NCBI GenBank assembly: GCA_030710605.1
Contig: CP092877.1
Span: forward strand, 76,062,419-76,126,418
Origin: Cordylochernes scorpioides
Taxonomy: Eukaryota; Arthropoda; Arachnida; Pseudoscorpiones; Chernetidae
Direction: 5' to 3'
DNA: 64,000 nucleotides
The position numbers were made by a program, and so were the translations under genes. Under the pieces are notes generated by a model. It made no database searches and was not told the origin of the DNA. It worked only from the letters and a program-made list of their open reading frames with translations. Of this stretch, positions 1 through 64,000 are shown piece after piece (the stretch's first letter is position 1; the number at the start of each line of letters is the position of its first letter).

Positions 1-1884
1 TCGTCAAAGATATCTGTTCAAATCATTTTTATCTATTTTCGTCTATTATAGAGAACAAGCAAGTAACATACAGGTAGTGTTATCTAACCACGCCGTCAAC
101 AAGAGGAAGCACTACTTGACAGCTGAGAGTTGGACTTCTTCCTGATTGGTCCGATTGTCCCCCCAACCCACAGGTGGTGGACGGTTTTAGCTACCTTCTG
201 ACGTCGTATTGATTACGCTTATATCCATAGTTTCATACAATAACAGTTATCCTGTATACCTTATCAAATACAGACTATTTATCAAAATCATCCTAATACA
301 TTAGTAGAACGATCTGGAGATTAAATTGGTGAAACACCGCTTCAGGGAAATTTCACCTCTGATAAGCCATCCTTGTCCATTTTCAATTTTCATCAATACA
401 TTATGAAAAGTATATAGAAATGGTTTTTAATTATTATAAAGTTGCGTTGAAAATGGTAATTATTTCAGCAATAGATAGCTCTAGAATAATGATAATGAGT
501 TTTAAAGCTGTGTTAAAAACATTTACTATAATTATTAATTAATTGAATCAATCTTTATTTTATTTCGACTTAAAGCGCTATGTCCCACCTAGGGACACTT
601 GCACACAACATTGAAATAAAATAAAGATATTTGAAATATGTACAAGAATTAGTATCTAAAGAGACAAGGGTCGCTTCTCCCGTCAAAATAGACGTCTAAA
701 CCCAGACGCCATCTATTGAACGTCGCCGCAAACTAGCGTTTCGGGTCGGTGACAAAGCCACAACACCAGCTTTGGCAAACTAATAAGCGTCCACCTAGAG
801 AACGTGGTTTCGTGATAATGGCCCTCGTCAGTCTAGGGCAGATTTAGTATGCAAGTTAATTAGATGAAAGAGGAAAAAATCGAAACAAATGAAATATATA
901 CAAAGGTTTGATATGCAAATATAGTTAAATAAAATCAAATTGTAAATTATTGCGTGTATTCGAGGAAAACAATTTACAGATTGAAGAAAGTTTCAAGAAA
1001 TATTTTAGAGTGAAAAATAGGCAAGATATTAGAGAATTATTCGATTAAAACTATGCTAAACAGAGTTTATTTCTAAATAAAAGAGTTCCAAAGAAATTTA
1101 GAAGCTTTTTTAGTATAATTAAATCAATCTTGAGGGATCAGTAATTTGTTATTCAATTTCAATATTTTGATTATCCTGGAAGATACGTTGATATAACAAT
1201 CGATTGATAAGATCTCAGAGAATTTTCCTTTGAAAATGATGGCAACTTGAACTATGATTAAATTTAATTTTACTGTCCTATAAGCTTATGTCCATAGTTT
1301 TCTTGAAAACCATTTCTGATATTCCACCCTTCAGTGTAACATATAAAAGCAGAATGATCCAATACAGTATTAGAGCTCTGAGAGGCGGTCTGGTGGAATA
1401 AATTGGCGAAACCGCTGGGAGGGTTCACCACTGATGAGCCAAGCCCTCCCAATATATTTTTTCATCGCAGTAAGGACAGTAGAAGTTTGTATTATGTATA
1501 AAAGAAACATTCGTGTTTTTAAATACTTTCATTTTATATATATAGAAATGGCGCGTTATTGCTTTGTGTTAATTTATAATTGAACTATTATAATTTTATA
1601 TAATCAAAACACTTATATTTTCAGGTGATAAAGTTGTAAGAATATTATATAAATATATATAAATTTACTCTTTCAAAGATTCTCCATATTACACTAATAA
1701 ACAAAACTAAAGGAAGTTGTACCCATTAGCATGTATATCGGTATTCAGACAATCACTCTGAAAGATATTTGATACATAGGTTATATAGGCAGGTATGTAA
1801 AAAGAGTAAAATAATTAATGAATAAGTAACAAAATATTTTCCGTTGAGTTATATACATAAAATTGAAAAATAACTACAACAAAA

Positions 1885-2100
1885 TATTTCTATGAAAAAT
1901 AGTCACTTCGGCCAGTTAGAGTTTTTCATTTTTCTTCGTCAGAAGAAGCATTGTTTTTGAGAACAATTTTTAACGCCTCTCTCTCTCTTGCCAAATGCTT
2001 TATTTTATTTACTTCTCCTGACGAAGACAAAAGATTTTTGTCGAAACGTTGAGAAAAATACAAACTCTAACTGGCTGAAGTGTCTATTTTTCATAGAAAT
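1885..2100. mobile_element. Foldback/MITE-like element with hammerhead-like core
   Basis: The two ends are inverted repeats of about 38 bp: the left arm runs from 1885 and contains ACTTCGGCCAGTTAGAG, and the right arm ends at 2100. The interior carries the hammerhead-like core at 2018-2053. Related single-arm copies lie near 17285-17420 and 31664-31790. No transposase is encoded, so it is non-autonomous. Confidence 0.6.
2018..2053 (+). ncRNA. Hammerhead-ribozyme-like motif
   Basis: Seen: CTGACGA, a perfect 7-bp stem (GACAAAA / TTTTGTC, 3-nt loop), GAAAC, then GTT. The flanking TTCTC and GAGAA can form stem I. This is the catalytic-core order of a type I hammerhead (stem I, CUGANGA, stem II, GAAA, stem III, NUH, stem I). 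Stem III is minimal, as known for hammerheads in Penelope-like retroelements, which work as dimers. Activity is inferred only. Confidence 0.4.
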
Positions 2101-2969
2101 ATTAATGCCGGCCAAGCAACCTTTATCTTTACGACAACAAAATAGTTACAATATCTCTCAGTCGAATTGCAACCAGTTTTCACACACTCCTCTCTTTCTT
2201 ATAGTTAAAAGAATCAATTTAAAAGAGAACGCTACTATATATATTGTAATGTAGAAAATTAAAAAGACAAACTTCAGGCTGACACAGTAATTTGTTTAAG
2301 GAACAAGCACAAACTAAATTTGATAAAATACAAAAGAGGAAATGAGGGAAGTTTACGCAGAGTTTATTTATTTACCAGTTGCAAACAAGACACGCTATAT
2401 CCGATCTGGATAATTGCGCGTGAAACTATTTACAATAATCCATATTGTAGTAGAGTAGGTAACAGAATTGTCAAAAAGAAAATAAACAATTAAGAAAAAG
2501 ATCATTAAAAAAACATATCCATTAAACAAATAAGCAACAACATAAGCAGATAGAAGAAATCGCAAGGCAGTTATTTACAGTGTAATATATGAATATAAAA
2601 ATTAATAATATCTTAATAAAATAATGAATACTTTGCTACAATATCATAAACCTTATTTATAATAACTCTTACACAATACTTTCTGTGAACTGGGAGAATT
2701 CCACGACCTGAGACAACTGGGTTGTTTTTAGAGATACTATGGGGGGATTTTTCTTGCTAAAAATCACTTTGTAAATGGCTTATTCCAAATTCTTTGAATT
2801 TTATATCAGGATTATTTGTACCGTTGTGTCGTAAAATAAGTATGACCTCTATTCTCCGCTATCTACTAAGAATCCATCGTAAAGAAAGAGTGTTATCTAA
2901 AAGAGGAAGTATATAATTCCGTTTAACCACGCCTTGGTGGGAAAGGTGTCTTTCGCCACACATCTGTTT

Positions 2970-3079
2970 AGTTTAGGTATTTAGGACTCCACGCTCCAGG
3001 GGACTTCCTAACTCCGTCGTCAATATATAAGCTGGACTACTGGTCTCAGCCGTACACTCCACCTACTCCTTGGACTCAG
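2970..3079 (+). promoter_or_regulatory. HisR1 core promoter and non-coding exon 1
   Basis: The block GGACTCCACGCTCCAGGG (from about 2984) is shared, with small changes, by all seven HisR promoters. TATA box TATATAAG is at 3024-3031. A short leader exon ends at 3079 in the splice donor CTCAG|GTAGGT. The cAMP-response-like octamer found in the other copies is not recognisable here. Confidence 0.65.
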
Positions 3080-4642
3080 GTAGGTCCCTAGCTAACCCTG
3101 GACTTACCAATATAGCTGTTTGTTTTTCGTCAAATGTATGAAGCCAGGAATATATAGACAATCTAAGAGGCATTGCGAACAGTAAAATGTACATTGATAT
3201 TTATAATTTTCTGATAATTTTAGTAAATTAAGAATTAGAGATGTCTATGTTTCATAACCAGCTAAACTCATATTCGTATAATCATCAATTATTCGATTAT
3301 TTGTTGGAAAGGAATAAATATTTGAAAAGGACTAAGATTCAACTATACTATAGACATTTCATATGAATTTCTTCACTAATAGTTGAACATACACAGCAGT
3401 AACAGCAAATCTACAGAAAGATACGTTCATTAGTAAGGATACATGCCTCCTTACAGTATTGTCTTTATTCTTTTTATACAGAAGCCATTAGAAACAAATC
3501 CCTAGATGAAGTACTCTAATTTATAAGAATACATAGCTCTATAGAATTGTCTTCGATATCTTTAAGGCAATAAATATGAAAATTTGTAAGAAATACTCCA
3601 ATTGGTAGAAATACAATAAGAATTCAAATTGGTACAACAATAAATTGATACATATCTAGGGCAAGCTCTATACATTGTAGGAAAAAATGCATATTTTCAA
3701 ATAAATTTGTGTGAGTCGTAAATTATTTACATCAACCTCTTTACTACTTTTTCTACTTTTATATTTCGACTACTCTTTGTCGTCCTTTTCAAGCAATATT
3801 TTACGACTAAAATATAAAATCAACCTTGCAAATGGCCTGCAGGCGTTTTCTATATTTTTTTATAACAATATCTTCACTATTTATATTTCAGTAAAAAGAC
3901 AAACCTGGAAAAGAAAATACTACAATCCATAAAAATATCTATCTCCTCATAATAGTATCTTCTATATATGTATAAAAATGGATAAAGACAATTCTAGAGA
4001 AATATATCACGATTGTATGAGTTATTTTGCAGTAGAAATTCCAGGAATATGTGTTTATCAAATAAAATATTCTATATCCCTAGATATTGAACCTTAACGA
4101 TTACTACATGAGTATATTATTGACTAACAATATGCAGTGTTATAGTTAGACTAGAATACTCCTGTAGAAAGGGCCTTAAAGCTCGAAAGCTAGAGCTATT
4201 AAAAAAATAGAATTAAGAAACACATCCCTGGATGATATTCTACCAAATAATAAAGCGCAAGAGAATATGAAATCAGATTGTAAAAGTGATTTCACAATTT
4301 TACAATAATTAATAGCTACATAGGTTAGGTAAAACATTGCTTTTCTCTTATAGAAAGAGATGTGGGTCTTCATATAATTCTATTATCAATTTTTACCAGA
4401 ATGAATTTGAAACTAGAGATACTCTGATAGTTAAAATAAATTGTGACTCTTTTTTAAATGAATATTTTGGGTACTTTCGTTAAACACAAATATATATCAA
4501 CGAAAACTTAGTAAAGAATGTTTTCTACCCATTAGAGTATTGTGTAGGTTATATCAGTATTGGTGAATTAAAACTATATATTATTTCTGAAAATGTATTA
4601 ATTAGGTAAAGCAAATACTTATCTCTTTGCTGTGTGTTCCAG
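3080..4642 (+). other. HisR1 intron 1
   Basis: Intron from the donor GTAGGT at 3080 to the pyrimidine-rich acceptor ending TTCCAG at 4642, seven bases before the ATG. It is AT-rich, with no coding signal. Inferred from the conserved donor and acceptor in all seven paralogues, not from a transcript. Confidence 0.6.
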
Positions 4643-4648
4643 TAGACC

Positions 4649-5230
4649 ATGTTGTTGCTGCCCTTTGTCCTCCTCGTGGCCGGCTTGACCTGGGCCGATG
4701 CCAGGTCCATTTCAGCGAAAAAGGAATCCGAGAAAGAGTTGGTATCCAAGAACAATGCTGTTGAAGACCTGAAGACCGAAGCATCCTACCACCATGGGTC
4801 CTATGGAGGAGGTGGTGGAATGGGCTCCCACTCCCACAGCGAGGGCCACAACCACGGTCATGACCACGGCCACAACCACGACCACAAGCACGGACACAAG
4901 CATGGCCACGACCACAAGCATGGAGAAAAGCACGGACACGACCACGGCCACAAACATGACCACGGACACAAGCACGGCCACAAACACGGCCACGACCACA
5001 ACGAGAAGCACGTGCACCACCACGAGCATCACCACACCCACCATCACCACCACAAACACCACCACGGACATGATCACGGCCACAAGCACGGACACAGCCA
5101 TAACCATAAGGAAAACCACGGACACAACCACGGTCACAAACACGGCCATGACCACGGGCACGACCACAAGCACGGCCATGACCATGGGCACAAGCATAGC
5201 CACCAAGAATCTGGTTATGGGCACCACTAA
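4649..5230 (+). CDS. HisR1, secreted histidine-rich protein (intact)
   Basis: 193 codons. Residues 1-18 (MLLLPFVLLVAGLTWADA) form a clear signal peptide with a likely cut after ADA. Residues 19-46 are a charged linker. A Gly run (GGGGG) follows near residue 53. Then comes a long tract in which almost every second residue is His, as HGH, HDH, HKH and HNH. It includes the cluster HHHTHHHHHKHHH around residues 120-132 and ends SGYGHH. By my count 68 of 193 residues are His. Such HxH spacing is typical of zinc- or copper-binding secreted proteins; the true role is unknown. The ATG is seven bases after the acceptor. Poly(A) signal AATAAA is at 5305. Subfamily A, with HisR3 and HisR7. Low-complexity ORFs in other frames here are shadows. 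Confidence 0.85.
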   Translation: MLLLPFVLLVAGLTWADARSISAKKESEKELVSKNNAVEDLKTEASYHHGSYGGGGGMGSHSHSEGHNHGHDHGHNHDHKHGHKHGHDHKHGEKHGHDHGHKHDHGHKHGHKHGHDHNEKHVHHHEHHHTHHHHHKHHHGHDHGHKHGHSHNHKENHGHNHGHKHGHDHGHDHKHGHDHGHKHSHQESGYGHH

Positions 5231-5304
5231 CAAAAAATATCTCCCCTAATTTGGCTGTATCTCCTCTATTCTGTAAAGTACTCTCTGTAGATATGTACAG
5301 GCTC

Positions 5305-5310
5305 AATAAA
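5305..5310 (+). terminator. HisR1 poly(A) signal
   Basis: AATAAA within GGCTCAATAAACTT, about 75 bases after the stop codon. The same context follows HisR3 and HisR7. Confidence 0.7.
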
Positions 5311-5429
5311 CTTACTAATTAAAGCATACAAACTGTCTCTTTTTTTAAAGCTCTTATTTATCTTGCTTCACTGCTTGTCTGTCTGTTTGTCCGTTTCTCT
5401 GTCTGTCCGCAATTCTTGTAATCAAATTT

Positions 5430-5636
5430 TGTTGACTTTGCTTAGAATTATTAATGAAACTGATTCCAATAATTATTAATTAAACATTATATTTATTGAT
5501 TTACAAGAGAGAGAACAAAATATAAAAAGGGAAACTAATATTGAACAAAGGAACTTTTTTCTGTTTCGGTTAGCGCCTATTTACCTGTGAGCTTACACAC
5601 ACTCTGTGGTAACAATTAATTAATATATATACAACA
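5430..5636 (-). repeat. copia-1 3' LTR
   Basis: Runs from TGTTGACTTTG at 5430 to TATACAACA at 5636. The last 51 bases match 9507-9557 almost exactly. Confidence 0.7.
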
Positions 5637-5658
5637 TACGCTCCCCTGTGTGTAATCC

Positions 5659-7645
5659 CTAATCAGCAAGTCCAAGGATATCTGCACATTTCCGTAGTTT
5701 GTCCTTAGGGAGACTCTTCGTTAGTATATCCACCTCCATGTCTTCACTTTTAGTGTATTCCAGCTTGATTCCATTTTGAATTTCCTCTTTCACAAAATGA
5801 TACTTTCGGTTTATGTGCTTTGTTCGTGAAGTAATTTTGTCAGATTGTATCCAGTTTATTGCAGCCTGGCTGTCACTTTTCAAGGTAATTGGGAAAGTTA
5901 AATTTTCACAAAGTTCTTCTAGTAATCCCTTTAACCATAATACTTCTGAAATGCCTTTACATATTGAAATAAGTTCTGCTTCACATGTAGACAAGGCTAC
6001 TAAATTTTGCTTTCTACTTCTCCAGTTTATTAAGTTGTTGCCAAGTTTGACTGTATAACCTGAATAGGATTTTGGGTCTCGGGTTGTGTACCAGCTCGCA
6101 TCAGTACTTATTGTGATATTGTTGTCTTTTGACTTATATGCCAACATTTTATTTCTTGTTCCCTTCAGGTATCTATATAAATCTTTTTAACTCCAGTTAA
6201 GTGTATTTCTCTTGGATCATTACTATACTTTGATAAATTGCTGACGTTGAAGGATATGTCCGGTCGAGTACCCGTAGAAAGGTACATTAGTGATCCAATC
6301 ATTTCCTGGTATACAGTTTTATCTACTGGCTTAGAGTCCATATATTCATCTAAATTTTGATTTTGATCTCCAGGTGTCTGCACACTGTTGCATTCTTCCA
6401 GTCCAAATCTGTGAAGAATTGTATCAATATAATGAGTCTGAGATAGGCAAAATCCATCTTCTGCCCTTTTTATTTCAATTCCAATAAATGGTTCGCTATA
6501 TTTCTTCTCTATTAGAGTAACATATTTTTCTATTTCTGAGGCTAGGTTGTCATTAATTTCCTTACTAGTTACAGCAATGATGAGATCATCTATATATAGA
6601 CCCAGTATTGCATACTCTTCTCCTCTCTGGAGTTTATAGACACATGGATCACATTTGGTTCTAATCATTCCCAACTGGTATAAAATTTCATTGAACTTTT
6701 TGTTCCAACATTTTCCTGATTGTGGAAGACCATACAGGCTTTTTTTTCCAATTTACACACTTTGTTTTCCTCTCCTTTTTGCATAAAACCATCTGGTTGT
6801 CTCATGTATACTGTCTCTTCTAACTCTCCATAGAGATAAGCTGTCTTCACATCATAAGTCTTTATGATTGAATTCTGTTGTGTTGCAAGAGCTACTATTG
6901 TTCGCAAGCTTTCCTTTTTGAGTACAGGTGAAAAAGATTCCTTATAGTCCACACCATATCTCTGATTGCATCCAAAAGCAACCAGTCTGGCCTTTCTTTT
7001 ATATATGCCGTCATTTGATGTTTTCTTCGTACTGTAGACCCATTTACCATTGATTACTTTCATACCATTTTCCCTTGGTACTAGTGTACATACTTTATGC
7101 TTCTCTATCTCACTGAGCTCTTCTTCTATTGCTTTGTGCCATTCATTTCTTTCTCCACTATCCATTGTTTCTTTAAAGTTTTCCGGGATATAATGATCTA
7201 TTTCCATAATTAAGTTTGCATCATTCCTATCCTTTATTCTTTGTGAGCGTCGAACTCCTTCTTCAATCAATTTCCTTTCTTGTTCTTCAAGTCTTGCTTT
7301 GTGCCGTTCTTCTAAGATGCTCTTTGTTTCTCCTTTCTTTCTTCCTCCTTTTGCGCATCTTTCCTCTATTGGTTCAGTTTGTGTTGAGTCATTTTCAGTG
7401 TCACCACCTGGTTTTACTGAAGTATCCTCCTGAGACTTCATTTTACTCTCTGTGACAGGATGGTCTTCTTTCAAGATAAGAAAGTCTTCAACTATTTCTT
7501 CACAATTTCCTTTATAGGTCAAATGATCACAATTAGTATCTTCCTGAATATCATTTGCATAATCAATTCCTCTCTTATCTTCACTAAATTTTACTGATCT
7601 GACTTCATGGATTCTCTTTGTCATTATATCATATGGAATAACCAA
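5659..7645 (-). pseudogene. copia-1 reverse transcriptase and RNase H (frameshifted)
   Basis: Three open segments in different frames: 6665-7645, 6165-6674 and 5659-6147. The first begins in the integrase-RT linker, then has the copia RT start (KWVY, KARLVA, DYKESFSPV, DVKTAYLYG). The second contains the RT catalytic motif YIDD and the region before RNase H (MIGSLMYLSTGTRPDI). The third is copia RNase H with TDASW, WRSRKQ, LSTCEAE and the terminal RTKHI and DILTKSLP blocks. At least two frameshifts break the polyprotein. Confidence 0.85.
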
Positions 7646-7666
7646 TAAATATTCCTTTTCTACCCT

Positions 7667-8362
7667 TTAGTGAAATTTGTTTCTTCTTGGTTTGCTCTCA
7701 AGCCAATGCGTCAAACATCCAAATATTCGAATGTGTTTGACCGATGGTTTCTTGCCATTCCATCTCTGCATAGGTGTATGGTGCTTGATAGACCTGTGGG
7801 GTGTACAATTCTTAATGTATGTAGCTGTAGCAATTGCCTCTGCCCAAAACTTCATGGGTAATTTTGAGTCAATTAGTAAGGTTCTTGCTATATCTATAAG
7901 AGTCCTATTCACTCTCTCTGCGACTCCATTACTTTGTGGTGAGTATGTGGTGGTATGTTGGTGATGGATCCCACTTCTCTTGAAAAGTCCTTCAAATCTA
8001 GAGTTACAAAATTCAGTTCCATTGTCCGTTCTTACACCTTTTATTCTAAGACTTATTTCGTTTTCGGCTCTTGCTTTAAATTCTTCAAATATTTCAAAGG
8101 TCTCATCTTTTGATTTCAGGAAATATACAAAGATTCTTCTACGGTAATCATCTACTATAACAATAAAATACTTAGATCCTCCTAAATATTGATATTGCAT
8201 TGGTCCACATAAATCCATATGAATCAACTGCAGGGGCTTAACTGTATAATTTTCCGTAATTTTATATGGCTTCTGAACCAATTTTCCCATTATGCATGCC
8301 TCGCACTCTGGTAACCTTTTGAATTTTAGATCCAATCCTCTTACAATATGTCCTTGAATCAT
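7667..8362 (-). pseudogene. copia-1 integrase core
   Basis: Contains the end of the zinc-binding domain (CEACIMGK) and then the DDE core: D in HMDLCGPM, D in RTDNGTEF and E in QSNGVAERVNR. The conserved HRSIKHHTPMQRW block follows. It is cut off from the RT frame downstream by a frameshift near 7650. Not functional in the present copy. Confidence 0.85.
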
Positions 8363-9503
8363 TTTTTCATGTATTCTTCATTTATATGGTTTAATATTTT
8401 ATGCCATAAACTTATATTGCTATTTTTATTTGATAAATGTATATTTATAACCATGACATTTTCATTTTTTGATATTGGTACAATTCTTAGTTTTGTTTCC
8501 ATCATAAACATTCTATCTTTAATATATGCCTCAGCAACTAAATAATTCCCTTCATTATAAATTTTTGCTCCATTCTTATTGAAAATAACTGAATTTCCTT
8601 TGTTGACTAATTCTAATACTGACAAGAAATTATTTCTTAGATTTGGTACATGTAAGATATCTTTGATGCAAATATTTTCTTGGCCTTCACTTGTGCACAT
8701 GTAGTAAGTCTCATATCTCCTTTGGCTGTGGCTTGAGTAGTTTTGCCCTTCTCAGCTAGGTTGATTTCACTTTCATAATCTACCACATTTTCTATCAAAG
8801 TTAGGTTTGGGGTTAAATGTGCGGTGCATCCTGAATCTATACACCATATTTTCCTATCATTTCTCCTATCTGGTGAATCTTCAAATTCTTTTACATATGT
8901 TTCAAATGCTTGCTCATTAATTCCACTTTTCACAGTATCTACTAGGTTACTTGAATGTTCCCTACTGTATTTGTGATTTCTTAAATCAGGAGTCCATTTC
9001 TTTTGATATCCTTGTTTCTGTTTATCTCGAAACCAGCTATCATTAGCTAGATGTCCCTTTTTATTACAAACAAAACATCTTTTTTTGCTGAAATTGTTTA
9101 ACTTTTCTATTTTTAATTCTGTATGCATGTTCATGCCCATTCTCAACTGATTGATTTAATCTCATATTTATTCTTGACTCCTCTTCTCTTAGAATTTGTT
9201 GAATCTCTTCAATTGTTGCCTCTCTCTTAGATCGTAAGACAATAGCAATATTTTCATACCTTGGATGTATGCCTCTGACAATATGAAATGAAAGTTCTCT
9301 TGTGGGAAATTGATGCCCTAATGATGAACTTCTAGCAGCAAATTTTTTTGCCCTTGTTATATATTCATCTACAGTTTCATTATCTTTCATTTTATGTTCT
9401 TTAATTCTAAGCCTATATCAATAATTTTATCTTCCAAATTGCCTGTGTACGTTTTTCTCAGTGAGTCCCATACTTTCTTAGCATTTGTTTCTCCTATGAA
9501 CAT
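8359..9503 (-). pseudogene. copia-1 gag and protease remnants
   Basis: Overlapping minus-strand fragments (8359-8700, 8637-9146, 9064-9390 and on to the Met at 9501-9503). Gag text includes ETVDEYITRAKKF. The zinc knuckle CFVCNKKGHLAND has lost its last Cys. The retroviral-type protease motif is IDSG, in WCIDSGCTAHL. The gag start abuts the LTR fragment directly, so the leader, primer site and N-terminus are deleted. Confidence 0.75.
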
Positions 9504-9506
9504 ATC

Positions 9507-9557
9507 TGTGAGCTTACACACTGTCTGTGGTAACAATTAATTAATATATATACAACA
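9507..9557 (-). repeat. copia-1 5' LTR remnant
   Basis: 51-bp match to the end of the 3' LTR (5586-5636), joined straight onto gag. The rest of the 5' LTR is missing. Confidence 0.65.
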
Positions 9558-10020
9558 ATTTTTATCATACCTCTAGAGCACGTAGGAATATGAAAATTGG
9601 TACACTTTTCTGAACCCGATGACAATAAACGTTGGTAAATTTTCAGACTTAGAGTTGTCAGGGTGGCTGGAAAAGGACAAATTTCCAAATTGCCTTTCAA
9701 ATTTTGTAAATTAACTTTAATATATTTTCAGATCACATAGAAGTATGAAACCTAAATATATATTTACAATTTTATAAAAGACATTTTGAAATTCGTTGTT
9801 TGTTCATATTTAGGTGTAATATAGTGCACCTCTGAATCAACATCTTAGGGTTTAATAGCAACTATTTTAAATATAATAAAACAAATATTTCTACTGTTAT
9901 TCAGTATTTTGTCATCACATCATTTTATCTTGACAGGAATAGATCAAGTAGGAAATGAATTTTTGCTCCAAAAATATTGTTTCAACAAATATTTGTTTGG
10001 AAAATTCTTCCCTTCAGGTA
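9558..10020. other. Spacer before PS1 (A-type unit)
   Basis: AT-rich, non-coding. 9560-9670 matches 27010-27130 of unit 3, showing that copia-1 split an A-type spacer. 9905-10020 is the conserved lead-in to PS genes (TTTATCTTGACAGGAATAGA motif). Confidence 0.6.
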
Positions 10021-10026
10021 TATATC

Positions 10027-10036
10027 TATATGAAAA
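10027..10036 (+). promoter_or_regulatory. PS1 putative TATA box
   Basis: TATATGAAAA, shared with PS3. In PS2, 5 and 6 the same place reads TATAAAA. The conserved GGTACATTCGC about 25 bases downstream is the likely start region. Confidence 0.4.
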
Positions 10037-10238
10037 CTGGGCTAAGAGGGGTACATTCGCAGTAGTTTAGCATAAATGTAAATTTTCTTTAAAAAAATAG
10101 TAAAAAATGGCCATTAATTCGTAAAAAAAAGGCAACAAAGGCTCACTTTGCTAATTTGTTTAGCAGGAGCCCCACGTCGCTGTAAATTTCCAAAAAACCA
10201 AATCCACCCCCCCCCAAGCCCCAGCCCTTACCCCCACC

Positions 10239-11234
10239 ATGAATCCCAAATCCCATTCCCACTGTCCCTCATCAACCTTTTCAATAGCCCGATCACCTTC
10301 CCCGACCCGGCATAACCTCTCCACCCCCATTTATTGCCCGGACCCCTCCTCCAATATAAACTCCAAACTCACCCCAATCAATATCCCCATCCCTTCCCCC
10401 AACCCTCAGTCCCTCTCCATTCCCATCAATAGCCCGTTCTCTTCCCCCAAACCTCAGTCCCTCCCCACCCCCATCAATAGCCCGGTACTTTCCCCCAACC
10501 CTCAGTCCCTCCTCACCCCCATCAATAGCCCGGTCTCTTCCCCCAACCCTCAGTCCATCCCCATCCCCAGCAATAGCCTGGCCCCTTCCCCCAACCCTTA
10601 GTCCCTCTCCATCCTCAGAAATAGCCCAGTCCCTTCCTTCAACACTCAATCCCTCCCGAACCCCAGCAATAGCCCGGTCCATTCCCCCAAAACGCAGTCC
10701 CTCCCTAACCCCAGCCATAACCCGGTCCCCTCCACCAAATTCCCGTCTCTCCCCTCCCAGACCCCCAGACCCACACAAGCCATCATGGAGGCCCTTACCC
10801 GCAGCAGGCAGGGGGCCCTCACCACCGGCCCCCAGGTCACCATCTGCAGCCAGCTCCAGGTCAAATACTTCCAGGCAGAGGAGGCCCCCAGGAAGCTCAC
10901 TACCCGATCCTGGGAGATGATGCCCGAGGACAGCCTCCTCATTGCCTTGGGGAGGAAGAAACAGACCACCCCTTCCGCCCCTGCTTCCTCCCCAAAGAAG
11001 AAGAGGCTGAGATTTTTTATGTGCGGAAGGAAAAGGAGTACCTCCCATCTCAGCACCGACGAGGTTCTCCGGGCAGCGGCGGAGTTGCTGCTGAAGATCC
11101 AGCTGGAAAAATCCCTCCAGGAGATAGCCGAAGAAGACGCCACCAGGAGGGAATGGAAACGTCGTAGGGCGGCTATGTCCTCCTCCGAACTAGAGCTTCG
11201 CCAACTCGAAAAGGAGGAGCGACATGGTGGCTGA
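10239..11234 (+). pseudogene. PS1, Pro/Ser-repeat protein (in-frame stop)
   Basis: The frame runs 332 codons from the conserved CCACCATGAATCC start, but a TAG at 10599-10601 replaces the CAG of the repeat CCTCAGTCC. Upstream are repeats of about 16 residues (NSPVLSPNPQSLLTPI type). Downstream the conserved core is intact from ATG 10785 (ATCATGGAGG, good initiation context) to EERHGG, 149 codons. If initiation really occurs at 10785, PS1 is functional. A second exon (11355-11500) keeps a 48-codon frame. A C-rich tract follows to AATAAA at 12041. A-type, with PS3. No family recognised. Confidence 0.55.
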
Positions 11235-11354
11235 GGTATGTTTGATCAACTTGGATTACCCGGGATTCTCACACAGGGTGATTAACTCTTCAGGGCATAG
11301 GGAGCCAATTTGCGATCAAATAACCAGGTTGATTGAAGCTCTGTGTTTGTGCAG

Positions 11355-11500
11355 GAGGCTTATATGTAACGCGGAGTCCCTCAGCCAACTCCGCCCTATG
11401 GCACCCCCCTCCTGACTTCGGCTATTTCCTGCCAGCTGGGTACTTCAGCCCCCCGCTGCCCCCTTCCGCACCTCCGCGGGCATCATCTGGCTTCCTCTAG
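11355..11500 (+). other. PS1 putative second coding exon
   Basis: After the acceptor TTTGTGCAG (11354) a 48-codon frame ends in TAG at 11498-11500. It contains PDFGYFLPAG. The same frame and length occur in all six PS copies. Joining needs the weak donor CATG|GTGGCT (11226/11227). The stronger donor GAG|GTATGT lies just after the TGA. Confidence 0.4.
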
Positions 11501-12577
11501 CTTGGTCCCTGGAGCTGACTGCCGCCTGCGCCTCCATGGTGGTCCGCACCCTCTCCGCCCCTTCATTCCGCCTCTTCCACCCACCTTCTTGCCCATCCCC
11601 TCCGCTCCATCCCCGACCGCCCCAACTTCGACAACCCCTACCAATCCCAAAACCCATCCCGCCTCCTCTCAACCCCGATACCGCCCCCACTCCATCCCTC
11701 CACTTCCAATTCTGAATCCCCTGTCATTCCTCAGTCCCAATACCACCTCCCCATTTCCAATCCGTCCCCTTCCGATACCGTTCCTCCCCCCCTCCATCTC
11801 AACACCTCCATTCCCAAACCACCTACACATGCCTTCCCAGTCCCAATCCCACTCCCGTTCCCATTCTGTTCCCCTCCCAATTTCGATCCCCCATCCCGTC
11901 CATTCCAGTGCCGCCCCTTCACCCCTTGCCTTCCATCCCCCCTCACCCTCCCACCCTTAAAAAAATGGCAGCGACTGGGCTAAAAAAATTATAAAAAATA
12001 CAAAAAAATCATAAAATTTCCAAAAAAGTAAAAAAAATGAAATAAAAATTTGAAAAGGCAAAAAAATGTCTGGTGTATTTGTTATTACTTCCCAGTAGAT
12101 AATTTCCAATAACCAGTCGATCAACGAGATAGGGTTCACTCGGAGTAACTCAGCTATATTTCAAACTCTCTTTTTTTTTTTGGAAACGGGAAATATAGGT
12201 CCAATCTGCTACTTTATTTTATATAAGTTGAATTGACTAATTTAAAGTATACAATCCTACTAATAAATAAAGTGACAATTTTCTCAGACAAGTTATAAGT
12301 GCAATAAATATTTATGCCACGTCTTTCTAGGAGCTCTAGGCTTTCTGTAGACCAGTTCCTCTTTTGATTTACACTCATGGACAAAACTTAAGGAAGTGGA
12401 AAGTATTTGATATTGCCAATTGTCTGTTTTTTTTTTTGGAGACAGAGAAAATATTTCACACGCTTTGTTATCTCGTTTGAGTTCAATATATATCAATGTG
12501 TATCATATATGCTAAAAGGTACAACTTTCTTAAGTCTCTGAATGTAGCTAATCCTATCGGTGGCAATGATAAAGATA
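11501..12577. other. PS1 C-rich 3' tract and spacer
   Basis: 11501-11960 is pyrimidine-rich and open in some frames by composition only; frames differ between paralogues, so I read it as 3' UTR. AATAAA is at 12041. 12050-12577 is AT-rich spacer homologous to 31010-31556 in unit 3. Confidence 0.5.
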
Positions 12578-12582
12578 CCAAT

Positions 12583-13981
12583 TGTTGAAACTAGTTTGCA
12601 TAGTTTTTTGCATATTTTTTGCATATTTTTCGTTTTGGAAGGATTCATTTGTTTAGGTTTGATTTTTGTAGTTTTTTATGTGGTTTGGTCACGTGCTTGG
12701 GACCCTATAAAAAGAAAGGCGCAGCCAGAGGAAAGAGAGGAGTGTGTGGTAGCTGGTGGTAGGAAGACCTTGTAGAGCTGTCTCTCGAGTAGCAGGTGGC
12801 CAAGGAAGCTGTCTCCCGAGTAGCAGGTGGCCAAGGAAGCTGTCTTCTGAGTAGCAGGTGGCCAAGGAAGCTGTCTCCCGAGTAGCAGGTGGCCAAGGAA
12901 GCTGTCTTCCGAGTAGCAGGTGGCCAAGGAAGCTGTCTCCCGAGTAGCAGGTGGTCAAGGAAGCTGTCTCCCGAGTAGCAGGTGGCCAAGGAAGCTGTCT
13001 CCCGAGTAGCAGGTGACCAAGGAAGCTGTCTCCCGAGTAGCAGGTGGCCAAGGAAGCTGTCTCCCGAGTAGCAGGTGGCCAAGGAAGCTGTCTCCCGAGT
13101 AGCAGGTGGCCAAAGAAGCTGTCTCCCGAGTAGCAGGTGGTCAAGGAAGCTGTCTCCCGAGTAGCAGGTGGCCAAGGAAGCTGTCTCCCGAGTAGCAGGT
13201 GGCCAAGGAAGCTGTCTCCCGAGTAGCATGTGGCCAAGGAAGCTGTCTCCCGAGTAGCAGGTGGCCAAGGAAGCTGTCTCCCGAGTAGCAGGTGGCCAAG
13301 GAAGCTGTCTCCCGAGTAGCAGGTGGCCAAGGAAGCTGTCTCCCGAGTAGCAGGTGGCCAAGGAAGCTGTCTCCCGAGTAGCAGGTGGCCAAGGAAGCTG
13401 TCTCCCGAGTAGCAGGTGGCCAAGGAAGCTGTCTCCCGAGTAGCAGGTGGCCAAGGAAGCAGTCTCCCGAGTAGCAGGTGGCCAAGGAAGCTGTCTCCCG
13501 AGTAGCAGGTGGCCAAGGAAGCTGTCTTCCGAGTAGCAGGTGGCCAAGGAAGCTGTCTCCCGAGTAGCAGGTGGCCAAGGAAGCTGTCTCCCGAGTAGCA
13601 GGTGGCCAAGGAAGCTGTCTCCCGAGTAGCAGGTGGCCAAGGAAGCTGTCTCCCGAGTAGCAGGTGTCCAAGGAAGCTGTCTCCCGAGTAGCAGGTGGCC
13701 AAGGAAGCTGTCTCCCGAGTAGCAGGTGGCCAAGGAAGCTGTCTCCCGAGTAGCAGGTGGCCAAGGAAGCTGTCTCACAAAGACAAGTGGCCAAGGAAGC
13801 TGCTTCCCAACGGGGGTAAAGGTAACCTCTAGTCGAGGTCAATCGTCATATGTGAATAAATATCATATTCATGATTAAAATCGGTTGTTCATTTCTTCCG
13901 GTTCACCACCTGCCTATCGCTACCTTCAAGTTTTGATTTCTTAGACGGATTTATTTTTTACATTTGTTGTTAGTTTTAACA
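12583..13981 (+). repeat. BEL/Pao 5' LTR (1.4 kb)
   Basis: TG...CA ends. Promoter TATAAAAA is at 12706-12713 and AATAAA lies near 13854, on either side of a 31-bp minisatellite. It is about 410 bp longer than the 3' LTR because it has more repeat units and a segment of about 60 bp before them. Confidence 0.9.
12777..13806 (+). repeat. 31-bp minisatellite in 5' LTR
   Basis: About 33 head-to-tail copies of a 31-bp unit (AAGGAAGCTGTCTCCCGAGT plus AGCAGGTGGCC), mostly one substitution or fewer from consensus. Since 31 is not a multiple of 3 and the unit lacks minus-strand stops, all three minus frames are open by chance. Confidence 0.95.
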
Positions 13982-14017
13982 TTTTGGTGAGCCGGACGCG
14001 ATAGGCTTGGTGGTGAA

Positions 14018-15033
14018 ATGGAGGTGGTGAACGAAATAAGAAAAGCTGCAAGAATTGCTTTACTGAAAAAGTTAATGATTTACATGCAGAGTTGAAAAAG
14101 GCTTCCATTGATAAAAATAGGATATATGCAAAATATGATAGGTTGGAATCTCTCCATTTGGAGCTGGTGGCATTAAATGAACAATGCCAGGGAATTTTAT
14201 TGGCCCAAGAAGCTACTACTGATGAAGAAATTGATGGAGAATTTGAGAATTGTGAAGTCTACATAATGGAAAGATATAATTTAGAGTATAAAATTAGCGT
14301 AATGCGTGAGCAGGAAAGGGATGCTCTTTCTACTAATGGTAATAATGAGGTTGAATCTAGAGAGGTAAACATTACAAAAGATAAAGAAGCTGTTGATACA
14401 GCTGATCATGAGGCTGGGAATGAGAAGGCCAAAAATACCTTAACTAAAGATGAGGAAACTAAAGTCAGCAAGGCAAGTGATGAATATATATTAGAAATGG
14501 ACTTTAATAAGGAAGAGTTGGAGCAAGAAGAAAATGCTAATGAAAAATATGAAGAGGCAGATTTAAAGAATAAAGAAGACTCGGAAGCTGAAACCAAGGA
14601 CAATGGAGTAGAGGATTCTAAAACTGCAATTAAGGGTTATGAATCGGTGAACAATTCTAGATCGGTAGCTGAAGGCGCTGATCAAGTGGAGATTTCAGAC
14701 GATGAAACTGAATCCATTGATGATACTGAGGAAAGAGTTGTCAGAGTTCCAGCATCGAGGAAATTGGTGGAAGCAAGACTAACTGGAGATACGGAATTTG
14801 GGATAAAGAATAATTACAAAGAAACAGAATCCCAAGATTTGAAAACCATAAATAAATCTGATTATGCCGAGAATAAGGACGATAAATACAACAAGGGAAA
14901 AGATCATGATGGAAATGAAGCGAAAAATATAGATGAAGAACAAGGTACTGATTCAAAGGTGGAAGAAAAGCTAGATGTAGAACAGGGTACTGATTCGAAG
15001 GTAGAAGAAAAAATTACTGATACAAAAGATTAG
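14018..15033 (+). pseudogene. BEL/Pao gag-like ORF (frameshifted)
   Basis: ATG at 14018 opens MEVVNEIRKAARIALLKK. Losing one A in the run at 14066-14070 shifts the frame; the continuation (NDLHAELKKASIDKNRIYAK...) is open from about 14071 to TAG 15031. The first 80 residues look like a BEL/Pao gag N-terminus (KYDRLESLHLELVALNEQ). The rest is a Glu/Lys/Asp-rich, probably disordered region ending in a short duplication (EEQGTDSKVEEK / VEQGTDSKVEEK). Homopolymer sequencing error is possible. Confidence 0.6.
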
Positions 15034-15396
15034 TTGAATGAAGGGTTTATCGGGGGAGTTAATGAAAATCCACCTGAGGTAAAGGGATACTATTTGCCCC
15101 ATCGCCCTGTATTTAGGTGTGAGTCCAAAACGACGCCTATACGGCCAGTATATGACGACGCTTCCTGTCGAGGACACGGCGGACTCGCCTTGAAACGGTA
15201 TTTGAAGAGGAGACCCAATCTACTGAGGAGAATTCCTGAAATAAGGATAAAATTTCGAGAAAATAAGTTTGGAATTTTGGCCGACATGAGGAGATATTTC
15301 CAGGTGATGGCCATCAAGGAGAATGATTGGGACTACCTCAGATTTCTTTGGAAAAAGAGGATGGACGCTTATGGGGCAATCTCCGGTGGTGTGTAG
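15034..15396 (+). pseudogene. BEL/Pao reverse transcriptase fragment
   Basis: In the same frame as the gag-like ORF, after its TAG. It shows the start of BEL/Pao RT: YYLPHRPVFR, then VYDDASCRG (family VVFDAS), RPNLL, KFRENKFGILADMRR (RT motif A, the first catalytic Asp) and DYLRFLWK. The frame ends before the motif C catalytic box, so the polymerase is incomplete. Confidence 0.8.
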
Positions 15397-15455
15397 GGAG
15401 GATAAAGTACTCCTGCAGATCGTATAGGGGTCTTTCTCTGAATGACTATCTAGAG

Positions 15456-15860
15456 AAGGAATCAAAGCCAGATGCTTCCAAAGCTGATTCCAAGAAGGCC
15501 TCTGCCACTTCCTCCAAAAACAAGAAGTCAAGGATGAAATCCATAGACCTGGATATTGAGGCCATGGTGTACAGTCTTTCAAGAACAGAGCTGGACAACC
15601 TCTTTGAGAGAGAGGGCAAGATGGTGGCTCAGGACAAGCTGGAGAGGGAGAGGGTGGATGCCAAAAACTCCATGGAGGAATATATATACGAGATGAGGGC
15701 AGGCCTGGAAGAGTTGTACGGGCCTTACGTGACAGAGAGTGACCGGAGTCACATAATAAATGTATTGAGGGAGAAAGAGAACTGGTTCTATGACGAGGGG
15801 GAGAACCAGATCGGGAGTGGCTATGTTGCCAGGGTGGATGGGCTCAGGGTAAATTGGAGA
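15456..15860 (+). pseudogene. Captured host HSP110/HSPA4-type chaperone fragment
   Basis: Within the frame 15327-15893, residues from about 44 on match the C-terminal helical domain of the HSPA4/HSP110 branch of the Hsp70 superfamily: IDLDIEAMVYSL, then EGKMVAQDKLERERVDAKN, EEYIYEMR, ESDR, ENWFYDEGENQ and YVARVDGLR. These follow the family order with the family spacing. A Lys/Ser/Ala linker precedes them. It is continuous with no intron, consistent with capture through RNA. Just upstream, GLSLNDYLEK resembles the BEL/Pao RT motif, suggesting the fusion point. The ATPase domain and substrate-binding beta domain are absent. Confidence 0.88.
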
Positions 15861-15914
15861 CCCGGTGGTGAGGTGAGTCGGGGAGTATACTGAGAGGCAG
15901 CCTGCGCTGGAGGA

Positions 15915-16070
15915 GCTAGGAAGACCTTGTAGAGCTGTCTCCCGAGTTGCAGGTGGCCAGGGAAGCTGTCTCCCGAGTAGCAAGTGGCCAAGAAAGCTGT
16001 CTCCCGAGTAGCAGGTGGTCAGGGAGGCTGTCTCCCAAGTAACAGGTGGCCAGGGATAGTTCCCGAAGTT
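15915..16070 (+). repeat. LTR-type 31-bp repeats inside the element
   Basis: AGGAAGACCTTGTAGAGCTG, as at 12761 in the 5' LTR, followed by about four diverged 31-bp units, located between the chaperone fragment and the 3' LTR. Probably a duplicated piece of LTR. Confidence 0.75.
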
Positions 16071-16185
16071 TATAAAAACAGATATGGTAGAAGATTAAGA
16101 GATCTGAAAAATATATCTCTGGATAATGTGGCCATTGTTTAAAATTAATTTTGAAAATAATAATTGTCAAAATTTGGTGGGAGGA

Positions 16186-17173
16186 TGTTGAAACTAGTTT
16201 GCATAGTTTTTTGCATAGTTTTTTGCATAATATTTTGTATAAGTTTTTGCATGTTTTTTGCATATTTTTCGTTTTGGAAGGATTCATTTGTTTAGGTTTG
16301 ATTTTTGTAGTTTTTTATGTGGTTTGGTCACGTGCTTGGAACCCTATAAAAAGAAAGTCGCAGGCCAAGGAAGCTGTCTCCCGAGTAGCAGGTGGCCAAG
16401 GAAGCTGTCTCCCGAGTAGCAGGTGGCCAAGGAAGCTGTCTCCCGAGTAGCAGGTGGCCAAGGAAGCTGTTTCCCAAGTAGCAGGTGGCCAAGGAAGCTG
16501 TCTCCCGAGTAGCAGGTGGCCAAGGAAGCTGTCTCCCGAGTAGCAGGTGGCCAAGGAAGCTGTCTCCCGAGTAGCAGGTGGCCAAGGAAGCTGTCTCCCG
16601 AGTAGCAGGTGACCAAGGAAGCTGTCTCCCGAGTAGCAGGTGGCCAAGGAAGCTGTCTCCCGAGTAGCAGGTGGTCAAGAAAGCTGTCTCCCGAGTAGCA
16701 GGTGGCCAAGGAAGCTGTCTCCCGAGTAGCAGGTGGCCAAGGAAGCTGTCTCCCGAGTAGCAGGTGGCCAAGGAAGCTGTCTCCCGAGTAGCAGGTGGCC
16801 AAGGAAGCTGTCTCCCGAGTAGCAGGTGGACAAGGAAGCTGTCTCCCGAGTAGCAGGTGGCCAAGGAAGCTGTCTCCCGAGTAGCAGGTGGCCAAGGAAG
16901 CTGTCTCCCGAGTAGCAGGTGGCTAAGGAAGCTGTCTCCCGAGTAGCAGGTGGCCAAGGAAGCTGTCTCACAAAGACAAGTGGCCAAGGAAGCTGTTTTC
17001 CCACGGGGTAAAGGTAACCTCTAGTCGAGGTCAATCGTCATATGTGAATAAATATCATATTCATGATTAAAATCGGTTGTTCATTTCTTTCGGTTCACCA
17101 CCTGCCTATCGCTACCTCCAAGTTTTGATTACTTAGATGGATTTATTTTTTACATTTGTTGTTAGTTTTAACA
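16186..17173 (+). repeat. BEL/Pao 3' LTR with minisatellite
   Basis: 988 bp. Same ends, TATA box (TATAAAAAG near 16344) and downstream sequence as the 5' LTR, but only about 20 copies of the 31-bp unit (about 16365-16996). Confidence 0.9.
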
Positions 17174-18245
17174 CCAATGTTTGTTCTAGCCTTCCAATTT
17201 CAGCATAAGTTTAGAGAGTTATAAAAATCTATTAGGAAATTTGTTCAAGCATAATTATAGAAGGATCCTTTGTAAGATTTCTTGAAAACAAAGATACTTT
17301 AGCCAGTAAATCTTTTTATTACCTCGACGTTTCGACAAAAATCTTTTGTCCTCGTCAGGAGCAAACAAAAATTAAAACATTTAGCAAGGCTTTAAAAATA
17401 ATTCTAAAGTCTTCTTACTGAGATGTTTAGGAACTATAAGAGTATGAATATTTGAATAGGGAGGATATTAATAATGATAGCTATTTTTAAAGAAAATATT
17501 TATTGAACAAAGGTGAACAGGCTCATACGATAAGGAGGATTTGGACTTGAGAAGGTTCAATTTTTCTGAGCCCAAAACAGTCTGAGCCCAAAAACAGTTA
17601 CAACGTTCGGCGAAATAATAACTACAGACAAAATCTCTCGCTCTCTACTTTGTTTATTCTATCTACACAGGCCCTTGTGGCGTTAATAAAACATTTATTT
17701 TAGTAAAAAACATAAAAAGCTTTCGTAAAAAATAAAATAATTGGAACTCACTGATTTTTAAATGAGCTTTTTTTATACTGATAAGCATCAATATGGCATT
17801 TAATGAATCGCTAATCAACTGAAACTAAATTGGTAAATAAACAAATGATCCACTATCTGCCTGTTATTCTATAAATGTTGAGTTATGAATATTATATTTA
17901 AAGTACAAAAACATCTACCAATTGAGTTTATTTGACTTGGAAATAGAAATACATCACAAATTCTAATAGTAAACACAAATAACTATCATTGTCTTGAAAG
18001 ATCGGTGTGGTGAGCTTTTTTCCTATAATTAAAGAATCCAATTTTGTAGTCATTTATTTTTCAAACCATCGCTATAATCATTTGGAGTTTAGCAATTTTA
18101 TATTCAATCCAATAAAGCATTATTATTTAGTCTCGGCCATATTGGCCTATCTATATAAGGGATTATATATTAAGTTCCCATCAAAAAATGTTTAACAAAA
18201 AAGAGAATCGAATATATTTTTATCTGGTTTTAAAAGGTAGCTATC
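17174..18245. other. Spacer before HisR2
   Basis: AT-rich sequence homologous to 31552-32490 in unit 3. Holds the CCAAT duplication, a foldback-derived piece (17285-17420) with a hammerhead-like core, and no coding frame. Confidence 0.6.
17326..17361 (-). ncRNA. Hammerhead-ribozyme-like motif
   Basis: On minus: CTC-CTGACGA-G, stem II GACAAAA / TTTTGTC, GAAAC, GTC, GAG. The core, a GUC cleavage triplet and a 3-bp stem I are present; stem III is minimal. The copy at 31697-31732 has a compensatory pair change in stem II. Confidence 0.45.
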
Positions 18246-18248
18246 AGA

Positions 18249-18376
18249 TCACGTCATGTTTCTGGTTATGTTAGGTATTCAGGACTCCACGCTCCAGGGG
18301 ATTTCATAACCTACCACAGTCAATATTTAAGGTGGACGCCAGTCTGACCTCACATTTACATCCATCCCGGACTGAG
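18249..18376 (+). promoter_or_regulatory. HisR2 promoter and exon 1
   Basis: TCACGTCA (18249-18256) lies 75 bp before TATTTAAG (18324-18331). The shared GGACTCCACGCTCCAGGG block lies between. The leader exon ends at CTGAG|GTAGGT (18376/18377). Confidence 0.65.
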
Positions 18377-19158
18377 GTAGGTACATAGTCCTTGACGAGC
18401 AGACGATATACCACTATGTTTCACTCAACGTCCAAGAGCAAAGAGATATAGAGACAAGCTAGGAGACCCAAACCGTGAATATCAAAGCATATTTTACGAG
18501 ATTTTGAAGATTATTTACTAAATCTATGAAAAGTAAAACTTGAAATTGAAAACTTGAATACGTTATAATCCATTTGAATATATGTAAGGTACAAACCTAT
18601 ATTTGAAGAATAGCTATGCAAAAATATTTGTAAGATTTCCCTCATTAGTAAAACAGCGGTGATTAAAAACAAAACAACAACGATGTGTATTGTGATTGGT
18701 ATATTTAAAAACCATTTTATATGAATTCACTCACTTTTTGAACATCAATTATAAGATACATGGAAATTTGTTGATGTATAGTATGTAGTACAAAATTATC
18801 TTTTGTATCGATCAGTATTGATGGCTATATGTATATTTGTATACAGTTGCTTAGAAATACATCTTCATTTGAACCTTTATTGGCTATACACGAGGTAAAT
18901 GAATTGATATCCGTATTTTTATAATCGTTATGGCAATCTTTCTCATCCCTTCAGGTCGCATGTTATTTTGAATTTATAAGTTTAGGTTTTTTACCATTAT
19001 ATGCGGTATTTAAAAAAAAATTCATTAAATTACGCTAAAATGCGGTTTTATTTATATGATATTTTATGAGACTCTTTTCTCTCTCTACTAATCTACGCTA
19101 TATACAGATGCTTTTTGAAAAGATAAATAAAAATACATTTGTTTGTTGTCTGTTACAG
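18377..19158 (+). other. HisR2 intron 1
   Basis: From the GTAGGT donor to the acceptor TGTTACAG at 19158, six bases before the ATG. AT-rich with no other feature. Confidence 0.55.
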
Positions 19159-19164
19159 AAGATC

Positions 19165-19639
19165 ATGTTGGTGTTACCCTTTGTTCTCTTCGTGGCCGGC
19201 CTGACCTGGGCCGATGCCAGGTCCATCCCATTGAAAGAGGAATCCGAGAAAGAGTTGGTGTCCAAGAACAATGCCGTTGAAGACCGAGGCATCTTACCAC
19301 CATGGGTCCTATGGAGGAGGCGGTGGAATGGGCTACCACTCCCACAGCGAGGGCCACAACCACGGCCATGATCACGGTCAGAATCACGACCACAAGCACG
19401 GATACAAGCATGGCCACGACCACGACGAGAAGCACGTGCACAACCACGAGCATCACCACAACTACCATCACTACCACAAACACCACCACGGACATTATCA
19501 CGGCCTCAAGCACGGACACAGCCACAACCACAACGAGAACCACGGACACAGCCATGGTCACAAGCACGGCCATGACCACGGGCACAACCACAAGCTCGGT
19601 CATGACCATGGGCACAAACATGGCCACCAAGAAAGTTAA
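19165..19639 (+). pseudogene. HisR2, histidine-rich protein (8-bp deletion)
   Basis: The ATG and signal peptide (MLVLPFVLFVAGLTWADA) are intact. In the linker, paralogues read GAAGACCTGAAGACC, but here one 8-bp step of that direct repeat is lost (near 19280). The translated frame then leaves the His-rich reading and stops at 19371. The His-rich frame continues untranslated (19271-19639). The gene also lost its last codons and much of the 3' UTR: the coding tract ends QES and runs straight into TTAATAAACTTTC. AATAAA is at 19638. B subfamily. Confidence 0.8.
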
Positions 19640-21795
19640 TAAACTTTCTAAGAAGCATACAAACTGTCTTATTTTTAAATTTTGTTTCAACATTCAATTT
19701 GAAAAAAGAAGGTGACTCGGGCTAAATAGGTTCATTTATTTTGTAAAGTACATGAACTGTGAGCACAAAGTACATATAAAGTATGCACAATAATTTAATA
19801 AATTGTTAAAGTACCTAAATAGAGCACAATTGTAAATTGATAAAATTCCTACATGAATTACCGTGAATTGTTGATTCAAAACTTACACACCAAGTAACTA
19901 GAAAGTCCATGTTTATTATAAGGCAATAACGTGCCATCTCTATATTAATATAAGAAATGAAAGCATCAAATCACAAATAATGGTTCACAAAACCTAAAGA
20001 AATGAATCTTTTTTTTTGTCTCTGTTCTTTTTTTCAAGGGACAGGGACAATTTTGAAAACACTTAGAACGTGTGTCTTTAATAAAGGGCACTGTAATATC
20101 TTTCAGAGTTATTGTCTGAATCACGATATACATGCTAAAAGGTACAACTTCCTTAAATTGTGTCCATGATTGTATATCACACATCTATTTTATTTAATCG
20201 AAAAGGTTTATCTTACACATATTTGAGAAATATTTCGAAAGCTGAAGGTGTTTTTCTTTTCCAAACACTCACTAGTCGCGCTTCCTACATTGCTGCTAAA
20301 TCGATCCCTGGTGGAATAATTTAAAGATGTAATTTAGGAATTGAAAGAAATCTTGGGAATATAGATTCTCTTATTTATGCTTTGATTATCATCTGTGGCG
20401 GGGTCCAACTTTCCAGAAATATTCTGTCCAGTTTTCACTGCTATTTCAGGTCAGAAAGTGTTAATTTATGATGATGTTTTCGAATTGAAATGTTTGGCTC
20501 TATTATTTTTAAACAGAGAAGTAAAAGAACAGCATAAACATGAAAATCAAAATCCCTAATTAAATCTTCCATTCCTAAATTTCGGCGTAAAGAGATCCAA
20601 CAAGGGGACTACAATAGCAATGCACAGTAGCGCTGTGAATCATTAAATTCTTCATAAAAAAGGGAAAACGTCTAATTCCAATAGAAATATTGATTTATTA
20701 TTTGTAACAAAATTTTTCACATTTAAATATCAAAGATAAGCTCTTTCTTCATCGTATACATCTTATGGATTGCACTGAAAACATTCTATTTCACAATATA
20801 TAAAAAGATAAATAATTGTTACAATTTTGATATTCATATGAAAAAAAAAGGCTTCTTTCCCTTTTGAAAATATTTTTTAGAAATGATATATATATGAATG
20901 TCTGTCCTTTATGTCTGATCAAACTACTCATCTCATCGCCATCAAACTTTAGGATGTTATATTTAGGATAATACAATGAAATATTTCTGGTTTGAATTCG
21001 ATTTGAATTAAATAAACGTTGTGATTTTATTTGCAAATTTTCCAATTTTACTCTAGAGCAATATCTTTCGCGGCATCTGGTGGAATTACATTTATAAATT
21101 GTAAAAATGCTAAATGTCTTTCAAATATGTTGAATATTTTCCTTAAATATATTTGAAAAATATCTGTATATAAAACAAGTAATGTTTAAATAGTGAAATA
21201 GAATAATTTTTCTATGAATTAATTTTGAAAATCTGATGGAAGGCCTGAAATAACTTTACATTTTACTTGAACATTGTTAAGCATTAGCGTTATTGTATGA
21301 TATTATATGTTACTGCGTGAACTTCGTGTTCCGGCAGATTAGGTTCAAAACTAGGTGTTCTGTTTTTTTTGCACCTAACTATTTAAATAGATCTATATCA
21401 AATTGTTGTAATGTGTGCTTTAAAAATCTATATGAATTATTTGATAAATATGTGAGCTTTTCACTAAACCACACTTTAATCCAAGATATTAAGGAAAATA
21501 AATTATATTAAGGATATTGATTCGTTAAATACATTTTTATTAATATTAAGATCCTTTTTTAATTAGACATTTGTGCATATATATGTGTAATATATTGCTT
21601 CTCTGAGACAGCATCTTGAAGTTTGATAGCAATTATTTTAGAAGATTTAGTGATAGAAAAATTATTTACTCTTATATTCAGTAATTTATCATCATATCAG
21701 TTTATCTTGACAGGAATAGATCAAGTAGGAAGTGAAGTTTTGTCCAAAAAATTATTTTAAATAATATTTGTCAGAAAAAATCTCCTTTTGGAATA
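19640..21795. other. B-type spacer HisR2-PS2
   Basis: No gene. From about 20070 to 21960 it is nearly identical to 34780-36950 (unit 4, apart from an insert) and 52230-54850 (unit 6, apart from an insert). A short minus frame at 20791-21045 is preserved in the other two but lies in AT-rich repeat-like DNA. The ungapped target ATATATATGTG near 21578 is the empty equivalent of the insert sites in units 4 and 6. Confidence 0.6.
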
Positions 21796-21801
21796 TATTT
21801 A

Positions 21802-21808
21802 TATAAAA
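21802..21808 (+). promoter_or_regulatory. PS2 putative TATA box
   Basis: TATAAAA about 25 bases before the conserved ACATTCGCCC. A possible mini-intron follows, ending TTTTTTAGCAG before the leader. Confidence 0.5.
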
Positions 21809-21998
21809 ACAGGCCGAAGACGGGTACATTCGCCCTAGTTTAGCATAAAAGATAAAATTTCTTTAAACGATTTGGTGAAAAAAAACAATTTTTAGAAATA
21901 AAAGGCAACAAAGGCTCACTTTGCTAAATTTTTTAGCAGGAGTCCAACGTCGCTGTTTATTAAAAAAAAAAAAAAATCCCCCCCCCTAAATCCCAGCC

Positions 21999-23021
21999 AT
22001 GAATTCCCTACTCCATCCACACCGTCCCTCATCAACCCCATCGATATCCCGATCACCTCCCCAAACCTTGCAATCCCTTCCCACCCCCTTTAATAGCCTG
22101 GACCCTTACCCCAATATGAACTCCCTCCTCTCACAAACCAATAGCCCCATCTCTTCCTACAACCCCCAGTTCCTCCCAGACCTAAACAATAGCCTGGCCC
22201 CTACACCCAACCCACTGTCCCTCCCGACTCCCAGCAATAGCCCGGTTCCTTCCCCCAATATTCCGTCCCTCCCTACCCCCAGCAATAACCCTGTCCCATT
22301 CCCCAGCCCGCACTCCGTCCCCACCCGAATCAATAAGCTGGTCCCTTTCCCCAACCCGCAATCCCTCCACACATCCAGCAATAGCCCGGTCCTATCCCCC
22401 AACACTCACTCTCTCTCCACCTCCATCCATAGCCCGGTTCCTTCCCCCAAAATTCAGTCCCTGTCCATCTCCAGCAATAGCCCTTATTCTACCCTCAACC
22501 AGCAGTCCCTCCCCACCCCCAGCCATAACCATGTCCCCTCCACCAAATTGCCGTTCCTCCCCTCTCAGACCCCCAGACAAACCATAGCCATCATGGAGGC
22601 CCTGAACAACAGCAGGCAGGTCACCATCTGCAGTCAGCTTCAGGTGAAATACTTCCAGGCAGAGGAGGCCCCCAGGAAGCTCATCACCCGATCCTGGGAG
22701 ATGATGCCCGAGGACAGCCTCTTCATAGTCTTGGGGAGGAAGAAAATATCAACCCCTTCCACCCCTGCTTCCTCCCCCAAGAAGAAGAGGCTGAGATTTT
22801 AAATGTGCGGAAGGAACAGGAGAACCTCCCACCTCAGTAACACAGACGAGGTTCTCCGGGCAGCGGCGGAATTGCTGCTGAAGATCCAGCTGGATCAATC
22901 CCTCCAGGAGATAGCCGAAGAAAACGCTACCAGGAGGGAATGGAAACGCCGTAGGGCGGCTATGTCCTCCTCCGAATTAGAGCTTCGCCAACTTGAAAAG
23001 GAGGAGCGACATGGTGGCTGA
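21999..23021 (+). pseudogene. PS2, Pro/Ser-repeat protein (nonsense)
   Basis: Opens at CAGCCATGAATTC. Repeats of about 16 residues (NSPVPSPNIPSLPTPS type) lead into the conserved core (QVTICSQLQVKYFQAEEAPR, SWEMMPEDSLF). The reading stops at TAA 22800-22802, where paralogues have a Phe TTT codon in KKRLRFFMCG. The remainder stays in frame to EERHGG (23019). The seven residues GALTTGP are absent, as in PS5 and PS6. The second-exon frame is at 23162-23307, and a C-rich 3' tract runs to about 23840 with AATAAA near 23899. Confidence 0.6.
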
Positions 23022-23161
23022 GGTATGTTAGATCAACTAGGATTACCCAGAATTTTACATAGAGTGATTAATTGATGTAGGAATAATTCCAACTCTTCTG
23101 GGCAAACGGTGCCACTCTGGGATCAAATAACCAGGTTGGTTGAAGCTGTGGGTTTGTGCAG

Positions 23162-23307
23162 GAGGCTCATACGTAACGCGGAGTCTCCCAGCCACCTCCG
23201 CCCTACGGCATCCCCCTCCTGACTTCGGCTATCTCCTGCCAGCTGGGTCCTACAGCCCTCCGCTGCCTCCTTCCGCACTTCCGCGGGCATCATCTGGCTT
23301 CCTCTAG
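23162..23307 (+). other. PS2 putative second coding exon
   Basis: Acceptor GGTTTGTGCAG, then the shared 48-codon frame ending at TAG 23305-23307. Differences from PS1 include synonymous CCC/CCT changes. Confidence 0.4.
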
Positions 23308-24790
23308 TCTGGCCCCTGGAGCTGACTGCCGCCTGCGCCTCCATGGTGGTCCGCCTCCACACCTCCTACCTCCGACCTCTCCTATCTAACTCCGTTCCCC
23401 CATATCCAACCCCCCATCCCTAAATCCTTTCCGTCCCATCCCAATTCTGATATTGCTCCCCCACCCCATCCCTCCACTTACCACCCGGATCCCCCATCAC
23501 CTCCCAGTTTCAACCCACCCTCATTTCAATCCCGTCCTTACCCATCCCGATACCATCCCCAACCCATCCTTCCATCTTCATTCTCAAGCCCCCTCCCCCC
23601 CCCATCATATCCTTTCCCAATCTCGACTCCACCCCCATTCCCATTCCGTCCCGCCTTCCCCATCTCCGACCGCCCCATCCCAAATCTCTACCTCTCCCTG
23701 CCTCAAACCCTAGCCCGCTCCTCCTAAACCAGCCTCCCTCATAATCCATCCACTTACAGTCCCGCCCCTCCATCCTTGTCTTGCCCCCCCCCCCCCCCTT
23801 CCCCACTCCCCCCTCCCGCCCCAAAGGACATCGACTGGGCTCCAAAAATCATAAAAATAACAAAAACATATATAAAATTTCAAAATGTAAAAAAAAATTA
23901 ATAAAAATTTCAAAAGGCAAAAAATTTGGGTGCATATGTTGTTACTTTACAGAAGTTACTTCCCATTACCTTTCGATCTACAAGATAGAAACACTCTGAG
24001 TAACTTAGCCATCCTTCAAATCCCATTTTACTTGTGTAAATTTGTATTTGGGGTTTAACCTGCTACTTTATTTCACATAGGTTTAATTGATTGATTACAG
24101 AAATTTAACACTAATAATCAATGCAAATAACTCTTCTCCCTGTCAAGTTATAAGTGCAATACATATTTATGCCTTATATATTTATGAGTTCAAGGCCTTT
24201 TGTAAACCAATACCTCTTGCTATTCATACTCGCGAACAAAAGTTAAGGAAGTGGAAAGTCTTTGATATTGCCAATCGCCTGTTATTTGGAAACAGAAGAT
24301 GATTATTCCACAATATAGTATAAAGTATAAGGAGGCATTTAATGAATCGCTAATCAACTGAAACTAAGTGGTTAAATAAATTTATGATCCAACATATTCA
24401 CCTATTATTTTATAAATATTCAATTATGGTTTCTCTATTTGAAATACCAAAACATCTACCAATTGAGTTTATTCGACTAGGGAATAGCGAGGCATCACAA
24501 ATTCTAATAGCAGACACAAGTAATAACCGTTTTCTTGGGAATGGAATGGGTGAGCCTTCTCCTTATATTTAAAAATTTGATTTTTTAGTCATGTAATTTT
24601 CAAACCAGCGCTATAATCATTGGGAATATTAGCAATTTTATTTTCAAACTAACAAAGTGTTATAATTTTTTTCTCATCGTTATTATATATTGGTATATCT
24701 ATATAAGGTATTTTTTTATGTTCACATCAAGAAAAACTGGTTTCTTCTAAAAAGATAATCAAATATATTTTTGTCTGGTTTTAAACAGAA
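23308..24790. other. PS2 3' tract and spacer to HisR3
   Basis: C-rich 3' tract to about 23840, then AT-rich spacer. Nearly the same as 56227-57710 in unit 6. No gene recognised. Confidence 0.55.
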
Positions 24791-24796
24791 GCTATC

Positions 24797-24927
24797 TGGC
24801 GTCATGCTTCTGGTTATGTTAGGTATTCAGGACTCCACGCTCCAGGGGACTACTTAACCCTACCACCGTCAATATTTAAGGTGGACCCACAGTCTGACCG
24901 TACATTCCATCTACGCCCTGGACTGTG
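24797..24927 (+). promoter_or_regulatory. HisR3 promoter and exon 1
   Basis: TGGCGTCA (24797-24804) lies 76 bp before TATTTAAG (24873-24880). The common block lies between. Donor CTGTG|GTAGGT at 24927/24928. Confidence 0.65.
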
Positions 24928-26226
24928 GTAGGTACGTAGTTCTGAACGAGCCGACGATATACCGTTGTATGTTTCACTTTACATCCCTGACCTAAGGATT
25001 ATAGAGACAAGCTAAGAGATCCAAACCATGAACGTCAAAGTATATTTTACGTGATTTTAAACAGTGTATTTACTAAAACTTTAAAAAAGTAAAACTTTAA
25101 AGTAACAACTTGAACCAGTTAACATCTATTTGAATATTTGTGAGAGATCCAAAACTATTTTTAGAATAGCTATAAACACATCTTTGTATAATTTTCTCAT
25201 TTGTTAAACATCGGTGAATAAAAATAAACCAATAAGTATTTGTATTACGATTGGTATATATAAAATCTTTTGTATGAATTTATTCACTATTTAAACAGCA
25301 AATAATAGAGACAAGGTAATTAATGGGTATTAAATTTTGTCGATATATAGGAATCAATACAACATTTCTCTGATGTATTCGAACAGTTAATATGGCTATA
25401 TATTTTGGTATAGGGATTCTTCAAAAATATATCTTTACATGAACCTTCATTGGCTGCTTCTTAGACAAATGATTTATATATAAACAATCTTTAATTTAGG
25501 TTTGTAGATCTTAGAAAATTGTTGTTTTACAATTTTTAGGGCACGAAAAAAGATAGAAATATCCATATTGTTATTTATCATTATGGCGTAGCTTTCTTAT
25601 CCCTCTTGATCGTATTCAATTTTGAATTTTAAAATTTTGGGGTTTTTCCATTCTAATATCCAAGACACATCTATATTATTCTTAGAAAAAAAAATATTTG
25701 TTAGAAATAACCTTCTCTGTACAGAGCACAAAATCTGTCTGGCTGTATTTTAAATTTGTAGAAATTTGAAAAAAGAAAATACATTTCCTTTCCTATTATT
25801 TTTAAACGTTCATTAGAGAAAATTCAAAAGCAAGGACCTGTTAACATTATACTTAATTTCGTCAAAACCTAAACCTTTGAGTTTTTCAAGGTTTAGTATT
25901 TTAAAATATTATATTTCGAAATTTATTTACGTGAAAAAGGTTTTTCGCATTTTTTATTCATGCCTTATTTGTTTACATTCACACGCACACAGGTACAAAA
26001 GTTTAAATTAGCTTCAAAGAAAAAAAAGTTGATCAAATACTTTGATCTCAAATTTCAAAAATAATTACAAATGCTAGTTTCAAAGTATTATTAATAAGAT
26101 ATATTTGAAAGACATTTCATTATAATACTTTAATTTGCGATTTCATTTATATGATGTTTTATAAGATTATATGCAGATCCTTTTTAAGAAGGTGAAAAGA
26201 GATAAATTTGTTTGCTGTGGTTCCAG
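24928..26226 (+). other. HisR3 intron 1
   Basis: AT-rich intron to the acceptor GGTTCCAG (26226). Closely related to the HisR7 intron (57845-59148) over most of its length. No internal gene. Confidence 0.6.
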
Positions 26227-26232
26227 TATACC

Positions 26233-26814
26233 ATGTTGTTTCTGCCTTTTGCCCTCCTCGTAGCCGTCCTGACCTGGGCCGATGCCAGGTCCATCCCAGC
26301 AAAAGAGGATTCCGAGAAAGAGTTGGTGACCAAGAACAATGCCGTTGAAGACCTGAAGGCCGAGGCATCCTACCACCATGGGTCCTATGGAGGAGGTGGT
26401 GGAATGGGTTACCACTCCCACAGAGAGGGCCACAACCACGGCCATGACCACGGCCACAACCACGACCACCAGCACGGACACAAGCATGGCCACGACCACA
26501 AGCACGGGCACAAGCACGGACACGACCATGGCCACAAACACGACCACGGACACAAGCACGGCCACAAACACGGCCACGACCACAACGAGAAACACGTGCA
26601 CAACCACGAGCATCACCACACCCACCATCACCACCACAAACACCACCACGGACATGATCACGGCCACAAGCACGGACACAGCCACAACCACAACGAGAAC
26701 CACGGACACAACCACGGTCACAAGCACGGTCATGATCACGGGCACAACCACAAGCACGGCCATGACCATGGACACAAACATGGCCACCAAGAATCTGGTT
26801 ATGGACACCACTAA
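26233..26814 (+). CDS. HisR3, secreted histidine-rich protein (intact)
   Basis: 193 codons, the same length as HisR1 and HisR7. Signal peptide MLFLPFALLVAVLTWADA, linker RSIPAKEDSEKEL, Gly-rich hinge with SYHHGSYGGGGG, then the HxH tract with the central HHTHHHHHKHHH cluster and the end SGYGHH. The ATG chosen is the one aligned with all paralogues, six bases after the acceptor; an upstream in-frame ATG at 26212 lies inside the intron. Poly(A) signal AATAAA at 26889. Subfamily A. Role inferred only: secreted metal-binding or structural. Confidence 0.85.
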   Translation: MLFLPFALLVAVLTWADARSIPAKEDSEKELVTKNNAVEDLKAEASYHHGSYGGGGGMGYHSHREGHNHGHDHGHNHDHQHGHKHGHDHKHGHKHGHDHGHKHDHGHKHGHKHGHDHNEKHVHNHEHHHTHHHHHKHHHGHDHGHKHGHSHNHNENHGHNHGHKHGHDHGHNHKHGHDHGHKHGHQESGYGHH

Positions 26815-26888
26815 CAAAATAAATCTCCCCAAACTTGTCTGTATCTCCTCTATTCTGTAAAGTACTCTCTGTAAATATGTGCAGGCTC

Positions 26889-26894
26889 AATAAA
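26889..26894 (+). terminator. HisR3 poly(A) signal
   Basis: AATAAA in GGCTCAATAAACTTTC, 75 bases after the stop. Confidence 0.7.
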
Positions 26895-28155
26895 CTTTCT
26901 AATTAAAGCATACAAACTGTCTCTTTTTTTTAAGCTTTTATTTAACTTGCTTCACTGTCTATCTGTCTGTTTGTCCGTTTCTCTGTCTGTCCACAAATCT
27001 TGTAATCAATTTTTATTATACCTCTAGAGCACGTAGGAATATGAAAATTGGTACACTTTTCTGAACCCGATGACAATACACGTTGACAAATATTCAGAGT
27101 TCTGGGTTGTCAGGGTGGTCGGCTATGGAAAATTTCCAAATCGACTTTCAAATTTTGTAAATTAATTTCAATATGCATCCAGATCACATAGAAATATGAA
27201 ACCTTCAACACTCACTAAGTTCAATGAACAATGCTAGTGTACGAATTTTCAGATTTCTGCTTGGTCGGAGTGGCCAGGAATGATTCAAAGCCAAAACACC
27301 AGTAAAATTTTGTTTCTAAAATTTTGTAAATGCATGACTAAAAACTAACTAAATATTTAATAAGTAAAATACATTTTAAAAAATATATAAATGCACTAAA
27401 AAGGAAAAATAAAAAATTGTATCTTCTGTTATTGAGCAATTAGATGTATCTAAGTGAAAATAAAAGCGGCGGGGAACGATCATCATGAATTTCGAACCTA
27501 ATGTGATTTAATATGTAGCAAATGATAAGTGATTTTTATAAGAGTTGGCTATATATAAGAGGTAAAATTCTTCTCTAAATATGATCTTTTTTCATTCATT
27601 TTCTTCCAAAATTCCTTATACAAAGAAGATAATTCGTGCTAAATAGGTTCATTTTTGTAAATTACATTAACTGTTAGCACAAAGTAAATTCACACTTTGT
27701 ACAATAAAATTAAATATTTTAATTTTTTTTTATATTGAGCACACATACACTTTCTCTGAGAAAAGGCTTACACCAATTACTGTCGTTTGAGGATTCAAGA
27801 CTTACACCAGGTACTTAATAATTATATGTGAAAAATTATAGAATGAAAAAAATAAAATTCTTGAATAATAAAAAAATGATATTTGGCCTATTCTGGAATA
27901 ATTAAAAATCTAGATTAGTTGATTTTTATTTAATAGATATCGCAAGCCATCAGCAGCTTTTATTTGCACGATCAGGAAATGCCCCTTTTCTCAACTAAAA
28001 TTTTGTTAAATATAAGGCATTAACGGACTTCTATACTCGTAAATAAGAAATGAAAGCATTGAAGCACACATATTATTTTACACATAAAATAAACTTCTAC
28101 TGTCCTATGATAAGGCACAAATTGGATTATAGATTATAAACAAAATTTAATAAGA

Positions 28156-28286
28156 CAAAATCCAAATAAATAAATAGTGTGTGACGTTTCTGTAACAGAG
28201 TTGTTACCTTCTTCAGAGAAAAGTAATGAATGAGAGTACAGCGTTTTTACCAAAACGTCACATACTATTTATTTATTTGGATTTGG
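28156..28286. mobile_element. Small foldback element
   Basis: Inverted arms of about 34 bp around AATCCAAATAAATAAATAGT (left 28156-28189, right 28252-28286). Encloses a hammerhead-like core at 28184-28217. Confidence 0.55.
28184..28217 (-). other. Hammerhead-like core (degenerate)
   Basis: On minus: CTGAAGA, stem II with GTAAC/GTTAC, GAAAC, GTC. Stem I is not obvious, so weaker than the other sites. Confidence 0.3.
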
Positions 28287-28545
28287 TATTATTACCTTGT
28301 GTTCTACTGTCCTGAAATATTATGTGAATAGTTTACTTCAATATCATTTCCAATATTCCACCCTTTAGTGTAGCATGATGTTCAAAAAATATTAGGAGTG
28401 CTTGGCAAAGAAGTGGTTGAACCCATCCACCAGTTTTGCCAATTTAAATCTACCAGACCGCTTCTCTTTAGAGATCTCTGTCTCTCTCTCTTACTCTGTA
28501 TTGGTTATCGTAAAGATAGAGGCAGCCTAGTCGGTATTCATAGTT

Positions 28546-28613
28546 CTTCAAATTAAAATCACTTCGGCCAGTCTATTTTTTTATTGTCTGGCCGGAATGT
28601 CTTTAATTTGAAG
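28546..28613. repeat. 68-bp inverted repeat
   Basis: CTTCAAATTAAA...CTTCGGCCAG pairs with CTGGCCGG...TTTAATTTGAAG. The arms share the ACTTCGGCCAG motif with the 1885-2100 foldback. Confidence 0.6.
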
Positions 28614-29032
28614 GATCTGTATTGGTCCATTCTGCTTATACATGCCACACTTTGTGTGAAGGGGGGAATCTTAGAAATAATATTCAAGAAAACTATGGAC
28701 ATGAGCTTTCGAGACAGAAAAATATTATATAAATAAATATATATGTGAGGTTTAACGTTTAATCATACTTTGATCAAAGATATTGATGAATATAAATGAT
28801 ATTAATGATAAAGATTCGTTAAATATATCTTTACAATTTTATAAAGTACATTTTAAAATTTGTCGTTTGTTCAAATTTATAATTATACAAAATTTTCTAC
28901 TGTTATTCAGTAATTTATCATCACATCATTATATCATGACAGGAATAGATCAAGTAGGAAATAAATATTTGCTCCAAAAATATTGTTTCAACAAATATTT
29001 GTTGGGAAAAATCTTCCCTTCAGGTATATATC

Positions 29033-29042
29033 TATATGAAAA
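29033..29042 (+). promoter_or_regulatory. PS3 putative TATA box
   Basis: TATATGAAAA, as in PS1, before GGGTACATTCGC. Confidence 0.4.
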
Positions 29043-29243
29043 CTGGGCTAAGAGGGTACATTCGCACTAGTTTAGCATAAAATGTAAATTTTCTTCAGAA
29101 AATAGTAAAAAATGGCCATCAATTCGTAAAGAAAAAGGCAACAAAGGCTCACTTTGCTAATTTATTTAGCAGGAGCCACACGTCGCTGTAAATTTCCAAT
29201 TAAACCAAATCCACCCCCCAAGTCCCGACCTTTACCCCCACCC

Positions 29244-30182
29244 ATGAATCCCAAATCCCATCCCCACTGTCCCTCATTCTCCCCATCAATAGCCCGTTCA
29301 CCTTCCCCGACCCTGCATACCCTTTCCACCCATATTTATTGCCCAGAACCCTCCTCCAATATGAACTCCCTCCTCACCCCAATTAATAGCCCCATCCATT
29401 CTCCCAACATTCAGTCCTTCCTCACCCTCATCAATAGCCCTGTCTTTTCCCCCAACCCCCAGTTTCTCAACACCCACAGCAATAGCCCGGTCCCTTCTTC
29501 CAAAATTGAAACCTTCTTCTCCCGATTCCATAGCCCTGTCCTTTCCTCCAACCCTCAGTCCCTTCCCATCCCCAGCAATAGCCCGGCCCCTTCCCCCAAC
29601 ACTCAATCCGTCCCGAACCCCAGCAATAGTCCGGTCCCTTCCCTCAAAACGCAGCCCCTCCCTACCCCCAGCCATAACCCGGTCCCCTTCACCAAAAATC
29701 CGTCTCTCCCCCTCCCAGACCCCCAGACCCACCCAAGCCATCATGGAGGCCCCGACCACCAGCAGGCAGGGGGCCCTCACCACCGGCCCCCAGGTCACCA
29801 TCTGCAGCCAACTCCAGGTCAAATACTTCCAGGCAGAGGAGGCCCCAAGGAAGCTCACTACCCGATCCTGGGAGATGATGCCCGAGGACAGCCTCTTCAT
29901 TGCCTTGGGGAGGAAGAAACAGACCACCCCTTCCGCCCCTGCTTCCTCCCCAAAGAAGAAGAGGCTGAGATTTTTTATGTGCGGAAGGAAAAGGAGAACC
30001 TCCCATCTCAGGTTCTCCGGGCAACGGCGGAGTTACTGCTGAAGATCCAGCTGGAAAAATCCCTCCAGGAGATAGCCGAAGAAGACGCCACCATGAGGGA
30101 ATGGAAAGGCCGTAGGGCGGCTATGTCCTCCTCCAAACTAGAGCTTCGCCAACTCGAAAAGGAGGAGCGACATGGTGGTTGA
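29244..30182 (+). pseudogene. PS3, Pro/Ser-repeat protein (two frameshifts)
   Basis: Starts CCACCCATGAATCCC. The first part has the usual repeats of about 16 residues. One extra C in the run near 29706-29712 shifts the frame, so the conserved core (MEAPTTSRQ..., QVTICSQLQVKYFQ) is read only from the +1 frame (from about 29742). A 10-bp deletion near 30011, removing the codons after RTSHL, then shifts back to the original frame for the helical end (LLLKIQLEKSLQEIAEED to EERHGG). Initiation at MEAP would give a truncated protein ending SGQRRSYC at 30042. A-type, with PS1. Confidence 0.6.
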
Positions 30183-30302
30183 GGTATGTTTGATTAACTT
30201 GGATTACCCAGGATTCTTACACAGGGTGATTAACTCTTCAGGACATAGGGAGACACTCTGGGTTCAAATAACCAGGCTAGTTGAATTTTTGAGTTTGTGC
30301 AG

Positions 30303-30448
30303 GAGGCTCATATGTAACGCGGAGTCCCTCAGCCACCTCCGCCCTACGACATCCCCCTCCTTTCTTCGCTTATTTCCTGCCAGCTGGGTCCTTCAGCCCC
30401 CCGCTGCCCCCTTCCGCACTTCCGCGGGCATCATACGGCTTCCTCTAG
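30303..30448 (+). other. PS3 putative second coding exon
   Basis: Acceptor GAGTTTGTGCAG, then the 48-codon frame ending at TAG 30446-30448. Confidence 0.4.
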
Positions 30449-32490
30449 CTTGGTCCCTTGAGCTGACTGCCGCCTGCGCCTCCATGTTGGTCCGCCCCCT
30501 CTCCGCTCCTTCATTCCGCCTCTTCCTCCCACCTTCTTGCCCATCCCCGACCGCCCCAACTTCGACCAATCCCTCCCAGTCCCAAAAACCATCCCGCCTC
30601 CTCTCAACCCCGGTACCGCCCCCACTCCATCCCTCCACTTCCAATTCTGAATCCCCCGTCACTTCCCATTCCCAACACCATCCCCATTTCCAATCCGTCC
30701 CCTCCCCCCGATACCGCCCCCCCCCTACATCTCAACACTTCCATTCCCAAACCACCTACACATCCCTTTCCAGTCCCAATCCCACTCCCGTTCCCATTCT
30801 GTTCCCCTCCCAATCCCGATCCCCCATCCCGTCCAATCCCAATCCCGCCCCTTCATCCCTTGCCTTCCACTCCTCCCCTCACCCTCCCAAACTCAAAGGA
30901 TATGGCAGCGACTGGGCTCCAAAAATTATAAAAAAAAAAAAAAAAACATAAAATTTCCAAAAAAGTAAAAAAAAATGAAATAAAAATTTGAAAAGGCAAA
31001 AAATGTCTCGTCTATTTGTTATTACTTCCCAGTAGATATTTTCCAATAACCCGTCGATCAACGAGATAGGGTACACTTGGAGTAACTTAGCCATCCGTCA
31101 AACTCTCTTTTTTTTTTGGAAACGGGAAATGTGGGTCCAATCTGCTACTTTATTTTATATAAGTTGAATTGATTAATTTAAAGAATACAATCCTACTAAT
31201 GAATAAAGTGACAATTCTCCTTGACAAGTTATAAGTGCAATAAATATTTATGCCTCCTCTCTTTAGGAGCTCTAAGCTTTCTGTAGTTCAGTTCCTCTTT
31301 CGATTTACACTCATGGACAAAACTTGAGGAAGTGGTAGTATTTGATATTGCCAATTGTCTGTTTTTTTTTTTTTTTTTGAGGCAGAGAAAATATTACACA
31401 CGTTTGGTTATCTCGTTTGAGTTCAATAATGATCAATGTGTAACCAATATCTTTTAGAGTTTTTTCTGAATCCCGATATATATGCTAAAAGTACAACTTA
31501 ATCAAGTCCATGAATGAAGCTAATCCTAGCGGTGGCAATGATAAAGATACCAATGTTTAGACTAACCTTCCAATTTCAGCATAAGTTTAGAAAGTTATAA
31601 AAATCTATTAGGAGAGTTAGTTCAAGCATAATTATAGGATTCTTACTAATATTTCTTGAAAACAAAGATACTTCGGCCATTACATTTTTTTTACTCGACG
31701 TTTCGATAAAATTCTTTTATCCTCGTCAGGAGCAAACAAAAATTAAAACATTTAGCAAGGCTTTAAAAAATATTCTAAGGTCTTTTTACTAAGATGCTTA
31801 GGAACAATAAAAGTATAAATATTTGAAGAAGGAGAATATTAATAATGATAACTATTTTAAAATATATATATATTTTTGAACAAAAGTGAACAGGTTCATG
31901 TGATAAGGAGGATTTGGACTTGTTAATCCCATCTACCCAGGCCCTTGTGGCGATAATAAAATATTTATTTTAGTAAAAAACATAAAAAGCTTTCGTAAAA
32001 GATAAAATAATTGGAACTCACTGATTTTTCAATGAGCTTTTTTTTTATACTGATAAGCGTCAAGAAGGCATTTAATGAATCGCTAATCAACTGAACCTAA
32101 ATTGGTAATATGCCTGTTTTTCTATAAAAATTCAGTTATGATTACTCTATTTAAAATACCAAAACATCTACCAATTGAGTGTATTTGACTAAGAAATAGC
32201 AATACATCACAAATTCTAATAATAAACACAAGTAACTACCATTGTCTTGAGCGGTGGAAGTGGTGAGCTTTTTTTCCTATAATTTATGATTTGATTTTAT
32301 AGCCATTTCTTTCTCAAACCACGCTATAATCATTAGGAATATTATAAATTTTATATTCAAAGAAAGCGTTATCAACTAGTCTCGGCCATATTAGCCTATC
32401 TATATAAGGTCTTATTTATTAATATCCCATCATAAAGATGTTCAACAAAAAAGAGGATCAAATATATTTTTGTCTTGTTTTAAACGGGAG
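30449..32490. other. PS3 3' tract and spacer to HisR4
   Basis: C-rich tract to about 30900 and AATAAA at 30979, then AT-rich spacer. It carries the undisturbed CCAAT site (near 31552) that the BEL/Pao element occupies in unit 1, and a foldback-derived piece (31664-31790). Confidence 0.6.
31697..31732 (-). ncRNA. Hammerhead-ribozyme-like motif, covarying copy
   Basis: On minus: CTC-CTGACGA-G, stem II GATAAAA / TTTTATC, GAAAC, GTC, GAG. Relative to 17326-17361 a C-G pair in stem II has become T-A, so pairing is preserved. Confidence 0.45.
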
Positions 32491-32495
32491 CTATT

Positions 32496-32625
32496 TGACG
32501 TCATGCTTCTGATTATGTTAGGTATTAAGGACTCCAGGCTCCAGGGGACTCCTTAACCCTAACAACGTCAATATTTAAGGTGGACCCCAGTCGGACTGTA
32601 CACTCCACCTCTATCCTGGACTGAG
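32496..32625 (+). promoter_or_regulatory. HisR4 promoter and exon 1
   Basis: A perfect TGACGTCA (32496-32503) lies 76 bp before TATTTAAG (32572-32579). Donor CTGAG|GTAGGA at 32625/32626. Confidence 0.65.
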
Positions 32626-33677
32626 GTAGGAACTTAGTCCTGGACAAGCTGACGATATACCACGGTTTCACTTAACGTCCGTGAGGTAAGGGATATAGTT
32701 AAAGGCTAGTGGATATCAAAGCATGTTTTTCGTGATATTTAGGATTATCTACTGAATCAAAGAAAAGTGAAGCTTGTGAGTAACAACTTAAACAAGTTAT
32801 AATCCATTTGAATATATGTGAGATACAAACAAATATTTGAAGAATAGCTATGCAAAAATCTTTTTGAGATATCCCTCAATAGTTAAACAGCGGTGATTCA
32901 AAACAAAAGAATAACGATGTGTATTGCGATTGGTATAAACCATTAAAAACTATTTTATATGAATTCACTCACTATTTGAACAGCCATTAATAGATGGTAA
33001 TTTGTCGATGTATAGTATTTAGTACAAAAATCTTTTTTTGTAGTCGATCAGTGTTCATGGTTATATATATTTGTGTACGGATGCTTGAAAAAACATCTTC
33101 AAAGGAACCTTTATTGGCTATACACGAGGCGGATGAAATAAATATATATGAAAAAAATATAAAAATTAAAAATAAGTGGGTCAGTTATTGATATTTAAAA
33201 TAATGAAAGCATGTCCTGTCCAAAAGCACATGTGTTTTTTAGATGGCAGAGCGCCAACTAGTGGAACAGCAATCAACTAAACGATAATTAGCCAACCTAA
33301 TTTCTTGATTTTATCATTTATCAACGTTTAGTTGATTTCTGTTCCACTAGATGGGCCTCTCTGCCATCAATTTGTTGGCATGTTTTTTTTTGTTGCAATT
33401 TTCAAGGCACGGAATAAAAAGAAAGATATTGGTAATTTTATAATCACTATGGCAAGCTTTCTTATCTCTTTAGGTCGCATGTAATTTTGTATTTATAAGC
33501 TTAGGTTTCATCCCTTATATGCGATATTAAAAAAAAAAACATTTCATTATATTACGTTAATTTGGGATTTTATATATATGATATTTTATGAGACTTTCTT
33601 CTCTATTATTCTAAGCTATATACAGATGTTTTTTTGGAAGGATAAATAAAAAGACATTTGTTTGCTGTCTGTTCCAG
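32626..33677 (+). other. HisR4 intron 1
   Basis: AT-rich intron to the acceptor GTTCCAG (33677). Contains a foldback MITE at 33242-33368. Confidence 0.55.
33242..33368. mobile_element. MITE-like foldback in HisR4 intron
   Basis: Inverted arms of about 42 bp: GATGGCAGAGCGCCAACTAG... at left and ...CTAGATGGGC...TGCCATC at right, with a centre of about 40 bp. Absent from the other HisR introns. Confidence 0.7.
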
Positions 33678-33683
33678 CAGATC

Positions 33684-34253
33684 AGGTTGGTGTTTCCCTT
33701 TGTTCTCTTCATGGTCGGCCTGACCTGTGCCAATGCCAGGTCAATCCCATCGGAAGAGGAATCCGAGAAAGAGTTGGTGTCCAAGAACAATGCCGTTGAT
33801 GACCTGAAGACCGAGGCATCTTACCACCACGGGTCCTATGGAGGAAGTGGTGGAATGGGCTACCACTCCCACAGCGAGGGCCAAAACCACGGCCACAATC
33901 ACAACCGCAATCACGGACACAAGCATGGCCACGACCACAAGCACGGAGAAAAGTACGGACACGACCACGCCCACAAACACGACCACGGACACAAACACAG
34001 CCACAACCATGGTCACAACCACGACAAGAAGCACGTGCACAACCACGAGCATCACCACACCCACCATCACCACCACAAACACCACCACGGACATGATCAC
34101 GGCCACAAGCACGGACACAGCCACAACCACAACGAGAACCACGGACACAACCATGGTCACAAGCACGGCCATGACCACGGGCACAACCACAAGCACGGTC
34201 ATGACCATGGGCATAAACATGGCCACCAAGAATCTGGTTATGGTTACCACTAA
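33684..34253 (+). pseudogene. HisR4, histidine-rich protein (start codon lost)
   Basis: The aligned start codon reads AGG at 33684-33686 (CAGATCAGGTTGG) where HisR5 and HisR6 have ATG. The frame beyond it is otherwise fully open for 188 codons: LVFPFVLFMVGLTCANA, linker, Gly-Gly hinge, HxH tract and the end SGYGYH. The next in-frame ATG (33711) would begin midway through the signal peptide, leaving about eight hydrophobic residues, so secretion is unlikely. TGG to TGT in the signal peptide (W to C) is a further change. AATAAA at 34336. B subfamily. Confidence 0.75.
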
Positions 34254-34341
34254 CAATAATTTCCTTCCCCAATTTGGTTTAGCACATATATCTCCTTTAT
34301 TCCGTAAAGTACTCTCTGTAGATATGTACAGGTTTAATAAA

Positions 34342-36815
34342 CCTTCTAAAAAGCATACAAACTGTGTTATTTTTAAATTTTCTCCCAACATTCAATTGGA
34401 AAAAGAAGGTATATCGTGTTAAATAGGTTCATTCATTTTGTTCAGTACATGAACTCTGAGCACAAAGTACATATACAGCATGCAAAATAATTCAATAAAT
34501 TGTTAAGGTTCCTATATAAAGAACAATTTGTACATTAAGAAAATTCCTACTTCAATTACCGTGAATTGTTGATTCAAATTTTACACACCAAGTAACTAGA
34601 AATTCCATGTTAATTATAAGGCAATAACGCGCCATCTCTATATTAATATAAGAAATGAAAGCATCAAAGCACAAATATTTCACAAAACGTAAGGAAATGA
34701 AACGTCTATCTTTTCTCTGTTCTTTTTTTTCAAGGATATAGAATCAGATTTGTTCACACTTAGTTATTACGTATGTCTTTAATAAAGGGCACTGTAATAT
34801 CTTTCAGAGTTATTGTCTGAATCACGATATACATGCTAAAAGGTACAACTTCCTTAAATTGTGTCCATGATTGTATATCACACATCTATTTTATTTAATC
34901 GAAAAGGTTTATCTTACACATATTTGAGAAATATTTCGAAAGCTGAAGGTGTTTTTTTTTTTCCAAACACTCACTAGTCGCGCTTCCTACATTGCTGCTA
35001 AATCGATCCCTGGTGGAATAATTTAAGGATGTAATTTAGGAATTGAAAGAAATCTTGGGAATATAGATTCTCTTATTTATGCTTTGATTATCATCTGTGG
35101 CGGGGTCCAACTTTCCAGAAATATTCTGTCCAGTTTTCACTGCTATTTCAGGTCAGAAAGTGTTAATTTATGATGATGTTTTCGAATTGAAATGTTTGGG
35201 CTCTATTATTTTTAAACAGAGAAGTAAAAGAACAGCATAAACATGAAAATCGAAATCCCTAATTAAATCTTCCATTCCTAAATTTCGGCGTAAAGAGATC
35301 CAACAAGGGGACTACAATAGCAATGCACAGTAGCGCTGTGACTCATTAAATTCTTCATAAAAAGGGGAAAACGTCTAATTCCAATAGAAATATTGATTTA
35401 TTATTTGTAACAAAATTTTTCACGTTTAAATATCAAAGATAAGCTCTTTCTTCATCGTATACATCTTATGGATTGCGCTGAAAACATTCTATTTCACAAT
35501 ATATAGAAAGATAAATAATTGTTACAATTTTGATATTCATATGAAAAGAAAAAGGCTTCTTTCCCTTTTGAAAATATTTTTTAAAAATGATATATATATG
35601 AATGTCTGTCCTTTATGTCTGATCAAACTACTCATCTCATCGCCATCAAACTTTAGGATGTTATATTTTGGATAATACAATGAAATATTTCTGGTTTGAA
35701 TTCGATTTGAAATAAATAAACGTTGTGATTTTATTTGCAAATTTTCCAATTTTACTCTAGAGCAATATCTTTCGCGGCATCTGGTGGAATTACATTTATA
35801 AATTGTAAAAATGCTAAATGTCTTTCAAATATGTTGAATATTTTCCTGAAATATATTTGAAAAATATCTGTATATAAAACAAGTAATGTTTAAATAGTGA
35901 AATAGAATAATTTTTCTATGAATTAATTTTGAAAATCTGATGGAAGGCCTGGAATAACTTTACATTTTACTTGAACATTGTTAAGCATTAGCGTTATTGT
36001 ATGATATTATGTGTTACTGCGTGAACTTCGTGTTCCGGCAGATTAGGTTCAAAACTAGGTGTTCTGTTTTTTTTTTGCACCTAACTATTTAAATAGATTA
36101 TATCAAATTGTTGTAATGTGTGCTTTAAAAATCTATATGAATTATTTGATAAATATGTGAGCTTTTCACTTAACCACACTTTAATCCAAGATATTAATGA
36201 ATATAAATTATATTAAGGATATTGATTCGTTAAATACATTTTTATTAATATTAAGATCCTTTTTTAATTAGACATTTGTGCATATATAAGTGTCTATCTA
36301 ACTTCCAAAAGTTAGAAATATTAAATATTTCTCTTTGAAATTAAAAATGATTTTTCATAAATAAAAAAGAAACTTATGCGGTTAAACTGTTTGTATAGCT
36401 TTATAATTATACGCTGCAGTCATTTATAAGTATTATTAGTCAGTTTAAATATTAGTTACGAACGGAGAAATCCAAAAGTTAGAAATATTAAATATTTCTC
36501 TTTGAAATTAAAAATGATTTTTCATAAATAAAAAAGAAACTTATGCGGTTAAACTGTTTGTATAGCTTTATAATTATACGCCGCAGTCATTTATAAGTAT
36601 TATATATAAGTGTAATATATTGCTTCTCTAAGACAGCATCTTGAAGTTTAATAGCAATTATTTTAGAAGATTTAGTGATAGAAAAATTATTTACTCTTAT
36701 ATTCAGTAATTTATCATCATATCAGTTTATCTTGACAGGAATAGATAAAGTAGGAAGTGAAGTTTTGTCCAAAAAATTATTTTAAATAATATTTGTTAGA
36801 AAAATCTCCTTTTGG
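34342..36815. other. B-type spacer HisR4-PS4
   Basis: No gene. Nearly identical to the unit 2 and unit 6 spacers from about 34780 on. Holds a 309-bp insert (36293-36601). Confidence 0.6.
36293..36601. mobile_element. 309-bp insert with internal direct repeat
   Basis: Flanked by ATATATAAGTG on both sides (36282-36292 and 36602-36612). Inside, a segment of about 130 bp (from 36305) is repeated from 36472 with essentially one difference (CTGCAG / CCGCAG). Units 2 and 5 lack it. Confidence 0.65.
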
Positions 36816-36823
36816 AATATATT

Positions 36824-36833
36824 TATGTAAAAA
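36824..36833 (+). promoter_or_regulatory. PS4 degenerate TATA box
   Basis: TATGTAAAAA where PS2, PS5 and PS6 have TATAAAA. ACATTCGCCC follows as in the other copies. Confidence 0.35.
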
Positions 36834-37025
36834 CAGGCCGAAGACGGGTACATTCGCCCTAGTTTAGCATGAAAGATAAAATTTCTTCAAACGATTTGGT
36901 AAAAAATGACCAATTTTTAGAAATAAAAGGCAACAAAGGCTCACTTTGCTAATTTTTTAGCAGGAGTCCAACGTCGCTGTTTATTTAAAAAAAAACAAAT
37001 TCCTCCCCCCCCCCAAGTTCCAGCC

Positions 37026-38069
37026 ATGATTTCCCATTTCCATCCTCACCATCCCTCATCAAACCCATCAATAGCCCGATCACCTCCCCAAACCCTGCAA
37101 TCCCACCCCACCCCCATTCATAGCCCAGACCCCTACCCCAATGTGAACTTCATCCTCCCTCAAATCAATAACCCTCTCCCTTCTCACAACCCCCAGTTCC
37201 TCCCAATCCCAAACAATAGCCCGGCCCCTACACCCAACCCTCAGTCCCTCCCCACTCCCAGAAATAGCCCGGTTCCTTCCCCCAATATTCCGTCCCTTCC
37301 TACCCCCAGCAATAACCCTGTCCCATTCCCCAGCCCGCACTCCGTCCCCACCCGAATAAATAAGCTGGTCCCTTTCTCCAACCCACAATCCCTCCCCACA
37401 TCCGGCAATAGCCCGGTCCTATCCCCCAACACTCACTCTCTTCCCACCTCCATCCATAGCCCGGTTCCTTCCCCCAAAATTCAGTCCCTCTCCATCACCA
37501 GCAATAGCCCTTATTCTACCCTCAACCAGCAGTCCCTCCCCACCCCCAGCCATAACCATGTCCCCTCCACCAAATTGCCGTTCCTCCCCTCTCAGACCCC
37601 CAGACAAACCATAGCCATCATGGAGGCCCCGACCAACAGCAGGCAGGGGGCCCTCACCACCGGCCCCCAGGTCACCATCTGCAGTCAGCTCCAGGTAAAA
37701 TACTTCCAGGCAGAGGAGGCCCCCAGGAAGCTCACCACCCGATACTGGGAGATGATGCCCGAGGACAGTCTCTTCATAGCCTTGGGGAGGAAGAAAATAT
37801 CAACCCCTTCCGCCCCTGCTTCCTCCCCAAAGAAGAGGCTGAGATTTTTTATGTGCGGAAGAAACAGGAGAACCTCCCACCTCACCAACACAGAAGAGGT
37901 TCTCCGGGCAGCAGCGGAATTGCTGCTAAAGATCCAGCTGGATCAATCCCTCCAGGAGATAGCCGAAGAAAATGCTACCAGGAGGGAATGGAAACGCCGT
38001 AGGGCGGCTATGTCCTCCTCCGAATTAGAGCTTCGCCAACTCGAAAAGGAGGAGCGACATGGTGGCTGA
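37026..38069 (+). CDS. PS4, Pro/Ser-repeat protein with conserved core (intact)
   Basis: 347 codons from CAGCCATGATTTCC. Residues 1 to about 195 are repeats of about 16 residues rich in Pro, Ser and Asn (NSPVPSPNIPSLPTPS type), probably disordered. The core begins at MEAPTNSRQ (37620): QVTICSQLQVKYFQAEEAPR, YWEMMPEDSLFIALGRKK, a basic patch KKRLRFFMCGRNRR, then a predicted helical segment (EVLRAAAELLLKIQ, SLQEIAEE, EWKRRRAA, LELRQLEKEE) ending HGG. No signal peptide or membrane segment. Codons are strongly C-rich against AT-rich surroundings. I recognise no family. The TGA may be bypassed by splicing to 38211-38356. Confidence 0.6.
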   Translation: MISHFHPHHPSSNPSIARSPPQTLQSHPTPIHSPDPYPNVNFILPQINNPLPSHNPQFLPIPNNSPAPTPNPQSLPTPRNSPVPSPNIPSLPTPSNNPVPFPSPHSVPTRINKLVPFSNPQSLPTSGNSPVLSPNTHSLPTSIHSPVPSPKIQSLSITSNSPYSTLNQQSLPTPSHNHVPSTKLPFLPSQTPRQTIAIMEAPTNSRQGALTTGPQVTICSQLQVKYFQAEEAPRKLTTRYWEMMPEDSLFIALGRKKISTPSAPASSPKKRLRFFMCGRNRRTSHLTNTEEVLRAAAELLLKIQLDQSLQEIAEENATRREWKRRRAAMSSSELELRQLEKEERHGG

Positions 38070-38210
38070 GGTATGTTTGATCAACTTTCTTCGTTCAGGA
38101 TTCTTACACAGGGTGATTAATCGATGTAGGAATAATTTAAACTCTTAAGGGCATAGGGAACCAGTTCGCGATTAAATAACCAGGTTGATTGAAGCTATGT
38201 GTTTGTGCAG

Positions 38211-38356
38211 GAGGCTTACATGTGACGCGTAGTCCCTCAGCCACCTCCACCCTACGGCATCCCCCTCCTGACTTCGGCTATCTCCTGCAAGCTGGGTCCT
38301 CAGCCCTCCGCTGCCTCCTTCCGCACTTCCCGCGGGCATCATCTGGCTTCCTCTAG
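38211..38356 (+). other. PS4 putative second coding exon
   Basis: Same 48-codon frame ending at TAG 38354-38356. It carries a 1-bp loss (GGGTCCTCAG) and, about 37 bases on, a 1-bp gain (CTTCCCGCGG) that restore the frame and total length. Confidence 0.42.
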
Positions 38357-39690
38357 CCTAGCCCCTGGAGCTGACTGCCGCCTGCACCTCCATGGTGGTC
38401 CGCCTCCACACCTCCTACCTCCGTCCTCTCCTCTCCAACACAGGCCCCCTATATCCAACCGCCCCATCCCCGAACTCCCTTCCGTCCCCTCCCTATCCTG
38501 ATATTGCTCCCCTATTCCATCCCTCCACTTACCACCCGAATCCCCCATCATTACCCAGTCCCAACCCATCCTCATTTCAATCCCGTCCTCCCATCCCATT
38601 CCGATACCATCCACCACCTCATTCCTCCATCTTCATTCTCAATCCCCCCCCCCCATCATATCCTTTACCCATCCTGACTTCATCCCTATTCCCATTCCGT
38701 CCCACCTTCCGACTCTCTGACTGCCCCAACCCAAATCTCCACCCCTCCCTGCCTCAAATATTTTCACGCTCCTCCCAATCCAGGCTCCCTCCCATTTCAT
38801 CCACTTACAGTTCCGCCCCCCATCCTTGCCTCCCCCCCTTTCCCACTCCCCCCTCCCGCCCCAAAAGACAGCGACTGGGTTAAAAAAAAATAAAAAAAAA
38901 AAACAAAAAAATAATAAAATTTCAAAAATGTAAAAAAAAATGTAATAAAATTTTGAAAGGCAAAAAATTGGGGTGTTTTTGTTGTTACTTTGCAGTAGTT
39001 ACTTACCAATACCTTTCGATCTACAAGATAGAAAATTCTGAGTAACTTGACTATCCTTCAAATCCTATTTTACTTGTGTAAACTTGTATTTGGGGTCTAA
39101 CCTGTTACTTTATTTCACATATGTTTAATTGATTGATTCCAAAAATTCAATACTAATAATGAATCCAAATAACTCTTCGCCCTGACAAGTTATAAGTGCA
39201 ATACATATTTATGCCTTATATCTTTAGGAGTTCGAGGCCTTTTGTAAACCAATACCTCTTGAATTTCTTCGCGAACAAAAGTTAAGGAAGTGGAAGGTCT
39301 TTAATATTGCCAATCGTCTGTTATTTGGGAACAGAAGACATTTATTTCACAACCTGATAAAATATAAGGAGGCATTCAATTAATTGCTAATCAACTGAAA
39401 CTAAGTGGGTAAATAAACTTTATAATCCACTATATGCGCCTGTTATTTTATAAATAATCAATTATGGTTTCTCTATTTGAAATACCAAAACATCTACCAA
39501 TTGAGTTTATTTGACTAGGGAATAGCGAGGCATCACAAATTCTAATAGTAGACACAAGTAACTATTGTTGTTTTGAGCAATGGAAGAGATGAGAATTTTT
39601 TCTTCATTTTAAAATTTTGATTTTGTAGTCATGTAATTTTCAAACCAGCGCTATAAAATCACTGGGAATATTAGAAATTTTATCTTCAAT
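38357..39690. other. PS4 3' tract and spacer
   Basis: C-rich tract to about 38875, AATAAA at 38944, then AT-rich spacer up to the copia-2 target site. No gene. Confidence 0.55.
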
Positions 39691-39695
39691 CTAAC

Positions 39696-39862
39696 TGTTA
39701 GAAATGTGAAATTTATAGAGTCGCTGTTTTCATCCCAAGTTGACCTTCGGCACATGTACACTGAGGCGGCGCCACCATATACCATGTGTGACGTCAACGT
39801 TGTATAACCAATAAATCAATTGGCACTCTGCTTTAACGAGTCTTTCGTTAATATTTCCAATA
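39696..39862 (+). repeat. copia-2 5' LTR (deleted)
   Basis: 167 bp. Lacks about 77 bp present in the 3' LTR after GTGTGACGTCA. Otherwise nearly identical. Confidence 0.85.
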
Positions 39863-39931
39863 GGTTATGGGTCCCGACTACGCCCCAAATTTGAAGAAGC
39901 AAACCTAAAGTGAAACTGCTAAGCCTAACTC

Positions 39932-42343
39932 GTGGTAAATATGACGCACCTTGAGAATCAAGTACGCCAGTTCAAAGGCGAAAACTTCTCCCTTTGGAAA
40001 TATCAGTTCCGAATACTATTAGAGCAAAATCAACTTTTGGATATCGTGGACGGCAAAGAAATCAAACCAGAGGTAAGTGACGCTACCTCTGCTATACAGG
40101 ATGCATGGCACGCCAAAGATATCAAAGCCCGAATGCTTATATCACAGGCACTTGAATTAAGATTTCTAGAACCTTTGATGTCCTGTAAAACTGCCGCTCA
40201 AATGTGGACAAGGCTCATGTCCATCCACGAAAAGAGATCAGAGATCGCAATTGGCATGTTGTGGCAACAATTTTTTGACGCCCGAATGTCGTCATCAGAA
40301 AATGTCAGCAGCTATATCGCCAAGATTGAAAATCTTAGTGCAAGAATTCAGGATGCAGGAGGAACGATTACAGACGACCAGAAAGTGACAAAGATAATAA
40401 ACTCTCTTCCTTCGAGCATGCGGTATTTCATCCCAGCATGGGAGTCTCAAGCGCCGATTACGCAGACTCTAGAAAACTTATCAGCACGTCTTCTGATTGA
40501 AGAATGTAGAAACCAGCAGGCCGATTCCTCGCAAGGTACAGCATTCTACCAACAGACTAAACCAAGAATCAAAGAAGATAACATAAAGAAGACTGATTCA
40601 GGAAAGATATCAGAACTAAAGAAAAAGACTGAATGCCATTATTGTCACAAGATTGGTCATTGGTCACGGGAATGTCGGAAACGGATTGCCGACCAGCAGA
40701 AGAAAAACGAGAAGCGGAAGAACCAAGCAGGAGATTGTGATCATAAAGGTTTCAACGCTAATACCATCCTAAAGTGGAATGATTGCGACACATGGTGGGC
40801 AGATAGCGGAGCTAGCTGCAGCATGACCTTCCGACCTGATTGGTGTAAGTCCTTCACTCCGATCCACAACGATCATAAAATATACCTTGGAGACACTTCC
40901 GTCCTTGCAGAAGGTACAGGTGACATTGAAATCCTTGCCATGGTGAATGGAGAATGGATTACAACATCAATCAGGAATGTGCTCTACTCTTCGAATCTCA
41001 AGAAAAATTTGTTCAGCCTGGGAGTGTGCACTGAAAAGGGATACCGAGTAAACATCGACAAGGATGAGCTGCGCATCTACTCAAGAAAAGATCTGAAAGC
41101 AGTTGGACAACGCCAAGATGGGCTCTACAAGATGATGTTCCGAGTTACTTCATCTTCACAAGGATTTTCTGCAAAGATCAACAACCTCCAACTGTGGCAC
41201 GAAAGACTAGCACACATCTCACTCACCACTATTCGAGAAATGGCCAAGAAAGGATTGATCAACGGTTTGCAACCCGAGGACATAAAAGAAGACGATTTCT
41301 TCTGTCAAGGCTGCCAAGAAGGAAAAGCTCACAGAAAGCCTAGTCATTTGTCTGAAGCAAAGGAGTACAATCCTGGTGAGTTCATTCTAAGTGATATCTG
41401 CGGCCCTATGCCAACACAATCAATAGGAGAATCACTTTATTTTATTTTATTCAAATATTATTCCAGTGGCTTTCGCCATATAGATTTCATTAGACACAAA
41501 TCCGATATTTTACACAAATTTGAAAACTTTGCTAGATTCAGTTATAATCAAACAGGCAATAAAATTAAAGTGATTAGAACCGATAATGCACTAGAATATA
41601 CCAGTAAATATTTCACAAATACTTGCAGAAAGTTCGGAATAGTGCATGAATTGTCAGCTCCATATGTTCACGAACAGATAGGGCGCGTAGAACGAGACAA
41701 TAGAACTATTGTCGAAGCAGCTCGATCGATGCTGTGCGCACGAAATCTTCCTGAAGAACTTTGGGCAGAAGCTTGCAATACTGCAACCTTCATTCTAAAC
41801 CGAACATTCACTAAACAAGCTCCCAATACCACACCCTATGAACTCTTTTTCGGAAGAAAAGTTAGTTCATATAATCTAAAGATTTTCGGCTGTGAAGCAT
41901 GGTTGCATACACCTAAAGAACGTAGAAGGAAATGGGATAAGAAATCACAAAAGATGATTTTCTTAGGGTACGATAAAACATGCACTAACTTTCGACTCTG
42001 GAACCCTTCTACTAGAAAGATTTCTATCTCTAAAGATGTTACTTTTAACGAGACAAAACTCCAAGATTACGAACTAGAGGGAGAAAATCTCATCCCAATA
42101 GACATTGACCTTGATCCGCCGGCACCAGCGACCGAGGATGAATCACCTACAACGCTACGGTTTCCCACGCCGCCGGGATTCCACCCGATGATAACTCGAT
42201 CTAAAAAGAAAGCAGATTCTTGTAACTACCATTTTGTCGATGAGCCTTCAACCTATAAAGATGCTATGGAAAGTCCAAATGCCGAAAAATGGTTGGATGC
42301 AATGAAAGAAGAAATAAAAGCGTTAGAATCTAATAACACATGA
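39932..42343 (+). pseudogene. copia-2 gag-protease-integrase
   Basis: 803 codons. Gag N-terminus (FKGENFSLWKYQF, LLEQNQLLDIVDG), intact zinc knuckle CHYCHKIGHWSREC (around 40634), protease WWADSGASCS, integrase zinc domain (HERLAH, CQGCQEGK), and the DDE core with D in LSDICGPMP, D in VIRTDNALEY and E in GRVERDNR. The frame ends at TGA 42341-42343, which by comparison replaces a Trp codon just before the RT (SLETLPDGYKPIGSRWVYKLK is in frame after it). Confidence 0.88.
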
Positions 42344-43479
42344 TCACTCGAAACCCTACCAGACGGATATAAGCCAATTGGAAGTAGATGGGTTTATAAG
42401 CTAAAATCCCATCCCAACTCTACGGCACCTAAATTTAAGGCTAGACTTGTAGCTAAGGGTTACACACAAAGGAAGAACGTAGACTATTTCGACACCTTTA
42501 GTCCTGTTGTCAGATATGATGGACTTCTCATGTCTCGGAACAAGGACGATATCGATTCTATCGTCCAGGAACTATCTCACGAGTTCAATATAACGTCTAG
42601 AGATGCAGATTATTTCGTAGGACTTCAGATTGAACAATCAGAGGATAGATCGAAGATCTATATCCACCAATCTTCATACATAAACAAGATTTTAGATAAA
42701 TTCAACATGATTGATTGCAAACCCGCAGCAGTACCCATGGACCCGAGTACAGTCCTAACTAAAGCTGATTGCCCAGACTTAGATAAAAATGGAAATTCAC
42801 CAAAATTTCCTTACAGAGAAGCCGTAGGCTCACTAATGTTTGCCTCTTCTGTTTCTAGACCGGACATAGCTTTTGCAACATCACAATTAAGTAAATACCT
42901 TAACAACCCAGGACAGACACACTGGACAGCAATTAAAAATGTATTTCGCTACTTGAAAGCAACACCACAATTAGGAATATTATACGCTAGCCATCAAGAG
43001 TTAACAGGTTACTCAGATAGCGATTATGCTAGGGACATTGATTCAAGGAAAAGTACTACAGGTTACATCTTCATGTTAAACCATGGTGCTGTTTCATGGT
43101 CAAGCCAAAAGCAATCGACAGTTGCCCTCTCGACAACAGAAAGTGAATATATTGCTGCCTGTGCTGCTACTAAAGAAATGGTCTGGCTACGCAGACTTTT
43201 AAGGATATCGGGATTAAGATGGACAGACCCACAGTACTCAACATGGATAATCAAGCAGCCATAAAGCTAGTGCAGAATCCTGAGTTCCATAAGAGAACGA
43301 AGCACATTGATGTACGATATCACTACATTCGTACTAAACAGGAAGATGGTGAGCTGATCACAAGATATGTCAGCACTCTTCAGCAGACGGCTGACCTCCT
43401 GACGAAACCTTTGGGACCGAAACATTTCAAGCGGCTCTTAGAAAACTTAAACGTTATAAATTTCAAGAGGGAGTGTTAG
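42344..43479 (+). pseudogene. copia-2 RT (catalytic centre deleted) and RNase H
   Basis: RT begins in frame after the stop. At about 42513-42522 it jumps from SPVVRYD to GLLMSRNKDD: the fingers/palm with the YVDD box are missing, probably by deletion at a short TATGATG-like match. The rest of the RT and RNase H follow (GYSDSDYARD, SSQKQSTVALSTTESEY). A 1-bp loss near 43218 shifts the last 86 codons (RTKHIDVRYH, DLLTKPLG). No reverse transcription possible from this copy. Confidence 0.85.
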
Positions 43480-43717
43480 AAATGTGAAATTTATAGAGTC
43501 GCTGTTTTCATCCCAAGTTGACCTTCGGCACATGTACACTGAGGCGGCGCCACCATATACCATGTGTGACGTCACTACTTACCCCTACTTCCTTCCTGCC
43601 TGCTGCTAGCTGTTTACAACTGTCATTCTATCCCTCTTTTGATTTTCTCTAAACTTGTATAACCAATAAATCAATTGGCACTCTGCTTTAACGAGTCTTT
43701 CGTTAATATTTCCAATA
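43474..43717 (+). repeat. copia-2 3' LTR
   Basis: 244 bp, full-length LTR with AATAAA near 43664. Ends CCAATA, so the element has TG...TA rather than TG...CA ends. Confidence 0.85.
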
Positions 43718-43852
43718 CTAACAAAGCGTTATAATTTTGTATCATGGTATATCTATATAAGGTATTTTTTATTATGTTTACATCAAGAAAAACTGGTTTC
43801 TTTGGAAAAGATAATCAAATATAATTTTGTCTGGTTTTAAACGGAAGCTATC

Positions 43853-43982
43853 TGACGTCATGCTTCTGGTTACGTTAGGTATTAAGGACTCACGCTCCAG
43901 GGGACTCCTTAACCCTACCACCGTCAATATTTAAGATGGACCCCCAGTCTGACTGTACATTTTATCTCCGCCCTGGACTGAG
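43853..43982 (+). promoter_or_regulatory. HisR5 promoter and exon 1
   Basis: Perfect TGACGTCA (43853-43860), 75 bp before TATTTAAG (43928-43935). Donor CTGAG|GTAGTT at 43982/43983, a little weaker than the others. Confidence 0.65.
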
Positions 43983-44558
43983 GTAGTTACGTAGTTCTAG
44001 ACGATATAGAGAAAAGCTAGGTGACCCAAACCGTGAATATCAAAGCATGTTTTTCGTGATTTTTAGGAGTATTTACTGAATCAAAGAAAAGTGAAACTTG
44101 TGAGTAACAACTTGAACAAATTATAATCCATTTGAATATATGTGAGATACAAACCTATATTTGAAGTATAGCTATGCAAAAACTTTGTAAGATTTCCCTC
44201 ATTAGCAAAAAACAAAAAAATAACGATGTGTATTGCGATTGGAATTTTTAAAAACCATTTTATATTAAAATACTCACTATTTGAACATCCTTTAATAGAT
44301 ACATCGCAAATTGTTGACATGTTTTTTTTGCAATGTTGGCAAGTTTTCTTATCCCTTTAGGTGGCATGTAATTTTGTATTTATAAGCTCAGGTTTAATCC
44401 ATTATATGCGATATTAAAAAAAAAATCATTATACTAGGTTAATTTGTGATTTTATTTATATGGTATTTTATGAGACTTTCTTCTCTATTTTTCTAAGCTA
44501 TATACAGATGCTTTTTGAAAGGATAAATAGAAATACATTTGTTTGTTGTCTGTTACAG
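43983..44558 (+). other. HisR5 intron 1
   Basis: Shortest of the seven introns, about 576 bp, to the acceptor TGTTACAG. Shares a central deletion with HisR6 relative to HisR2 and HisR4. Confidence 0.55.
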
Positions 44559-44564
44559 AAGATC

Positions 44565-45314
44565 ATGTTGGTGTTACCCTTTGTCCTCTTCGTGGCTGGC
44601 CTCAGCTGGGCCGATGCCAGTTACTTCCCATCGAAAGAGGAATCCGAGAAAGAGTTGGTGTCCAAGAACATTGCCGTTGATGACCTGAAGGCCGAGGCAT
44701 CTTACCACCATGGGTCCTATGGAGGAGGTGGTGGAATGGGCTACCACTCCCACAGTGAGGGCCACAACCACGGCCATGACCACGGCCACAACCACGACCA
44801 CAAGCACGGACACAAGCATGGCCACGACCACAATCACGGGCACAAGCACGAACACGACCATGGCCACAAACATCACCACGGCCACAAGCACGGCCACAAC
44901 CATGGCCACAACCACGACGAGAAGCACGTGCACAACCACGAGCATCACCACACCCATCATCACCACCACAAACACCACCACGGACATGATCATGGCCACA
45001 TGCACGGACATAGCCACAACCACAACGAGAACCACGGACACAACCACGGTCACAAACATGGCCATGACCACGAGCACAGCCACAAGAACGGTCATGATAT
45101 GGGCACAAACATGGTCACCAAGAATCTAGTTATGGTTAACACTAACAATAATTTCTTTCCACAATTCAACTCAGCACATACATCTCCTTTTTTCAATAAA
45201 TTACTTTCTGTAGATATGTACAGGTTTAATAAACCTTCTGAAAAAGCATACAAACTGTGTTATTTTCAATTTTTTTTAAACATTCAATTTGAAAAAAATG
45301 GTGAATCGCGCTAA
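44565..45314 (+). pseudogene. HisR5, histidine-rich protein (C-terminal frameshift)
   Basis: ATG, signal peptide (MLVLPFVLFVAGLSWADA), linker and most of the HxH tract are open. Near 45095 one base is lost (CATGATATGGGC for CATGACCATGGGC). The usual end GHKHGHQESGYGYH is replaced by a run-on of about 75 residues that reads through the normal stop and both poly(A) signals (45195 and 45228) to a stop at 45312-45314. mRNA processed at those signals would lack a stop codon. B subfamily; the N-terminal part could still be made. Confidence 0.7.
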
Positions 45315-47370
45315 ATAGGTTCATTTATTTTGTAAAGTACATGAACTGAAAGCACAAAGTACATATAAAGTATGCACAATAATTCAATAAATTGTTAAAA
45401 TATCTATATAGAGCACAATTGTAAATTGAAAAAATTCCTACATCAATTACCGTGAATTTGTTGATTCAAAACTTACACACCAAGTCACAAAAAAATCCAT
45501 GTTAATTATAAGGCTTTAACGCGCCATCTATATATTGATATAAGAAATGAAAGCATCAAAGCACTAATATTTTACAACATTTAAGGAAATAAAACATCTT
45601 TGTTGTCTCTGTTATTCTTTTCTCTTAGGATACAGATTCAATTTTGTTCACACTTAGTTATCACGTGTGTCTTTAATAAAGATCACTGTAATATCTTTCA
45701 AAGTTATCATCTGAATCCCGATATACGTGCTAAAAGATAAAACTTCCTTGAATATTGTCCATGATTGTATATGATAAATATTTTTATTCAATCGAAAAGG
45801 TTTATCTCACACATAATTGAGTAATATATCGAAAGGTGAAGGTGTTTCCTTTTCCAAACACTCACTAGTCGCGCTTCCTACATTGCTGCTAAATGGATCC
45901 CTGGTGGAATAATTTAAGGATGTAATTTAGAAATTGAATGAGATCTTGGGGATATATATTCTTTTATTTGTCATTTTATTATCATCTGTGGCGGAGTTCA
46001 ACTTTCTAGAAATATTCTTTCCAAATTTCACTGCTATTTCAGGTCAGAAAGTGTTAATTTATGATGTTTTCGAATTGAAAGGTATGGGCTCTATTATAGT
46101 AGAATTAGTAAAAAAGGCGCCCTATAAAGCAGTTGGAACATTGGCCCTACACAGATAAGAACATTAACATGAAAATCGAAATCTCTCATTAAATCTTCCA
46201 TTCCTAAATTTAGGCGTAAAGAGATCCAATAAGGGGGTTACATTAGCAATGCAGAGTGCTTCTGAGACTAATAGAATGCTTAAAAAAACAAAGTAAAAAC
46301 GTCTAGTTCCACTAGAAATATTGATTTATTATTTGTAACAAAATATTCACGTTTATAAATCCAAGATGCACTCTTTTTTCTTCGTATGCAATTAATGGAT
46401 TGCGCTGAAAATATTCTATTTCGCAATATATAGAAAAATAAAATAATTGTTTCAATTTTAACATTTATATGAAAAGGAAAATGCATCTCTCACTTTTGAA
46501 AATATAAAAAAATATATACATATATAAATATGAATGTCTGTCCTATATGTCTGATCAAACACTCATCTTTTTGCCATCAAACTTTGAGATGTTATATTTA
46601 ATATAATACCATGAAATTTTCTGGTTTGAATTCGATTTGAAATAAAAAATCGTTGTGATATTATTTACAAATTTGCTAATTTTACTCGCAAGCAATACCT
46701 CTTGCGGCTTCTGATGGAATTACATTTATATATTGTAAAATGCTAAATGTCGTTCATATATGTTAAATGTACAAAATGTACAATATACAAAATTGTAATG
46801 ACTAGATAATATAATCCAATATATGCCTTCTTATTATCTAATATGTTAAATGAATTCCTAAAATATATTTGAAAATAACCGTATATAAAGACAAGCAATG
46901 TTTAAATAATAAAATAAATTAATATTTCGATAAACGACTATTCAAAATTGTGATGGAATGCCTGAAATAACTTTAAAGTTTACTTAAAAAATTGTTAAGC
47001 ATTAGCGCTGCTGTATGATATTACGTGCTACTGCGTGAACTTCGCGTTATGGTAGCCTAGGTTCAAAACTAGGTGGTTTGTTTTTTTGCACCTATCTATT
47101 TAAATAGGTTTATATAAAATTGTCGTAATGTATGCTTTAAAATTCAACATTAATTATTTGATAAATATGTGAGCTTTTCACTTAACTACACTTTAATGCA
47201 AAATATTAATGAATATAAATTATATTAAAGATAGAAAATTCTACTGTTATGTACAGTAGTTTATCATCATATCAGTTTATCTTGAGAGAAATAGATCAAG
47301 TAGGAGGTGAAGTTTCGTTCCAAAATATTTTTTAACGAATATTTGTTAGAAAAATTCTTAGTCGAGAATA
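45315..47370. other. B-type spacer HisR5-PS5
   Basis: No gene. Homologous to the other B spacers but clearly more diverged than units 2, 4 and 6 are from each other. The 11-bp insert target of units 4 and 6 is not recognisable here. A short frame at 45934-46158 has no support. Confidence 0.55.
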
Positions 47371-47376
47371 TATTTA

Positions 47377-47383
47377 TATAAAA
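47377..47383 (+). promoter_or_regulatory. PS5 putative TATA box
   Basis: TATAAAA in TATTTATATAAAAATAGG, about 25 bases before TATTCGCCC. Confidence 0.5.
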
Positions 47384-47568
47384 ATAGGGCGAATATATTC
47401 GCCCTAGTTTAGCATAAAAGATAAAATTTCTTCAAAGGATTTGGTAAAAAATGATCAATTTTTAGAAATAAAAGGCAACAAAGGCTCACTTTGCTAATTT
47501 TTTTTAGCAGGAGTCCAACGTCGCTGTTAATTAAAAAAAATCCCTCCCTCCCCCCCCAAGTCCCAGCC

Positions 47569-48543
47569 ATGTTTTCCCAACTCCATTCACACTCTCACTC
47601 ATCAACCATTCCAATAGCCCGACCACCTCCCCAAACCCTGAAATCTCTCCCCACCCCCATTAATAGCCCGGACCCATACACCAATATGAAATTCCTCCTC
47701 CCCCAAATCAATAGCCCTATCCTTTCCCACAACCCCCAGTTCCTCTTAACCCCAAACAATAGCCCGGCCCATACATCCAACCCTCAGTTCCTCCCTACCC
47801 CCAGCAGTAACCCTGTCCCATCCCCCAATCCGCAGTCCATCCCCACCCCAATCAATAACCCGGACTATTTCCCCAACCCGCAATCCCTCCCCACATCCAG
47901 CAATAGTCCGGTCTTTCTACGCAACACTCAATCTCTCCCCACTTCCATCCATAGCCCGGTTCCTACCCCCAAAATTCAGTCCCTCCCCATCTCCAGCAAT
48001 AGCCCCTATCCTACCTCCAACACACAGTCCCTTCTCTCCCCCAGCCATAACCAAGTTCCCTCCCCCAAATTGCCGTTCCTCCCCTCTCAGACCCCCAGAC
48101 GAACCCAAGCCATCATGGAGGCCCCGACCAACAGTAGGCAGGTCACCATCTGCAGTCAGCTTCAGGTGAAATACTTCCAGGCAGAGGAGGCCCCCAGGAA
48201 GCTCATCATCCGATCCTGGGAGATGATGCCCGAGGACAGCCTCTTCATAGTCTTGGGGAGGAAGAAAATATCAACACCTTCCGCCCCCGCTTCCTCCCCA
48301 AAGAAGAAGAGGCTGAGATTTTTTATGTGCGGAAGGAAAAGGAGAACCTCCCACCTCAGTAGCACAGACGAGGTTCTCCAGGCAGCGGCGGAATTGCTGC
48401 TGAAGATCCAGCTGGATCAATCCCTCCAGGAGATAGCCGAAGAAAACGCCACCAGGAGGGAATGGAAACGCCGTAGGGCGGCTATGTCCTCCTCCGAATT
48501 AGAGCTTCGCCAACTCGAAAAGGAGGAGCGACATGGTGGCTGA
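47569..48543 (+). CDS. PS5, Pro/Ser-repeat protein with conserved core (intact)
   Basis: 324 codons from CAGCCATGTTTTCC, the start conserved with PS2, 4 and 6; an upstream in-frame ATG (47491) lies in the presumed leader. Pro/Ser/Asn repeats lead to the core from MEAPTNSRQ (48115): QVTICSQLQVKYFQAEEAPR, SWEMMPEDSLFIVLGRKK, basic FMCGRKRRTSH, then the helical LLLKIQLDQSLQEIAEEN and EERHGG. GALTTGP is absent, as in PS2 and PS6. No signal peptide. AATAAA at 49412. Function unknown; the basic, helical end could bind nucleic acid or a partner, but I have no family match. Confidence 0.6.
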   Translation: MFSQLHSHSHSSTIPIARPPPQTLKSLPTPINSPDPYTNMKFLLPQINSPILSHNPQFLLTPNNSPAHTSNPQFLPTPSSNPVPSPNPQSIPTPINNPDYFPNPQSLPTSSNSPVFLRNTQSLPTSIHSPVPTPKIQSLPISSNSPYPTSNTQSLLSPSHNQVPSPKLPFLPSQTPRRTQAIMEAPTNSRQVTICSQLQVKYFQAEEAPRKLIIRSWEMMPEDSLFIVLGRKKISTPSAPASSPKKKRLRFFMCGRKRRTSHLSSTDEVLQAAAELLLKIQLDQSLQEIAEENATRREWKRRRAAMSSSELELRQLEKEERHGG

Positions 48544-48683
48544 GGTATGTTTGATCAACTAGGATTAGCCAGGATTTTACATAGAGAGATTAATTGATGT
48601 AGGAATAATTCTAACTCTTTGGGTCATAGGGAACCAATCTGGGATAAAATAACCAGGTTGGTTGAAGCTGTGTGTTTGTGCAG

Positions 48684-48829
48684 GAGGTTCATACGTAACT
48701 CGTATTCCCTCAGCCACCTCCGCCCTACGGCATCCCCCTCCTGACTTCGGCTATCTCCTGCCAGCTGGGTCCTTCAGCCCCCCGCTGCCCCCTTCCGCAC
48801 TTCCGCGGGCATCATCTGGCTTCCTCTAG
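48684..48829 (+). other. PS5 putative second coding exon
   Basis: Acceptor TGTTTGTGCAG, then the 48-codon frame ending at TAG 48827-48829. Confidence 0.4.
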
Positions 48830-50310
48830 CTTGGCCCCTGGAGCTGACTGCCGCCTGCGCCTCCATGGTGGTCCGCCTCCACACCTCCTACTTACTCCAT
48901 CCTCTCCTCTCCAACTCCGTCCCCCCATATCTAACCCCCCAACCCCAAACTCCTTCCCGTCCCCTCTTAATCCTGATATTGCCCGCCCACCCCATCCTTC
49001 CGATTACCACCCGAATCCCCCATCACTTTACATTCTCAAACCACCATCATTCCAATCCCGTCCTCCCCCGCCTTCCCGATACCATCCCCCACCCCATCCA
49101 TCCATCTTCATTCTCAACCCCCCCCTCTCCCATCATATCCTTTCCAATCCACACTTCACCCCCTTTCCCATTCCGTCCCGCCTTCCTCATCTCCGAACGC
49201 CCCATCTCACATCTCTACCCCTTCCTGCCTCAAACCCTATCCCCCTCCTTCCAATCCAGACTACCTCCCATTCCGTTCACTCACAGTTCCGTCCCTCAAT
49301 CCTTGCCTTCTCCCCTTCCCCCCCCTCCCACCCCAAATGGCAGCGACTGGGCTCCAAAAATAATAAAAATACAAAAAAATATATAAAATTTCAAAAATAT
49401 AAAAAAAATGTAATAAAACTTTTAAAAGGCAAAAAATTGGGTGTATTTGTTGTTACTTTACAGTAGTTACTTCCCACTACCTTTATATCTACGAGATAGA
49501 AACACTCTGAGTAACTTGGCCATCTTCAATTTCTATTTTACTCGTGTAAACTTGTATTTGGAGTCTAACCTACTACTTTATTCACATAAGTTCAATTTAT
49601 TGATTCCAAAAATTCAATACTAATAATGAATCCAAATAACTCTTCTCCCTGACAAGTTATAAGTGCAATACATATTTATTGCCCTATATCTTTAAGAGTT
49701 CTAGACCTTTTTTAGACCAATACCTCTTGCAATTCATACTCGTGAACAAAACTTAAGGAAGTGGAACGTCTTGGTATAGTGCCAATCGCCTGTTATTTGG
49801 ATACAGAAGATGATTATTCCACAATCTAGTATAGAGTATAATGAGGCATTAATGAATCGCTAATAAACTGAAACTAAGTGCGTAAATAAACTTTATGATC
49901 CAACTATATGCACCTGTTATTTTATAAATATTCAGTTATGGTTGTTTTATTTGAAATACCAAAACATCTATCAATTGATTTTATTTGACTAGGGAATAGC
50001 GAGGCATCACAAATTCTAATAGCAGACACAAGTGACTACTGTTGTTTTGAGCAATGGAAGAGATGAGAATTTTTCCTATATTTTAAAATTTTAATATTGT
50101 AGTCATGTAATTTTCAAACCAGCGCTATAACCATTGGGAAAATATTAAAAAAATTATCTTCAATCTAACAAAGTGTTATAATTTTTTTACTCATCTTTAT
50201 TATATATTGGTATATCTAAATAAGGTATTATTTATTACTTTCACATCAAGAAAAACAAGTTTAATCTAAAAAGATAATCAAATATTTTTTGTCTGGTTTT
50301 AAACGAAAGC
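48830..50310. other. PS5 3' tract and spacer to HisR6
   Basis: C-rich tract to about 49340, AATAAA at 49412, then AT-rich spacer with the empty copia-2 site (50165-50169). No gene. Confidence 0.55.
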
Positions 50311-50314
50311 TATC

Positions 50315-50444
50315 AGACGTCATGTTTCTGGTTACGTTATGTATTAAGAACTCCACGCTCCAGGAGACTCCTTAACCCTACCACCGTCAATATTTAAGGT
50401 GGACGCCAGTCTGACTGTACACTCCATCTCCGCCCTGAACTGAG
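50315..50444 (+). promoter_or_regulatory. HisR6 promoter and exon 1
   Basis: AGACGTCA (50315-50322) lies 76 bp before TATTTAAG (50391-50398). Donor CTGAG|GTAGGT at 50444/50445. Confidence 0.65.
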
Positions 50445-51121
50445 GTAGGTACGTAGTTCTAGACGAGCCGACGATATAATACTGTATGTTTCACTTTACG
50501 TCCGTGAGGTAAGGGATATAGAGAAAAGCTAGGTGACCCAAACCGTGAATATCAAAGCATGTTTTTCGTGATTTTAAAGAGTATTTACTGAATCAAAGAA
50601 AAGTGAAACTTGTGAGTAACAACTTGAATAAATTATAATCCATTTGAATATATGTGAGATACAAACCTATATCTGAAGTATAGCTATGCAAAAACTTTTT
50701 AAGATTTCCCTCATTAGCAAAAAACAAAAAAAAAATAACGATGTGTATTGCAATTGAAAATTTTAAAAACCATTTTTTATTAAAATACTCACTATTTGAA
50801 CATCCTTTAATAGATACATCGCAAATTGTTGACATGTTTTTTTTTTAATTATTAAGGCACGGAATAAAAGGAAAGATATTGGTAATTTTATAATCACTAT
50901 GGCAAGTTTTCTTATCTTTTAGGTCGCATGTTATTTTGTATTTTTAAGCTCAGGTTTTATCCATTGTATGCAATATTTTAAAAAATCATATCATTATATT
51001 ACGTTAATTTGTTATTTTATTTATATGTATTTTATGAGACTTTCTTCTCTATTATTCTACCTTATATACAGATGCTTTTTGAAAGGATAAATAAAATACC
51101 TTTGTTTGTTGTCTGTTCCAG
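50445..51121 (+). other. HisR6 intron 1
   Basis: AT-rich, to the acceptor GTTCCAG (51121), close to the HisR5 intron. Confidence 0.55.
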
Positions 51122-51127
51122 CAGATC

Positions 51128-51711
51128 ATGTTGGTGTTTCCCTTTGTTCTCTTCGTGGCTGGCCTGAGCTGGGCCGATGCCAGGTCTAGCCCATCGAAAG
51201 AGGAATCCGAGAAAGGCTTGGTGTCCAAGAACAATGCCGTTGATGACCTGAAGGCCGAGGCATCCTACCACCATGGGATCCTATAGAGGAGGTGGTGGAA
51301 TGGACTACCACTCCCACAGCGAGGGACACAACCACGGCCATGATAACGGCCACAATCACGACCACAAGCACGGACACAAGCATAGCCACGACCACAATCA
51401 CGGAGAAAAGCACGGACACGACCACGGCCACAAACACGACCACGGGCCACAAGCACGGCCACAACCATGGTCACAACCACGACGAGAAGCACGTGCACAA
51501 CCACGAGCATCACCATACCCACCATCACCACCACAAACACCACCACGGACATGATCACGGCGACAAGCACGGACACAGCCACAACCACAGCGAGAACCAT
51601 GGGCACAACCACGGTCACAAGCACGGCCATGACCATGGGCATAACCACAAGTACGATCATGACCATGGGCATAAAAATGACCACCAAGAATCTGGTTATG
51701 GTTACCACTAA
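51128..51711 (+). pseudogene. HisR6, histidine-rich protein (two +1 frameshifts)
   Basis: ATG and signal peptide (MLVFPFVLFVAGLSWADA) intact. One base is inserted in CATGGGATCC (near 51275), so translation ends HHGIL at TAG about 51286. The His-rich tract continues in the next frame (51273 on) until a second +1 insertion (CACGGGCCAC, near 51445). A third frame carries the rest to SGYGYH and TAA at 51711. B subfamily. Both insertions sit in short G runs, so base-calling error should be excluded. Confidence 0.75.
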
Positions 51712-53842
51712 CAATAATATTTTTTCCCCAATTCGGCTCAGCACATACATCACCTTTATTCCGTAAAGTACTTTCTGTAGATATGTACAGTTTTAATAAA
51801 CTTCCTAAAAAGCATACAAACTGTCTTTTTTAAAAATTTTGTTCCAACATTCAATTGGAAAAAGAAGGTAAATCAGGCTAAATAGGTTCATTCATTTTAT
51901 TCAGTACATAAACTGAAAGCACAAAGTACAAATACAGCATGCACAATAATTCTATAAATTGTTGAGGTTCCTATATAGAGCACAATTTGTACATTGAGAA
52001 AATTCCTACATCAATTACCGTGAAATTTTGATTCAAAACTTACACACCAGGTGACTAAAAATTCCATGTTAAATATAAGGCTTTAACGCGCCTTCTCTAT
52101 ATTAATATAAAAAACGAAAGCATCAAAGCACAAATATTTCACAAAACGTAAGGAAATGAAACGCCTTTCTTGTCTCTGTTCTTTTTTTTAAGGATATAGA
52201 ATCAGATTTGTTCACACTTAGTTATCACGTATGTCTTTAATAAAGGGCACTGTAATATCTTTCAGAGTTATTGTCTGAATCACGATATACATGCTAAAAG
52301 GTACAACTTCCTTAAATTGTGTCCATGATTGTATATCACACATCTATTTTATTTAATCGAAAAGGTTTATCTTACACATATTTGAGAAATGTTTCGAAAG
52401 CTGTAGGTGTTTTTCTTTTCCAAACACTCACTAGTCGCGCTTCCTACATTGCTGCTAAATCGATCCCTGGTAGAATAATTTAAGGATGTAATTAGGAATT
52501 GAAAGAAATCTTGGGAATATAGATTCTATTATTTATGCTTTGATTATCATCTGTGGCGGGGGTCCAACTTTCCAGAAATAATCTGTCCAGTTTTCACTGC
52601 TATTTCAGGTCAGAAAGTGTTAATTTATGATGATGTTTTCGAATTGAAATGTTTGGGCTCTATTATTTTTAAACAGAGAAGTAAAAGAACAGCATAAACA
52701 TGAAAATCGAAATCCTTAATTAAATCTTCCATTCCTAAATTTCGGCGTAAAGAGATCCAACAAGGGGACTACAATAGCAATGCACAGTAGCGCTGTGACT
52801 CATTAAATTCTTCATAAAAAGGGGAAAACGTCTAATTCCAATAGAAATATTGATTTATTATTTGTAACAAAATTTTTCACGTTTAAATATCAAAGATAAG
52901 CTCTTTCTTCATCGTATACATCTTATGGATTGCGCTGAAAACATTCTATTTCACAATATATAGAAAGATAAATAATTGTTACAATTTTGATATTCATATG
53001 AAAAGAAAAAGGCTTCTTTCCCTTTTGAAAATATTTTTTAAAAATGATATATATATGAATGTCTGTCCTTTATGTCTGATCAAACTACTCATCTCATCGC
53101 CATCAAACTTTAGGATGTTATATTTTGGATAATACAATGAAATATTTCTGGTTTGAATTCGATTTGAAATAAATAAACGTTGTGATTTTATTTGCAAATT
53201 TTCCAATTTTACTCTAGAGCAATATCTTTCGCGGCATCTGGTGGAAATACATTTATAAATTGTAAAAATGCTAAATGTCTTTCAAATATGTTGAATATTT
53301 TCCTGAAATATATTTGAAAAATATCTGTATATAAAACAAATAATGTTTAAATAGAGAAATAGAATAATTTTTCTATGAATTAATTTTGAAAATCTGATGG
53401 AAGGCCTGAAATAACTTTACATTTTACTTGAACATTGTTAAGCATTAGCGTTATTGTATGATATTATGTGTTACTGCGTGAACTTCGTGTTCCGGCAGAT
53501 TAGGTTCAAAACTAGGTGTTCTGTTTTTTTTTTTTGCACCTAACTATTTAAATAGATCTATATCAAATTGTTGTAATGTGTGCTTTAAAAATCTATATGA
53601 ATTATTTGATAAATATGTGAGCTTTTCACTTAACCACACTTTAATCCAAGATATTAATGAATATAAATTATATTAAGGATATTGATTCGTTAAATACACA
53701 TTTTTATTAATATTAAGATCCTTTTTTAATTAGACATTTGTGCATATATAAGTGTTTAAACAAGGTAAAATCCTCCGGAGTAACTTGGTAAAGAAAACAT
53801 TCAAGACAAATAGGATGAGTTTCTTTTTATGAACATGCGTTC

Positions 53843-53877
53843 GAGCTTTCGGGCATAATGTCGCCCTTCAACAGGAA
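53843..53877 (-). other. Degenerate hammerhead-like core, left arm
   Basis: On minus: TTC-CTGTTGA, stem II GGGC/GCCC, GAAA, GCTC, GAA. One core base departs from CUGANGA. Confidence 0.3.
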
Positions 53878-54401
53878 TAAAACTACAAATAGAATCAAGA
53901 TACGTCTATATATATACAGGTGATTAGCATAAACAAGAAAACTATTCAAACACAGGACATACTTTTAATACAATATAACCCCGTTCGCATTTTTCTAACA
54001 TTCAGCATAAATATAAAAGATTGGTTGTAAAGGCGCTGCTATCTCTGAAATATAATAGCATCAATAGGCACATTGATATTTCGGAACTTTATAATGAAAT
54101 ATTTACATAAGTTATTCACACAACAACCTATAGATTCTTTACTAATAGATTAAACCATATATTAACATAATTACATTTCTCCTATTACCTGTTTTGTTTT
54201 GTAAATAGCTATAAAACGAAGAGAGAAATTTTTTATTGAATTGCACGGGCTGCAAGCTTACGGGCTCCACGCCCCTCATGATTCCTGTTTTGTATATCAT
54301 ACATAAAACTTAAATTTTATTTCTCTAAAAATAATAGTTTTCTTGTTTATGCTAATCACCTGTATATATATAGACGTATCGCGATTCTATTTGTAGTTTT
54401 A

Positions 54402-54439
54402 TTCCTGTTGAAGGGCGACATTATGCCCGAAAGCTCGAA
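54402..54439 (+). other. Degenerate hammerhead-like core, right arm
   Basis: Mirror copy of the left-arm core: TTC-CTGTTGA, GGGC/GCCC stem, GAAA, GCTC, GAA. Confidence 0.3.
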
Positions 54440-54719
54440 CGCATGTTCATAAAAAGAAACTCATCCTCTTTGTCTTGAATGTTTTCTTTACCAAATATAT
54501 AAGTGTAATATATTGCTTATCTAAGACAGCATCTTGAAGTTTAATAGCAATTATTTTAGAAGATTTAGTGATAGAAAAATTATTTACTCTTATATTCAGT
54601 AATTTATCATCATATCAGTTTATCTTGACAGGAATAGATCAAGTAGGAAGTGAAGTTTTGTCCAAAAAATTATTTTAAATAATATTTGTTAGAAAAAATC
54701 TCCTTTTGGAATATATTTA

Positions 54720-54726
54720 TATAAAA
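54720..54726 (+). promoter_or_regulatory. PS6 putative TATA box
   Basis: TATAAAA before GGGTACATTCGCCC. Confidence 0.5.
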
Positions 54727-54916
54727 CAGGCGAAGACGGGTACATTCGCCCTAGTTTAGCATAAAATATAAAATTTCTTCAAACGATTTGGTGAAAATAA
54801 CCAATTTTTAGAAATAAAAGGCAACAAAGGCTCACTTTGCTAAATTTTTTAGCAGGAGTCCAACGTCGCTGTTTATTAAAAAAAAAAAAAATCCCCCCCC
54901 CCCCCAAATCCCAGCC

Positions 54917-55940
54917 ATGAATTCCCTACTCCATCCACACCGTCCCTCATCAACCCCATCGATATCCCGATCACCTCCGCAAACCCTGCAATCCCTTCCC
55001 ACCCCCATTAATAGCCTGGATCCTTACCCCAATATGAACTCCCTCCTCTCACAAACCAATAGCCCCATCCCTTCCCACAATCCCCAGTTCCTCCCAGACC
55101 TAAACAATAGCCTGGCCCCTACACCCAACCCAATGTCCCTCCCGACTCCCAGAAATAGCCCGGTTCCTTCCCCCAATATTCCGTCCCTCCCTACCCCCAG
55201 CAATAACCCTGTTCCATTCCCCAGCCCGCACTCCGTCCCCACCCGAATCAATAAGCTGGTCCCTTTCCCCAACCCGCAATCCCTCCCCACATCCAGCAAT
55301 AGCCGGGTCCTATCCCCCAACACTCACTCTCTCCCCACCTCCATCCATAGCCCGGTTCCTTCCCCCAAAATTCAGTCCCTCTCCATCTCCAGCAATAGCC
55401 CTTATTCTACCCTCAACCAGCAGTCCCTCCCCACCCCCAGCCATAACCATGTCCCCTCCACCAAATTGCCGTTTCTCTCCCCTCTCAGACCCCCAGACAA
55501 ACCATAGCCATCATGGAGGCCCCGACCAACAGCAGGCAGGTCACCATCTCCAGTCAGCTTCAGGTGAAATACTTCCAGGCAGAGGAGGCCCCCAGGAAGC
55601 TCACCACCCAATCCTGGGAGATGATGCCCGAGGACAGCCTCTTCATAGTCTTGGGGAGGAAGAAAATATCAACCCCTTCCACCCCTGCTTCCTCCCCAAG
55701 AAGAAGAGGCTGAGATTTTTTATGTGCGGAAGGAACAGGAGAACCTCCCACCTCAGTAACACAGACGAGGTTCTCCGGGCAGCGGCGGAATTGCTGCTGA
55801 AGATCCAGCTGGATCAATCCCTCCAGGAGATAGCCGAAGAAAACGCTACCAGGAGGGAATGGAAACGCCGTAGGGCGGCTATGTCCTCCTCCGAATTAGA
55901 GCTTCGCCAACTTGAAAAGGAGGAGCGACATGGTGGCTGA
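54917..55940 (+). pseudogene. PS6, Pro/Ser-repeat protein (two frameshifts)
   Basis: Closely related to PS2. Repeats are open from CAGCCATGAATTC. Two extra bases near 55470 (CCGTTTCTCTCCCC for CCGTTCCTCCCC) shift the frame and end it at 55507. The core is open from ATG 55513 but one A is lost at CCCCAAGAAG (near 55697), giving a stop at 55713. The helical end to EERHGG is in the third frame. AATAAA near 56818. Confidence 0.6.
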
Positions 55941-56080
55941 GGTATGTTAGATCAACTAGGATTAGCCAGAATTTTACATAGAGTGATTTATTGATGTAGG
56001 AATAATTCCAACTCTTCTGGGCAAACGGTGCCACTCTGGGATCAAATAACCAGGTTGGTTGAAGCTGTGGGTTTGTGCAG

Positions 56081-56226
56081 GAGGCTCATACGTAACGCGG
56101 AGTCTCCCAGCCACCTCCGCCCTACGGCATCCCCCTCCTGACTTCGGCTATCTCCTGCCAGCTGGGTCCTCCAGCCCTCCGCTGCCTCCTTCCGCACTTC
56201 CGCGGGCATCATCTGGCTTCCTCTAG
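56081..56226 (+). other. PS6 putative second coding exon
   Basis: Acceptor GGTTTGTGCAG (56080), then the 48-codon frame ending at TAG 56224-56226. Confidence 0.4.
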
Positions 56227-57710
56227 TCTGGCCCCTGGAGCTGACTGCCGCTTGCGCCTCCATGGTGGTCCGCCTCCACACCTCCTACCTCCGACCTCTC
56301 CTATCTAACTCCGTTCCCCCATATCAACCCCCATCCCTAAATCCTTCCCGTCCCATCCCAATTCTGATATTGCTCCCCCACCCCATCCCTCCACTTACCA
56401 CCCGGATCCCCCATCACCTCCCAGTTTCAACCCACCCTCATTTCAATCCCGTCCTTCCCCCATCCCGATACCATCCCCACCCCATCCTTCCATCTTCATT
56501 CCCAAGCCCCCTCCCCCCCCATCATATCCTTTCCCAATCTCGACTTCACCCCCATTCCCATTCCGTCCCGCCTTCCCCATCTCCGACCGCCCCATCCCAA
56601 ATCTCTACCTCTCCCTGCCTCAAACCCTAGCCCGCTCCTTCTAAACCAGCCTCCCTCATAATCCATCCACTTACAGTCCCGCCCCTCCATCCTTGTCTTG
56701 CCCCCCCCCCCCCCCTTTCCCCACTCCCCCCTCCCGCCCCAAAGGACAGCGACTGGGCTCCAAAAATCATAAAAATAACAAAAACATATATAAAATTTCG
56801 AAATGTAAAAAAAAATTAATAAAAATTTCAAAAGGCAAAAAATTTGGGTGCATATGTTGATACTTTACAGAAGTTACTTCCCATTACCTTTCGATCTACA
56901 AGATATAAACACTCTGAGTAACTTAGCCATCCTTCAAATCCTATTTTACTTGTGTAAATTTGTATTTGGGGTCTAACCTGCTACTTTATTTCACATAGGT
57001 TTAATTGATTGATTACAGAAATTCAATACTAATAATCAATGCAAATAACTCTTCTCCCTGTCAAGTTATAAGTGCAATACATATGCCTCATATCTTTAGT
57101 AGTTCAAGGCCATTTGTATACCAATACCTCTTGCAATTCATACTCGTGAACAAAACTTAAGGAAGTGGATAGTCTTTGATATTGCCAATCACCTGTTAAT
57201 TGGAAACAGAAGACATTTATCCCACAACCTGGTACAAAGTATAAGGAGGCATTTAATGAATCGCTTATCAACTGAAACAAATTGGGTAAATAAACTTTAT
57301 GATCCAACATATTCACCTGTTATTTTATAAATATTAAATTATGGTTTCTCTATTTTAAATACCAAAACATCTATCAATTGAGTTTATTCGACTAGCGGAT
57401 AGCGAGGAATCACAAATTCTAATAGCAGACACAAGTAGCTACTGTTGTTTTGAGCAATGAAAGAGATGAGAATTATTTCTATATTTTAAAATTTTGTTTT
57501 TGTAATCATGTAATTTTCAAACCCGCGCTATAATTATTGGTAATATTAGCAATTTTATCTTCAATCTAACAAAGTGTTATAATTTTTCTCATCGGTATTA
57601 TATATTGGTATACCTATATAAGATATTTTTTATTATGTTCACATCAAGAAAAACTGGTTCCTTCTAAAAAGATAATCAAATATATTTTTGTCTGGTTTTA
57701 AACGGAAGCT
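56227..57710. other. PS6 3' tract and spacer to HisR7
   Basis: C-rich tract to about 56750, then AT-rich spacer nearly the same as unit 2. Empty copia-2 site at 57566-57570. Confidence 0.55.
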
Positions 57711-57713
57711 ATC

Positions 57714-57844
57714 TGACGTCACACTTCTCGTTGTTTCAGGTATTCAGGACTCCACGCTCCAGGGGACTACTTAACCCTACCACCGTCAATATTTAAGGTG
57801 GACACCCAGTCTGACCGTATACTTCACCTCCATCCTGGACTGAG
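57714..57844 (+). promoter_or_regulatory. HisR7 promoter and exon 1
   Basis: Perfect TGACGTCA (57714-57721), 76 bp before TATTTAAG (57790-57797). Donor CTGAG|GTAGGT at 57844/57845. Confidence 0.65.
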
Positions 57845-59148
57845 GTAGGTACGTAGTTCTGGACGAGCCGATATACCACTGTATGTTTCACTTTACATCC
57901 GTGACCTAAGGATTATAGAGACACGCTGAGAGATCCAAACCATGAACGTCAAAGTATATTTTACGTGATTTTAAAGTGTGTGTGTATTTACTAAATCTTT
58001 AAAAAGTAGAACTTTAAAGTAACAACTTGAAACATTTAACATATATTTGAATATTTGTGAGATCCAAACCTATTTTTAGAATAGCTATAAACACATCTTT
58101 ATATAATTTTCTCATTTGTTAAACAGCGATGAATAAAATCAAACCAAAAACGATTTGTATTGCGATTGGTATATATAAAATCTTTTGTGTGAATTCATTC
58201 ACTATGTGAACAGCAATTAATAGAGTCAAAGTTTTTAATGGGTAATAAAATTTGTTGATATATAGGATTTAATACAAAATTCTCTATTGTATTCGAACAG
58301 TTAATATGACTATATATATTGGTATATGGATGCTTGAAATATATCTTCACATGAACCTTCATTGGCTACTTCTAAGACAAATAATTTAAATATATAAACA
58401 ATCTTTAATTTAGGTTTGTCGATCTTAAAATATTGTTATACTAATGTTTATGTTGTTTTACAATTTTTAGGGCACGAAAAAAGAAAGAGATATCTATATT
58501 TTATTATCATTATGGCGTAGCTTTCTTATTCCTCTTGATCGCATTCAATTTTGAAATTCAAAATTTTGTGTTTTTTCCCATTCTGATATCCAAGACACAT
58601 CTATACTATTCATAGAAAATTAAAATATTTATTGATAATAAACTTCTTGAAAGAGCACAAATCTGAGTTGGCCGTATTTTAAAAATTTGCTGATAAAAGC
58701 AATACACACACCAACTTTTATATTTTGGATTTGTAGAAATTTGAAAAAAAAAAAAACCTCTACTTTCCTATTATTTTAAAACGTTCATTAGGGAAAATTC
58801 AAGGATAAGCACTTGTTAACATTTCCACTCAATTTCGTCAAAAACAACCTTTGAGTTTTTCAAGGTTTTTTATTTTTATAAATAATATATTTCGCAATTT
58901 ATATATATGAAAAAAAAATTCGCATTTTTTATTCATGCCATATTTGACTACATTAAAATACACAAGTGCAAATGTTTAAAAAATAATTAGAAATGCTAGT
59001 TTCAAAGTATTATTAATGATATATATTTGAAAAACATTTCATTATAATACTTTAATTTGCGATTTCATTTATATGATGTTTTATAAGATTATATGCAGAT
59101 CCTTTTTAAGAAGGTGAAAATAAATATATTTGTTTGCTGTTGTTCCAG
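57845..59148 (+). other. HisR7 intron 1
   Basis: About 1.3 kb, to the acceptor GTTCCAG (59148). Close relative of the HisR3 intron. Confidence 0.6.
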
Positions 59149-59154
59149 GAGACC

Positions 59155-59736
59155 ATGTTGTTGTTGCCCTTTGTTCTTTTCGTTGCCGGCCTGACCTGGG
59201 CCGATGCCAGGTCCATCCCATCGAAAGAGGAATTCGAGAAAGAGTTGGTGTCCAAGAACAATGCCGTTGAAGACCTGAAGGCCGAGGCATCCTACCACCA
59301 TGGGTCCTATGGAGGAGGCGGTGGAATGGGCTACCACTCCCACAGCGAGGGCCACAACCACGGCCATGACCACGGTCACAACCACGACCACAAGCACGGA
59401 CACAAGCATGGCCACGATCACAAGCACGGGCACAAGCACGGACACGACCACGGCCACAAACACGACCACGGACACAAGCACGGCCACAAACACGGTCACG
59501 ACCACGACGAGAAGCACGTGCACAACCACGAGCATCACCACACCCACCATCACCACCACAAACACCACCACGGACATGATCACGGCCACAAGCACGGACA
59601 CAGCCACAACCACAACGAGAACCATGGACACAACCACGGTCACAAGCACGGCCATGACAATGGGCACAATCACAACCACGGCCATGACCATGGGCACAAA
59701 CATGGTCACCAAGAATCTGGTTATGGACATCACTAA
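59155..59736 (+). CDS. HisR7, secreted histidine-rich protein (intact)
   Basis: 193 codons. Signal peptide MLLLPFVLFVAGLTWADA, linker RSIPSKEEFEKELVSKNN, SYHHGSYGGGGG hinge, then an uninterrupted HxH tract with HHTHHHHHKHHH in the centre and the end SGYGHH. Very close to HisR3. The ATG aligned with paralogues is used, not the intronic in-frame ATG at 59134. AATAAA at 59812. Promoter has the perfect TGACGTCA. With HisR1 and HisR3 one of three intact genes, all subfamily A. Confidence 0.85.
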   Translation: MLLLPFVLFVAGLTWADARSIPSKEEFEKELVSKNNAVEDLKAEASYHHGSYGGGGGMGYHSHSEGHNHGHDHGHNHDHKHGHKHGHDHKHGHKHGHDHGHKHDHGHKHGHKHGHDHDEKHVHNHEHHHTHHHHHKHHHGHDHGHKHGHSHNHNENHGHNHGHKHGHDNGHNHNHGHDHGHKHGHQESGYGHH

Positions 59737-59811
59737 CAAAATAATCTGCCCTAATTGAATTCTTTATCTCCTCTATTCTGTAAAGTACTCACTGTAGATA
59801 TGTACAGGCTC

Positions 59812-59817
59812 AATAAA
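59812..59817 (+). terminator. HisR7 poly(A) signal
   Basis: AATAAA in GGCTCAATAAAATTCC, about 75 bases after the stop. Confidence 0.7.
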
Positions 59818-60177
59818 ATTCCTAATTAAAGCATAAAAACTGTCATTTTTTATTTCTTTAACATTTCATTCTAAAATGGGACAAAAAGTGCTATAAATTA
59901 CTATAGGTTCATTATATTTAAAGTAAATGAACTGTGGGCACACAAGGTATATAAACAGTATGTAAAATAATTCAATATACTCCTATATAGAGTTCACATT
60001 ACACATGAGAGAGCCCCAACACAAATTACTGTCGATTGTTATTTCAAAACTTAATACAAGTAACTAAATATTCTATGTTAATTATAAGACAATAACGCGC
60101 CATCTATATATAAGAATAGAAGCATTAAAGGTTCTTCTACACATAGAATAAACTCTTCTCTCTCATATATTTATTCA
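59818..60177. other. Spacer after HisR7
   Basis: Homologous to the B-type downstream region (e.g. 34400-34680), ending at the Tc1 insertion site. No gene. Confidence 0.55.
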
Positions 60178-60179
60178 TA

Positions 60180-61564
60180 CACTGCGTGACATTGAAAATG
60201 GAACACCAAGAAATAGTGGCCAGAAAGTGATGAAACTCGGCAGACAGAGAGAGACAGGGACGAACAATAAGTGATCTTTATTTCAAAATGATAGTCATAA
60301 TACAGAGCGAGAACGGCGTCGGCTTAGTAGCAAGTAGGACCACCGCGGACGGCGATGCACGTAGCAACACGTCTAGGTAGAGAGTCAATCAGAGTACGGA
60401 TGGCGTCCTGAGGGATGGCTCTCCATTCCCTCTCAACCATTTGCCACAGTTCGTCTTCTGAACGCGGCTGTGGCAAGGCATGCAAACGGCGTCCAATGAT
60501 GTCCCAGACGTGCTCGATTGGTGAGAGATCAGGAGAGTACGGTGGCCAGGGAAGCATCTGTACATCTTGCAGAGCTTGTTGGCTAATGCGAGCAGTGTGC
60601 GGTCGGGCGTTATCCTGCTGATAAAGGGCATTGGGTACCCCCTGAAAGTAGGGGAGTGTCACCGGTCGCAGCACATCATCAACGTATCGTTGGGCCGTCA
60701 TAGTGCCCTGAATACGAAGTAAAGGTGACCTGGAATCATACGCGATTGCGCCCCAAACCATGATTCCACGTTGTCGCACGGTGGGGCGTTCCACAATTGC
60801 TGCCGGATTGGACCTTTCTCCACGTCGACGCCACACGCGTACACGGCGACTATCACTGGACAAGCAGAAACGCGACTCATCTGAGAACACGACCCTGTGC
60901 CATTCCGTCATCCACGTCGATCTAGCCCGGCATCATTCCAAACGTTGGCGCCTATTCGGTGGGGTCAATGGCAGTCTTCTTAGCGGACGGCATGAGTGCA
61001 AGCCATTAGCAACCAATCGACGGGAAATGGTTCTGGTCGAGATGGAATGATCTAGGATGTCTTGCACATGTTGCAGGATGGCAGTACAAGTGGCTTGTCA
61101 AGCCGCCACTGCTTGTCGAAGGATAGGCCGATCCACACGTGCTGACGTCACTCTGGTTGCACTGGCATTCCTATAAATTGCCACATTTCCTTGTTCCAAC
61201 TATCTTCTCTACAGTCGGTGCACCGTGGACGCACCAAGGTGTGTATCAGCTGCGATTTTACGTATGGACCAACCTGCCCTTTTCAGTCCGATCACCATGC
61301 CCCTCGTAAAAGCGTCTGTCTGCTTGAACTGCCTCCGTTTACGATGACCTGGCATTCTCTGTTATTACACGTGTCTTTTGAGACAAGAACAAAATTTCTA
61401 CAATGATTTTCCTTGAAGAAATAACGACACGAATACTGTCCTTTCTGCAAGTTCCTTCCCGTATATCTTACTCCATGTGCGCACGAGAGCTGCGAAATTG
61501 CTTGAAATTTGCATAATTTTCTGGCCACTATTTCTTGGTGTTCCATTTTCAATGTCACGCAGTG
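60180..61564 (-). mobile_element. Tc1-like DNA transposon (decayed)
   Basis: Terminal inverted repeats begin CACTGCGTGACATTGAAAAT at 60180 and end in the complement at 61564. They extend about 47 bp, to GGCCAGAAA, and are flanked by TA (60178-60179 and 61565-61566). The minus strand encodes a transposase whose N-terminal half is broken. Confidence 0.9.
60324..60911 (-). pseudogene. Tc1-like transposase, catalytic half
   Basis: 195 open codons covering the catalytic domain: VVFSDESRF (first Asp), GIMVWGAI, YQQDNARPHTARI (second Asp), PPYSPDLSPIEHVWD (Glu), and a normal C-terminus. Just upstream (61000-60912) the family text LRRLPLTP...RRQRLE is readable, but with a 1-bp insertion and a Trp-to-TGA change. 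The DNA-binding N-terminus is in mixed frames. Hence a dead copy. By my count 32 residues separate the second Asp and the Glu, against the usual 34 in Tc1. Confidence 0.85.
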
Positions 61565-61566
61565 TA

Positions 61567-63100
61567 TAATTATTATTATTCAATCTTATTTAAATATTTG
61601 TATTTATATGCAATATTTTATGAGAGAGAGAACTATCTAATAAAGAAGTTTTAATCTCAATCTGTCTATTTTTTGTCTCTATCTCTTATCTTCTTGCTGC
61701 AAAGAAAACAATTTTGGGAGGGCTTTATATATAAGTAGTGAAATTTTCACTCTCTCTTTATTGTTTTCGAAATAGATTTGCCCGATGAAAATATTCATAC
61801 GTAATTTTGCAGTCCTAAGCCAGAAATTTAAAGGATTCTTGATAAATTATTGAAGGATTGTATGTGATCATTATATAAAAGCTTTAAGAATGGTAGAAAT
61901 AAATTGTTTGTATTTATATATATTTCTTGTAGTCAAAGCTCATGTATATTTTTCTTCAAATAGCTTCACCATGAATTACCCTAAAGTGGACGCAATATAG
62001 ACAGAGCAGCTCAAAGCAATATTTAAGTGTTGTGGTAGTTAAAACAATGAAGCTGCTGTGAGACGGCCTTCAATATTTTTCCATGACTCAAACAATAGTA
62101 TAAAGCTGTAGTAAATATGAGATATATTTTGTAATTATTTGAAAATATTTATCACAAACATATTTGTGCAATATTTCGAAGACTGAACATTTCCATTTTC
62201 CAAGAATATCACTAGTCACGCACTTCTACATTGCTGCTGAGTGTATCCCTGGTAGAATATTTTATGGCTGGAATTTAGGAAATGAATGGAATCTTAGGGA
62301 TGACGATTTTCTTATTTATAAATATTTAATTGACTACTCTCCACAAAACATTCCTTTAATTTTTTATTATATATAGCAAACTTTCGAGTTAAAGAACTCT
62401 TCAACAGGGGTTTCATCTAAATATATACATACATTTAGAATAAAATAAACATTTGTGTGTACACAGCCCTTACTATTTATGCTGTTCTTATCATCTGTGA
62501 GAAACCTAACTTTCCTGAAATAATCTTTTCTGTTTTCACTGCTGTTTCAGTTCAAGAAATGATTATTTATGGTGAACGGCTCGAATTGTAAAGTTTACGC
62601 TCAATTAATTTGAATCAGAACTGGAATTAAATACAATAACACTAAAGAGGAAATAGATATAGAAAGTTGGGCCTCCATAGATAAGAAGAGCCTAAATAAA
62701 AAAATAGAAATCCATAATAAATCACTTTTCCCTCTATTCTGGCCATAAAAGGTCCCATCAGATGTTCTCTACAACAGCAATGGGCGCGATGTGACTCAGA
62801 AAATGCTTCAAAAAAGGGAAACTCTCAGTTCCTATAACAATATTGCTTAAATTCAAAATAGGCTCAATTTTTTAATCGTATACAAATTATAGATTTCAAG
62901 CTGCACACTATATTTTTCGCTCTGCTTCTTGAAATATAATTTTCAAATGATATTTATTTGTCCGAATATATAAAAATGTATGTCTGTCTGTTCTCTTTAT
63001 GGCTAACAAAACCTCTCATCTGATAGCTATGTAACTTTGGGAAGTTTTTATTATACTGCCTGGAAGTTCCTGGTTTGAATTTGATTTGAAAAAAAAAATA
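61567..63100. other. Degenerate unit 7 spacer
   Basis: AT-rich. 62160-62290 and 62880-63090 align with the B-type spacers (the CACTAGTCGCGC and TGTCTGTCC regions of 20265 and 20900), so the array continues here, diverged. No PS gene is reached. Holds a weak hammerhead-like core at 62382-62407 (minus). Confidence 0.5.
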
Positions 63101-63195
63101 TATATATGTGGTAACCGAGGGTCAAACCTGTAGTAACCGAGAGGGGCAGTCAGGGCGTGGAGAGTTTTCCAGTACCTCTCTGCAATTTGGAAGAC

Positions 63196-64000
63196 CTTTA
63201 ACAGTTTTCAAAGAGTACAGGCAGTCGTGGTCGAGGCAGAGTAGAAAGCTTGGGAATGTCCACACACAAAAAACGAAGAGACACAGTTTTAGTAGGAAAG
63301 TTCCGTGAACAGATAGGAGTCGAGCTAAGAGCAAGATAGAGATAGAAGGGTTCTTACTGTTTTACATGGTCGATGAGGTGGACCTAGGTACAACCGACAA
63401 GGGCTCACGCCGATGGTGAAGTGACTGTGATTTCGGCTAAAACCGAGGTTTTATATACCTTTGCCGAGGGGGGAGACATGCGGGAATTTGGACTTTGAAC
63501 GGGTGCAAAGTACGTGGGGCGTCTGCGCTATTCTGCACCCTTTGACCTTGATGGCAACGACTTGCCAAATTCCTCTTCAGGGTTGTTGGATTTCTATCTC
63601 GATCTCTTTCTTAGCTCAGCTCTTAATCTATTACATAGTTTTATTTATTCATCCTCAGTTTGTACAAAGTACATTACATATGGTAAATGCAATGACACAT
63701 GTCAATCATGCATATAATGTGTTTCTATATACAACTTGACAATCTTGTTATAAGTATTATACAATATAGAGTCACTTCACCATCAGCGTGAGCCCTTGTC
63801 GGTTGTACTCAGGTCCACCTCATCGACCATGTAAAACAGTAAGAACCCTTCTATCTCTATCTTGCTCTTAGCTCGACTCCTATCTGTTCACGGAACTTTC
63901 CTACTGCAACTGTGTCTCTTCGTTTTTTGTGTGTGGACATTCCCAAGCTTTCCACTCTGCCTCGACCACGACTGCCTGTACTCTTTGAAAACTGTTAAAG
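63196..64000. mobile_element. Large inverted repeat (foldback), cut by window end
   Basis: Arms of at least 230 bp: 63196-63425 pairs with 63771-64000. The outer end lies beyond the window. The spacer of about 345 bp is less AT-rich than the surroundings. No transposase recognised. Confidence 0.75.

Follow-up and report, generated by a model that had tools for sequence, protein, structure and literature searches.

Acute transforming retroviruses carry host cDNA in place of part of pol, and their defective genomes are moved by a helper. In LTR retrotransposons, template switching between elements and mRNA at short similarities is described in the accessible part of PMC5408686, which adds that the resulting copies retain their LTRs and are able to transpose again, with Tan et al. 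2016 as its reference for LTR-mediated retroposition in metazoans; PMC8232201, in its accessible part, agrees on the LTR/mRNA template switching, and we compare with Tan et al. 2016 through these two sources. Bs1 of maize, as portrayed in the same part of PMC5408686, is an LTR element with parts of three cellular genes; the element described here is unlike Bs1 in its animal host, its BEL/Pao affiliation and its chaperone gene. Crocodilian endogenous retroviruses, according to the accessible part of PMC4299795, are vertebrate retroviral elements with captured genes, and they are not BEL/Pao.

Our locus lies in a 64,000-nt stretch (hereafter the window; C15:76062419-76126418) of the genome of Cordylochernes scorpioides, which comprises 2.62 Gb in 24 contigs. 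We propose, with a probability of about 0.83, that the window holds a non-autonomous element made of BEL/Pao pieces which acquired a fragment of spliced HSPA4 mRNA by template switching, probably once, and that the fragment was likely transferred between families and spread in trans.

The insertion and its surroundings

A 4.6 kb LTR-retrotransposon insertion occupies 12583-17173 of the window, with two LTRs ending in TG..CA and the identical 5-bp target-site duplication CCAAT on the left (12578..12582) and on the right (17174..17178). At an empty paralogous site, in a tandem-array unit at ~31.5 kb, the joined flanks align around a single CCAAT without the insert (145/161 bases near the joint; 84.7% over 812 columns). 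All internal features are on the + strand, as are the LTRs (TGTTGAAAC...TTTTAACA in both). The 5' LTR (12583..13981) has ~33 copies of a 31-bp minisatellite and the 3' LTR (16186..17173) ~20 copies of the unit; K2P between the comparable parts of the pair is 0.014 on the left (141 sites) and 0.040 on the right (180 sites).

A putative tRNA primer binding site, TGGTGAGCCGGACGCGAT (13985..14002), recognized by its position beside the 5' LTR, precedes ORF1 (14017-15033). The first part of ORF1 (14017..14330) is a BEL/Pao gag N-terminal domain, which matches the N-terminal gag region of the longer copy L041 at 31% identity over 88 aa (E 1e-10, three proteins compared); that this part is itself a captured gene was rejected on account of the gag match. 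The second part (14331..15030) is acidic and lysine-rich with a 42-bp repeat, and occurs beside Pao pol sequence in P0123, a predicted protein of the same species. RT1 (15034..15358), an N-terminal BEL/Pao reverse transcriptase piece recognized by sequence comparison that included P0123, meets at AGGATGG, letters shared by both sides, an upstream-of-RT tail of a second BEL/Pao family (15359..15408). The latter leads into an RT2 remnant (SCRSYRGLSLNDYLEK, 15409..15458), the relatives of which were found with a query derived from L030. The family switch at 15359 is evident from the alignment of L030 with the long form L025, which begins at AGGATGG, continues as a single block of 1429 columns and has no counterpart ahead of it. 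The first-pass annotation had noted a BEL/Pao RT piece next to the chaperone sequence; it is there, as two pieces from two sources.

RT2 is fused to the host-derived HSPA4/HSP110 fragment (15459..15923), the frame of which changes near 15855. At GGAAG the fragment is joined to a piece of LTR sequence with four 31-bp units (15919..16057), followed by a 3' untranslated stretch (16058..16185) that is 88-89% identical to L039/L040 and ends in the polypurine tract GGTGGGAGGA (16176-16185). As had been proposed, the fragment lies between the two LTRs; the element has CCAAT on both flanks.

Neither of the two window ORFs alone (ORF1 and the RT1-side frame) gave a match in the Pfam scan. The earlier assignment to BEL/Pao nevertheless stands by an indirect route: in P0123, a partial gene model whose joins may be the predictor's, ORF1 and RT1 sequence is joined to a Pao peptidase (PF05380, E 1.7e-15), and L041, the source of the gag match, carries DUF1759 (E 1.6e-19) and DUF1758 (E 8.9e-5). 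Judged from such sequence links, the window copy belongs to BEL/Pao. No protease, RNase H or integrase was found among the frames of 13982-16185, where most of the RT is also missing, and we have filed the copy as a non-autonomous derivative without a complete gag-pol.

The tandem array in the window holds seven gene-like frames, extremely histidine-rich and secreted-looking (HGHDHGHKHGH...; 4646-5230, 19235-19639, 26206-26814, 33615-34253, 44418-45314, 51247-51711 and 59110-59736), with a DNA similarity of 77-92% between the first and the other six. Another frame repeated in the same array units is rich in proline and serine and has a KKKRLRFF...KERHGG part conserved in several copies (~10164-11234, 21990-22802, 29130-30182, 36927-38069, 47455-48543 and 54818-55940). 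Two frames of each kind were run against Pfam, without a match. Two Copia-type retrotransposon copies are also present (5659-9417, - strand; 39929-43479, + strand), with RVT_2 in one frame and a copia-type gag in another, as is a transposase piece with a DDE_3 domain (60324-60932, - strand, E 2e-16), which we take to be Tc1/mariner-like.

The HSP110 fragment and its host gene

The open frame 15327-15893 contains all three peptides which the first-pass annotation had attributed to the C-terminal helical domain of the HSP110 branch, and the protein comparisons bear out that attribution. The translation matches Pfam HSP70 (PF00012) with E 4.5e-8; the HSP110-branch protein Sse1 of yeast gives E 8e-21 (residues 61-173 against 518-630), against E 2.5e-7 for the best Hsp70. 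The best HSPA4-type match among 121 collected proteins shows ~50% identity over 111 aa; P0003, a predicted protein of the same species that carries the element's own sequence (87% over 54 aa), was set aside. Only the C-terminal portion is present, without the ATPase domain or the full length, and the stretch is an HSP110 fragment, not an HSP110 gene. It had been placed at 15456..15860; host-derived sequence is indeed there, but its true limits are 15459-15923, and over the final ~70 bp the HSP110 sequence is read in a different frame.

A genome search with scorpion HSPA4 (P0009; 53 of 389 candidates scored) located a split HSPA4 gene on C3 with exons at ~3.888-3.890 Mb, and the genome search with the fragment found matching exons at C3:3878664-3878994; strand, order and distance suggest that both exon groups belong to one HSPA4 gene. 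The C3 stretches compared (500 and 440 bases, reaching TENWL) provide at most 332 comparable bases. Over the captured stretch the host gene has introns of 416 bp (GTAGGT..GCAG), 55 bp (GTAAGT..ACAG) and 56 bp (GTAAGT..GTAG), with the exon ends ...EPMPDASK/gtaggt, gtgtgcag/ADSKK...FERE/gtaagt, gtgtacag/GKMVAQ...TES/gtaagt and tgttgtag/DRSH. The elements run straight through all three sites, the introns being precisely absent, and because of this we take a spliced HSPA4 mRNA as the source. The fragment is thus intronless, as first described, and away from the genomic locus, the intron-bearing HSPA4 gene being on C3 and the window on C15. Measured against the host exons, long forms show an identity of 0.95-0.97, short forms one of 0.89-0.95 and the window copy 305/332; the window copy includes exact matches of 30, 43, 26 and 36 nt.

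Two other loci were rejected as host gene or donor. The intron-less HSPA4-like gene L037 (C22, 4031-6316, - strand) encodes 762 aa, ~40% identical to arachnid HSPA4; its translated protein is identical to HSPA4L of C. scorpioides. It is likely an old retrogene with a possible functional role, and its resemblance to the fragment is low (34% identity over the region, 71 bp at 80%). Being a gene, L037 is excluded from the copy counts. The C19 locus proved to be another element copy, in which an inserted element, Gypsy-type by eye, lies inside the BEL/Pao-HSP110 chimera (L041, 4337-8331).

Copies, likely parent and likely passage between LTR families

The genome search with the fragment, in which 150 of 1352 candidates were scored, gave at least 155 matches, listed in part. 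The sequences read cover 24 places from this search (L001-L020 and L037-L040) together with C19 (L041-L043) and C3 (L044, L045); for 16 of L001-L020 a longer surrounding stretch was included (L021-L036). All 19 other loci of the first set contain the fragment, which makes at least 20 with the window. RT2 runs continuously into the fragment in 16/20 loci, window included, the exceptions being L004, L013, L018 and L020, so that the expectation of the same fusion point in other copies was confirmed. At sequence level the fusion point, GACTATCTAGAAAAG followed by GAACCAATGCC, is common to 15/18 loci compared, some of which differ by point changes or carry a small deletion; its carriers are spread over many contigs. 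L023, L039 and L040 join instead after RPVFDAS, probably by later deletions. About 50 rows of the fragment search have the pattern of L040, the one read (query from residue 1, 54-61% identity).

Exact five-base duplications flank 11/13 copies (window, L021, L022, L023, L027, L028, L030, L031, L033, L035 and L040), and those of L036 and L039 are one base off. L028 and L035 share one site, likely as a duplicated stretch, and L024 and L025, which are separated by 30 kb and point in opposite directions, may stem from a single duplicated copy. K2P within LTR pairs is 0.007-0.036 over the aligned parts in 11 loci; a pair was not found for L024, L025, L026, L032 and L038. L021 sits inside a third LTR type and could be a nested insertion. 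Short-LTR pairs 2.2-2.8 kb apart, with no HSP110 match among the matches listed, occur at C19:68713358-68715863, C7:47480785-47483687, C1:157748554-157751117, C1:157865024-157867617, C1:188218648-188221729 and C18:61417379-61419939; these related elements may lack or have lost the cassette.

In the longer copies gag, protease and the RT N-terminus precede HSP110, which extends nearly as far as its C-terminus; these copies appear to represent the original state of the chimera. L024-L026 have a BEL/Pao-type protease, a pre-RT stretch, RT2 and HSP110 past SKPKPKVEP, and then a polypurine tract and an LTR start; L025 also has a zinc-knuckle sequence by eye. RT2 and HSP110 form a single 256-aa open frame in L024 and L025. 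Judged from P0009, the long forms stop short of the HSP110 C-terminus, and no poly(A) was seen in them before the polypurine tract.

A genome search for RT2 (query L030; 150 of 9749 candidates scored) returned 147 rows of 85-88% identity, with open frames up to 1752 aa, the remaining three rows being HSP110 chimeras on C17 and C4. This abundant RT2-related family is likely the parent; the RT2 context suggests that it is BEL/Pao throughout, and it could supply proteins in trans. No scored LTR match lay within 20 kb of the listed parent copies (40 of 2369 candidates scored).

In a host-rooted tree the short forms make up one clade (support 100) and four long forms another (support 79); within the short-form clade supports are low, 65 at the window's node and 13-61 just below it. 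The window copy nests inside short-LTR copies, beside L021 and L023, as do L038, L039 and L040, whose LTRs, or the pieces left of them, are similar to those of the window copy (75-81% over the unique parts); supports there are 61-96, with several lower nodes at 13-35. Since copies with the window-type LTR nest within copies with other LTRs, template switching likely carried the fragment from one family to another. In the window copy HSP110 ends at GGAAG, where the LTR sequence resumes and the letters are shared, and this ending together with the nesting makes entry of the cassette into the window LTR family by template switching likely. The GGAAG junction is later than the RT-HSP110 junction. 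Shared letters at the junctions are few (5-7), and the RT-HSP110 junction shows almost none.

Alternatives, selection and relation to known systems

In the likely order of events, with packaging and switching read from the junctions, spliced HSPA4 mRNA would have been packaged with element RNA and, probably on a single occasion, copied into the element when the reverse transcriptase switched templates; the cassette would then likely have passed between retrotransposon families and spread in trans by way of an autonomous BEL/Pao relative. We consider it unlikely that the capture instead took place in DNA, by insertion of the element into, or its recombination with, a processed HSPA4 pseudogene that was already present (a LINE-type retrocopy). 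The intron-less gene on C22 indicates that HSPA4-family mRNA was likely retroposed before; that gene, however, is too dissimilar to be the donor, whereas identity between the copies and the C3 gene is 89-97%. A retrocopy also sits poorly with long forms that stop before the C-terminus and show no poly(A) ahead of the polypurine tract, and with the single RT-HSP110 frame of L024 and L025. Chance resemblance or a mis-joined assembly is barely credible in view of the Sse1 match, the 305/332 identity to host exons and the recurrence of the same fusion on many contigs.

HSP110 is a partner of Hsp70, and the captured piece belongs to its helical domain, so that the fragment might have been kept for a useful protein, such as a Gag-Pol-HSP110 fusion bringing Hsp70 to particles during their assembly. 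The 256-aa open frame (of what may be one duplicated copy) speaks in favour of this, as do the three pooled dN/dS values, out of five, that fall below 1 (0.68 among short forms, 0.68 between short and long forms, and 0.61 between long forms and L038-L040) and the ratio of 0 nonsynonymous to 3 synonymous among changes common to all copies relative to the host. Against it, pooled dN/dS is 1.16 within long forms, the short-form stem has 9 nonsynonymous and 4 synonymous changes, and variable sites in 17 short forms are distributed 28:26:30 over codon positions 1:2:3 (parsimony-informative 6, 12 and 10). Changes in long forms only are 5 nonsynonymous and 3 synonymous, host-window differences by codon position are 7, 8 and 12, and pooled dN/dS from short forms to L038-L040 is 1.11. 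Frameshift indels relative to the window interrupt the fragment in 17/23 other copies, 10/12 copies aligned on both sides of P0009 residue 693 shift the HSP110 frame close to it, and in the window copy that frame differs from the ORF1/RT1 frame. The open frame conserved across copies for which the first-pass annotation had suggested a test is not supported, substitutions looking near neutral, and strong purifying selection is rejected by the frameshifts, dN/dS, stem changes and codon-position counts. Retention for a useful protein is accordingly improbable, more so than the pseudogene origin. The codon-position distribution and the frameshifts make it most likely that the fragment is a passenger without protein function now; the three low dN/dS values and the 0:3 ratio allow for early or host-side constraint as a possibility, and weak constraint is conceivable.

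As improbable as retention for a useful protein is the idea that the cassette acts as a hostage. Since it lies in sense orientation, any antisense small RNA silencing it would pair with the host HSPA4 mRNA as well. If so, the chaperone piece would shield the element family, which would explain the spread of the cassette across LTR families. Given the exact matches between window and host, spillover of small-RNA silencing onto the chaperone gene is testable. One genome here offers the donor gene, the likely parent and long and short copies under different LTRs, and the steps by which an animal retrotransposon picked up and shared an mRNA can be read from its DNA.

Among the titles and abstract openings listed in searches of open-licence full texts, nothing appeared on HSP110 capture or pseudoscorpion retrotransposons, nor on several BEL/Pao families having one captured piece of a chaperone gene in common. 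With the BEL/Pao retrotransposons in the accessible part of PMC3118150 the long forms share Gag (DUF1759), a protease region (DUF1758) and a Pao-type RT; the window copy, in contrast, is without protease, most of the RT, RNase H and integrase. Like the acute transforming retroviruses, the chimera has host cDNA where part of pol would be and is defective, with a helper proposed to move it; unlike them, it gives no indication of infection or of a product under selection, and it was amplified inside one genome. It resembles LTR-mediated retroposition in metazoans, to the extent covered by the two sources named above, in having an mRNA fragment inside an LTR element, explained there by template switching at short shared letters and here by a proposed template switch, and differs in that one fragment occurs in at least 20 loci, under different LTRs, with the donor and likely parent in the same genome. 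Capture of mRNA by LTR elements is already known; the unusual part is a cargo common to several LTR families.
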